Positions 1 to 64,000 of a DNA stretch of 64,000 nucleotides are shown here, piece by piece (position 1 is the first letter of the stretch; every line of letters starts with the position of its first letter). The notes under the pieces are model-generated. The model worked only from the letters and a program-made list of their open reading frames with translations. It made no database searches and was not told where the DNA came from. A program made the translations under genes and the position numbers. The stretch comes from Tachypleus tridentatus (taxonomy: Eukaryota; Arthropoda; Merostomata; Xiphosura; Limulidae): positions 58,830,107-58,894,106 of the forward strand of contig NC_134829.1 in assembly GCF_004210375.1 (NCBI RefSeq). The letters are read 5' to 3'.

Positions 1-1627
1 CCCATTCCAAGAGCTCCCTTCTTCCGATGAACTTGATCGATACAAGTCCAGTCAGTCTGCTCATCCTTACAGTTTACTTACTGAAACCTAAACCTAACAT
101 TTAACCCTAGTGACCTACTTATAACTTCATTTACACAGTTAATTCTTGGTTATACTCCCCACCTGTTCTCCCACATAGCATAATCTAATTATTTTGTCCT
201 CATTTACCAACAGATTATTCTAACCATATATCTTGTCGATAAATCACCTACAACTTCCATATCCTTCTCTGATCCTTTTGTTTTCATTTTCTCCAACAGT
301 TCATATGCAGAATCCAAATTCTGAAATTTGTTTGTCAACATAATAGGTTCATAACAAGTAAATTCATTATTTTTTACTCTAATACTAATAGCACTCTTTC
401 TATCATCCTGAAAGACACTGTCATATGATATATCCCTTTCATGTTAATAAATTATTTACCTTCTGACTACTGCTTCCATTTCACATAATCTACAATTCTT
501 TTCATTGCCTCTAACTTCTCCAATTATATAAGTTCTACATAAAATCATATACCTTCGTCACTAATTTTCTTTAGTACGTAGCGACCTGGTATATCTTGGG
601 ACTTAAAGTACTTGACTCGTACTCTTGAGCAGCTAATAACTTTATAACGTCCTTTTGAATGAAAGAATACACACTAGTAAGGATAAAAGAGCGAGCATGT
701 TATGTAACGGGTAAATTCGAACTCCCAATTCTTTGTTAATATTTATCCAATTTTTTCTTTTAATGTCTTGTGGGAAAACACTCATTAAAAAAATAACATA
801 TGTGTATTGTCACCTGCATATTTTCTACGGCTGTGATTGGACATCTACTTAGTAGAATTTAACAATGACTTTCAAGTAATGACGTCAATACTGATTATAC
901 TACAGAGTATCTTAGCAACGTTAAACGTAAAGAAAAGAATTTCGGAAAGTTAGTGAAGAACAAGAAGCCTAAAAAATATTGATATTTCGTCTTATAAAAG
1001 AGAAGTAAGATATTATAATGGAATTAACATTAAAATTATTATTTTTGCTTAATTATATTTGCTGTCAATACCCAACCCAAATGTATGAAAAATTTATTTT
1101 ATCTCTTAAAATGTAAAAAACATGTACTATTATATCCAGAAACGAAATAATACAGCAGTTCCTTTACACAACTTGTTTCCAACCGAAAACCCCTCAGTCA
1201 CTGCTTCTGTTAATTACGATTGCAGAAGCTAAAGCGGAACGATTGTATCTGTAGGAAATAAAATCATAATATAAAACTAATACAGATGTCCTTTTAATTT
1301 GGGTTGTACGAGTTCTTGATAGGGGCCATTTACAATGTAATACTGTATACTAGAAAGAAAATTTATGGAAATGAAACCAGCAAGAAATCGTTGTACTGAT
1401 TCATGATGAGGAAAAACCCACTTGAGAAAAATGTATTCAAAAGTCGGCTGGTATTGGTATTAACACTTTAATTGAAATTAAGTACAGTTTGAGTTCCTCT
1501 TCCCCCCAAAGTATGTTATGGGTTACTGAATTATGTGAGCATGAATAAAAGTGTTGTATCTTTTCGCTTCAAGACAAACAAACACAGCTATTTTATAACA
1601 GAAGTTCAAAGTTACTTCTGTCGACAT
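1..1627. other. Non-coding stretch, no gene seen
   Basis: AT-rich sequence with no long reading frame and no convincing exon. A segment near 640-725 (ATAACG..., GAGCGAGCATG..., ATTCGAACTCCC) resembles a decayed minus-strand copy of the SINE found elsewhere in the window. I see nothing else that can be supported. Confidence 0.5.
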
Positions 1628-2122
1628 GTTTTTCATAATCTTTTAGACATGGTTTTTAGTCTTTTGTGTTAATTTGGATGAAAATATTCAAATTAATCAA
1701 AGATGTTGGCCGTGAGTATAAAGCAGATATAAGTTTGTTTTCGTCTTTGAATTTCGCGCAAAGCTACTCGAGATCTATCTGCGCTAGCCGTCCCTAATTT
1801 AGCAGTGTAATACTAGAGGGAAAGCAGTTAGTCATCACCACCCACCGCCAACTCTTGGGCTACTCCTTTACCAACGAATAGTGGGATTGACCGCCACCTT
1901 ATAACGCACTCATGGCTGGGAGAGCGAGCATGTTTTGTGCGACCGAGATTCGAACCCGCGACCCTCGGATTACGAGTCAAACGCCTTAACACACTTGGTC
2001 ATGCCGGACCAAGTTACCCTATTGGAATGTTTTCATAATTCTTAGACATAGTATCTAGTCTTTTGTATTAATTTGGATGGAAATCAAATTAATCAAAGAT
2101 GTTGACCGTAGATATAAAGAAG
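1628..2122. repeat. Roughly 100-bp direct repeats flanking a SINE
   Basis: The sequence at about 1628-1728 recurs with about 85% identity at 2021-2122. Both contain CATAAT..TTAGACAT and AATTAATCAAAGATGTTG. They sit directly on either side of a SINE. A retroposed SINE normally has a 10-20 bp target duplication, so this pair is too long to be one. A local duplication around or before the insertion is more likely. Confidence 0.75.
1733..2010 (-). repeat. tRNA-derived SINE, near full length
   Basis: The tRNA-like head lies at the right end and reads on the minus strand (GGTCCGGCATGACC..., B-box-like GGGTTCGAATC). The body ends at the left in the GAATTTCGCGCAAAGC tail. The same family recurs throughout the window, at 12223, 12832, 16418, 42475 and elsewhere. 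This kind of SINE is assumed to be mobilised in trans by a LINE. Confidence 0.85.
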
Positions 2123-4008
2123 ACATAAGACTGATAAATGTTATTCAGTAGTGATGTGATTTAAACATTCCAACTCAATACATTTAACTAATTGATCATT
2201 TAGATTTGTAAACATTACTTGTGATTTAAAAGTAAATTTATACTTAAACAGAAAAAAAAGGGAGAATTTTACCTATCGTAATAAAAACTTCCTGCGCAAA
2301 CACAAATAAAACACCTTCTTAAATATTTTTATGAAGATGGTTATGTTGATACTTTTTACAATTTTATTTAATTTTTTATTTAGTTTATTTGGCATCACAA
2401 AACAACATCAACTGCCCTTGTGGATACATGTTAAGAGAAATCATGGCTGTAAGTTGTGAATATGGATATACTTTGTTTGTATTCATTTCATCTTTTCATA
2501 TAAAAATTTGAGGGACATAATCTGTTTGGTAGAAATATGTCTTTATAATAATTTAATGAGAAAACTCTAGATAAACTAAAAATACATTTGATATCTTCCC
2601 AACTTTAAAGCTCTGACTGAAACGAAGTGTTTTGCTAGTTCATTTTTAGTATATTTTACACGAGACAGGAATTAAAACCTGACTACGAATATGAATTTTC
2701 TTACACAGAGACACAAAGCAACTTGGAATAGATCTAAAGAATATGTTTTATTATAATATGCGAAGTAAGCAGTACGTGCAATGAGATTTTTGTGAATTTC
2801 AGTAAGAAGAAAATATTACAACAAGAAAACACCTATACTAATTACATCATGACATAAAAGACCACAAGTTACGTAAAATTTTTTCGGGTCTTACAAATTA
2901 CTATACATGGTAGAAATGCTAGGTGTTGTTTAATGTCTTGTGTTGGTGTTCACTGATTGATGGCCCCATATTGGAGCACAATGTATCGCTGAATACGTTT
3001 CATACTTTTAACTGAAGGGTGTTTTAACTACCTTAATCATGATTGTTATTCAGTTAAAAATAGTTACATAAGAGTGGTAACTATTGCTAATAGTTATCTG
3101 CATCTATTTGACAATTGTAAATAAAGAACGGCTCTGTCTGAAACTTAGGAAGGATTTGAACTGGATTTTTATACCTTCTGTCATATAATGTGCCATTTCT
3201 TCTGCTTTTGTTTTGGAGACATTATTTTGGATGTTTTAACAGCTCTCTGTTAAGAAAAGTTATTATTATTATTATTCTCACAAGCATCGCCAGTATCTGG
3301 AGGACACCATTTCGAACACTTCCATGCCTGTTCTCTCTTCACTTATTATAGAAGTTAAGGCTGTCTGTGCTATTATATTTTGTCACCATGTTTTTTTCAG
3401 CCTCCTTTTGCTCTTGTATTCAGCGTTTCGTTGCATCAAGTTTCAGAATAAATTTACGTATTTTATGCCATAAACGCAAACGAAACATTAATATAAACAT
3501 TAATAAGTGCATTATGGGAAATACCACATGCCAAACTCTTGTTTACTATTTTACCAATGTATAGAGGGTCGAACATCCTCATCACCTGGCCGTTTCTACA
3601 TTACAAGTTTTGTTGAACCAAGTTGCTAACGCATTTTCTTTCCGATTATCACAAAATAAAATCAGATGTAAATTTTAATTGAACGTGAATTATATTAATA
3701 AATTTCATTTTCGCTAAAAATAGTATTAACATTTTAATAACTATGGTTCTGTTTTTCATACTTACCGAAGCAACCTTAAACTTTAAAAAATGTGTTTTCC
3801 TCACAACAAAACCATATTGGGTTATCTGTTGAGTCCAGCGGGGAGATTTGAAAACCCCTGTTTTCGTCTTGTAAGTCTGAATGCTTCCCGCTGTACCAGC
3901 GGCAGACTGTAGATATGGCACAACATTATCGATTTAAAAGAAAGACAGATTAATATTTATCTTAAATGTTGCTATGATAAACTATTAATAACTCTTTGAA
4001 TACTATTT
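2123..4008. other. Non-coding stretch, no gene seen
   Basis: AT-rich DNA with short chance reading frames only. There is a short ATT microsatellite near 3260-3276. I see no splice-site-bounded coding exon and no recognisable mobile-element protein. Confidence 0.5.
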
Positions 4009-4154
4009 CACTAACGAATAGTGGGATTGGATTCATCGTCCCATAATAACGCCCCCACGTCTTAAAAGACGAGAATATTTGGTGTAATGCAGATTCGAAC
4101 CTGCGATCTTCAGATTACAAGGCGGGTGCCTTAACCACGTGGCCAAAACGGGCC
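4009..4154 (-). repeat. SINE fragment (tRNA head half)
   Basis: Matches the head half of the SINE at 1733-2010: an ACGAATAGTGGGATTG block, then ATAACGCCCCCAC, a GATTCGAACCTGCGA B-box region and a CACGTGGCCA A-box region on the minus strand. The tail half is missing. Confidence 0.75.
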
Positions 4155-4876
4155 GTTTTACCACGAATCTGCGATAAGAACAAAAGATGCAAATACCGTT
4201 TTCTGAATTAAACATAAACAATCTGAAATAAATACATATGCTGGCTATATGTACACACATCATAAAGTCCATATAAAACTATTTATTAAAGATAACTACT
4301 TAGCATATTTTCCTTTTAAAATTAATATGTTATTCTAATTGTACTTTTGTTGTTATAATAAAATACAATTTGTTTGTGATATAATTTCAAACTTTAACTT
4401 ACTTTTCATATCTATAAGTCTCAGTAACTTTTCACAGTTCCTGGTGGCTGTACTCAACCAGTTTCTTCTGCTCCCTCACTACTAGCTATTTAAAAAGGAG
4501 ACAAACGTTAATTAAATGATTGATATTTTGAAATTAAGAACAAATTTACACAACTGGTTATCTTTGCTTTGCTCACAACGGATATCGAAGATTCTCAGTG
4601 TAACTATTTCTTGAACGGCGAAACTTATGAAACTGGTAAAACAAGGAAATAAAAGTGATATATTCCAGTATTTTGGTATTCATATCCACAAGAAAATCAT
4701 TTCGATATTTTGGATATTACTCCCAGGGACAAGCGGTAAATACACGGACTTACAACGTTAGAAATCTGGTTTCAATACCTGTCACAGACAGAACGCAGAG
4801 AGCTATTTATGTAGTTTTATCTTAACTTTATGGAGAGACAGAAATTTGGTTAAATATATATATTTGTTTCACTAGG

Positions 4877-5389
4877 ATAAGAAAAAAAAGAATGGCCAGG
4901 ATCAAGCCTAAAAGCTTGAATAATACTCAGAAAAGCTCTAAAGAAAAGGTAAAATATCTCTATTTTTTGGTTGTCTAATATTAAAAGTACCAGCAAAATC
5001 TTTCAAAATTTGTGAAACGTTTTTCTAAAATATTTATTTTATCATTTGGTAGACCCAAGAACAAAACCGCCCCCACCTCCCACTTATCAAATTTACACCA
5101 ATTGCAAAACTGCAAAACAAGCATCGAAAGTATGGAATTAAAAAAACCCAACCTAAGTTCAGTTACATCTCTTCGCCAGAACAACCACAAAAGATTTCTC
5201 AAGCAATTTCAATTCAAAATCGGAGAAAAGAAATCTGCAAAGAAAATATTTCATATCAATATATTTATTTCAACACATGAATTTCCACTTTCTAAAACTG
5301 AACTTCTTGTTCCTTTTCAAGCACTAAACAAAGTCAGATGTCTTAGTAAAAAACTAAACAGTTGTTTTATCTTTACGAAATCAAACTGA
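4877..5389 (+). CDS. Candidate two-exon gene, basic protein of unknown function
   Basis: A possible exon at 4877-4948 follows a good acceptor (TTTCACTAG) and ends at a GTAAAA donor. It contains ATG at 4892 and reads MARIKPKSLNN... rich in Lys. A pyrimidine-rich 39-base stretch ending in AAAAG separates it from an open frame, about 4988-5389, that continues in phase and encodes about 133 residues rich in Lys, Phe, Ser and Asn before a TGA. The frame is long for such AT-rich DNA, but the putative intron is very short and I recognise no domain. A chance open frame is equally possible. No neighbour points to a function. Confidence 0.2.
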
Positions 5390-7637
5390 ATCTGAGTTTC
5401 GTTTCAAACTTTAAATAATCAACCTACATGCCGCAATAGTGGCAATAATTATATATTTTGTACAAATTGTATATAATTTCCAGTATCATATCCACCAGGA
5501 TGTAACAATTCAAATAGTAGTCTCAAGCGATTTAACGGAGAACAATCGTTACAGTAACATTTCCCTTTTGGCTGTTACGTCTAGAATATTTAAAGATCCG
5601 GTGTAATAGTTTTAGAAGCAAAGCACCATTATCATCAGTTAACAATAATTTCCAAACTTAATTATTGAAGTAGAAGAAAAAAAAGTAACATTTAATTTAA
5701 TTGAAAACTCAATATACACACGGCATATTCATCTGACACAAGCGACTAATCATGTACAAGTCGTAAATAAACATCTTCAACTCTTTTCTTGTCAGAGCAA
5801 ATAAAGACTATATGAGCCTAATATTTGAAGCCGTAGTTATAGAGAACCACGAGAAAAATCCTGGACATTAGAAAACTAACACATATATTATACTCTGTAT
5901 ACCTAACCATGTTCTTACCAAACGAAAGTTAGTTAAAAAAGGATCAAAATGTAGAAAGGAAACCATATTTATTACAAGCCAAACACATTGAAGACAAAGG
6001 AAAATGTTGTTCATCATCTCGTCGCGATCCAACAGCTAGGCTTCTTTAGTAAGCTTGGAAACAAATCAACATATTTTGGACTGTGTTTTAAATGATAATG
6101 AGCTATTGTCACCTCATGATAGAATATAAAATAATCTGACAAATGGAATAGACTACACACAGACAAAATAGGACAAAAAATCGAATCTCACATCACAACC
6201 AATCAATTCTGCAAACTTAGTGGAATTGTTAATTTACAATCAACACCACAATTGGGTAGTGAAGTATTAAAAAAGTGAAATAATTCATATTAGTCTTATT
6301 TTATAGATGTACGTTTCAACGAATATTTGAATTAAACATCACCCTCACGTGCTGTTATTGATCATACTAGGCTAAACACGAAAGTTGGAAGTGTGAACAC
6401 CTTTTGAGTTCTTACACTTTTAACATTTAGAAACATTCCCGTACCATGTCTAACAAGCATATTTCAGATTTAAAAAAAAATTATGACAAGTCTCGACATA
6501 TTCTTACAAAGAAATGTGTCTCTATTTCATTATTCATTAAATCCGTTCACTTTTTTGCTATTTTCAATTGTTCCCGGATATCATTGACTCTAGTACTTCA
6601 TGCTTAACATAATATTTTATGCTGAATTTTGTTCTTGTACGTTCTCTGCTATGACCAAAATTTCAATATTCTTATATCTTCTACATGCTAATGTATACAA
6701 TATTTTAGATCACGTTTTGTTTCTCCATTACAGTTTCTTCCACGTAGAAAGTCATATTTATAAATTTAAATATTTTATAGTTACCGAATGTTACTTTTTG
6801 TATTACCTAAAATCTGATTTATCTTTGTTATCGATTAAAATATAGGATAAGATATTTGGTGATTTTCAACACGTTAAACAAAATAATAATTAAACCTGCA
6901 ACATAAGACACAAGAAACATTCCTTTTAATGCTTCAGTAAAGAAGTACTTTAGGCTCAGTAAAGCAATGAGTTGGTAAACAACAATCTATATTTTTAATG
7001 AAGTGATTTAGTTTGGGAGAACGTACAACGCTTTTCGAAAGAGTGTTGGTCTGTCTTCTTCAGATATGGTATTTAGCAAAGCAGTACATGGTATATATAC
7101 AAGAGGTACAATAATTTAGAGTAAAAGAAGTGTTTCCATCATATGAAAAGATTATATATAAATGTCAAGGTTGGTAAAGTCTATGGTTGGTGAATGAACG
7201 AAGCGAAATATGGTTGATATTGCTAGAGACATTATCACGGTTTGGAGAAATGCCGTTTGGTTTGTTGATCTCCGTAGTTTCTAAAGAATATATTTTCGTT
7301 TTCAGTTGCACGATAGCGTACGAGTAAAGTGTACAGTTACAAGGTATTTTGTGACAAGGCTCAAATGGCTGGCATGTTAAAAACGATATTTGGAATTCAT
7401 CCTTACTCATATGACCTTTATATTCTTTTTTATGATTTAGTTACAAGAAATGTGATATTTGTCTATTATATTTCACAATACATTCCTATGGGATTCTACG
7501 TACATGATATATTTTGTTCCTTCATTAGTAGTTATTTAGGGTTAAAGAATAAGACGTTTATATTATTTCAAGTTTTAATATCATTTTCCATTTATTAAAG
7601 AGGCTGGTAATTTCATAAGAAATTTCTGGTATGAAAT
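5390..7637. other. Non-coding stretch, no gene seen
   Basis: AT-rich sequence with chance frames on both strands. Near 7005-7080 the minus strand reads through a motif (GAAGAAGACAGACC...TTCGAAAAGCGTTGTACG) that looks like the end of a repeated element. I cannot assign a family. Confidence 0.4.
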
Positions 7638-7730
7638 GGTTTGTTTGTTTCTGTTTTTAATTTCGCGCAAAACTACACAGGAGCTATCTGCGCTGCCATC
7701 CCTAATTTAGTAGTGTAAGACTAGAAGAGA
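7638..7730 (-). repeat. SINE tail fragment
   Basis: Matches the tail part of the window's main SINE: TTTAATTTCGCGCAAAACTAC, then GCTATCTGCGCTGCC and CCCTAATTTAG. The tRNA-like head is absent. Confidence 0.7.
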
Positions 7731-8199
7731 GCATGAAATGGTATGCCGGTAGAATGGATTTGGTTGTTATAATATATTGTGTGGTTTTGAACGTTAATAC
7801 AAGCCCTATTATATAACTTTGGCCTAAACCTTTAGGTAGTACTACATTTTCTAAGTAGTGCAATTCAGTTCTAAATCTTCTTTGTGAGTTCAGTGATTGT
7901 AGGATTCTCTTCCTAAAACTAAAAAATAATCGTTCTATTCATAACTTACATACATGTATTTAAATATCTGTGTGTGTATAACATGGAATAATTCGCAAAG
8001 ATACTAGTTAAAATTTCTTAGAAGTCAAATTGTTAATGAAAACAGCTTTATATTATTTTCTCTTCAGGTTTAAAATCAGACAAAACCAATCACAATGTTA
8101 CTGAAAAAAATTGCCTTTGTCAGGATACCACATTTTTCCTAGAGCAATCAGTGACACCCTCTGTGAGCTCCAAGAAAAATCAGTTCCTCCAGAGATTGT

Positions 8200-8625
8200 G
8201 ACAAAGGGACGCTTAACACTGCATTTTGTAATGCCGTAATAATAGTAAAACGTGTACATGCCATGAATCACGAGAATAATTATACAATCTGCAGGATACA
8301 AAACAGAATGAAATACCAACTTGAAAACAAGAAATAAAAACATTTTTTTACCTTCATTTTATTCTTATATGCTCTTGAAACAAAACACGTTAGAAGACTC
8401 TTCACCAAACGTCTAATTTACTAATATATTTCGTGAGTGCAAATCTAACTAAATATGAAGGAATGATATGTTCAGTTGATTAATTTCAGTTTCATTCATT
8501 AAAGGGAAAACAAAATTATGGAGACAAATATAATGAGATGATTCTTCAGAAAATAATGTAACCGTTAAATTAAAATTACAATAACAAACAGTTTGAACTG
8601 ATAAAGATGCCACATCGAAGAACGA
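8200..8625. repeat. Diverged end of an older tandem unit
   Basis: This stretch is recognisably related to 11970-12690 in the next unit (shared CGCTTAACA, TGCCACGAATTACGAG-like and AACAGTTTGAACTGAT blocks) but at clearly lower identity than A versus B. It suggests that the tandem array once began further left. The hypervariable exon expected upstream of it is not recognisable. Confidence 0.5.
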
Positions 8626-8898
8626 GGTTCGCCATGGCCAGGTGGGTTAAGGCATTCGACTCGTAATCTGTGGGTTTCGGGTTCGAATCCCTGTCACACC
8701 AAACATGCTCGCCCTTTCAGCTGTGGAAACACTATAAAGTGAGGTTCAATCCCATTATTCTTTGATAAAAGAGTAGCCCAAAAGTTGGCGCTGGGTGGTG
8801 ATGACTAGCTGCCTTCCCTCTAGTCTTACACTGCTAAATTAGGGACGGCTATCAAAGACAGTCCTTCTGTATCATTGCACGAACGTAAAAAAAAAAAA
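8626..8898 (+). repeat. tRNA-derived SINE, plus strand
   Basis: The tRNA-like head (GCCATGGCCAGGTGGGTTAA, then GGGTTCGAATCCC) is followed by the standard body and the TTTGCACGAACG-type tail with an A-run. It is paralogous to the copy at 12832-13100 in the tandem unit. Confidence 0.85.
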
Positions 8899-9069
8899 GG
8901 ACAATACGATGTAGTTATTAAAGTCATAGTTTACCTCGTGTAAAAGCTGCTGTTATTGTGTTTTGAATTTAATTATTTAATCTAGCATATTCCTTACTAG
9001 ATATCAAAGCAAAACTAGTTTAGATGTTATTTAATTTTGTAGAAATCAGTATTTTTTATCTTGACTTAG

Positions 9070-11815
9070 GTGAATCTTGGCCAATTAATGATACAATCTG
9101 GAATGAAGAAGAAGAATCAGTTCCTTCCGGGATTTTCATACCCAAAAGGTATGTATTCTCAAGTTCCTACCGGGATTTTCATACCCAATAGGTATGTATT
9201 CTCAAATAAATCCTGACTTTTATCTAAGTGGTTGCCAGGACGCTCTGCTCACAATACCCGGAAAACTGTTTTGAGCTCCTGTCACACCAAACACATTCAA
9301 CCTATTTAGTCGAAAGGGAAAATTAAAATATGACAGTCTATTTCATTATTCGTTGATCTAAGAGTAACCCAATAGTTGACAGTGTAAGGTGTTGACTTGG
9401 TGTCTTTCCTTTAGACTACAATTGCTGAAAATATGGTTGGTGTATACAGCCTACGTGTTGTTTCGCGCAAAATTGAAAAGAAACCAAATCAAATAGACTA
9501 AGTATCGAAAAAAAATTAAAATTATAAAAATATTTTAAAATAGTTTCTCAGCAAATATGTAACAGTTCATGTATATTATATATTGTTGTTCTTAGTTGTT
9601 TTTATCTCACCATAAAACTTGTGTTTTGATAAGAATGCGTACTATTGATGATTATAATCTGTTATCAAGCAGAAAAACTGTTATCTTAAAGATTCAATGA
9701 AAAGTATGTAATCCAATGATATAATTAGGTTTCATAGTTACTTACATAACCAATGTATTTCTTCAAGTACATTGCACATTTGCTGCTTGGCTAAAACTAG
9801 TTAAACGCTACCTGTCATAACATCTTTGCCGTCAACATCTTGTAGAGTCGTTTTCACTTATAATTTGTTTTGGGACCTTAATTCTTGTATTTTTGATTCA
9901 AGCAGACAAATTTGGTAACATATGTTTTATGTGACTTTGAAATAACCATAATTCGTTATCTATTCCACCATATAAATTTTCAAATACGTTTAATAATCAT
10001 TTGACAAACCTCAACTACTGTTTTTTCTCTATACACAATTGCAACCATTTTTCATTATAAGTAACTTTAACGTGGGTATTATAGTAACTTGTGAATGAGA
10101 GTAGAGAAGAATATGTTAACTCCATTACATCTGCAATATCCACTATTATCGAGGACCTCTGTATAATACCAGGACTCCACAGTTTGACTCATACACGACA
10201 GATCTAGTAGTTATTGAAATACTGTTCATATTGTTATACTGTCTGAATAATAATTGTTTTAGTGTGGATCGTGATATTTACCAATTTTATCTCAGTTGTT
10301 AACCATTAACATTAAGGTACTGATTTATCAATATAACACAATTCATTTAAATAAATATTGATCTTTTCTCATACAAGTCACTTTTGTGTAAATATACTAT
10401 GACAAATTAATTATTTGTAAGTATTGCTTCTATTCCAGTGACTTTGCCCCGCAGAAGAAATCATTGAAGGAGAGGATTGAGGACGGGTTTAGAAGAGTTT
10501 TTTGTTGTAAGCATCAAACCAAGCAGGAAAGAGTCTGGTGTCACGACTCGTAAGTTCTAGGTTTTTATGAATTAACTAGGATACCGTATTTTCATACTAC
10601 ATATACTCAACGTAATGTATAGCTTTACGAAAAAAGTCTGACTGAACTTATCGCTTCTTACGGCCCTTTTAGAAACCTACATTTCTTACTACACATATCC
10701 ATGTAATCGTTTTCACAGTGTACAGTTTAGCCGAAGGATAAACACTAAAGCTTTTGCGATAAGTGGCTTTGTGGACAACGTTGTGTGCCTTTTGTGTATT
10801 TTTTCTGATCCGAGTGAAAGCTATACTGACTATTTAACTCTATTTTACCTGAGACTAAATATCTAGAGGGTGAATAACTTGAACATCCAATTGACATTTA
10901 GTAGGCGTTTTCTTTTTGTTTTTGTATGAAACTCTCGTACATTTCATCACGAATATTCTCTGGTTGAAAACTGAGAGTTCTTAATTTCTCAACTCTCCTG
11001 GAAAGTCTCTCAGTAGCTTGATACCGATATTTTCAATTGATGGGTATTTTATGCTCACAAGGGCTAAATGGCAAGTCAGAATCACTTAACATTCCTAATT
11101 CTAAACAACTGACCAACTACTCATTACCATAAGAAACTTTAGCCGTCTGTTAGACCCGAAGAATGGGAATGACTGCCATTACTATAACCCGAGCACAACC
11201 GAACTTACGGGCTGTATTCAGCTGCATTGTGGCTCGAATATTAGACACTGAGAAACGCAACACTGCATACTGAATATCAGTTATTGCTGGCCCGTCCAAG
11301 TAGAATATAATAAGTATAAATTAATGTTATCTTTTAATCTCTGAAAGGATCTGTTTGAAGGAAGAGTGATGTGAAAAATGTAACAGATTTTAACATGTCC
11401 CTAGGGTAATCGACGATTTCTAATTTAAAATACGTTTATATTAAACACTAACTTGTATTGACTTTGTACATCATACAGCTTCGTTGGACTTCTTTGAAAA
11501 CCATGTCGTAGTTTCTTTTTTGTTTATTTCTTACTATCATCCGCGTGGCATGACAGTAATTGGATGTCTCACCTTTTAATTTATGCTTGTATAAAAGGGA
11601 AACAACAATCTGTGCTTTAACAACATTTTTTCTCTCCAAAACACACTCTAGTAGCAATGAAGAGATTGAATGGGATAGCTCATCCGTTTGGAATTATACG
11701 ATTGGTCGTGTTGTTGAATTTAAAAAGGATGAAAAACGTGTTGCAGAGATATTAAAGTCTGAGAACAAACCTCACGGATTTTGTATTGGTAAGAAGATGT
11801 TAAAGAACAGTAATG
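9070..11815 (+). CDS. PDZ gene array, copy A (three exons, PDZ incomplete)
   Basis: Exons at 9070-9148, 10439-10549 and 11652-11815 have AG/GT borders and phases that chain in frame. Exon 1 encodes ESWPINDTIW...GIFIPK, exon 2 encodes DFAPQKKSLKERIEDG...FCC..., and exon 3 encodes SSNEEIEWD... ending in the start of a PDZ domain (KPHGFCIGKK). Exon 2 has an FCC pair that could be acylated (guess). No exon with the rest of the PDZ lies before copy B, so A either uses the terminal exon at 17522 or is a truncated duplicate. Its exon 3 donor is GTTAGC, weaker than the GTAAGC of B and D. The first coding exon with a start codon was not found. Exon 3 differs strongly from copy B although the introns barely differ. 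Confidence 0.6.
9127..9212 (+). repeat. 43-bp tandem duplication across an exon end and splice donor
   Basis: The end of exon 1 with its donor (CCGGGATTTTCATACCC...GTATGTATTCTCAA) is repeated immediately, 43 bp downstream, giving two GTATGT donors. Using the second one would shift the frame and end the exon in TAG. The same duplication is present in copies B (13328 onward) and D (59661 onward), so it predates the array duplication. Confidence 0.8.
9226..9483 (+). repeat. Old decayed SINE
   Basis: Diverged SINE body, recognisable by CCTGTCACACCAAACA, ATTATTCGTTGAT, AAGAGTA and a TTTCGCGCAAAA end. Matching copies at about 13427-13686 and 59761-60013 show that it was in place before the tandem duplication. 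Confidence 0.6.
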
Positions 11816-11871
11816 GTTAGCAGTCTCTTGTTTGTATCAGAATAGCGTTTCTTTTATTATTATTATTACAG

Positions 11872-11926
11872 TAAAAGATGACCTGGAGAGATCACCCATT
11901 TTAATCACTTACACCACTTTATGGTA
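11872..11926 (+). other. Possible alternative terminal exon of the PDZ gene
   Basis: Directly after exon 3 comes a well-formed 56-bp intron-like stretch (GT...TATTATTATTACAG). Splicing there joins phase 1 to 1 and gives VKDDLERSPIL... ending at TAG after about 17 residues. The same arrangement exists in B, C and D. Use of this exon would yield a protein that stops inside the PDZ. Since the units are nearly identical here, conservation says nothing, and no transcript was available. Confidence 0.25.
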
Positions 11927-12222
11927 GTGTGTTGTCTGTCTATAACGTAGTTACTAGACACTAAAATGTTGTCACTTAAGAAACGCTTAACATTGTAATT
12001 TGTTCTGCCGTGACGTAAGTGAATCGTGCACATGCCACGAATTACGAGAAAGATAATACAATCTGTAGAATACAACACAGCATGAAGTAAGAACTTGAAA
12101 AGCAAGAAATTAAAATATTTGTGACGATTCATTTAGATTTTATCTGTTCTTGGTACAAAACACGTCAGAAGTCCCTTCACCAAACATCAAGATGATTAAT
12201 ATATGTCGTGAGTGCAAATCTA

Positions 12223-12502
12223 GTTTGTTTGTTTGCTGCTGAATTTCGCGAAAAGCTACTCGAGGGCTATCTGTGCTACCCGTCCCTAATTTAGCAGTGT
12301 AAGACGAGAGGGAAAACAGCTAGTCATCACCACCCACCGCCAACTCTTGGGCTACTCTTTTACCAACGAATAGTGGGATTGACCGTCACATTATAACGCC
12401 CCCACGGCTGAAAGGGCGAGCACGTTTAGCGCGACGGGAATGCGAACCCGCGACCCTCAGATTCCGAGTTGCACGCCTTAACACGCTTGGTCATGCCGGG
12501 CC
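12223..12502 (-). repeat. SINE with 13-bp target duplication
   Basis: Full-length minus-strand SINE from TTTGTTTGTTTG... to GGCCATGCCGGGCC-like ends. It is flanked by perfect 13-bp repeats GAGTGCAAATCTA at 12210-12222 and 12503-12515, the signature of LINE-mediated retroposition. The allele or paralogue at about 58552-58832 has the same insertion. Confidence 0.9.
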
Positions 12503-12831
12503 GAGTGCAAATCTAAAGAAAGATGATAGGATTAAGAGTTCAATTTTTTATTTTTAAATTAATTAATTATAGGGGAAACAACAATATCATGGCATAATCC
12601 GGCAGAAAATAACGTGACGGTTAATTTAAAATTACGATAACAACAGTTTTGAACTGATGATGATGATGTCGTATTAAAGGTCCATATGATTTAGTTATTA
12701 AAGTCAGGATTTACCTGGTGTAGAAGTTGTTGTTATTGTATTTTGAATTTAATTATTTAGTCAAGCAGGTTTTGCATCGTAACTGAAACAATTTTATCTT
12801 AACGTTTAAAATTTCACTTCAATAGTTTTAA

Positions 12832-13100
12832 GCCCGACTTGGCCAGGTGGTTAATACATTGAAATCGTAATCCCAAAGTTTCGAGTTCGAATCCCTGTCG
12901 CGCCAAACATGTTTGCCCTTTCTGCTGTGGGGACGCTATAATTTGAGGTTCAATCCCTTTATTCGTTGATAAAAGAGTAGCCAAAAAGTTGGCGGTGGGT
13001 GGTGATGACTAGCTGCCTTCCCTCTAGTCTTACACTGCTAAATTAGGGACGGCTAGCAAAGACAGTTTTGGTGTATCTTTGCACGAACGTAAAAAAAAAG
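12832..13100 (+). repeat. tRNA-derived SINE, plus strand
   Basis: Head GCCCGACTTGGCCAGGTGG, B-box GAGTTCGAATCCC, standard body, then a TTTGCACGAACG tail with an A-run. It lies at the border between units A and B, and its equivalent is at about 59161-59418. Confidence 0.85.
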
Positions 13101-13270
13101 GACAATACGATGTAGTTATTAAAGTCATAGTTTACCTCGTGTAAAAGCTGCTGTTATTGTGTTTTGAATTTAATTATTTAATATAGCAGATTCCTTACTA
13201 GATATCAAAGCAAAACTAGTTTAGATGTTATTTAATTTTGTAGAAATCAGTATTTTTTATCTTGACTTAG

Positions 13271-16200
13271 GTGAATCTTGGCCAATCAATGATACAATCT
13301 GGAATGAAGAAGAAGAATCAGTTCCTTCCGGGATTTTCATACCCAAAAGGTATGTATTCTCAAGTTCCTACCGGGATTTTCATACCCAATAGGTATGTAT
13401 TCTCAAATAAATCCTGACTTTTATCTAAGTGGTTGCCAGGACGCTCTGCTCACAATACCCAGAAAGCTGTTTTGAGCACCTGTCACACCAAACACATTCA
13501 ACCTATTTGGTCGAAAGAGAAAATTAAAATATGACAGTTTATTTCATTATTCGTTGATCTAAGAGTAACCCAATAGTTGACAGTGTAAGGTGTTGACTTG
13601 GTGTCTTTCCTTTAGACTACAATTGCTGAAAATATGGTTGGTGTATACAGCCTACGTGTTGTTTCGCGCAAAATTTAAAAGAAACCAAATCAAATAGACT
13701 AAGTATCGAAAAAAATTAAAATTATAAAAATATTTTAAAATAGTTTCTCAGCAAATATGTAACAGTTCATGTATATTATATATTGTTGTTCTTAGTTGTT
13801 TTTATCTCACCATAAAACTTGTGTTTTGATAAGAATGCGTACTATTGATGATTATAATCTGTTATCAAGCAGAAAAACTGTTAACTTAAAATTCAATGAA
13901 AAGTATGTAATCCAATGATGTAATTAGGTTTCATAGTTACTTACATAACCTCTGTATTTCTTCAATACATTGCACCTTTGCTGCTTGGCAACAACTAGTA
14001 AAAAGCTACCTGTCATAACATCTTTGCCGTCAACATCTTGTAGAGTCGTTTTCACTTATAATTTGTTTTGGGACCTTAATTCTTGTATTTTTGATTCAAG
14101 CAGACATATTGGTAACATATGTTTTATGTGACCGTGAAATAACCATAATTCGTTATCTATTCCACCATATAAATATTTATGTACGTTTAATAATCATCTG
14201 ACTAACCTCAACTACTGTTTTTCTCTATACACAATTGCAACCATTTTTCATTATAAGTAATTTTAGTGTGGGTATTATAGTAACTTGTGAATGAGAGTAG
14301 AGAAGAATATGTTAACTCCATTACATCTGCAATATCCACTATTATCGAGCACCTCTGTATTATACCAGGACTCCACAGTTTCACTGACACACGACAGATC
14401 TAGTAGTTATTGAAATACTGTTCATACTGTTATACTGTCTGAACAATAATTGTTTTAGTGTGGATCGTGATATTTATCAATTTTATCTCAGTTGTTAACC
14501 ATTAACATTAAGGTACTGATTTATCAATATAACACAATTCATTTAAATAAATATTGATCTTCTCTCATACAAGTCACTTTTGTGTAAATATACTATGACA
14601 AATTAATTATTTGTAAGTATTGCTTCTATTCCAGTGACTTTGCCCCGCAGAAGAAATCATTGAAGGAGAGGATTGAGGACGGGTTTAGAAGAGTTTTTTG
14701 TTGTAAGCATCAAACCAAGCAGGAAAGAGTCTGGTGTCACGACTCGTAAGTTCTAGGTTTTTATGAATTAACTAGGATACCGTATTTTCATACTACATAT
14801 ACTCAACGTAATGTATAGCTTTACGAAAAAGTCTGACTGAACTTATCGCTTCTTACGGCCCTTTTAGAAACCTACATTTCTTACTACACATATCCATGTA
14901 ATCGTTTTTCACAGTGTACAGTTTAGCCGAAGGATAAACACTAAAGCTTTTGCGATAAGTGGCTTTGTGGACAACGTTGTGTGCCTTTCGTGTATTTTTT
15001 TCTGATCCGAGTGAAAGCTATACTGACTATTTAACTCTATTTTACCTGAGACTAAATATCTAGAGGGTGAATAACTTGAACATCCAATTGACATTTAGTA
15101 GGCGTTTTCTTTTTGTTTTTGTATGAAACTCTCGTACATTTCATCACGAATATTCTCTGGTTGAAAACTGAGAGTTCTTAATTTCTCAACTCTCCTGGAA
15201 AGTCTCTCAGTAGCTTGATACCGATATTTTCAATTGATGGGTATTTTATGCTCACAAGGGCTAAATGGCAAGTCAGAATCACTTAACATTCCTAATTCTA
15301 AACAACTGACCAACTACTCATTACCATAAGAAACTTTAGCCGTCTGTTAGACCCGAAGAATGGGAATGACTGCCATTACTATAACCCGAGCACAACCGAA
15401 CTTACGGGCTGTATTCAGCTGCATTGTGGCTCGAATATTAGACACTGAGAAACGCAACACTGCATACTGAATATCAGTTATTGCTGGCCCGTCCAAGTAG
15501 AATATAATAAGTATAAATTTATCTTTTAATCTCTGAAAGGATCTGTTTGAAGGAAGAGTGATGTGAAAAATGTAACAGATTTTAACATGTCCCTAGGGTA
15601 ATCTACGATTTCTAATTTAAAATACGTTTATATTAAACTTTAACTTGTATTGACTTTGTATATCATACAGCTTCGTTGGACTTCTTTGAACAACCATGTC
15701 GTAGTTTCTTTTCTGTTTATTTCTTACTATCATCCGCGTGGCATGACAGTAATTGGATGTCTCACCTTTTTAATTTATGCATGTATAAAGGGAAACAACA
15801 ATCTGTGCTTTAACAACATTTTTCTCTCCAAAACACACTCCAGTAGTAATGATAATGAAGAAATCGAGTTGGATAGCTCACCAGTTGTGAATTACCCGAC
15901 TGGTCGTGTCATTAAGTTTGAAGAGGATGAAAACGTGTTATAGAAATAGTGAAGCCTAAAAATAGACCTTTCGGATTTTGTATTGCTAAGAAGAAGTTAA
16001 AGAACAGTAATGGTAAGCAGTCTCTTGTTTGTATCAGAATAGCGTTTCTTTTATTATTATTATTACAGTAAAAGATGACCTGGAGAGATCACCCATTTTA
16101 ATCATTTACACCACTTTATGGTAGTGTGTTGTCTGTCTATAACTTAGTTACTAGACACTGAAATGTTGTCATTTAAGAAACGCTTAACATTGCAATTTGT

Positions 16201-17700
16201 ACTGCCGTGACGTTAGTGAATCGTGCACATGCCACGAATTATGAGAATAATAATACAATCTGTAGGATACAACACATCATGTAGTCATAGTTTATATTTC
16301 GTTAAGGATAAGGCTGCTCTGAGTTGACCTAAGGTTTGGTTTTGGAGTCTGTTGCTGTCCTGTGTGCTCTGCTATACGATTGCTTTCGCTTCATTGGAAA
16401 ACACTTCAATAGTTTTGAGCCTGACTTGGCCCGATGGTTAACACATTGAAATCGTAATCCGAGGGTTGCGAGTTCGAATCCCTGTCACACGAAACATACT
16501 CGTCCTTTCAGCCGTGGGTCTGTTATAACTGACGGTCAATCCCACTATTCGCTGGTAAAAGAGTAGCTCAAGAGTTGGCTATGGGCGGTGATGACTAGCT
16601 GCCTTCCTTGTTGTATTACATTTTAAATTAGGAACGCCTAGCATAGATAGCTCTCGTGAAGCTTTGTGCGAATTTCAAACACAAACAAACTTTATTGGTT
16701 TTACACTTTGCGCTTAATATGGTTTTAAAATAAAGTTTTTAAAACAGTTAGGGTGAGCATAGGGCAGATAGACCTTTGTTAAGATTAAACGCGCACACAC
16801 ACAGATTCACTCCGAATTGTCGTAACAGATTGATTATTGTATGGCTTAGGATATTCTTCACTCAAAGCCACCTATGGAATAACTGCACATAGCAGTTCCA
16901 GGTTTTAAACTTATTAATAAGATAGAAGTTAATTACTCAATAAAACCGTTGTCCTTTTCAGCCTACTCCAGAGCAACATCCTGCCCATTTAACAGTTTCA
17001 ATAGGTAAAAACAATTGTTCGATATGACCTAATATGTTGTTTTTCCTCCTGAAGTTAACAGCCAAGAACAAGTCCATAATTTGAGGGATAAGTAATGTAA
17101 TAAATATACGAATTGAGCACAGTCAATGAGGACCAATTTGCTCAGAGCACGTTGTATTACCAACAGTTTTATAACAGAGTCTAGAAAAAATTGCGTTATC
17201 ATGCCTACATAGTTGTAAGTCGCTATTCCATGTGTCTTTCATTGATTTGTTGTTACTTTAAGGAATGTTTTTGTTGTGAAAAGAGAAGAGGAAGGATTTT
17301 AACTGGTTAACGCGATCTAAATATTCAAACATTTTCTTTTCTTATTCGGACAATATGTTTTCAAGCTATTTTGTATTCGTGTCTTACCTCATTAACATTG
17401 TTAAACAAAGCAAGTTAGCAATTCATAGACGAATTTTAGTAAAGAAGATTGACGCACTAAATAGCAAAAATTACTACAAAGTGTACATATATGTATATAT
17501 TTATTGTTTTAATGGTTTCAGGAGTTTTCGTTACTCGTATTCAAAATTTCGAAACATTTATTTCACTCACTGGAATTCTTGATCCCGGTGATGAAATTCT
17601 AGAAATAGATAGCGTTAGTGTCAGCCGAAAAAACATCAAAGAAATCAGAAATATGATAACAAATACCGACAAAATACGGTTCACAACCCGGTCATTTTGA
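13271..17700 (+). CDS. PDZ gene array, copy B (four exons, one frameshift)
   Basis: Exons at 13271-13349, 14635-14745, 15844-16012 and 17522-17700 match A and D in borders and phase. The last exon encodes GVFVTRIQNF...ILDPGDEILEID...IRNMI...IRFTTRSF and a TGA. Exons 3 and 4 together make a PDZ domain: a GFCI carboxylate-binding loop, a GDEILEID strand and a final alpha/beta pair. The order RPFGFCI...GVFVTRI...DEILEI resembles the Par-6 PDZ (KPLGFYI...GIFISRL...DEVLEV); this likeness is by eye. Exon 3 is 169 bp against 170 bp in D. One A is missing near 15931, so the frame ends soon after, before the PDZ. That could be a real null or a homopolymer consensus error. If it is an error, B encodes a complete C-terminal PDZ protein. 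The start exon is not in view. Confidence 0.65.
16418..16690 (+). repeat. tRNA-derived SINE inside the last intron of copy B
   Basis: Head GCCTGACTTGGCCCGATGG, B-box GAGTTCGAATCCC, body, and a tail ending in AATTTCAAACACAAACAAAC. The equivalent copy is at about 62757-63029 in unit D. The bases before it (CACTTCAATAGTTTTGAG) match those before the SINE at 12832, so the two are duplicates of one insertion. Confidence 0.8.
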
Positions 17701-17830
17701 ATTTGGAAGGAGAAATAAATACATTGTAAATAGTAATTTGTGTATTTATATATGTTATTTTTGTTGTTTAAAATTGTAAATTAATAAATTAAGAAAAGTG
17801 TAAATTGTATTGTTTATTTTATTAAATGTA

Positions 17831-18045
17831 TTGCAAAATGTTGTATTGGATTTTATTGTTCAAATGATGAAATAACACCAACAGAATTCAAGACAGATAA
17901 TACAAAATTGTTGTATGGATTTTATTGTTCAAATGATGAAATAACACCAACAGAATTCAAGACAGATAATACAAAATTGTCTGCTGGATTTTATTGTTCA
18001 AATGATGAAACAACAGAAACAGAATTCAAGACAGACTTGCTACAG
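17831..18045 (+). repeat. 69-bp minisatellite, three units
   Basis: Three tandem units with a 69-bp period (GGATTTTATTGTTCAAATGA at about 17848, 17917 and 17986). Sixty-nine is a multiple of three, and units two and three read through in one frame as GFYCSNDE...TEFKTD. Unit one carries an extra base that breaks this frame. It lies just after the stop of PDZ copy B, so it may be 3' UTR or a decayed repeat-protein exon. Confidence 0.8.
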
Positions 18046-19278
18046 AGGAATCAATCCAGAAAGAGATATAATTTTATGAACAAAGCTTCACTGAATATAA
18101 TCAATATATAATTAATACAATCAGTTTAAATCAGTAAGTTACCAGTTAATTAACTTTCCTTACCATTCAATTAAATCATCCTGAAAAAGGATGATACTGT
18201 AGAATAATTGAAACGAACTCTTAAATATTAAATTAACTCAATAATGATTTTCGGTTACATGATTACAATAAAATAATCTGGACATATTTCTTTTTAACAA
18301 TTTATTAATTTTCTCACAACGTAGATTGTGCAGTATGACCTACACACAATGACACTCTATTCACATAGTATTTTCGAAAAACATTAGTCAATCTCGGTTG
18401 TGTCATCTTCAAAACCAAATTAAAATAATTTAAAAATAATTAAAGCCAGTCGTTATCATTCATACACTTTTCAAGCTTTTTATCTGAACTCTTATGTACT
18501 GCTTTTCAACGTCTGAAGATAACCCATTCCAAAGGCCAACCAAACTCTTAAATAATTAAAACTGCCTTAGCTGAAGATGATTCCTACCAGTCCATAAGTT
18601 ATACTTGTGTCCCCTAGTTCTGCTATTTTCGTTGGCAAATATGGAAAAAAAAAGAAACGATTATGCAACAGCATCTCCACGTATGATAAAACAATATTTT
18701 CTTTTCTTTTAGTGTGCTTTAAAATAGTCTGTACTCTTAATTTTTTAATTTACAGTCAATCTTTTTTCATATTTTCATTTCTTGTTTCAACAACTTTTTG
18801 ATCTTATGAATCTCGTGTAATACCAGTTAATTCAAATTTCTTAAATTTATGATGATTTTAATAAATCTTATATCTTAAACTGTTGCAAGTCAACCTGTTT
18901 ATTGTTTCCTTGTAGCTACCATTTTCATTCTGTAAGGAATATGTTTATCTTGAATATTGAAGAAATTACCTTTAAAAAGTTTATACATGTGATCAGTGTC
19001 GCTAAATAACTCAGTTGACCAATTCAGAACAGATTATTCTTGTCGCATCCTTTCAATTTTTATTTTAAATTATGACCCTAATATCGTTGTCATTTATCTC
19101 TATTTGCAACAGAACATTTCACCTGATAGAGCACTTAGCATACGCATCCATACGTTCTCCAATTTCCATAATAATTTCTGTATTTGAAGTTAACAATAAA
19201 TTTAACATAGCATTGTTTCAAAAGATTCATTGACTATTTCCTTATGAAGCTCAACAGTTTTAAAAAGCATTTCTCCCT
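18046..19278. other. Non-coding stretch, no gene seen
   Basis: AT-rich sequence with only short chance frames. I recognise no mobile-element protein, SINE or splice-bounded exon. Confidence 0.5.
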
Positions 19279-19408
19279 CATGGTTTGACTTTAATATTAC
19301 CCAATACATATGTTCCATCATGGTTTGACTTTAATATTACCCAATATATATGTTCCATCATGGTTTGACTTTAATATTACCCAATACATATGTTCCCTCA
19401 TGGTTTCA
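19271..19408. repeat. 40-bp tandem repeat, about 3.3 units
   Basis: The unit CATGGTTTGACTTTAATATT plus ACCCAATACATATGTTCCAT repeats at 19279, 19319 and 19359 with one or two differences per unit. A fourth partial unit begins at 19399. No coding content. Confidence 0.9.
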
Positions 19409-19769
19409 TTAAGAGCTGAAATCTTAATCTGATTCTAAAGATTCTCACTAACTTCATCAGTGCAATTGTGGTTTTTAAGAAATTCCCACTAAAAGGCCTT
19501 TCTTTTATATCCACTAATAACAACCAAAATCAATTTTATCTTCACACTGATATCCTTAATTTGACCATATATTACCATTAGGCATATCTTTTAAAAAACG
19601 CACTTTATTGATGAATGAAAAGCGTCGTATGCAACAGACATGTCGAAATTGAAGTGGTTTGAATATTATTGCTATACATTATTCTAATTGTTGAAAGTTT
19701 TCATGGGACTAGATATAGTATTATAAATATATATGTTTAACATTTATTTCACACGATAAGTACATTAAT

Positions 19770-20560
19770 ATAATCTCTCATTCCCAGCTTGATGTAAAAG
19801 TTTGAGTCTTCTTGCTGAACGTGATGTTGATATTTGTTGCGGTTGATACGTCTGCAGTCTTAATGAGCGTGGGTTGAGCTTGGCAGGATGCTGTCTTCTT
19901 TGGTTTGAGTCGCTGCTGAAAGGTAACGTCTACGTAGGTCGGAGTATCCTTGTCTTTCTTCTTAGCATTAATTAAAGTATTCCTGCTTGCATCAGAGATA
20001 ATTGGCATACATGAAGATAAGAAGCTTACTGGAATAGAAGTACCATGATTGACGGACTTGACATTTTGAAGATTAGTTGATCGATGTTGGGGCGTTCGGC
20101 ACTAAAGTGAAAATACTGTAGGATACATCCGTGTTTAAGTATAAAATCAGCTACCTGTTTGTCTTCGGTCACAACTTTAACAAAGTTAGTTGGCAATGCC
20201 GTGGTCTTGGAATGAATTCTGTGAGCAGCATGGAGTTGCGTGAAAGTTGTTGTTTCCAGAGAATGTCGAATTCCAGCAGGAGTTAAGACAAATGAACGTT
20301 CTTAATAAATATCGAATACAAGCAACGTGAACTTCAGGCAGGAGAGCATTGAACGTTAATATCTACTTTCCATGGTTTACATACATATGCATGGTCCTGG
20401 AGTGTTGAAAGCTGCAGTAACATGCCTCCTCGCTGAAGAATTTTGGTTTTTCTAGGGTCAACTGAGACGCTAGGATTGAACTGATCGATGAAGACAACAT
20501 GGCAGCGATGACTTCTCACGTCTAAACACTTCAGCTACTTGTCGAAGAATGAAACGAGGT
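19770..20560 (-). mobile_element. Broken gag/ORF1-like retroelement fragment
   Basis: Minus-strand segments resemble the nucleic-acid-binding first ORF of arthropod retroelements: a region with PSVSVDPRKT...GGMLLQLST, a region with NFVKVVTEDKQVADFILK, then a Lys-rich segment. I see no reverse transcriptase nearby. It is broken in several places and old. Family assignment is uncertain (a non-LTR element is favoured over an LTR element). Confidence 0.35.
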
Positions 20561-20799
20561 TATTGATGTCAATTCGTCTCTGCATTTATACGCTTCTAAC
20601 GGTAAACTAACACGTTATGTGATTAGTCTTATTCTTGACAGGTACAAAACTACAGAATGGAATACACAGGAATACCTCGTACAGGGCGGTTAATGCGTGG
20701 GAAACACAACCGCATTGATTTAATCAGCATTGAACGGGGAATAGTTTCAACAGGAAAAATAACGATACGTGGGTATCATAAGGGATTTTTTCATAGTAG

Positions 20800-21789
20800 A
20801 AATAATTAAGCCTGATTAGTTAGAAAAATAGAAATAGTTATGAGGTAAAATAAAAGCGATATTAATTTGTAAACTTTTGAATTTTTTGTAATTTTGAAAA
20901 AATAAAAAAAAATTAAAATGTTACTGATTAAAGAAAATCTATCTCTTCTTGGTTGCACCATTTTCTTTTTCTTTATTTCAATTCTCGGTAACATCGAATG
21001 ACATTTTATAACCGCACTCCAGGTCTGAATCATGATTAAGTATGTAGCAGTTTCCACTGCCCGAAACATTGTTTCAAGTTCCAGTAAGATAAATCATTCT
21101 TCCTGCTCTTCACTAGCACCTTCGTTACACTCCGGACTTTCTTCTTCTTTCTGATATGCCCGATCTTGGTCTAAATTAAAGAGCGTATCATTGTCGAGAG
21201 TTTGAGAATGTGCGTAAATGCACTCTCGGACATTAGCCACGACCAAAGACTCGAAATAAATAGTGTGTCCAATTTAGATGACGTCTTCGGAAACATCCCT
21301 AATTTCGGACTCAAAGCCGAAGGAATGACTTGCGCCATCAGGCAAAACGTGCTTCCACGTCGCTCTCGTGTTACTCTTGCTAACTTGGAACCATGCTTCG
21401 TTGATGTTTGCGACAGCACTTCTGATGTAATTTTTCCAGAATTCAGTCATAGATAGTGCAGCTTCTCTAGTTGTAGCCTTTCTTGCTTGAGAAAATGTTC
21501 GCTTAAAATAATTAGCTTTAAACGTCGCAATGACACCTTGATCCGTTGGTTGCAGTGGACATGTTCTATTGAATGGAAAAAGTGAATTTTGAGATTTTCG
21601 TAAAGTCACAATGTCCCGTTAGACGGCTTGGTGCATTACCTAATAAAACAAAGCTTTAAAGTCCAAGTTGTTTGTTTTCTTTGCAGTAATGTTCAGCTGT
21701 TGGACAAAATTAGCTTTTCACCAGTCATCAAACAAAGTTTTCGTAATTCATACTTTTTTATTTGATCGCCAAACAAGTGAAAGGGTCTT
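20800..21789 (-). pseudogene. Tigger (pogo-type) transposon, distal half
   Basis: Minus-strand reading gives the C-terminal half of a Tigger/pogo DDE transposase: NKK...TKTLFDDW, then NNLDFKAL, then LQPTDQGVIATFKANYFKRTF and TEFWKNYI...AWFQVSKSN. In the family these precede and include the last catalytic Asp region. An acidic tail (DNDTLFNLDQDRAYQKEEE) follows near 21120-21190. Several in-frame stops and shifts show a dead copy. Its proximal half lies 14.5 kb away at 36262, because a second transposon has inserted between them. The outer terminal repeat was not identified, so the left limit is approximate. Confidence 0.8.
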
Positions 21790-22165
21790 CCTAGCACGCA
21801 AGGTGACGTTGAATAAACGTTGAAATGAGGTTGGAAAGGTTGAAGAATGGTTGAGGTTGGATACTCAACGTCTAACCAACGTTGAGAATTGGTTGTATGG
21901 CCAACCATGCTAACTGCGTTGAGAGTGTAACGTTGATTAAACGTCGGAACAACGTCTGAATATTGACGTAGCCAATGGCGTTGAATATACGACATATAAT
22001 CAACGTTGAGGACTTGTGGTATGGCCAACCATTGCAGTTACGTGGAGCGACAGACGTTGATTCATCGTTGCATCAAAGACAAATTATCCACGTGAAAAAC
22101 ACGACATTTATTCAATGTTGAGAACATGTAGTTTTGCTAAACGTTCAAATATCGTTGAGTGACAG
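21790..22165. repeat. Left CAACGTT-rich end of the CMC-type element
   Basis: About 375 bp packed with AACGTT and ACGTTGA motifs in both orientations (the core AACGTT is its own complement), plus TATGGCCAACCAT blocks at about 21896 and 22019. It is the partner of the right array at 35801-36261. In CACTA elements, subterminal motif arrays bind an element-encoded protein. That role is inferred here. Confidence 0.8.
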
Positions 22166-22171
22166 ACGTCA

Positions 22172-22210
22172 GGGGCGTAGCTAGAGAGTTATGAAAGTAT
22201 ATACGGTGTA
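22172..22210 (+). repeat. End fragment of a CAGGGGCG-type MITE
   Basis: CAGGGGCGTAGCTAGAGAG matches the terminal style of the complete short elements at 22486 and 22795. No matching right end is visible, so this is a truncated copy. Confidence 0.45.
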
Positions 22211-22485
22211 GGGAGAGCCCCGCCTACCCACCCACCCAACAACAAAATTTTACGTGCAGACAGTTTCATAAACTGTAGGCCTATATGAAAACTTGGAATT
22301 CAACCGTGAATTACTTAAATTACCATGTAATTTTCGAGTGACAGGCCTTAAGCGTTTAATTTTTATCTATTTATGTTTAAAACTTTCTGACGACTTTCTT
22401 TTACATGTAATGCCGATTTGCGAAAAAAATAATCACCACTGCTGCAAAACCAAAATGTCATCATTAAAGTTCTTCTTTCACTGAA

Positions 22486-22665
22486 CAGTGGCGAATCCAG
22501 GGGGGGTTAGGGGGTTTAAACCCCCCTTGCCGGAAAAAATTACCTTTTTTTGCAGTATATTTCGTGAATTTCTAGTGCTAACCCCCCCCTCGGGGCCTTG
22601 TTCATAGGGTTTCTTCAGGTCCCATAGTCTGAACCCCCCTTTCCAAAATCCTAGATCCGCCCCTG
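22486..22665. mobile_element. 180-bp MITE, 5-bp target duplication CTGAA
   Basis: Inverted ends CAGTGGCGAATCCAGG and, from the other side, CAGGGGCGGATCTAGG, with C- and G-runs inside. The flanks are CTGAA at 22481-22485 and 22666-22670. A 5-bp duplication with CAG...GGCG ends suggests a hAT5-like non-autonomous element (from memory). It is nested in the CMC-type element. Confidence 0.85.
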
Positions 22666-22794
22666 CTGAAAGATCACTTTTCACATAAACTAAGTATGAA
22701 GTTGAATTCAGAAACTAGTAGTATATACATATATATTGATCACATCCTTTAAATATAGTCAAGTAGAGATACAACGCATCAATATGAACACTTT

Positions 22795-23024
22795 CAGGGA
22801 CGTATATTACCATTAAACCATGTATATAGACAAAAGTTGCGAGGGCGCGAAAGACCCGGGGGGGTAGGATATTAAAAATTTTCCAAAATTACATTATAAA
22901 TGGGCTAAATTTAAACATATTGAAGCTTAGGAGAATGAAATTTATAGGACTGAAATTATAAGATATATAATTCTGGACAGCCTTTGATGTTAAGGCAAAT
23001 GCCTAATGGTAATATACGCCCCTG
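22795..23024. mobile_element. 230-bp MITE, 5-bp target duplication ACTTT
   Basis: Ends CAGGGACGTATATTACCATTA and, from the right, CAGGGGCGTATATTACCATTA. The perfect flanks are ACTTT at 22790-22794 and 23025-23029. It has no coding capacity and contains a G-run near 22858. Same terminal style as its neighbours. Confidence 0.9.
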
Positions 23025-23759
23025 ACTTTGAAAAATGATACTGTAAGGAAAGTCAAAATGCTTTCAATGCTCTCTTCCTTAAAGAGCCATTGTTGTACAC
23101 TATCAGTACAGACAATAATGCTGATTGTACTTCATCGTACGGGCAAATAGGAACATAGGAACTATCTTAGGGCAGATGACTGCAGAGACAGGGATGAATC
23201 TGTGGCTGGAGCAATCTATTATGACGAAACGGTAAAGATGCGAAGGAAAAATTTTGGAAAATGACCTTGTTTTGCCATTTCTCCCAAACTTCTATGTTGG
23301 TAATTGATCTCTCCCCTCCCCTGACGGTTTTTTCATCTGACCATCACCAGACGGGTGCAGAGGGTTATCTATTTTCAAAGTGACTAACAGAATGGGTGGT
23401 TAAAATAGCAAACATCATACTCGGTTTTGGAAATCTCCCAAGACTGCTGTCAGACATAAATTTTCATTATTAAACTGATCGCAGAAAATTGTGGAATGTT
23501 GGCCGGAATATTTTGATCAGATAAAATTAATGATTTTTTACAATGACAACTATTTAAATTAAAAGTTTCTAGAAACTTAACATCAAACACGATGCCAACA
23601 CACATTGAAGATCGAAGATTTGGAATCTTTACTGCAGTGCATGGTATTTTTGAAAGAAAAGTATTTCTGTACAGAATTTCACCAAAATCTATTATACAGG
23701 CAAGTATTTCCATTCAATAATGAACGAACGATATAGAATAGGGCAGCCTAAAATACTAC
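23025..23759. other. Interior of the CMC-type element, no gene recognised
   Basis: About 730 bp without a supportable exon. A reading frame on the minus strand (23450-23713) has no recognisable motif. The stretch may be original element sequence or further nested repeats. Confidence 0.4.
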
Positions 23760-23826
23760 CTTTTTTTTTTGCTTGTCCAACCTGCGTCAGGGGGAGAGTC
23801 CCCCCAACCAAACTCCGCCGCCTATA
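23760..23826. repeat. Partial copy of the GGCGGCGGAG MITE
   Basis: A right end CCAACCAAACTCCGCCGCCTATA is preceded by C-runs and a T-run. It matches the right end of the complete element at 24016-24415, but its left end is missing. Confidence 0.5.
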
Positions 23827-24015
23827 ACAATGATGCTAAAAGGCACAGGATAGGCCTAATTCTATATAGGGACTACCCTAGCCAATAATAATTATTATAG
23901 TCTTTATTTGTCGATAAATTGAAGTTGGTTGCAGGATTGATATCCCCTTCCCATATGATAGACAATTTGTCATGCATGCATAATCGCGAGGGTAGATCTA
24001 CCAATTTAAAGTTTT

Positions 24016-24415
24016 CATAGGCGGCGGAGCAGGGGGGGCCAGGGTGGTCCTGGCGCCCCCAACATTCCATGGTCAATATATAAATTTTGTGTTATCTTGC
24101 TCCTTTAGCTTGCTAGGACGCAATTTTTTCCTTCGGCGCGGATTTATATGATTTTCCTTGTCTACCTGGATGGTAAACATGCGTTGCCAGCATGTGTAAA
24201 TTGTTAATGCTCTTTCGGTATTATTCACAGGTGTGTGAGACAAAACAAAAGACCCTCTTCTATATATCACTTCCCATTTACATATATTTATGAACACGAT
24301 TTAACGTCAAGCATGAGACCTTGTGGGATTGGGGACTTTTTTTTTTTGCTCATCGCATCCGAGCGTAGAGGTTGCACCCCCCCCCCCCAACCAAAATTTC
24401 GCTCCGCCGCCTATG
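24016..24415. mobile_element. 400-bp MITE, 5-bp target duplication GTTTT
   Basis: Perfect 15-bp inverted ends CATAGGCGGCGGAGC, with G- and C-runs just inside. The flanks are GTTTT at 24011-24015 and 24416-24420. No coding sequence. It is the third complete 5-bp-duplication element in under 2 kb. Confidence 0.9.
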
Positions 24416-24539
24416 GTTTTCAAACATAATTTTGCGTATACCTTTATCGTTCCTACTTGCATTGGTATACGTGGACGCCTTATTGTCTTAATTATATGTT
24501 CACTTCAGTAGCAAATTGATCAGCACTTTGCATTTGACA

Positions 24540-24740
24540 ACCGCGGCATGGTTCCCGCGCCCGCCACTATAGATCGCCGTGCGTGCAAACGTGACACATT
24601 TGGTATTTCGCATCACGATCTGTTTAGACTTAGTTTGGCCTTGTGCAGTCCAGCTCGTGTCTACAGGCTGAGCGCGGGGTGCACCAAAGCGATGCGGGTG
24701 GTTATCTGATATCGCTGACCTACTAGTATCGCGCGCAAAC
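24540..24740 (+). promoter_or_regulatory. GC-rich block upstream of the transposase, possible promoter
   Basis: A locally GC- and CpG-rich stretch (CCGCGGC, CGCGCCCGCC, GAGCGCGGGGTGC, ATCGCGCGC) in otherwise AT-rich DNA, about 1.1 kb before the transposase coding region and on its 5' side. Position and composition suggest a promoter or 5' UTR. No TATA box or initiator was assigned. Confidence 0.3.
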
Positions 24741-25860
24741 CGTTGATAGCCTTTGTGTTAGCTGCGTGGTCACTTGCTGAAGGAGACATTGCTCGTTAAG
24801 CACGTTCAGTACTGCTACCGTTGCCATCAAAGAAACCTGATTTTTAATTCCAAAGGTTACTAGTACCAGGTACGTTAGGTCCAGTGAAATTAAGTTTTGC
24901 CTTTGGATATTTGAAGCATTGCTTGCAAGTTTTGTGTATCCATCTAATTGGATAGAAACGGTATTAGTCAAACTGCATGTTCAAATTGGTGATTGTTGAA
25001 ATTCAAAAAGATTGTGATTAAGGTTGTGGAAGATTGGTTTGATTAATCACAAACATCGATCTTGAAGCCATTTCCGAGACTTCAAACCTACCTAGGGGCC
25101 TATTTAATGTAGGATATGCCGATCTTCCGATTTCAGTTGATTTTTTCACAAACTTGAGAAGAAATTTCAGTACTTTTTTAATACTGGTACCGTAGCTCTC
25201 AAAAGGCTACATCATAGTAGTATTAGGCATTGTTAAATAATGTAGCATAAGAAGTTTCTGATTCTGGGAAAAAATTTGCCAATCTACCCAAGGCTATAGA
25301 GTCTATCTAATTTGTACTGGCTCTCTGCTTGGTTCCAGTTGCTTACTCCTGTGGGCATTGTTTTCCTCCCTCTTCAATTTGCACTGTTGTAGGCCTTTAT
25401 TGTTATTGAAACATACAGAGCATCTTATTAATAGACACCCAAAGTAATTTTTTCGCTATATCTAATTGTTAGCTTAGATAGTTATTGTTACAAGTAGTTT
25501 TCTAAAGTTTCAAATTAATGGTATAATAGACTTGCTGTCACAGCTGTGAAGGGCAACAGGACATTAGTTTAATGGACTTAAATGCTTAATATTACCATAA
25601 TTTTGGCCATTTTGCCCTGTGACTATGTGATCACTACAAATTCAGGGTCAGGGTTCCCATACCTCCTATTTCTGGAGTTCCTTAAAATTTGGCTGCATCC
25701 TTGCACATCTTGAAATTTGCAATTTCTTCCTGCTGCACAAAGAAAAGTATTTAACCTTTGAATTAGAACCATTTAGTGAAGATCAATTGAAATATTTCAG
25801 TCCATTTTAAATTCCTTATTAATCATAGGACTGTCATGAAATACAGAAACCATGTCTGGA

Positions 25861-27995
25861 AAAAGACCAGCTTCTGAGAGAGGTATGGGAACATCACAGT
25901 GGAGCCTAAAAAGGAGAGCTAAGCAAAAGCTGAGGAATATATTCTAGAAATTTGTGAAAATGGCACTGAAAAGGAAATGCATGTGAAAGAAAATGAATAT
26001 TCAGTGTATGAGGAAGCCCATGCTTATGTTAACAATAGCGGGAACATTACTTTTTGGAAGGGGTGCAATGAAGATGGTGATTCTTCACCTTCAAAAAATG
26101 CAGGGAGCACAACTGTGGAAGTGGAAAGTGAAGGTGACATTTCATGTAATACCATGTCTCAAGCTGAAACAGATGACAGAGATTTATACGGATTCATGAT
26201 AGGCCCCAGTGATCAGCCTTGTTTAGGTGATATTATGGCTCAAGAGCCAGTGAATAGGTTTTCTGATGATGATCACAATGATGATGAAGGTTCTGATGGA
26301 GAACCTGACTTGGCTGATGAAATAGGGTATTGGGCTGCAAAACACAAAATTACACACAGGGCACTTGGAGACCTTCTCCACATTCTTTGCAAAAAAAATC
26401 CAAGTTTGCCAAAAGATCCTAGAACTTTGCTTAAAACAAGCACTAGCATTACAGTTAAGCCTATTGCAGGAGGGTTGTATCACAATTTTGGAATATCTAA
26501 AGGAATTAACCAAATGCTGTATCCTGAATCTATTCCAGGTGTAAAAAAGTTGTTGCTCCAAATTAATATTGATGGGCTGCCATTATTTAAAAGTTCTAAA
26601 CTGCAGTTTTGGCCTATTTTAGGAATGCTGGACCATAAGGGCTTGAAACAACCATTTTTAATAGGCTTATTTGCTGGTAATTCCAAACCCCAAAATTTGG
26701 ATGAATATATGAAAGATTTTGTGGAAGAAATGAAATATTTAGAAAGAGTTGGATTGAATTTTGGTGACAGACATTTCCAAATACGGATATCAGCAATAAT
26801 TTGTGATGCTCCAGCAAGGGCAATGATCAAATGTTGTAAACCCTACAATGGATATTTTGGCTGTGACAAATGTAAACAGGAAGGGACATGGTACAACAAG
26901 GTCACTTTCCAAGAGACTGATGCAACCTTAAGGACTGATGCAAGCTTTAGAGACATGCTGGATGAAAATCATCATACAGACATTCCATCTCCCTTGTTGG
27001 AGTTGGATATTGGTATGGTAACTCAGGTGCCTCTAGATTATGTGCACTTGGTTTGTTTAGGTGTGATGCGAAGTCTTCTTTTGTATTGGATAAAAGGGTC
27101 ACTGACTTGCAGGTTGCCAAGTAGATCAGTGTTGGAGATATCTGGTAGGTTGTTAGCTTTGGCACCTTATTCTCCAAGAGAATTTGCGTGCAAACCCCGT
27201 GCATTAAGTGAGATAGACCGATGGAAAGCTACAGAGAATTATTGTCTGATACATTCTTCAAGAATTTTGTTCTTCTCTCTGTAAGTATGTACATTTTGAC
27301 CAGTCCACGTTTGTGTATTCATTATATGGATTATGTTAGAGAACTTTTGGTATTTTTTGTGAGAGAGTATACACAAATTTATGGCCACCAAGAAGTTGTC
27401 TACAATGTCCATGGACTTGTCCATCTTGCCGATGAAGTGAATAGGTTTGGACCCCTAGATAATATATCAGCTTTTCCATTTGAAAATTTTCTTGGCAAAG
27501 TGAAAAAAATGGTTAGAAAACCACAGCATCCTATCCAACAAGTAGCTCGCCGAATTTCAGAGTCACAGAGCTTATTTAGGGGATCTGCATGTGACCAAAA
27601 TTATCCTCTTTTGAAGATGGAGCACAGCAATGGTCCTGTTCCAGAATTATTTGAAGTTTACAACCAGTATGGCCAACTCTTTTTACCAAGATTTTGTATC
27701 ACTTTGGATCAGGCAAACAATTGTGTGCTACTTAATGGGGGAAATATGTATTGTGCAGAATTTGCTTGCCAAACATGGCCAATCTGAGGATATTTTCCTA
27801 GTTGTTAAACAGTTTGCAGAGGTAAATGACTTTTTCAAACACCCTCTGAGGTCTTCAGACTTAGGAATTCATCATGTTTCCAACCTGAAACCTGAATTAG
27901 TTGTGGTTTCAATTTCCAGATTAAATGGAAAATGTGCTCTCTGGCCTAGCAAGTCAGGCTATATAGCAGTTCCACTCAATCATACAAATGAGTAA
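25861..27995 (+). pseudogene. TNP2-like transposase of the CMC-type element, frameshifted
   Basis: The main open frame, 25977-27284 (435 codons), carries the family's signatures: INIDGLPLFKSS near residue 196, QFWPILGML near 210, LFAGNSKPQNLDEYM near 231, ICDAPARAMIKC near 275 with a following GCDKC, then VPLDYVHLVCLGVM near 351 and DRWKATE near 414. In this family the conserved Asp residues (IDG, CDAPAR, DYVHL) are the likely catalytic ones. The N-terminus (MSGKRPASER at about 25853) is in another frame. The frame shifts again near 27230, where the family's usual stretch after WKATE is also shortened, and near 27740. The pieces RELLVFFVREY, VVYNVHGLVHLADEV, AFPFENFLGKVKKMVRKP and LRSSDLGIHHV continue the DUF4218-like C-terminal part. 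At least three frameshifts make it inactive. It lies 0.8 kb before the accessory gene in the same orientation. Confidence 0.85.
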
Positions 27996-28804
27996 ATCAA
28001 ATGCAGTGATGTGTCATATCAGGGGTTATTCTGTACACTTCAGGCCCTTTCCTACTAAAGAGAAAATTTTTTTTTTTTTGGTTTTTGGTATTTGGTGAAG
28101 GGGGAATTTTTTATTTGTGTATGGGTGTATATGTGTGTCGGGGGGGGGTATGTCAATTATAATAATTCTGCAAGGGAACAGGGGCTAAGGTGCTTTATCA
28201 GCTTCATACTTATGTATGAGAAATACCATAATGTTCAACTGACTAACCTGTAGAAAGGGGGAACTGTTATGATGGAGCTGTAACATTCATGTCACATTAC
28301 ATCTATACAGCACAGGGTTTTCATTAGCTTTTACATAAGGAGGCAAGTTGAAAACTTCAGTAGCTAGGTTAAAATAGGTCTGTGTCTGTATATTTAACAC
28401 TGTGAGGAACAAATTTCAGTGCTGGTAAATTGAACTGTATCACTCTGTAACAGGCAGTGAACCTGTTTACTGGCATTAAAAGCAAACCCTGACAGCAGCT
28501 TATAACAGGGGCCTTGAGAATATGCAGTTTGACTAATTTGGATGTTCAGGAGATTTTTTGGTATTTGTCTGAGTCCATTTTACAATTATAAAGTGAAAAA
28601 GGATAAGGTAATTTCTTCTTTAGCAAAGACTGAGTGAACAGATAATTTTATGTAGGTAGAGCATATACATTTACACAAATCTCACATCTGCAAGCAAATT
28701 TTGACATTGATATATTTTATGAATATTACTGTAGTATGTTTAGTATTTTAAATGGAAAATTGTAAAAATTAGAAAATCAGGTTTCTTAAAGGCAGCATAG
28801 TTAC
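27996..28804. other. Spacer between transposase and accessory gene
   Basis: Contains a T-run near 28066-28078, a G-run near 28141-28148 with TG-rich flanks, and no coding exon. It probably holds the 3' UTR of the transposase and the promoter of the accessory gene. No clear poly(A) signal pair or TATA box was assigned. Confidence 0.4.
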
Positions 28805-31800
28805 ATGGCTAATGTTGACAGATCCAACCAAATGGAGGTGGAAATTAGAGAATATGTGATAGTAGTGTTCACAAAGGACAATGAAGTTGGGGTGGCACCA
28901 TCAGACTGGCTATTGGATGAATGCACCATTAAGTGGCCGAACAAAAAAGGTCAAAGCCTGAATAAAGCTGTTCTGGACAGAATGCCTCCAGAGGATCATT
29001 GGGATGAGTATGATGTTAGAGTCATCTATTCAGATGGTAAGTTGAAAACTACAATAATACATGGTGCATGGAAATTTATTTATGTTTCCACTTTGTGTCC
29101 ATATAGATCTTAGTAGAGGACGTGTTCTGTTATAAAGTATCTGTCTAGCAAAAACATCATGAGGTACATTCCATATATGTCAACATAAAAAAAATCAAAA
29201 CAATTTTTTAAAACCTGTCCTTATCATAATTACATATGCATTTTAAGTAGTGGATGTGAACTGCATGTTGAGCAAGTACATGTAATGTTTAGTGAACCTG
29301 TGAGATGTTGGCAAACTGGAAGAATGACATCTGTTCCTCCGACGTCTGTTAGCACACTGACACAGGCATGCATGTACAAAGGTTTCTCAGGCCCTGCTCA
29401 GTGGAAGTCTACCTCTGTCTCCTGAATTTTTCAGATTTGAATATTTGAGTGACAGAAAAGTGATATACCTGTTACTTGAGACTCTTTTGTCTTTACAGAT
29501 GACTATGTTAAGGTGAGAGGGAAATTAAGTTCTGCAGAGGACACCTCTTCTCTTGAAACAGATGATCCAGAAGCTAAAAATTCTGAAAATGGACCAAGAA
29601 TTTGCACCAGAAAGAGAAAGTATGCTTTGCTAGTGACTGCAGTTTTAAACAATTTGTCTCAAACTATCACATTTTCAAGTTAACACATACTGGCTAAGAA
29701 AAATATACTCCAATTCTTTATCTCAAAACTATATGATAGGGCTACCTGTAAAATGTGAAGCTCACATTGGTTAGGGTTCAGCACTCGAATCACACACGTA
29801 TAAGTAAATTGTAAATTGAAATTAAAGGGATGGAATGAGAATTAAATCAAGCCATGTTTTTTTTCACTTTGCTAGAGCCTGACATAAATAGACAGATATG
29901 GTGACCTTGCAGGAACAGTCTCAGCTTAAAGTCAATATAAAATTGTACATTTTGTAATAGAACTAAATTTATTCATAATATTTGAATCTGATTTTATATT
30001 ATGATGGGTGGTTGGTGAACTGTAAGACCATGTCAGCTGAGTAGGTCTATATATTTTTAGAGTAAAAGATTCTTATTATGGGACCTCTCACAAGAAAAAT
30101 GAGTGCATACTTGCCTTAGGCTTGAATTACATGTATATGTAGTTACTTGATCAAGGTGCCACTTCAGAATGAATGAAAATGATGTATACAAAAAAAAAAA
30201 AAAGAAAAATAGCACTGTATTTTAAATGACAAACTTATTTTCAAAGTGACAAGCTATTTTCAAATTGAATAACTTTTTGGGTCACTTTAGCAAAGCAATA
30301 TTAGCCTTCTAGATACATTTTTGTAAAAAATATGCTTCTTTTTGTATAGGCCCACACAGAGATTAGTTTCTGAGTCTGATAATGAGTCTGAGGCTGATGG
30401 GGAGAAGAATCAGCAAGTTCAGAATTCCAAATCACAAAAACACAAGTCTGCAATATGGTCAGATGATCATGTGGATTTGGCTCAGCTGACCATACCTAAG
30501 CCACCAGAGCCAATAAGCAATGCTGGAGGGCATGTGATAGTGACCCCAAAAAGAAGATGTGTGTCAGGTAAACTACACAGTAAAATGTTACTCTAATGAT
30601 AAAGGTTGCAGTTTCATTCAACATTTTATTAAACTACAAGTGCATCTTCTGGTTTAAGCTTTGCCATACACTCCATAATGTTGATACCATAACTGTCATC
30701 TTGCCATAGAATTATGTCCTTTTCCATTTTGTAGGTGAAGTCAACAGAATCCAGAGGACACTAACACCCTGACAAACCATGGTAATGCATTTTTACTTCA
30801 ATTACTGGTAGACATAGTAATAGTATGCACTCCTGTTCAGGGCATTCAGTAGATACAGGGCATTATGGATATGAAAAAATTTTTAACCTTCTGAAATGTT
30901 TTATTTGCCTCATTGTATATCTGTTAAACATGAAAACCCTGCCTAGTACTGTATCATCATGACAGGGCCACAGCCAGGCTTAAAAGGTGACAAAATATGA
31001 CATGTTCTTCATGCAATGTAAATGCACGTGTTGTAGATCTCAATGGAAGCTCTCTTGTTGATGAGAACCAGCTGCCATTAGCTGGGCCCTCTGGCTCAGG
31101 TTCATCTTCAGGTACAATTACTTGTGTATAAACCAAGAGCAAAATTTGCCATATTTTATATAACATCTTATTAAATATTTTTGAGAAAGGTATTTTAATT
31201 TCAACAAAGGCAGTTTCAAAATTTACAAACGTAGTTCTGTGTAACAGGGGTGGATACAGGGTTTGCTTAAGGAGGGTGCCAGCCTTCTCCGAACCACAAA
31301 CCAGTATTTTTCCACTCATAAGCACTACTTTGTTAGGTGAAGTTAGAAACTGGAAAACATAAAAATAGTACTTTAAGCATACAGGCACCCAGTCTTTAGG
31401 CCATCAATTTTCATGGGGGGGGCAGGTGGCACAAGAATGCACCACAACCCACCACCACCCCCAATCTGCCACTGTAATTAACCTGTTTTAATACTGGTAT
31501 TTATGTGCTTTTTATTTGACCACAATGAAGGGCAGGGAAAATATATATTCTTAAATTCACCTACCTTCTGTGGGTTTTTTTGTTTTGTTTTGCTGCCAAC
31601 ATTTCAAAGTATATCTGAAAGGTTCTGAAATGTTGTGGGTTCTGCAGATGTAACTGGAAATAAGATGTACCTGATTAACCTTATATGTAAGATATTAAAG
31701 AGTGGCAATAATTTAACTTGTAGAGATGCATGACAGTGATACAAGTAGGAGCTCCTCACCACAAAGAGAAATACACCCTGCCGTTCACAGTACACCATAT

Positions 31801-34800
31801 TCTGGGATGTATACACATACATTATTTTGTATTATTATTGTTAGTGCTGTTATATTACAGTTAGTGCTGTTATATTACAGATATATTGATATGCTGCATC
31901 TAAACACATACTTTTGGTGTTACATCTCTCTGGTACTTTGAGATACATTTTATTAAACTCATTCCAAGGAATGTAGTAAAGTAGAAAAGGCAGCAAGATG
32001 AATCATTTAGCAGTATGTTTCCCCTCTGGACAATCTGTTGCATACCATAACCTATCTAAAATTTTGGCCCAGATTAATTAACCTGCTCTTCTATATACTG
32101 TATATGTGTATCTGCAGGTCCTAGAAGAAAGGTGAACAGCACTCCTCAGGTAGCTTCAACTCCCACCAATGGTAAATATGAATGTTTGTGTGGATTTGTT
32201 AAATGATTATGATGTATGCCAGAAATGATAGGCAGTGTACATTAAAAAATGTGAATGCCTGTACAATGCTGAGTTTCCATCGCTTTGGGTTGGGCTAGGC
32301 CCCCAGAAAACCTAGGTTTACAGACTCCGGGCACTGGAGTTGGTGACTTGGACCATTTTTTTCTTGGTCTGGCCTAACTTGTAAATAAGTGTTTATTTTT
32401 CATGTCAGAAATTTAAACTAAGCTTCATTTAGTTTGTAGCAATATAGCAATCACCAGAATCAAGCAAGTAATTTGTAAATTTATCATGATAGAAGTCATA
32501 CTTTTATTGTTTTTTATAGTTGCAGCCAATATAAACACATTATTAATAAATGGAATTTTCCATTTTTAAATAAAAAGGTGCTGCAGGAATCACACAGACA
32601 GAAAGAAAAATTCTTCAGGTGCTAGCAGAGCTACAACAAAAAGTGGACATGAATACAGGCCTTCTGCAGACTTTGCTGAGAGGTCGGCCTGCCAGCACCA
32701 ACTCATCCATAAATCTGTCTGTGTGGCCACAGGGTCTCCCAGCTCTGCCGCTTAGTACAATGGATGGGTTCAACACCCTGAATGACAAAGTTATGATTCA
32801 GCATAATGCAGATGCTGTCGTAAGTAAATCTGAATTAACTAGATTTTAGGGAGAATAAAGGGATTTACAGTAGTGTATGTATGTCAAAGGCAAATGAATT
32901 GTATGATGACCTCCTCAACGGATGCTGAATGTTTCTGAGTTTAAACTATCATGGTTTCTATGCATGAACATTGATTCTGTTTTTACAGGTACTTTATCCA
33001 TAAATGTGTTCCAGAGATCTTACCTTTGAATTCAATGAAAAAAGAATGATGAATATTAAAGCATATGCAATAATCAGTTTATGGAAATGTATTTTCAATA
33101 TAAATTATGTGCATCAGTTAACACATGATAGATGCAATTTTCATTCTGGAAATATCATGAAATTTTGTAGGTGAGGAAGCTAAGTATGAGGGGTGGTGAC
33201 AGTGTGGATGCTGTCACAAGAAATGTACTAACAGGTCTAATGACCAACAGCCTTGCCAGCCAGTTCAACTGGATGGGACATGAAAGGAAAAAAAGACAAG
33301 ATGATGGGACCTTAGTTACCATACCAAAGAAGGCCATATCTACAACAAATTTGTTACAAGTCATTAACAGTAAGTGTCATTAACTGACATATTTGTCAGT
33401 CTTCCTTCATTTGCTAGATATTCAGAGCAAATTAAGTTCCTCTGTCAGACACTTAGATGGAAATTTGAAATCTTCAGCTATTGTCTCCTTGCATAGACAG
33501 TAGGTTGAAAATTTTTAATGATATCAGATAACATTGGGCATTGGGTGAGTGTGATGCTGAGTGACCTTGACTAAATTCCAATGTCACAGAATGTTTTTTT
33601 TTCTGGATTTTTCAAAGCTGGGGTTGTGACATGAATAAGTTGCAAAGGTTTAGAGATAGGAAAGTCAAATTTATATCAATTATGTATCTGGCCAAATTCT
33701 CAAATGAGTGTGATCCTGCATGTCCTTCACTTACTTTTCGAGGTTACAGCAAGGCTGGAAAAGCAGTATTGCATCGAAGTTTGTGATGCAAAATGCACCT
33801 GCTGTAATCTTATTTTTTTCAGTGTGCATGCTGATCAAACCATGTGGTAAATACATGTACAGCTAATCAATTGTGATTAATTATTTTCAAGCCTTGTACA
33901 GGGTGATGTTCCTGAACTTGTTGAATTTTGGCTTGTGACAAGGATAAGTTGCAAAAATTTCGAGCTAGGACAGTCAAATTAACATTAATAATGCCTCTCA
34001 TCCAGATCTTAGGAATGGAAATTAAAACAATCAACTATCTCATCAAGATCTTGGCCAACTTTAATGATGAGTGATACTGACCTACTTTTCAAGGTCATAG
34101 ATTAATTTAACTGAAATGTTTAAAGGTAGGCTTGTGGCATATGTGATATGGGATATATTGTTACAGCTTTATGCAGGGAGGGGATATTTTTCATTTGTAT
34201 GTCTCTTCAAGATCTAAGCAAGGTTGATGATGATCCACCCTGATCTACTTTTCAAGGTCACAAAGCAATTAGAATTATTTTCATTGGTGACATGGATAAG
34301 TTATGGAAGGTTAGAAATGGGACTGATATTTATATCAGTTCATCAGTTACCATTCTTAATTGTTTTCAGTGGTAGGCTTGGGACATGGATCAGTTGTGGA
34401 GGATAAGAGTTGGAGGTGTAGAATTTGTAACAGTTGTGTACTTTATCAAGATCTTGGATTAGCTTTATGATGAGTAACCTTGAGGTGCTTTGAGATTTTG
34501 AGGCTTTCCTTTACTGGGGCACGAGGGCTGAGGGGCGTTGCACTGGCCTGCAGTGCATTTTTATCCGTATGCTTCAACTGACAAAACAGTAATCCAAAAA
34601 TAATGGGTGAGAATCTGCTTTATTCGACCTACTTTAATTAAAATAATAGTTTCAAAGTCAATATTTAGATAAATAAATGTAAATAATGGGACTTTTCTTT
34701 GCAGGAGCTGTCAGGGATAATCCTGTGGCTGAGATGGCATCAGATGATGTCATCAAGAAGACTGCACAGAGCTGGTTCAAATATGCTGCCTCTAGGAAGC

Positions 34801-34811
34801 AGGAAAAGTGA
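28805..34811 (+). CDS. Multi-exon accessory gene of the transposon, DUF4806-like C-terminus
   Basis: Exons with AG/GT borders and matching phases: 28805-29036 (from ATG; EYVIVVFTKDNEVGVAPSDW), 29499-29619, 30350-30567 (Ser/Glu/Lys-rich linker), 31037-31111, 31724-31808 (donor doubtful), 32118-32171, 32578-32819 (TERKILQVLAELQQKVDMNT, coiled-coil-like, then LPLSTMDGFNTLND), 33171-33369 (RKLSMRGGDSVDAVTRNVL, LMTNSLASQFNWMG) and 34705-34811 (NPVAEM...IKKTAQSWFKYA, stop). The last three exons fit DUF4806 as I remember it. A further exon-like piece at 30735-30781 carries an in-frame stop, and the 31808 junction does not chain cleanly, so the copy is damaged or my model is wrong there. By analogy with plant CACTA TNPA proteins it may bind the element ends; this is inferred. 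Confidence 0.7.
33540..34510. repeat. Degenerate tandem repeats in the last intron of the accessory gene
   Basis: Two alternating blocks recur four to five times with irregular spacing. One resembles GACATGGATAAGTTGCAAAG (33625, 33933, 34289, 34382). The other resembles GACCTACTTTTCAAGGTCA (33735, 34080, 34239). From memory, similar ...TTTTCAAGGTCA... intron repeats are common in bivalve molluscs. Confidence 0.6.
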
Positions 34812-35800
34812 AAGAAAGAAAACTTGGTACAGTGTGAGGACAATATAGGGTGTCAATACACATGAAACAGTTATTCTGTCAGATCCAAGATGACCAACTG
34901 GATTTGCACAAAATCGTCTGGATTTGCTACCAGTGACCAAGAAGATGTTCATGGACACTGTTTTGTCATATTTCATGCAAATCACAAAATAAAGTGACAT
35001 GCATCAATGGCAATAATGGTCCTTGCACCCTGCTGCATTTCTTATAATTCACCTTGTAGACTTATATGAGAAATCGCCATCTACACACATCAAAGTCATC
35101 CCATGCTTTAGCTTATAGGAGGCAGTCAACCATAATTGTGGACAAAGTTTTCTCAGAGATCTGTGATAGGAATTTATTGCAACTTGGTACACTGTGAGGG
35201 CAAAATGGAGTATCAATGCATGAAAAACAATTCTGATCAGATTCAGTATGGCTGACTGGTCACGCAAAAGATGCAAAATAAGTGGAATTTGTTACCAGTG
35301 GCCATGAGAATGTTTACGGACATTGTTCTGTCATATTTCACACAATATACAAATTAAAGTGATGTTTATCAGTAATAAATTTCACTACTGCTTAAACGTT
35401 GTGTCATTGTTATCCTTCAAGATAAAGACTAAGTGAGCTGACCTTTCCTCCCCAACTCAGTGAAATTTGCTCAGTGAGCTTGTTTGGCCAAGTCTTTCCA
35501 CAAAAAAAGTTACAAATCTCCCTTCACACATCAAGCTTTTAGAACCCTGATGTTACTGGAATTAGCAAAGTTGTAATACTATGTATCTGACTGATTCTTG
35601 ATACTCTTAACCACTATCTATAACTTATTTAATCTGTTGCAACCAGTGCATGTTTTAGCTTAGTAATGTTTGTTGATTCTTGTATTAGTATGGGAGCAGA
35701 CATTAATAAGCTTCTCAGCTTGCGTCCAATACCCATTGGTGTTCATTATCCAATAAAATATTCACAAACAAGCAAGCAAAGTTGTATAAGGTCTTGTAAC
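34812..35800. other. 3' region of the CMC-type element
   Basis: No exon seen. Two related blocks (about 34829-35000 and 35180-35370: TTGGTACA.TGTGAGG, then TTCTGTCAGATCC-like, TTTTGTCATATTTCA.GCAAAT, AAAGTGA) form an imperfect direct duplication of about 170 bp with a period near 350 bp. It is likely the 3' UTR and downstream spacer of the accessory gene. Confidence 0.5.
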
Positions 35801-36261
35801 TGACCAAATATCAACGTTTAGCCAATGTATTCTCAACGTCGTAAATGACCAAATATCAACGTTTAGCCAACGTATTCTCAACGTCGTAAATGACCAAATA
35901 TCAACGTTTAGCCAACGTATTCTCAACGTCATACCTACCTAACTACACCATTGCAATCAACCTTTCTTCCACGTTGATCAACGTTTTTTCAACGTCATGC
36001 CTATTGTACCCAAAATGTTCTGAACAACGTTGCTTCCACGTTGGTCAACGTTTTTTCAACGTCATGCCTACTGTACCTCAAATGTTGGGAACAACGTTGC
36101 TTCCACGTTGCTCAACGTTTTATCAACGTTGCTTCACAACGTTTTTTCAATGTGGACTCGATGTGCACATCAATGTTTATTCAACGTTGATGATCAACGT
36201 CTTTGCAACGTTATTTGCCAACGTTGTTTCAACGTCAAATCAACGCTTTTTGCTGGCTGGG
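35801..36261. repeat. Right CAACGTT-rich end of the CMC-type element
   Basis: Starts with three units of 45 bp (TGACCAAATATCAACGTTTA at 35801, 35846 and 35891), then units of about 67 bp (TCAACGTTTTTTCAACGTCA at 35978 and 36045). It then becomes a dense run of CAACGTT motifs down to the end at GCTGGCTGGG. It is the mirror partner of 21790-22165 in motif content, not in exact sequence. Confidence 0.85.
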
Positions 36262-36750
36262 TTCTTTGCACAGCCACTAAGTGCCCGGGGAACGTCTGCA
36301 CGATACACAAGCATGAGTTTTATTTAAACTATCCAGATGCATTTCCAATTAACAAAAGTTTCAAACAATCTTTTGACGTTTTGTAAATTGACTGAGTGTT
36401 TTTTAATTTTCTGACAGAAAAGTTCTAGAAAACACTTTTCCAACATAAACCAGTTTCATCAACATGAAAAAACTGCTTATCTTTGCACCGAACTTTTTCA
36501 ATAATTTTTATAAATTAAATGGGAAATATTTCAGCACCATCTACGTCTTTATTTGATCTTTTGCCTGCAATTCGAATATTATGAACCACAGAGCGTTTTT
36601 TAAAACGAAATAACCAACCATGGCTTGATGAAAATGTTTTCTAAATTGCCCCTTATCCGTTGTTTTCTTCCGTTACGTTTTCTTTAAGGGCGTTGGAGAC
36701 TTAAAGCTTTTGTTTGAATTTCTATTTGACCTGAAGATAATCTTGGAAGG
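36262..36750 (-). pseudogene. Tigger (pogo-type) transposon, proximal half
   Basis: Minus-strand reading gives the middle of a Tigger transposase: WLFRFKKRSVVHNIRIAGKRS, then FIKIIEKV, then FFHVDETGLCW (the first catalytic Asp region), then KTSKDCLKLLLIGNASG, then VPRALSGCAK at the junction. Stops and at least one frame change are present. It joins in frame to KTLSLVW at 21787 once the 14.5-kb insert is taken out. The N-terminal DNA-binding part and the outer terminal repeat were not found, so the right limit is approximate. Confidence 0.8.
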
Positions 36751-38340
36751 TCGAAACGTTGTTCTTTAATTTTCAATATAAGTGTTAATACCCATACCAG
36801 ATGTTCTGAGATACATTTTTATTTCAATTGGGTCTCTCGTCATCAATAAATGTTTGAAATATAATTAGGATGTTTTATACAAATTATATTTGAGATGTTA
36901 AGAATGGAGAGTAGTTCTCTTAATTCTAACATGAAATCCCTTTACATTCAGACTAGTAACCAAACAGATTTTATTTTCGCAAACACATTTCTAATATTTT
37001 ATTAAACAATCTGCAATCTTTACTAAAAGTACCAAATTATGTGAAAATACATATGCTATATAAAAGGCTACAGCACAAACTCTTAATGCGTGGAAATGTG
37101 TAGGCGAACTCATGTATGCTATACCAAGCACATAGTGAAAGGGTTAACTAAGTTTGTGACCCCACATTGACCTTTATAGTTTCCATTCAATAACTTTTTC
37201 TGTTTTGTTTATCTCTACTAAATATCAAAAACTTTCAGCAGATATCAGGGGCCATTTTGGAAAAAATATTGAATTTTTAACAACATGTTTTCAATAATTA
37301 TTTCTCCATAAACATATGGAGTCAAAGTGTTGACTGCTCGGAGTGGAAAATGATTAAGTTAAAATTAGAAAGCACTTCAATTTATCTGAAAAATTCTGAA
37401 ATTTCATTTCCACGACCTCTTAAAATCTCTTAACAAAGTTGTAAACATTTTTATGAGTAAAGCATTATATTCTATCTCTTATTTTCTCTACTCTAACTTT
37501 AGATAAGGTTGTCCCTTTGACTGATCTTCTAATCAACAAATAAAAAATCAAAATATATTTAAATTACATTTTTCTTTCTAGAATAACTTCAGACTGTAAC
37601 ATGAAACATTTCTTTATTCTAAATAGCTTGAGATGTGCAACAGTACACATCTGTTTATACTTAAGTTTTGTTGCCCTTTTGAATCATATTTAACTGATAT
37701 TCTCACCATAAAATTTGTAATTTACTTGGTAAATGTGGAGATAAAATTACCCTGCTGAATCACATAAAGCTACTTGTGTGTTGCTTGCAAGCATATCTCA
37801 TAAAATCTTGTTATTCCTTATTTTATGTAATCTAACCTAAAAAGCTTATAATTTTTAGGCCACAGACATTTTTATGATAATAAGTAAAAATAAATAAAAA
37901 CAATAACTAGCCTGCTTACTTAAGACTTTCTTTTCTGCCATTAATTCTCAATGAAATGGAAGCCCACCTTCTAACACTAATGGTAGTACTGCACTAAATA
38001 CTTTATTTTCGTAAATAAAATACAGGATAATAATACACAAAAAGCAAACAATGACAAATAACTATCCATTTTACTACTTTATAAGAGTAGTAATAAATGT
38101 TGCTAATAAATTCGGCTCAGCTCACTGATGTGTTTGCACGGGAATAAAGTTTGAATTTCAAGTGAAAATAGACAATTCTCTCACAGAAAACAATTTATGT
38201 CATTTGATAGATTAAAACCTTACTTCCTATTGAATATAAAAATACAGTATTAAACACAGAAATAATTTATGGCAATTCTGGAAAACAGGATTTGATAAGT
38301 CAGTGTGAATGTATGCAAATTTTGTAGCACTTTAACCATA
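36751..38340. other. Non-coding stretch, no gene seen
   Basis: AT-rich with many short chance frames. No SINE, transposase or splice-bounded exon recognised. Confidence 0.5.
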
Positions 38341-40115
38341 TAAAATTGAAAACTATAAATATTATTATTTGCCTGACACTGATAATATCATAAGCAATTT
38401 ATTTCAAAGTTAACATTTCTTAGAAGTTTGGTAAATACATTAGAAAAGAGGGATATCACGAAGAAAAGTCACAATTCTTGTACTGAGGGAAGTTCATGAT
38501 TTCTTTTGATGTTGCTTTATAAAATTAAGGACTGAAACCTCATGTGTTATTAAAATTTGGATTATTAACTACGTTTGTCTGATGAACTTATCCATACACC
38601 ATAACAAGGAAGTAGTTCAATTAAATTTAAAATGTGACTCACTAAAACACCATGACATTCACAAAAATAAATTAAACAAAGGTGGAAATATACACAACAG
38701 TAAAGTTAAAGGTCTCTTTCCTAGCAATTAGTCAGGAACTTAATAATAAATTACAATACAAGCAAGTCTTGATATTTGACTTTGGATATGACTATGCAAT
38801 AAATACATCTGATAGCCACACATACCTAATGTCTTGAAACGGAGATCTCAAGTGATGAAAATTATAGAGAAAGAAAATAATTACTGAATAGAAACACAAT
38901 CACAATCGTACATCTTATGCTGTGTTTAAAATATATTTCTCTGTAACTGACTAACTTTTTATCTACCTCTGAAATATAATGAGCAATTTTACATGGTTTT
39001 GAGGTTAGTCTTCCAAAAATCTTTGATAACCTAAAACAAGACATTTCTTCCTCTTCAAAACTCATACAAGCACAAAAATGACATAATTTGTAAAATATAA
39101 AATGCCAAAGGAAAAGAAGCTGTATGTGTCCAAAACCCTTTTGTCTCTCAACTACAGAATTAGCATACAATTTAAAAAAGTTTGGTTATTCTAAAGCCGT
39201 GTAAAATAAATCTCCAGAAAAATTTGTGGATGGTCTAAGGAATATTAAATGCAGAAATGTGTCTTGTATTAATTTATATGTGTTTTTTGTTTAGAATTAA
39301 GCACAAAGCTACACAATGCTCTGCCACCACGGGTATTCAAACCTGGTAGTTAGCAGTGTGATTCTGCAAACATACCGCTGTTCCATTGGGGGACATGTTT
39401 GTGAATTTGTTCAATTGTCCACATACCTTTCCCACACTTTTGAAGATGGCAAAACAAAATGTTTTGAGTGAGATTCAGGTTGACGCAAGTGGGGTCATTA
39501 TCCATATGGTATAGCCACCCCCCACCCCTCTCACTAAGAGAACATAAAATGCACCAGAAGGTTAAATAGAGTATAATAGTGGTCTAGGAGCAGGTGTTTC
39601 AGGGATCTTTTACCTGATTCTGGTATTGGATTTTGTGTTCCTAGTCCCCTCATTGATTTATATGACTCTCACAAGTTAAAGGTGCAAAATGTGGGGCACG
39701 TACTGAAGGATCATGGGTGGATGTTCTAACAATATTTCATCATGGGTTTAATCCCTTCTTCAAGTAAGATATAAATTTCTTGTACATTGGAGTCTCTACA
39801 AATCATGAGAGTGCTTTAGAGCACAACAGTACAGACCAGATATTCTATGCTTGTTCTAAAACTAAGCTTAACTAACTTTATGGATTTGTTGAATTTTCTT
39901 GAATTATTCCTGTGGATGATCTGTTAAAAAGTGATTTTTCAACAGGACAACTGTTTTAAACACTAAGTGGAACTTTTCCAATTCACTCTGAGGTTCATCT
40001 TCTACAATCTTCACAATTTGATGAAAGATAAAACTTCATTGTCAAAAAATGAAAATCTAATTTTCAATAAAAATGAGATAAACCTGGAATTTATTTCAGA
40101 TTTATTCAGGAAATA
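38341..40115. repeat. 1.8-kb block duplicated at 47981-49742, cut by the gap
   Basis: Aligns base for base with 47981-49742. The two copies differ mainly by single-base changes in homopolymer runs, 13 bp net. It ends exactly at the N run. Both copies contain short frames on both strands that are not conserved intact between copies, so no gene is called. Confidence 0.9.
39285..39400 (-). repeat. Second SINE type, short copy
   Basis: GTTTAGAATTAAGCACAAAG, then CTACACAATG, CTCTGCCACCACGGGTATTC, AAACCTGGTAGTTAGC and CATACCGCTGTTCCATTGGG. This is a tRNA-like module different from the main family. The same copy is at 48918-49020 and a diverged relative at about 46055-46170. Confidence 0.6.
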
Positions 40116-40615
40116 NNNNNNNNNNNNNNNNNNNNNNNNNNNNNNNNNNNNNNNNNNNNNNNNNNNNNNNNNNNNNNNNNNNNNNNNNNNNNNNNNNNNN
40201 NNNNNNNNNNNNNNNNNNNNNNNNNNNNNNNNNNNNNNNNNNNNNNNNNNNNNNNNNNNNNNNNNNNNNNNNNNNNNNNNNNNNNNNNNNNNNNNNNNNN
40301 NNNNNNNNNNNNNNNNNNNNNNNNNNNNNNNNNNNNNNNNNNNNNNNNNNNNNNNNNNNNNNNNNNNNNNNNNNNNNNNNNNNNNNNNNNNNNNNNNNNN
40401 NNNNNNNNNNNNNNNNNNNNNNNNNNNNNNNNNNNNNNNNNNNNNNNNNNNNNNNNNNNNNNNNNNNNNNNNNNNNNNNNNNNNNNNNNNNNNNNNNNNN
40501 NNNNNNNNNNNNNNNNNNNNNNNNNNNNNNNNNNNNNNNNNNNNNNNNNNNNNNNNNNNNNNNNNNNNNNNNNNNNNNNNNNNNNNNNNNNNNNNNNNNN
40601 NNNNNNNNNNNNNNN
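40116..40615. other. 500-N scaffold gap
   Basis: Exactly 500 undetermined bases, the usual placeholder for a gap of unknown size. Sequence order and distance across it are not established by the bases themselves. Confidence 1.
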
Positions 40616-41462
40616 TTATGCAGAAACTTAAATAGCTATTTACATTTATGTACAAACAAATTAAATATAAACTGTGAAAACTTACAGCCCAATATTTTAT
40701 CTGAACATTCATAACTATTATTGAAATTTAAGAGACTGTGGCTTTAGTTTAACAATTCACAAACGTTGTTTTCATGTTTTTTTATTATTTCCTTCTTTGC
40801 ATCATTTACTTATTACAATGTATAATGTTAAAACTTGTTTATAATATTAAATAAAAGTAACGAAATGATTGTACATATTTTTCGCCCATTTATATGTAAC
40901 AACTATTATACATTAAATGCTCATTTCGGTAATAATTGTGTGTTTGTTTATATTGTTTGTAATATAGCTCTAAGTATATTTACTGTCATGATATAGTCCA
41001 GCAATTCACAGTTGTTACACTGAGATTTACATGCGACATTTTTTACTGAAACGTATGATCTTCATGAACTTCTTCAATTTCTACGTTTAATGTGTTTGAT
41101 AGTTGATTACTGAGCTTAAGCCACGTATTGGTTCTTCAATTATTACACATTGATAATTTTATTGTGCTTTGTCTACATGTTGAATTACGTATTAATTATA
41201 CAACATTTTCAGTAGAATTGTTGTGATATGCCTATGACATATTCTGTTCTTATCTTACAGTTTATATTTATCGTTTTCAAATGGTACTCAGTGATTAACG
41301 TGTAATACTGTTAAGATATAATTTACATGCACCATTTTCGGTTATTAAAGTATTATTGACATGTGTCATCTTTCAGAGTGACGTGTAGCTGTTAGAGATT
41401 GCGTCACACTGATTGTTACAGTTTATGCCTGAGATCAATAAACTAAAATTTGAAATATATTT
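40616..41462. other. Non-coding stretch, no gene seen
   Basis: Very AT-rich, no exon or repeat family recognised. It could contain the 3' UTR of the minus-strand exon that follows. Confidence 0.5.
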
Positions 41463-41722
41463 TTACTTTGTGTCCATCAGATATGCTAGAACTCTAAATA
41501 AAGATAGCTTAACTGACTCTCGACCATAGTTAACTAGTTCAAGTGTTTCACGTGCATGTATAGCGTGTCCTCTGCACAAGACTCTTTCCATCATCTGATA
41601 ATGAATGAATGAATGTCGTCGATGTTTGGGTACATACCCTGGAGGGTCAGGTTCTCTAAGACTTCTTCCTCCAACATTTGATAACATGGAGACATGTTTT
41701 GTTTTTTGAAAAGGACGCCAGT
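41463..41722 (-). CDS. Candidate last exon of an unidentified host gene
   Basis: On the minus strand a good acceptor (CTTCCAATGTTAG) at 41723-41724 opens a frame of about 86 codons ending in TAA at 41463. It reads WRPFQKTKHVSML...REPDPPGYVPKHRRHSF...ARETLELVNYGRESVK...AYLMDTK. Composition is balanced and not AT-driven, with a charged and Pro-rich middle and no transposon motif, which makes it look like real coding sequence. It has no signal peptide or recognisable domain. Upstream exons would lie at higher coordinates on the minus strand, but I could not find one. An N-terminal exon starting at the internal Met is also possible. Confidence 0.4.
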
Positions 41723-42474
41723 CTAACATTGGAAGGTCGTGTTTTCAAAATCAAAGTTTCAGTTAGATTATTGTTGATTTGGCGCATCTTAAAAGTCGAT
41801 CAAAATGTAAACAGGCAACTATGCTTTCAATCTCTTTTACAACTGAGCAACATTCTTGGAGTGTAAGTTAATAATCAACTAGAATTTTCTTATCATCAGT
41901 TTTACTATCATCAAATTCAATACACGTGCTCTGCCTGTAACTTTGTTGTTGCTCTAGCTGGAGTCGAAGATATTCTAATTTCGTGGTTGTTTGATCTAAT
42001 TAATTCGTCCTGACAGAAAATGTCGGACAAAAACTTAATACAATTCATCACACGATAAAACGAATATTTTATTAGTTTAAGAAAGAAATGTTAAAACTAA
42101 ACCGTCCTTAACTTTTAAATCCGATGTAGAATATCCACAATCACGAAAACTTCAGATTTTTACTCTCATGAGCTACATTTTTCAGGAAAACAATTTTCAA
42201 CTAATAGCAGTACTGATACATTGTGCAGAATAATTCTAATATTTTAACTACCAAAACTGCCATCATGCTATTAAACATAGGAGGATAGATTCAGAAAATC
42301 AGATGCTTCATTATAAAGTGGTTATTTCTAATAATTTTTATATTTGATTAAATATTAATTTCACTATTTTAAGAGAATTGTTAGAAATATTGGACAAATT
42401 TAATAACTGTAAAGAGGGAGCTTTTATTTTATTGATCAAATGCCTGATCAGAAAATGTCAGTTGATAAATAATT

Positions 42475-42700
42475 TTGTTTGAATTTCGCATTAAGCTATA
42501 CGAGGGCTATTTCCGCTAGCCGTCCTAAATATAGCAGTTAAAGACCCACCGACGATTGTAGGACTACTATTAGAAAAATAAATAGTGGTATTTAACATGA
42601 CTTTATAACTTCCCAACCGACGAATGGGCGAGTATGTGACGTCGATTTGACTATGTGACCCTCAGATTATGGAACGAGCGTCCGAACCACCTAGCCAATT
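42475..42700 (-). repeat. Decayed SINE, minus strand
   Basis: GAATTTCGCATTAAGC, GAGGGCTATTTCCGCTAGCC, TAGCAGTTAAAGAC and a head end ACCACCTAGCCAA. More diverged than the copies in the PDZ array, so older. Confidence 0.75.
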
Positions 42701-44191
42701 AATAAATTATGAAAATTTTGAAAATGTCGTCCAATTTGATAATACAAAAATATATTATTGTATTTACAATAAAATTAAGTAATCCACTTTCGTAGAAACG
42801 TTTATCATTTATACTCAAATAATCAGGTTGCTCCCTTACCTTCAGTCAAAACATAATCATATTCAAATAATGGCGTATTCCACTTACCTTGAACAAAATT
42901 ATCTTCCTATTATGCTTCAAAATTTGAATTGTATTTTATTTATTATATTTTGACTTGTACAGTTATCAAACTTAAATTCAATAAAGCTTCTTTGTTTTGT
43001 ATTTCATATGATTATTTTTCTTTTATATTTTATTTTGCACGTCTAGTTATATCAAAGACTATTGACGAAGAATAACGTTAATAAGTTTCAGATATTTCAA
43101 GTACTAATTTATTCTAATACTCGAGTCATCATTCAAAAGTATCATCTAAACTATTCAGTACAGGCTATAAATACATCTAGGTATTTATGTACACTATATA
43201 ATATATTGTAGAGAAAATATCATTTTTCATGATGAAAATAACAAATCAAACAAGAAATCTTAGAAATGAAGTTTTCTCTCATTTTATTTTTCTTTACCTT
43301 AGGTACTTTTTTCTCATTTCTCCACAAATGTATAATTCACAGTAGACAAAAAAATAAAGGTTAACAAAATGTTCTCGCGCTTTCGTAAAGTACATTTTTT
43401 TAGTTGATTAACACAAAATTGGAGTTCGATTATTTAATCTATCGTTTCTTTATTCACTGAGAGAGCACGTCCTGGTGTTAGCGTACCTGGAAGGTTTATT
43501 ATTCATTCCGCTGTTAAAAAATTTCTCTCACACTTTAGGAAAATGGATTCGCTACAAGAGGAACAGTAAAATTCCAATATTTGTAAAACAGTTGACAATG
43601 ATTATCTTTTTTCCAGCTGTCTTTTCTCTAGTTCAAAATACAAAACTGCTGAGCTCACAAAGTACTTGCTCAGCTTTACGCTAAAATTGTGAAACAAACA
43701 AAAATACCTTCACTTCGTTCTTATGAGCCTAAAAACACACACCTAAGATTATTTATTATACTTTTCGTGATGACACCTTTGTATTTTATGTTTCATCAAT
43801 CACTTCAAAAAGAAACATTCGAGGTTATTTCACCTTATTTATAAGAGAGCTTCTCTTTTCACTAAGGACATTTTTCATAAACTAAATTGTGACGGCGATA
43901 TAATTTAGGAGTGTCTTTGAGATCTTATGAACATCATAATCCATGGTAAAAACTGTGTTTAACAATCGATTCTGCAAATTAAGCTCTAATCTAACTGTAA
44001 TTAATATACTCACAAACGTAAATAACAATAAATATCTATTTTCCTTACTCCTTCAGCACCTTTATTTTGTACAATGTATCTTAATAAACAAATTGTAGAT
44101 AATCGTTCTCTATCTCATCTTGTAATGACTGTAAGAGCAAATATACTATCTTACACTTAATAGCATAAAACTGAAATACAACAAAGATAAA
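42701..44191. other. Non-coding stretch, no gene seen
   Basis: AT-rich. A frame at 43475-43684 has no recognisable motif or splice context. Nothing supportable. Confidence 0.45.
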
Positions 44192-45365
44192 ATACACTGA
44201 GCCAAAATCTTAAGACCAATGAACATAAAGAAAAAATATGCATTTTGCGTTGTTAGACTCAACCACTAATTTGAGTAGAGCTTCGAAAGATGGAAATAAG
44301 AAAAGGAAAAAAAAAATTTTTAGCATTTACTAGGAAAATGTGAAAACTATGAAATAAGCCTAAATACTATCTGGTCAAATGTTTAAGACCATACCAAAAG
44401 AAGTTTTAAACAGGATAGGAAATGCCCAACAAAAGGTCTCAGTAGTGAGTTGCACGGCTGTTATTGCGAATAACTTCAAACATTTGCTTTGGCATGATTG
44501 ACAAAAACGTTTGCAGAAGACTGACTGGAATGTTATTCCAAGTGGTGAAGATGACTTTACGAAGAGCATGCACTGTTTGAAATTGACGTCCATTTCTATA
44601 ACTCCTTTGCCATCCACCCCAAACATTTTCATTGAGGTTCAGTTTGGACGAACACGTTGAATGGTCCAAAATAAACGCGTTATTCGCCATGAAAAGGTCC
44701 TTTGTCCTGCGGGTTGTGGATTTCAACGTTGTCCTGCTGAAAGATCCAGTCATTTTCACACAAGCGAGGGTATTCAGTCAATAAGGATGACTGCCAATAT
44801 TGCCAGTTGCTGTTTGACGCGCCTGTATGACCTAAAGCTCCATTGTTTCATGGAAGGAGAAAGCACCCGGATCATGATGGAAGCTCCTTCACTGTGTCGT
44901 GTAGAAAATGTCTTCGGTGGGATATCCTTGTCGTGCCAATAACGTTTGAAGCCATCTGGATCACGCAGGTTAAATTTTTTCTCATTAGAGAACAAAACAT
45001 TTTTCCACTTTTTACGTCCCATGTTTGGTGCTTCTCAGCAAAGTTTAAAAGAGCTGTTTTGTGGTGTGGAAGGAGGCGTGGCTTTGAACACGTTTACGTT
45101 TTCTAAAGCCTTTCTCTTGTAAATGCCGTCTTATTGTTTTGAGCTGCATTCTGCGTCCGATAGGCCTTAATCTGGTTTTACGATTGCCTGGTGTTGTCTT
45201 GCCTGACAAACCGTCGAATCCTACTGCTCAACGTTAGCGAAATGTTTTTGGTCAACCACTTGAAATTCACGTTCCGATCAAGGTCTTTTAAATATTTGCA
45301 ACAGTAGTTTTACTACGTTCAATCTCACAAGCAATGGCACGTTGAGAGAGACCTTGCTTTAATAT
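44192..45365 (-). pseudogene. Tc1-like (mariner superfamily) transposon, truncated
   Basis: Minus-strand frames give a Tc1-type transposase: GLSQRAIACEIERSKTTV (helix-turn-helix), then KKWKNVLFSNEKKFNL with the family's FSDEKKFNL motif (Asp replaced by Asn), GFKRYWHD, then LNLNENVWGGW...NGRQFQT near the last catalytic region, and MPKQMFEVI...THY at the C-terminus. The inverted-repeat end CACTGAGCCAAAATCTTAAG is at 44192 and an internal direct-repeat-like TCAAATGTTTAAGACCAT is at 44375. Several frameshifts and the lost 5' end show that it is dead. Confidence 0.85.
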
Positions 45366-46054
45366 ATATACATTTGTTTATCAGATCTCTGGATTCTATC
45401 AGAACATGACGTGTATAAAATTCAACTTGTTACGTATTATTCTTTATCCTTGACGAGTCTCCTCTTTATTACGTTACTTACTTTACGTTGTACTGATTCA
45501 AATCAGTACAAATATGAATTTGAAAATAGAAGATAAATAAATGTTAATACGTATTAAATTTATGATATTTTGTAACAAGTTTGAAACAAACAATGTTCTT
45601 TTAAGACAAATATATTTTAATACAAAAATTATAACGTATGAAAACCGTTATCACTAAGAGTTATTACAAATGCTGGATTAAAACAACAGTTTTATAAACT
45701 TGTAGACGTTAATACTGCTAGTCTTCGTTTAAGCTATTTAGTTTGATTGGCTGAACATCCTTACAAGCTGAATTTTTCCGCCTCATATATTTAACATTTT
45801 CGAAGTAATAAAAATGTAAAAGTTGATTAACTGAAGTTGAACTGTTTGTAATGCCTAATATCTATAAATGCTGCTAGCCAAATTGTGTAGTTTTCCGTTT
45901 AGTTAGGGCTAACCACAGTTCTAATGTTGCATTCTGATGGTGACTAACAACATTCTTTACGTAGTACTGTCTCTCGGTTTTATATGAATCAAGTGTCGTT
46001 CGAAGTTTCAAGAATGTTCTAGCGTTTTCGTAAAAGAAATTTTGTGTACTACTC
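45366..46054. other. Non-coding stretch, no gene seen
   Basis: AT-rich, no recognised coding exon or repeat. The missing 5' end of the Tc1-like element is not found here. Confidence 0.5.
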
Positions 46055-46170
46055 TCAAGAGTGTGTTTGTGTTTGTGTGTTTTCTTTTAGGAAAGCCACA
46101 AAGGCTATCTGCTCAGCCCACCGAGGGGAATCGAACCCTGATTTTAGCGTTGTAAATCCGGCATCTTATG
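46055..46170 (-). repeat. Diverged copy of the second SINE type
   Basis: GAAAGCCACAAAGGCTATCT, CTGCTCAGCCCACCGAGGGG, AATCGAACCCTG, TTTTAGCGTTGTAAATCCGG. Same layout as 39285-39400 but with a better preserved B-box-like segment. Confidence 0.55.
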
Positions 46171-46467
46171 GGTTTATCTTTACTATTTTCGAAAAAGCTG
46201 ATATCCTACAAAGCTATGTGTAGCAAGAGATGTAAGACCTGTGGGCATCAAATAATATTGTTGTTTCCGGAGGTGTTAAGATTCGTATGCTGAGTCATGT
46301 ATATATTTGTATGGCTCTTATAATTGTGGTAAACTTTATATCCACAACTCATAAAACACCCACAGATAAAGTATTTATACATCTTTGTAAAACAGATACG
46401 ATCCGTCAGACACCTAGAGATTTTGGAAGAAAACAGAGCGTATTTTGAAAAGCACTTAGTTTTCTAT

Positions 46468-46772
46468 TGATTTTTTTTTAATTTCGCTCAAAACTACTTA
46501 ATTGTTATCTGCGATAGATATCCCTAATTTTGCAGTGTAAGACTAGAAGGAAGGCAGCTAGTCATCACCACTCGCCGCCAATTTGGGTTACTCTTTTACC
46601 AACATTTTACCATGATTGACCGTCATATTATAACGGTCGCACGGCTGAAAGGTTGAGTATTTTTGGTGTCACCGGGATTGGAACCTCAGATTACGTGTCG
46701 AACACCTTATCCCACCTGGCCATGCTCGACCTTGAGTCGAACACCTTAACCCTCGTGGCCATGCCGGACCTT
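46468..46772 (-). repeat. SINE with a duplicated head end
   Basis: Minus-strand copy of the main SINE from TTTTAATTTCGCTCAAAAC to the head at GGCCATGCTCGACC. The last part (GAGTCGAACACCTTAACCC, GGCCATGCCGGACC) is then repeated once more in tandem at about 46733-46771. Confidence 0.8.
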
Positions 46773-47875
46773 TTCTATTGAAAAGACTAATAACTACTTT
46801 AAAAATTTAGTGGAGCTTTTACGTTACTTTGTGTTTTCCGTCTTTTACAGGTTTTCTTTCATTTTCTTAAATAGTGTGATTAAGTTTTCTCTTACATATA
46901 TCTTCTAGTTAAATTTAAATCAATATTTATCGTTACTAACTTTAATTGTCCTGTGGTCTTTATTTTATAACTTTAATCATCAAAGTATAAATTACTATAA
47001 TTATATCTCATTTCTATAATTATGTAGTGTACATTCGAATTTTGTCTCTATCATCTCACTTGCAAGGACTGGAATGCACTTTTATCTTTTCACCAAAAAC
47101 ACTAACATCTGTACAGTTTATCAAAGTACATGTTTTGTCTTTATTGAGGGTACAAACATTGATATATTCACTCCTTTATTGATGAATCTACTGTTTCTTA
47201 CTTCTCATCCGACTTATATTCCTGATGATAAAAAATAATGGTAATTTAAATAATGATGATTTTCAAAACCAAGTGTAGATGTTTCTCAAGGCCGTTAATA
47301 GTGTAGTGTCGCATATTTTACTGTACACATTATTAACAACACATAGACAATATATATAGTTTGATTCGAATTTTAGCATAAAAGGCAACTGTATTTTCAT
47401 CTGCACATTTTGTTTTTCATACTTTGACTGTCTCAAAGAAGGAACGCCAGTAGTTACATAGTAGGCTGAGCTTTGTTTGTGTGTAATTTTACCCGTTTAG
47501 GTTGTGGTAACCTTCGATTTTGGTTTTAATCGTTGTAGTTGTTACTGTGTGTTTTCTTTATTAAGTGGATTATTTTCATTTTCTATAATCGATATCGCGG
47601 GAAAAAGATGCAGTTTCGGTTTGTTTTGTGTTACACAGTTGCAATGGCAACTTCAGACGAAACGTTAAAAATTGTGATGTCTGTCATGCCCCATCTTATC
47701 GCTTGCTGTATACTGAAGTATATTTAGAATCTGAGAACGTAGAGAATCAAATTAATTTTATTTTCTATATAAGTTATTCACGCGTGCAGAATTAAACATT
47801 GAATAGCTCTATATATTATGCTTTAATTAAGATAATTTTGAATCTGCCAAGGATTGTTGTGTGAAAGTACAGTCA
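46773..47875. other. Non-coding stretch, no gene seen
   Basis: AT-rich, short chance frames only. A 39-codon frame from the ATG at about 47608 has no domain and no splice context. Confidence 0.45.
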
Positions 47876-49742
47876 TGGTCTAAGGAATATTAAATGCAGA
47901 AATGTGTCTTGTATTAATTTATATGTGTTTTTTGTTTAGAATTAAGCACAAAGCTACACAATGCTCTGCCACCACGGGTATAAAATTGAAAACTATAAAT
48001 ATTATTATTTGCCTGACACTGATAATATCATAAGCAATTTATTTCAAAGTTAACATTTCTTAGAAGTTTGGTAAATACATTAGAAAAGAGGGATATCAAG
48101 AAGAAAAGTCACAATTCTTGTACTGAGGGAAGTTCATGTTGATTTAATGTTGCTTTATAAAATTAAGGACTGAAACCTCATGTGTTATTAAAATTTGGAT
48201 TATTAACTACGTTTGTCTGATGAACTTATCCATACACCATAACAAGGAAGTAGTTCAATTAAATTTAAAATGTGACTCACTAAAACACCATGACATTCAC
48301 AAAAATAAATTAAACAAAGGTGGAAATATACACAACAGTAAAGTTAAAGGTCTCTTCCTAGCAATTAGTCAGGAACTTAATAATAAATTACAATACAAGC
48401 AAGTCTTGATATTTGACTTTGATATGACTATGCAATAAACACATCTGATAGCCACACATACCTAATGTCTTGAAACAGAGATCTCAAGTGATGAAAATTA
48501 TAGAGAAAGAAAATAATTACTGAATAGAAACACAATCACAATCGTACATCTTATGCTGTGTTTAAAATATATTTTCTGTAACTGACTAACTTTTATCTAC
48601 CTCTGAAATATAATGAGTAATTTTACATGGTTTTGAGGTCAGTCTTCCAAAAATCTTTGATAACCTAAAACAAGACATTTCTTCCTCTTCAAAACTCATA
48701 CAAGCACAAAATGACATAATTTGTAAAATATAAAATGCCAAAGGAAAAGAAGCTGTATGTGTCCAAAACCCTTTGTCTCTCAACTACAGAATTAGCACAC
48801 AATTTAAAAAGTTTGGTTATTCTATAGCCGTAAAATAAATCTCCAGAAAAATTTGTGGATGGTCTAAGGAATATTAAATGCAGAAATGTGTCTTGTATTA
48901 ATTTATATGTGTTTTTTGTTTAGAATTAAGCACAAAGCTACACAATGCTCTGCCACCACGGGTATTCAAACCTGGTAGTTAGCAGTGTGATTCTGCAAAC
49001 ATACCGCTGTTCCATTGGGGACATGTTTGTGAATTTGTTCAATTGTCCACATACCTTTCCCACACTTTTGAAGATGGCAAAACAAAATGTTTTGAGTGAG
49101 ATTCAGGTTGACGCAAGTGGGGTCATTATCCATATGGTATAGCCACCCCCACCCCTCTCACTAAGAGAACATAAAATGCACCAGAAGGTTAAATAGAGTA
49201 TAATAGTAGTCTAGGAGCAGGTGTTTCAGGGATCTTTACCTGATTCTGGTATTGATTTTGTGTTCCTAGTCCCCTCATTGATTTATATGACTCTCACAAG
49301 TTAAAGGTGCAAAATGTGGGGCACGTACTGAAGGATCATGGGTGGATGTTCTAACAATATTTCATCATGGGTTTAATCCCTTCTTCAAGTAAGATATAAA
49401 TTTCTTGTACATTGGAGTCTCTACAAATCATGAGAGTGCTTTAGAGCACAACAGTACAGACCAGATATTCTATGCTTGTTCTAAAACTAAGCTTAACTAA
49501 CTTTATGGATTTGTTGAATTTTCTTGAATTATTCCTGTGGATGATCTGTTAAAAAGTGATTTTTCAACAGGACAACTGTTTTTAAACACTAAGTGGAACT
49601 TTTTCCAATTCACTCTGAGGTTCATCTTCTACAATCTTCACAATTTGATGAAAGATAAAACTTCATTGTCAAAAAATGAAAATCTAATTTTCAATAAAAA
49701 TGAGATAAACCTGGAATTTATTTCAGATTTATTCAGGAAATA
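47876..49742. repeat. Second copy of the 1.8-kb block, with an extra 104-bp piece in front
   Basis: 47981-49742 equals 38341-40115. The 104 bp before it (47876-47979) equals 39229-39331 and also 48858-48961. So the end of the unit is joined to its start, which is the junction expected of a tandem duplication of about 990 bp cut at its left edge, or of a misassembly. Confidence 0.9.
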
Positions 49743-51505
49743 TAAATGTCACATTAACAGTTCATTAGTTGGAAAAGTTCTATTCCATTCTTTTTGCATA
49801 AAAACAATTCCAGTATTGTTGCACAGGCTTTAATAATAAAACACTGACTGCAAGTTAAAAAAAAATGTAGCAGGAAGGCCAATCATAAATATGAATACAG
49901 GATATCTGTTGTTTTCACTCCAAAATATATAGAAAAAATAAGACTTGTATGTAAGAACAACAGTTTACTGTAACAAAAATTTTGCTAACAATATTCTTCA
50001 TTATAATTAATTTATGTATATTTTGTTTCTATATAAATTAAAACTTCTTTTATTTATATGTGTTATTTGAATATGATATATTTAACAATACTTTTCAATA
50101 CTTATGGATTTGAGTTACATTTGACCCACTTGGATATTTTACTATTATTATTGTACACTCTCAAGACATAAAAAAGACTTGTATAAGGTTTTCATACACA
50201 AAAATTGCCATAATTTGTGACCAAATACAACTGAATCCAGCATGCATGTAACTCATCCATTCGATTGACCTGATATTGAAAGAGGAATATTTGATAAAAT
50301 ATCAGATGCATGTACATGAAACATAGCAAGCTTTTAATAAAACATACAAGTCTGTTATGCACAAAAATCCAGATGAGTCACAAATATATGTTTGCAAATT
50401 GATAATATCTGTATGACTATGATTAACATATCAAAGCACATGGCAATACTCATGTGAAAACAAGGTTTCTTTTATCATTGTATAATTTCCATATTGTATT
50501 TGCACAGCCTTTGAAATGCATATCTAAAGTTTTTGTAAATACTACCATATACATTACACCTGTTACTTACTTTCCTCTACCATGAAATGTTTCTAAATCA
50601 GTGACAAATGATAAAATAAATATATATTTAATAACTGACACCAAATACAAAATACTATATTGAATGGTACTCTAAAAAGTAAAAAAATACGAGTTTTAAC
50701 ACCTACACATACAAATAGGCCTAATATGAAAACATTTGCAGGAATGAAGACAATATCTAAAAATACCATAATAAACTTCTGAGACATATGATGAGAACTG
50801 AATTGTGTAATAATGAGTCTTCAAATACAAAAAAAAACAAACCATAAAAGAAACAAGAACTGGTTAATTGTATTCTTAACGGATGACACTTTCTTAACAA
50901 ATAAGGACCTATACTTTGGGATGAACAGAAAATTCTAACATATTGCTAAGTGTAAAATTTTATTGATAAATGTGCTTTATTCTGTGGAGCTGTTGTACTC
51001 CCACAAATCTACTCATTTAAGAATATACAACTTAACATTTTAAGAACAGTAAAAAGAAATAAACAGAATTGCAAGTTTTGAATGTTTAATGTATTCTAAT
51101 TACGTATACCAAAAGTGAAGATTACATTGCTTATTTATACTTCAGTTTTTCTTACAAAGTGTGAGTCACAGTCCAGACATGATAGAAATGTTTTTTAACA
51201 AGGTATAATAAATCAGAAGTACATAAAATGAAAATCTTCAGTAAAATTACAACAGCAATGTAATACTGAATAACAATACAGAACATATATAACCCTCAAG
51301 GTCTTATCTAGTCAATATAATTTTTGTCACATTTCATGTAAATGTGATTTTACTGCTACAACTTGTTGTTGAGGCGAACAAGATTCAACATGAAGATGCC
51401 ACAGAAAAGAAGCTGCATAAATCTGGATATCTTGTGTGAAAACAGAAAATGTCAGGATGTTTGAGACAAATGTAATAAGTTAAAGGTGGTGAAGTCTGAG
51501 GGTAC
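49743..51505. other. Non-coding stretch, no gene seen
   Basis: AT-rich, no exon or known repeat recognised. It continues the duplicated block beyond the point where the first copy is cut by the gap. Confidence 0.5.
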
Positions 51506-54120
51506 AGGGTCATTCCATGTCAAATCATCTACAATTTGGAAATTTTCCAGGTGACCCCTTCAGAATGCCTTGAAAACCTTCACATATGCTCATCTACCCA
51601 TATAATGAAATATTGCCAAATATTAGATCAATATCTTTAATAGTTTCTGATTTACAGCACTGTAAAATTTAGTTAATTTGTGTTTATTTGTGACAAATTG
51701 TTTTCGGCAAACTTAGCCACTTAAAGCTGCAACAGTAATGGTGGTAGAAAGCTGAAATGTGCTGCACTGACTGAATTAATTTCACAAAATTCAAAAATGG
51801 TCTCAAACCAAGTTTATCTCTCTGAGGATTTGCATAGTGAGGCTGTAAACTCACCTGAAAACCAAAAATCATAAAAAACTGGTTTATTTAAGAAGTCATA
51901 GCTCTTAAGACATAATATGATACAAAGCTGAATTTTGTTTTCAAATTTCCTATGACATATCAGTTGATAAATCAGCAATTGTTGAAGTTAAAGTCTATTA
52001 GATCTCCTGTAAAAAATGTAGTTGCATGCAACTTTGTATGATTTAGCTAAAATAGCCCTACTTCTGGCCTCAGTTTGACCATGTCACCAGTTATTCAGCC
52101 TTTTCAGATTTTACCATATATTCTTACATCTCTGAATATGATTAACAAAAAAAAAATCAGGATGGTGTTCAACCTACTTTTGAGTTATAATTTTTAAAGT
52201 ATCCTGTGACCATATGTTTTTACTTGAAAAACAACTTCAATTCAGGTGTGTTACTGTGTGCAAATATATCCATACAATTTTGAAATAATTTATGAATACC
52301 ATTGAAATATTCTTATCAGCCTTTACCATATATTCTTACATCTCAGAACATGATCCTCAAAAGTTCAAGGTTGTGCAAATTAATAAATTATCAAATTTTA
52401 AGTGTCTCTGATATGTACCATTGGGCAAAGGACCACATTCAGGGCATTCAGTTCTTTATGGTCAATCAGGAATCAGTCCCAGAATTGTGTAAAGTTTGAT
52501 CTACTTGAGCACTTCAAAATGCAAAACTGTGGCAGGTATTAGGTAACATCATAGCTTTATTCTACCAACAAATTGTATATGAGAAGGATATCAGATGATG
52601 ATGTGTACACAGTTGTAACTGTTGGTAGTAACAGTGAAAGTGATGCTGCAGCAGCTCAAATAGGGTCTAATGATAGCAATGACAATTATCAGCCAGGGAA
52701 ATATGTGGCATGCTTATACGATCATGAATGGTATGTGAGAAACATAAAAGACAGATCAGATGAACATTCCGTTGTGTTGGTGTCATTTATGAAGAAATCA
52801 AGAAACAAACTGTTCTCATGGCCTGCAAGGTCACATAAAGATGAAACTGGATTCCTTTCCAACATATTCTTTGTCTGATCAGTGCACCTACCTTGCATGG
52901 CAGTAGTGCTCACCACTATGTTCTAAGTCAAAGTGATCTCAACATAACCAAACTCAAATTTTAGAAATTTATTCAAGCTGTGTCAACAAATCAATGTTTA
53001 TTTGATGTTGTTAAGGCTAATTTATCACCAAAGCAGTTTTTGAAACATTTCATTGTCATGATTATTGCAGTTTGGTGTGACTATAATCTTTCTCAGTTAT
53101 CCCCTGTTGTAGCACTGTCCTTTTTGTGTCTGATTTACTTTTGTATTTATTATATTATGAATCTTAAATTCAGCCATATCTGCATAACTGTAATGCATAC
53201 ACAATATATTTGCATTGTCATGTGATCTAACTAGTTATGCCAGTAAACTTGTTCAGAAATGAATTAAATCTTTCTTGTTTCATACAACTTCATTATTTAA
53301 CATTGTGAAAGGCTGGTTACAATATTTCAGTGGGATTCATAATATTCTGACAGGTATTTTTCAAAATTGTATGGATATATTCGCACACATTAACACACCT
53401 GAACTGAATTGTTTTTCAATAAAAAATGTATGGTCAGAGGATATTTTAAAAAATTATAACTCAAAAGTAGGTTAAACACCATCCTGATTTTTTTTGTAGA
53501 TCATATTCAGAGATGTAAGAATATAAGGTAAAAATCTGAAAAGGCTGAATAACTGATGACATGGTCAAACTGTGACCAGAAATAGGGCTATTTTTAGCTA
53601 CATTATAAAAAGTTGCATGCAACTACATTTTTTTACAGGAGATCTAACAGACTTTTATCTACAACAATTGCTGATTTATCAACTGATATGTCAGGAAATT
53701 TGAAAACAAAATTCAGCTTTGCAGCATATTAAGTCTTAGAGATTAAATAAATAAACCAATTTTTTTATAATTTTGGGTTTTCAGTTGATGGTACAGCCTC
53801 ACTATACAAATCCTCAGAGAGATAAACTTCGTTTGAGACCATTTTTGAATTTTGTGAGATGAATTCAGTCAGTGTAGCAAATTTCAGCTTTCTACCACCA
53901 TTACTCTTGCAGCTTTAAGCAGCCAAAGTTCCCCAAAAATGAATTCACCAAAAATAAAAAATTAAATTTTACAGTGCTGTAAATCAGAAACTATTAGAGA
54001 TACTGATCTAATCTTTGGCAATATTTCATTATATGGGTAAATGAGCACATGTGAAATTTTTCAAGGAATTCTGTGGGGGTCACCTGCAGCCCCCTGGATG
54101 ATTTGACATGGAATTACCCT
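51506..54120. mobile_element. 2.6-kb element with roughly 800-bp inverted repeats
   Basis: The left arm (51506-52312) and right arm (53320-54120) are inverted copies at roughly 85-90% identity, with outer ends AGGGTCATTCCATGTCAAAT and AGGGTAATTCCATGTCAAAT. The flanks are AC at 51504-51505 and 54121-54122; a 3-bp TAC is also possible if the last T is counted as shared. Arms this long give a foldback structure. The middle holds only a short coding remnant (52370-52878), so this is a non-autonomous or decayed DNA element. I could not assign a superfamily. Confidence 0.85.
52370..52878 (+). pseudogene. C-terminal remnant of an element-encoded protein (W-P module)
   Basis: The intact part, 52573-52878, encodes about 101 residues: an Asp/Ser-rich start, then QPGKYVACLYDHEWYVRNI, VVLVSFMKKS and LFSWPARSHKDE, ending after NIFFV. 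This pattern (G-x-Y-V-A...Y-D-x-x-W-Y...F-M...F-x-W-P) looks like a small SH3/Tudor-like barrel that I recall at the C-terminus of uncharacterised invertebrate proteins with transposon links. Upstream, in shifted frames, MYHWAKDHIQGIQFF and KTVAGIR.HHSFIPTN look like the part that normally precedes it. The rest of the protein is missing. The function, perhaps chromatin or nucleic-acid binding, is only a guess. Confidence 0.45.
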
Positions 54121-56122
54121 ACAGTTATCTGATCCTCATCTGAATAACAAGAAGTAAAAGGAAGCTGTTGGAAATGCTGAACAAAATCTTCCAAATACAC
54201 AACAAGTTGAGAAAATAAGTTAGCAAAGCAAGAGGCCATACGTCCAGGCTCTAAGGTAGAAAATGTAGAACAAAGCCAGCCACTTCCTGCACAATAACAG
54301 CAATGCTGCATATAATAAAATAACTTAAACAGGAAACTAATTTTGCATTATATTATTTACAAGCCCAATACCAAATCGACTGCATTAACTTCATTTACCC
54401 CCCATCCTTCTGTTAACAAACATTAAAAATGTTAAAATTACTTCAGTAAAGACAAAGTTAATACTCATTTGAGATTTAATATGAAATATTAAGGCATATC
54501 ATAACACAAACAAGATACTAATTTTCTAGTATATGATTGTAAACAGCAATATAAGAAGAACTGACAGCCATGATCAGAAAACTTTGAAATTAAAACAAAT
54601 TTTAAAAAAAATTCACATTATAAAAATATTCAGCCTAGATCTTATTTATATACATACATATATTTGTGTTCTTTAACTGTGAAAGAGATCTTAAGACAGA
54701 CTTTATAGTAGTTTAAGCACTCAACTTTTGTTAATTTTATGGGGCTATGAGTATATGTCAGATATTTTAATGAGTGTCTTTCATAATAATTTTGAAATAT
54801 TAAGACCTGATTCAAAACATCAACAAAATCAACAACTAATAAAACTACTGTAATAGCAGCTAATATAACACAATTTAACAACCATGTATACACATAAAAC
54901 AAAAGAGAAAATCTTAACCTTTCTGGGTAACAAACTTTTAATACTTAAAATAAATATGAACCAAGGTATCATTCAATTTACTACTTGTCATTAAATTATA
55001 ACAGTTTCATGGAATTTTGTCTTTCACTTGTAATGCTGGTCAAGGATAAATACTAAAGGAACAAAGCTAAACATTTTATCCTTAAATATACATCATACAT
55101 ATGACATGTTTAGTTATGTTTTATTCAACCATAGCAAACATGGATTTGTATAAAATTTAAGAAGAATAAGTTTTATCAGAATGATTATATTTTTATTTCA
55201 AAATATAGCTTAGGGTTTATATTTAATTATAAGGTCTATGTTTGCAAAACAATATTGGTAGTTTAGCATTAAAACACAGTTGTCAATGCTAATAAAACCA
55301 AGGCTAGCAAACTCTATTACTGTAGAAAACAAGGTTATTTTGAGTATCAAACATTTTACTTTTTATACTAAAATAAATATAACTGCAATAATGTCAGTGC
55401 AAAAACAAGTAATTATGAAAATGTTTAATATTTGCTTAAATGTTGTTGTTTCTTTACATTAAGCTACAGAAACAAGCACAACAAATACTGCAGAATAGTT
55501 TTTACAAATAACATTATAACTAAGTGTGCTTGTTATATATATACCTATGAGTGTTATAAATAAACTGATTTGAACTCTGTTATAGACAAGTATAATGTAT
55601 TAATATCACGTTAAGTAAATGAGGCCTTTTGACTTTCAAGAAAGAAATTAATGCAACACCATAATTAGATAACTATCATAAGTGTATTTGTATATATCAT
55701 CTTGCATATTTAAATTTGTACTAATTTTGACTAAATATGTTTTACTTGGGGTTGTTTGCATCAATGGTAATCAGATTTATTGAGTAACAACAGGCAATCT
55801 CTGATATTTTGACAAAAACTGCTATAAACTTGCATTTGATGTCAGATGGTAGATCTTTTATAGTTTTATATTTATCATATCATGATACATAAGCCACAGT
55901 AAGATAAATACATTGCAACACACAAAATCTGTACTACACCTCTAATTAAATGAGGTAAAACAAATATTTTTCAAACAACATACACAACCATCTTAACAAA
56001 AGAACATTTGTGATAAATAATAAGTCATTTACTTGAATTTAACACAGTTCAACCATTCCATCCAAAAAAAAAGACTTTGAAATTGTTAAATTTACAACAC
56101 TAAAGATGAAACTAACAATTCC
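54121..56122. other. Non-coding stretch, no gene seen
   Basis: AT-rich, only chance frames. It ends abruptly at 56122, where sequence identical to the PDZ array begins. Confidence 0.5.
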
Positions 56123-56767
56123 AAAACTAGTTAAACGCTACCTGTCATAACATCTTTGCCGTCAACATCTTGTAGAGTCGTTTTCACTTATAATTTGTTT
56201 TGGGACCTTAATTCTTGTATTTTTGATTCAAGCAGACAAATTTGGTAACATATGTTTTATGTGACTTTGAAATAACCATAATTCGTTATCTATTCCACCA
56301 TATAAATTTTCAAATACGTTTAATAATCATTTGACAAACCTCAACTACTGTTTTTCTCTATACACAATTGCAACCATTTTTCATTATAAGTAACTTTAAC
56401 GTGGGTATTATAGTAACTTGTGAATGAGAGTAGAGAAGAATATGTTAACTCCATTACATCTGCAATATCCACTATTATCGAGGACCTCTGTATAATACCA
56501 GGACTCCACAGTTTCACTGACACACGACAGATCTAGTAGTTATTGAAATACTGTTCATATTGTTATACTGTCTGAACAATAATTGTTTTAGTGTGGATCG
56601 TGATATTTATCAATTTTATCTCAGTTGTTAACCATTAACATTAAGGTACTGATTTATCAATATAACACAATTCATTTAAATAAATATTGATCTTCTCTCA
56701 TACAAGTCACTTTTGTGTAAATATACTATGACAAATTAATTATTTGTAAGTATTGCTTCTATTCCAG

Positions 56768-58145
56768 TGACTTTGCCCCGCAGAAGAAATCATTGAAGGA
56801 GAGGATTGAGGACGGGTTTAGAAGAGTTTTTTGTTGTAAGCATCAAACCAAGCAGGAAAGAGTCTGGTGTCACGACTCGTAAGTTCTAGGTTTTTATGAA
56901 TTAACTAGGATACCGTATTTTCATACTACATATACTCAACGTAATGTATAGCTTTACGAAAAAGTCTGACTGAACTTATCGCTTCTTACGGCCCTTTTAG
57001 AAACCTACATTTCTTACTACACATATCCATGTAATCGTTTTTCACAGTGTACAGTTTAGCCGAAGGATAAACACTAAAGCTTTTGCGATAAGTGGCTTTG
57101 TGGACAACGTTGTGTGCCTTTTGTGTATTTTTCTGATCCGAGTGAAAGCTATACTGACTATTTAACTCTATTTTACCTGAGACTAAATATCTAGAGGGTG
57201 AATAACTTGAACATCCAATTGACATTTAGTAGGCGTTTTCTTTTTGTTTTTGTATGAAACTCTCGTACATTTCATCACGAATATTCTCTGGTTGAAAACT
57301 GAGAGTTCTTAATTTCTCAACTCTCCTGGAAAGTCTCTCAGTAGCTTGATACCGATATTTTCAATTGATGGGTATTTTATGCTCACAAGGGCTAAATGGC
57401 AAGTCAGAATCACTTAACATTCCTAATTCTAAACAACTGACCAACTACTCATTACCATAAGAAACTTTAGCCGTCTGTTAGACCCGAAGAATGGGAATGA
57501 CTGCCATTACTATAACCCGAGCACAACCGAACTTACGGGCTGTATTCAGCTGCATTGTGGCTCGAATATTAGACACTGAGAAACGCAACACTGCATACTG
57601 AATATCAGTTATTGCTGGCCCGTCCAAGTAGAATATAATAAGTATAAATTAATGTTATCTTTTAATCTCTGAAAGGATCTGTTTGAAGGAAGAGTGATGT
57701 GAAAAATGTAACAGATTTTAACATGTCCCTAGGGTAATCGACGATTTCTAATTTAAAATACGTTTATATTAAACACTAACTTGTATTGACTTTGTACATC
57801 ATACAGCTTCGTTGGACTTCTTTGAAAAACCATGTCGTAGTTTCTTTTTTGTTTATTTCTTACTATCATCCGCGTGGCATGACAGTAATTGGATGTCTCA
57901 CCTTTTTAATTTATGCTTGTATAAAAGGGAAACAACAATCTGTGCTTTAACAACATTTTTTCTCTCCAAAACACACTCTAGTAGCAATGAAGAGATTGAA
58001 TGGGATAGCTCATCCGTTTGGAATTACACGATTGGTCGTGTTGTTGAATTTAAAAAAGATGAAAAACGTGTTGCAGAGATATTAAAGTCTAAGAACAAAC
58101 CTCACGGATTTTGTATTGGTAAGAAGATGTTAAAGAACAGTAATG
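56768..58145 (+). CDS. PDZ gene array, copy C (exons 2 and 3 only)
   Basis: Exons at 56768-56878 and 57982-58145 correspond to copy A exons 2 and 3. Exon 2 is identical in protein. Exon 3 has three base changes against A, one of them replacing Glu by Lys (LKSKNKPHGFCIGKK). Exon 1 was lost at the duplication border, and no PDZ-completing exon follows before copy D. As in A, the exon 3 donor is GTTAGC. On its own this copy cannot make a full PDZ, but its phases allow joining to the D terminal exon at 63860. Confidence 0.6.
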
Positions 58146-58551
58146 GTTAGCAGTCTCTTGTTTGTATCAGAATAGCGTTTCTTTTATTATTATTATTACA
58201 GTAAAAGATGACCTGGAGAGATCACCCATTTTAATCACTTACACCACTTTATGGTAATGTGTTGTCTGTCTATAACGTAGTTACTAGACACTAAAATGTT
58301 GTCACTTAAGAAACGCTTAACATTGCAATTTGTTCTGCCGTGACGTTAGTGAATCGTGCACATGCCACGAATTACGAGAATAATAATACAATCTGTAGAA
58401 TACAACACAGCATGAAGTAAGAACTTGAAAAGCAAGAAATTAAAATATTTGTGACGATTCATTTAGATTTTATCTGTTCTTGGTACAAAACACGTCAGAA
58501 GTCCCTTCACCAAACATCAAGATGATTAATATATGTCGTTAGTGCAAATCT

Positions 58552-58832
58552 AGTTTGTTTGTTTGCTGCTGAATTTCGCGAAAAGCTACACGAGGGCTAT
58601 CTGTGCTACCCGTCCCTAATTTAGCAGTGTAAGACGAGAGGGAAAACAGCTAGTCATCACCACCCACCGCCAACTCTTGGGCTACTCTTTTATCAACGAA
58701 TAGTGGGATTGACCGTCACATTATAACGCCCCCACGGCTGAAAGGGCGAGCACGTTTAGCGCGACGGGAATGCGAACCCGCGACCCTCAGATTCCGAGTT
58801 GCACGCCTTAACACGCTTGGTCGTGCCGGGCC
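58552..58832 (-). repeat. SINE, equivalent of 12223-12502
   Basis: Same insertion as in unit A with near-identical sequence. The left target-duplication copy has one change (TAGTGCAAATCTA). Confidence 0.9.
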
Positions 58833-59160
58833 GAGTGCAAATCTAAAGAAAGATGATAGGATTAAGAGTTCAATTTTTATTTTTAAATTAATTAATTATA
58901 GGGGAAACAACAATATCATGGCATAATCCGGCAGAAAATAACGTGACGGTTAATTTAAAATTACGATAACAACAGTTTTGAACTGATGATGATGATGTCG
59001 TATTAAAGGTCCATATGATTTAGTTAGTAAAGTCAGGATTTACTTGGTGTAGAAGTTGTTGTTATTGTATTTTGAATTTAATTATTTAGTCAAGCAGGTT
59101 TTGCATCGTAACTGAAACAATTTTATCTTAACGTTTAAAATTTCACTTCAATAGTTTTAA

Positions 59161-59418
59161 GCCCGACTTGGCCAGGTGGTTAATACATTGAAATCGTAAT
59201 CCCAAAGTTTCGAGTTCGAATCCCTGTCGCGCCAAACATGTTTGCCCTTTCTGCTGTGGGGACGCTATAATTTGAGGTTCAATCCCTTTATTCGTTGATA
59301 AAAGAGTAGCCAAAAAGTTGGCGGTGGGTGGTGATAACTAGCTGCCTTCCCTCTAGTCTTACACTGCTAAATTAGGGACGGCTAGCAAAGACAGTTTTGG
59401 TGTATCTTTGCACGAACG
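59161..59418 (+). repeat. SINE, equivalent of 12832-13100
   Basis: Same insertion and border position as in unit B, with the A-run at its end differing in length (AAAAAAAGAAAAGG here). Confidence 0.85.
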
Positions 59419-59603
59419 TAAAAAAAAGAAAAGGACAATACGATGTAGTTATTAAAGTCATAGTTTACCTCGTGTAAAAGCTGCTGTTATTGTGTTTTGA
59501 ATTTAATTATTTAATATAGCAGATTCCTTACTAGATATCAAAGCAAAACTAGTTTAGATGTTATTTAATTTTGTAGAAATCAGTATTTTTTATCTTGACT
59601 TAG

Positions 59604-62600
59604 GTGAATCTTGGCCAATCAATGATACAATCTGGAATGAAGAAGAAGAATCAGTTCCTTCCGGGATTTTCATACCCAAAAGGTATGTATTCTCAAGTTC
59701 CTACCGGGATTTTCATACCCAATAGGTATGTATTCTCAAATAAATCCTGACTTTTATCTAAGTGGTTGCCAGGACGCTCTGCTCACAATACCCAGAAAGC
59801 TGTTTTGAGCACCTGTCACACCAAACACATTCAACCTATTTGGTCGAAAGAGAAAATTAAAATATGACAGTCTATTTCATTATTCGTTGATCTAAGAGTA
59901 ACCCAATAGTTGACAGTGTAAGGTGTTGACTTGGTGTCTTTCCTTTAGACTACAATTGCTGAAAATATGGTTGGTGTATACAGCCTACGTGTTGTTTCGC
60001 GCAAAATTTAAAAGAAACCAAATCAAATAGACTAAGTATCGAAAAAAAAATTAAAATTATAAAAATATTTTAAAATAGTTTCTCAGCAAATATGTAACAG
60101 TTCATGTATATTATATATTGTTGTTCTTAGTTGTTTTTATCTCACCATAAAACTTGTGTTTTGATAAGAATGCGTACTATTGATGATTATAATCTGTTAT
60201 CAAGCAGAAAAACTGTTAACTTAAAAATTCAATGAAAAGTATGTAATCCAATGATATAATTAGGTTTCTTAGTTACTTACATAACCTATGTATTTCTTCA
60301 ATACATTGCACCTTTGCTGCTTGGCTGCAACTAGTTAAACGCTACCTGTCATAACATCTTTGCCGTCAACATCTTGTAGAGTCGTTTTCACTTATAATTT
60401 GTTTTGGGACCTTAATTCTTGTATTTTTGATTCAAGCAGACAAATTTGGTAACATATGTTTTATGTGACCGTGAAATAGCCATAATTCGTTATCTATTCC
60501 ACCATATAAATATTTATGTACGTTTAATAATCATCTGACTAACCTCAACTACTGTTTTTCTCTATACACAATTGCAACCATTTTTCATTATAAGTAATTT
60601 TAGTGTGGGTATTATCGTAACTTGTGAATGAGAATAGAGAAGAATATGTTAACTCCATTACATCTGCAATATCCACTATTATCGAGGACCTCTGTATTAT
60701 ACCAGGACTCCACAGTTTCACTGACACACGACAGATCTAGTAGTTATTGAAATACTGTTCATACTGTTATACTGTCTGAACAATAATTGTTTTAGTGTGG
60801 ATCGTGATATTCATCAATTTTATCTCAGTTGTTAACCATTAACATTAAGGTACTGATTTATCAATATAACACAATTCATTTAAATAAATATTGATCTTCT
60901 CTCATACAAGTCACTTTTGTGTAAATATACTATGACAAATTAATTATTTGTAAGTATTGCTTCTATTCCAGTGACTTTGCCCCGCAGAAGAAATCATTGA
61001 AGGCGAGGATTGAGGACGGGTTTAGAAGAGTTTTTTGTTGTAAGCATCAAACCAAGCAGGAAAGAGTCTGGTGTCACGACTCGTAAGTTCTAGGTTTTTA
61101 TGAATTAACTAGGATACCGTATTTTCATACTACATATACTCAACGTAATGTATAGCTTTACGAAAAAAGTCTGACTGAACTTATCGCTTCTTACGGCCCT
61201 TTTAGAAACCTACATTTCTTACTACACATATCCATGTAATCGTTTTCACAGTGTACAGTTTAGCCGAAGGATAAACACTAAAGCTTTGTGATAAGTGGCT
61301 TTGTGGACAACGTTGTGTGCCTTTCGTGTATTTTTTTCTGATCCGAGTGAAAGCTATACTGACTATTTAACTCTATTTTACCTGAGACTAAATATCTAGA
61401 GGGTGAATAACTTGAACATCCAATTGACATTTAGTAGGCGTTTTCTTTTTGTTTTTGTATGAAACTCTCGTACATTTCATCACGAATATTCTCTGGTTGA
61501 AAACTGAGAGTTCTTAATTTCTCAACTCTCCTGGAAAGTCTCTCAGTAGCTTGATACCGATATTTTCAATTGATGGGTATTTTATGCTCACAAGGGCTAA
61601 ATGGCAAGTCAGAATCACTTAACATTCCTAATTCTAAACAACTGACCAACTACTCATTACCATAAGAAACTTTAGCCGTCTGTTAGACCCGAAGAATGGG
61701 AATGACTGCCATTACTATAACCCGAGCACAACCGAACTTACGGGCTGTATTCAGCTGCATTGTGGCTCGAATATTAGACACTGAGAAACGCAACACTGCA
61801 TACTGAATATCAGTTATTGCTGGCCCGTCCAAGTAGAATATAATAAGTATAAATTTATCTTTTAATCTCTGAAAGGATCTGTTTGAAGGAAGAGTGATGT
61901 GAAAAATGTAACAGATTTTAACATGTCCCTAGGGTAATCTACGATTTCTAATTTAAAATACGTTTATATTAAACTTTAACTTGTATTGACTTTGTATATC
62001 ATACAGCTTCGTTGGACTTCTTTGAACAACCATGTCGTAGTTTCTTTTCTGTTTATTTCTTACTATCATCCGCGTGGCATGACAGTAATTGGATGTCTCA
62101 CCTTTTTAATTTATGCATGTATAAAAGGGAAACAACAATCTGTGCTTTAACAACATTTTTTCTCTCCAAAACACACTCCAGTAGTAATGATAATGAAGAA
62201 ATCGAGTTGGATAGCTCACCAGTTGTGAATTACCCGACTGGTCGTGTCATTAAGTTTGAAGAGGATGAAAAACGTGTTATAGAAATAGTGAAGCCTAAAA
62301 ATAGACCTTTCGGATTTTGTATTGCTAAGAAGAAGTTAAAGAACAGTAATGGTAAGCAGTCTCTTGTTTGTATCAGAATAGCGTTTCTTTTATTATTATT
62401 ATTACAGTAAAAGATGACCTGGAGAGATCACCCATTTTAATCATTTACACCACTTTATGGTAGTGTGTTGTCTGTCTATAACTTAGTTACTAGACACTGA
62501 AATGTTGTCATTTAAGAAACGCTTAACATTGCAATTTGTACTGCCGTGACGTTAGTGAATCGTGCACATGCCACGAATTATGAGAATAATAATACAATCT

Positions 62601-64000
62601 GTAGGATACAACACATCATGTAGTCATAGTTTATATTTCGTTAAGGATAAGGCTGCTCTGAGTTGACCTAAGGTTTGGTTTTGGAGTCTGTTGCTGTCCT
62701 GTGTGCTCTGCTATACGATTGCTTTCGCTTCATTGGAAAACACTTCAATAGTTTTGAGCCTGACTTGGCCCGATGGTTAACACATTGAAATCGTAATCCG
62801 AGGGTTGCGAGTTCGAATCCCTGTCACACGAAACATACTCGTCCTTTCAGCCGTGGGTCTGTTATAACTGACGGTCAATCCCACTATTCGCTGGTAAAAG
62901 AGTAGCTCAAGAGTTGGCTATGGGCGGTGATGACTAGCTGCCTTCCTTGTTGTATTACATTTTAAATTAGGAACGCCTAGCATAGATAGCTCATGTGAAG
63001 CTTTGTGCGAATTTCAAACACAAACAAACTTTATTGGTTTTACACTTTGCGCTTAATATGGTTTTAAAATAAAGTTTTAAAACAGTTAGGGTGAGCATAG
63101 GGCAGATAGACCTTTGTTAAGATTAAACGCGCACACACACAGATTCACTCCGAATTGTCGTAACAGATTGATTATTGTATGGCTTAGGATATTCTTCACT
63201 CAAAGCCACCTATGGAATAACTGCACATAGCAGTTCCAGGTTTTAAACTTATTAATAAGATAGAAGTTAATTACTCAATAAAACCGTTGTCCTTTTCAGC
63301 CTACTCCAGAGCAACATCCTGCCCATTTAACAGTTTCAATAGGTAAAAACAATTGTTCGATATGACCTAATATGTTGTTTTTCCTCCTGAAGTTAACAGC
63401 CAAGAACAAGTCCATAATTTGAGGGATAAGTAATGTAATAAATATACGAATTGAGCACAGTCAATGAGGACCAATTTGCTCAGAGCACGTTGTATTACCA
63501 ACAGTTTTATAACAGAGTCTAGAAAAAATTGCGTTATCATGCCTACATAGTTGTAAGTCGCTATTCCATGTGTCTTTCATTGATTTGTTGTTACTTTAAG
63601 GAATGTTTTTGTTGTGAAAAGAGAAGAGGAAGGATTTTAACTGGTTAACGCGATCTAAATATTCAAACATTTTCTTTTCTTATTCGGACAATATGTTTTC
63701 AAGCTATTTTGTATTCGTGTCTTACCTCATTAACATTGTTAAACAAAGCAAGTTAGCAATTCATAGACGAATTTTAGTAAAGAAGATTGACGCACTAAAT
63801 AGCAAAAATTACTACAAAGTGTACATATATGTATATATTTATTGTTTTAATGGTTTCAGGAGTTTTCGTTACTCGTATTCAAAATTTCGAAACATTTATT
63901 TCACTCACTGGAATTCTTGATCCCGGTGATGAAATTCTAGAAATAGATAGCGTTAGTGTCAGCCGAAAAAACATCAAAGAAATCAGAAATATGATAACAA
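59604..64000 (+). CDS. PDZ gene array, copy D (intact, cut by window end)
   Basis: Exons at 59604-59682, 60972-61082, 62182-62351 and 63860 to beyond 64000 chain in frame without a break. Exon 3 is 170 bp and open throughout (SSNDNEEIELDSS...RVIEIVKPKNRPFGFCIAKK), so D is the only copy in view with a complete open exon 3 followed by the exon completing the PDZ (GVFVTRIQNF...GDEILEID...). Exon 2 has one replacement against the other copies (KERIEDG becomes KARIEDG). The domain is read as a Par-6-like PDZ that would bind C-terminal peptides of partners in the cytoplasm or at the cell cortex; this is inferred from the fold only. The start exon is not in the window. Confidence 0.65.
62757..63029 (+). 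repeat. SINE, equivalent of 16418-16690
   Basis: Same intron insertion as in copy B, with only a few base differences (for example AGCTCATG here versus AGCTCTCG). Confidence 0.85.

What the first reader, a model, noticed from the sequence alone, without database searches (positions are those of the whole stretch)
11652..16012. Exon-confined divergence: a fast-changing PDZ exon between near-identical introns
Exon 3 of copy A (11652-11815) and copies B/D (15844-16012, 62182-62351) differs at about 18% of bases: about 17 replaced codons, about 8 silent codon changes and a two-codon indel over 54 codons. The 300 bp of intron directly before and the 230 bp directly after differ by only about 3%. 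Exons 1 and 2 of the units are almost unchanged. The change starts and stops at the splice sites. It covers the segment before the PDZ and the ligand-binding loop (KPHGFCIGKK versus RPFGFCIAKK). Diversifying selection with continual homogenisation of introns, or exon replacement by gene conversion from another paralogue, could explain it. The silent changes are also raised, which favours conversion or replacement over simple selection.
Basis: partly seen in the sequence, partly recalled or inferred. Interest (0 to 1): 0.8.

Follow-up and report, generated by a model that had tools for sequence, protein, structure and literature searches.

The report
Divergent exons between near-identical introns
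In a horseshoe-crab genome a large family of small PDZ-domain genes has exons that differ much more from copy to copy than the introns beside them, which suggests that the copies keep overwriting each other's introns while some exons stay apart.

Summary
Exon 3 of copies A and D differs at 32 of 164 bases, the 5' intron at 11 of 332, with steps at the splice sites. The exon belongs to a small PDZ gene (PF00595); a pattern at its end has 81 matches on 15 contigs. Between exon types (intact copies of 92 aligned) dS is 0.10-0.46 where introns differ by 0.03-0.05; within types dS is only 1.5-2.9 times the 5' intron value. That argues against exon hypermutation. Omega is below 1 in 9 of 9 tested type pairs, so diversifying selection alone does not explain it. 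Exon 2 forms its own island in other loci, yet shows no substitution among units with different exon-3 types. The last exon's island includes 3'UTR and ends near the predicted poly(A) site. Best reading: amplification plus ectopic recombination homogenises introns and some exons while deep exon lineages resist. Exon replacement is the main rival; trees do not settle direction. Precedents: opsins, CEACAM, toxins. Copy B is frameshifted. A second species and RNA are needed.

The parts
9070..9148 (+). exon E1, unit A (GESWPINDTIWNEEEESVPSGIFIPKR)
   Evidence: weak open matches at 54-63% identity in older paralogues (E 0.03-0.58) and in L089; not divergent (3.4% vs 2.9% flank over 32 copies)
10439..10549 (+). 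exon E2, unit A
   Evidence: identical in unit B; own divergence island in other loci
11652..11815 (+). exon E3, unit A: linker and first half of PDZ (open)
13271..13349 (+). exon E1, unit B
14635..14745 (+). exon E2, unit B
15844..16012 (+). exon E3, unit B: frameshifted by a missing A
17522..17700 (+). last exon, coding part: second half of PDZ and stop codon
17701..17804 (+). 3'UTR part of the divergent island; AATAAA at 17783
   Evidence: extent of the transcript is predicted only
56123..64000 (+). second locus, 99.2% like 9793-17662; its first unit is cut at 56123
56768..56878 (+). exon E2, unit C (no E1 found before it)
57982..58145 (+). exon E3, unit C (A type, open)
59604..59682 (+). 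exon E1, unit D
60972..61082 (+). exon E2, unit D
62182..62351 (+). exon E3, unit D (open; reference of the B/D type)
63860..64000 (+). last exon of the second locus, cut by the window end
   Evidence: match C5:58893965-58894141

Best explanation
This is a large, recently amplified family of small PDZ-domain genes built of tandem 4.2-kb units (E1-E2-E3) followed, in the window, by one last exon. Shown: introns of copies on different chromosomes, and in many pairs whole neighbouring exons, are nearly alike, while single exons (E3; E2 in other loci; the last exon with 3'UTR) differ far more, silent sites included, with steps at the splice sites. Inferred: unequal crossing-over and ectopic gene conversion keep homogenising the units. 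Conversion tracts stop at, or are selected against across, exons that have already diverged, so a few old exon types persist on a shared intron background. Different E3 types would give different first halves of the PDZ, including the ligand loop, on a common second half. That A and B units are alternative cassettes spliced to the one last exon is inference from reading phase only.
For: Between types dS is 0.10-0.46 against intron K of 0.03-0.05 (3.3 to 14 times the 5' intron value); within types 1.5-2.9 times. Steps are sharp: L038 (A) and L044 (D) differ at 1 of about 330 upstream bases and at 24 exon bases (profile). E2 shows no substitution over 111 aligned bases (gaps not counted) among units bearing A, D and Bx types of E3, so exons about 1.1 kb apart have different histories. 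Among 34 non-redundant copies, distance correlation is 0.05 (jackknife SE 0.10) between the two flanks, 0.24 (0.08) exon with 5' flank and 0.40 (0.09) exon with 3' flank; with all 66 close copies 0.25, 0.46, 0.50. Four-gamete incompatibility is 16-26% in six site-class comparisons. One exon 3 (L019) looks by eye like a mosaic of A and B types. 69 of 92 copies are open.
Against: AU tests on intron trees do not reject the exon-type clades (p 0.45 for A, 0.31 for D), so incongruence is not formally shown. Exon sites are as four-gamete incompatible as 5' intron sites (0.22 vs 0.16), so recombination is not confined to introns. The 3'UTR is not translated, yet it was not homogenised (6 of 107 vs 2 of 357 flank, Fisher p 0.0025 for L013). 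The 3' flank has few variable sites (reliability 0.45); against the 3' intron, within-type dS ratios spread from 0.9 to 7.9. Between the two oldest groups, DADI and SLPLS, dS 0.56 hardly exceeds introns (0.42-0.48). No gene-conversion programme was run.
Confidence: 0.58

Rival explanations
1. Exon replacement: single exons are overwritten from more diverged paralogues by short conversion tracts (DNA or cDNA donor), on intron backgrounds that are otherwise simple recent duplicates.
For: In the 20 long loci fetched (6-10 kb each) long alignments to the window are mostly 93-99% identical, with four loci (L014, L025, L026, L027) down to about 90%, fitting recent duplication; exon-sized islands; exons of one gene have separate histories; intron trees not incongruent by AU.
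Against: The two flanks of one exon do not share a history better than either does with the exon. I did not identify a donor, and no systematic donor search was made.
Confidence: 0.25
2. Diversifying selection on point mutations in exon 3 alone, with introns at the neutral rate.
For: dN 0.17 exceeds intron K 0.03 for A-D; codon positions change about equally (11, 8, 12); the PDZ loop varies.
Against: Synonymous sites are raised even more (dS 0.43); omega below 1 in 9 of 9 tested type pairs; 3'UTR raised too.
Confidence: 0.06
3. Targeted exon hypermutation in the germ line.
For: Silent and replacement changes both raised; exon transition/transversion ratio is above that of introns for A-D (2.0 vs 0.7) and D-C8 (2.0 vs 1.1), though not for D-C19r (1.6 vs 1.8).
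Against: Within exon types dS is 1.5-2.9 times the 5' intron value against up to 14 between types; types are discrete and shared across chromosomes.
Confidence: 0.03
4. Assembly artefact: introns collapsed or patched by the assembler.
For: No reads were available; the four-A form in B and five other copies could be homopolymer error.
Against: Copies sit on many contigs and differ in their introns; exon and intron would collapse together; islands recur in E2 and the last exon.
Confidence: 0.04

Closest known systems
Primate L/M opsin genes (gibbon study, PMC3213168; abstract and section list seen)
   Same: Paralogue exons diverge more than introns; introns homogenised by conversion, central exons kept apart by selection
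   Different: Two genes of known function; here a dispersed family of many copies, several exons with separate histories, function unknown
CEACAM32 escape from concerted evolution (PMC7042247; abstract seen)
   Same: Conversion found in leader exon and introns, not in exons for the Ig-like domains
   Different: One escaping member in ruminants; here deep types recur across chromosomes
HLA class I intron homogenisation (Cereb et al. 1997, seen only as a reference title in PMC3051395; content recalled)
   Same: Introns conserved while binding-site exons keep old lineages (recalled)
   Different: Alleles of one locus; here paralogous units
Segment switching (ASSET) in three-finger toxin genes (PMC2474615; abstract and passages seen)
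   Same: Similar introns, strongly different exon segments
   Different: Here whole exons differ by scattered substitutions; no relation to toxins is claimed

Membership tests
PDZ domain (PF00595) | profile match above gathering score | tested here: met
   spliced D-type protein 33.1 bits, A-type 27.3, cut-off 23.2; E3 alone and E2+E3 give no match
Concerted evolution with exon escape (opsin/CEACAM type) | intron divergence below exon synonymous divergence | tested here: met
   10 of 10 comparisons between the five close types; excess small for the oldest pair DADI-SLPLS
Concerted evolution with exon escape (opsin/CEACAM type) | intron tree conflicts with exon tree | tested here: inconclusive
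   AU p 0.45 and 0.31; 8 versus 4 type changes on intron and exon trees (46 copies); flank decoupling
Concerted evolution with exon escape (opsin/CEACAM type) | conversion tracts detected by a dedicated test | not tested
   only four-gamete counts were made
Concerted evolution with exon escape (opsin/CEACAM type) | exon differences have a function that selection protects | not testable with these tools
   no expression or binding data
Diversifying selection | dN above dS | tested here: not met
   omega 0.06-0.93 in 9 tested of 28 possible type pairs; below 1 at 2dlnL over 3.84 in 2 of 9, one of them saturated (t 6.5)
Retroposition / cDNA-templated change | intronless copies in the genome | tested here: not met
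   150 of 528 candidates scored: no match covers two exons in full; some run up to about 20 residues past an exon end, e.g. the first row and several C6 rows

The most novel reading that the evidence does not exclude
The islands follow the mature mRNA, not the protein: E2, E3, and the last exon with its 3'UTR up to about the poly(A) site. A process acting on spliced RNA would draw these edges: either exon-limited conversion by cDNA of paralogues (3' exons changed, E1 not), or selection to escape small-RNA silencing, which sees spliced transcripts only.
Probability: 0.1. Interest if true: 0.85.

Novelty: new variant of a known kind. Interest (0 to 1): 0.52.

Why it matters
It is a natural case with many replicates, in which one genome holds dozens of tests of where homogenisation stops. 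It could show whether the edges of such islands are set by selection on protein, by mismatch-limited recombination, or by the spliced RNA. It also points to a large PDZ gene family in a horseshoe crab. I saw no description of it in the listings of three paper searches (6 of 6 listed, 12 of 23 listed, 2 of 2 listed); two horseshoe-crab genome papers listed hold the word PDZ 0 times. Most subscription papers are not held.

Tried and rejected
Argued against: hypermutation (within-type ratio), assembly collapse as main cause (islands recur), diversifying selection alone, visible retroposition. Tried without gain: Pfam and PDB searches of E1-E2-E3 without the last exon; IQ-TREE codon runs (stopped by the time limit after 4 of 5 runs; no omega was found in the outputs), replaced by a pairwise ML script; a supposed complete distant gene (L089) proved decayed, with E3 cut. 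Paper searches with no paper found. Of the 15 listed and the 6 I read passages of one only (PMC2474615).

Rows dropped: L001 and L003 (same as window), L004-L007 (duplicates of longer loci) and L084 (no match), leaving 92 copies. Searches used 66 close copies, 34 after removal of near-duplicates. One search used 69 intact copies, 68 of them grouped. One search used 46 intact close copies, without the mosaic L019. One search aligned 13 last-exon copies from other loci, of which one search tested 10. E1 and E2 were collected from 32 places each, close family only.
Full report
WHAT WAS CHECKED. The window lies on contig C5 of a 2.17-Gb genome in 205 contigs. Exon 3 coordinates are right. A and D differ at 32 of 164 bases and a 6-base indel; the 5' intron at 11 of 332. 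In 82-bp bins A versus B is 0-4.1% from 10201 up to the exon, 23.5% and 14.6% in the two exon bins, then 1.2% and 3.7%; further downstream it rises to 8.5% and more, where the two units part.

WHAT IT IS. Each 4.2-kb unit has three exons in matching phases: E1, E2, E3. After unit B comes a last exon, 17522-17700, which completes a PDZ domain: spliced D type PF00595 E 7.6e-8, A type 4.8e-6, both over the cut-off. The best solved relatives by sequence are PDZ domains (KIAA1719, PAR-6, CASK). The first exon upstream of E1 was not found, and no expression data were at hand. Copy B lacks one A of a run and is frameshifted; A, C and D are open. The same four-A form is found in five other copies.

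HOW LARGE. A 30-base pattern at the end of exon 3, with up to 3 mismatches, has 81 matches (0 in the reversed control) on 15 contigs. Protein searches give 150 scored matches each for E3 (of 216 candidates, E up to 10) and the last exon (of 247, E up to 1); these lists are capped, include weak rows and split some loci. In the 20 long loci fetched, long alignments to the window are mostly 93-99% identical; L014 and L025-L027 go down to about 90%.

THE PATTERN ACROSS THE GENOME. 92 exon-3 copies were aligned (96 found, 4 duplicates dropped); 69 are open, 23 are not. Between the five close types, intact copies give dS 0.10-0.46 where introns give 0.03-0.05. In comparisons with the older groups dS is 0.56-2.06 against 0.11-0.49 in introns; these values are near saturation, and for DADI-SLPLS the excess almost vanishes (0.56 against 0.42-0.48). 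Within types dS is 1.5-2.9 times the 5' intron value, SLPLS excepted, where one copy has a 5' flank that does not align well; against the shorter 3' intron the within-type ratio spreads from 0.9 to 7.9. So the exon is not simply mutating faster; types are deep and discrete. The profile is a step: for A-D 1.0%, 4.5%, 0% and 7.7% in the bins covering the last 30 intron bases, 13-21% through the first 150 exon bases, 10% and 0% in the last 20, and 0-1% from 7 to 60 bases past the donor. The first six intron bases give 15%, from one variable donor base. In older comparisons (for example D-NTEQ) the contrast is smaller.

OTHER EXONS. E1 is not raised (3.4% against 2.9% over 32 copies). E2 is, on average 9.5% against 2.9% over 32 copies, up to 25% in single comparisons. 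E2 shows no substitution over 111 aligned bases (gaps not counted) among units whose E3 is A, D or Bx type, and Bx-type E3 also occurs with an E2 that is 24% different. Exons about 1.1 kb apart therefore have separate histories. In the last exon, L013 against the window shows 13 of 177 coding, 6 of 107 in the 3'UTR (stop codon included) and 2 of 357 flanking differences; the last difference lies at 17800, 12 bases past the AATAAA at 17783-17788. Of the 10 loci tested, the UTR excess is under p 0.05 in 6 (L013, L012a, L011, L021, L019, L027) and not in 4 (L026, L014, L020, L023); the loci are related, so these are not independent tests. The cleavage site is predicted only.

SELECTION. ML omega is 0.06-0.93, below 1 in 9 of 9 type pairs tested (28 are possible), significantly so in 2, one of which is saturated. 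Codon positions change about equally for A-D (11, 8, 12). This fits weak constraint, perhaps with local positive selection; it does not show diversifying selection. In the PDZ ligand loop (position named from recall) the residue before GF varies: H, F, Y, Q, N.

WHICH SIDE MOVED. A tract ending at a splice site can be read as intron overwritten or exon replaced. Among 34 non-redundant copies the two flanks correlate at 0.05 with each other (0.09 corrected for noise), exon with 5' flank at 0.24 (0.29) and exon with 3' flank at 0.40 (0.64), jackknife errors 0.08-0.10; two halves of the 5' flank correlate at 0.90 and two halves of the exon at 0.86 after correction. That favours overwritten introns. 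Against it, intron trees do not reject exon types as clades (p 0.45, 0.31), and four-gamete conflict is as common within the exon as in introns. No match covering two exons in full was seen among the 150 scored of 528 candidates, so no retrocopy was found; some rows run up to about 20 residues past an exon end.

WHAT IS KNOWN. The same kind of pattern is published for gibbon L/M opsins and CEACAM32 (abstracts), and for three-finger toxin genes (passages). Not in those texts as far as I saw: the scale, separate histories of exons in one gene, and an island that includes the 3'UTR. Three paper searches listed no description of this PDZ family (one search listed 12 of 23).

Noticed in passing
window 20406-36392: About 16 kb absent from the related locus on C10 (L028), where the match runs from 20406 on to 36392; it holds a DDE_1 transposase ORF at 21274-21618 (-) and a 453-aa ORF at 25923-27284 (+) without a Pfam match at E 0.001.
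   Followed up: partly
window 15844-16012; L010, L028, L032, L041, L042 exon 3: The same shortened A run (four instead of five) breaks exon 3 in six copies, one of them unit B: a recurrent or shared deletion, or a recurrent homopolymer error of the assembly.
   Followed up: partly
L026, L027, L051-L057 exon 3: An 8-codon in-frame repeat (MDSSPIVE type) occurs 1 to 4 times in exon 3 of copies on C19, C8 and C9.
   Followed up: no
C14:7.655-7.672 Mb, C19:24.842-24.864 Mb: Arrays of five and six E3 units with no last exon nearby among the 150 scored matches; all five C14 units have a broken E3.
   Followed up: no
window 8115-8205: An older E1-like exon lies upstream of unit A (read by eye); a weak match to it is also in L089 (131-172, E 0.10).
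   Followed up: no
window 17850-18030: Tandem repeats of about 69 bp just past the 3'UTR; offsets between loci suggest that copy number varies.
   Followed up: no
window 38339-40115 and 47979-49742: A 98.4% identical repeat pair; the first copy ends exactly at the 500-N gap 40116-40615.
   Followed up: no
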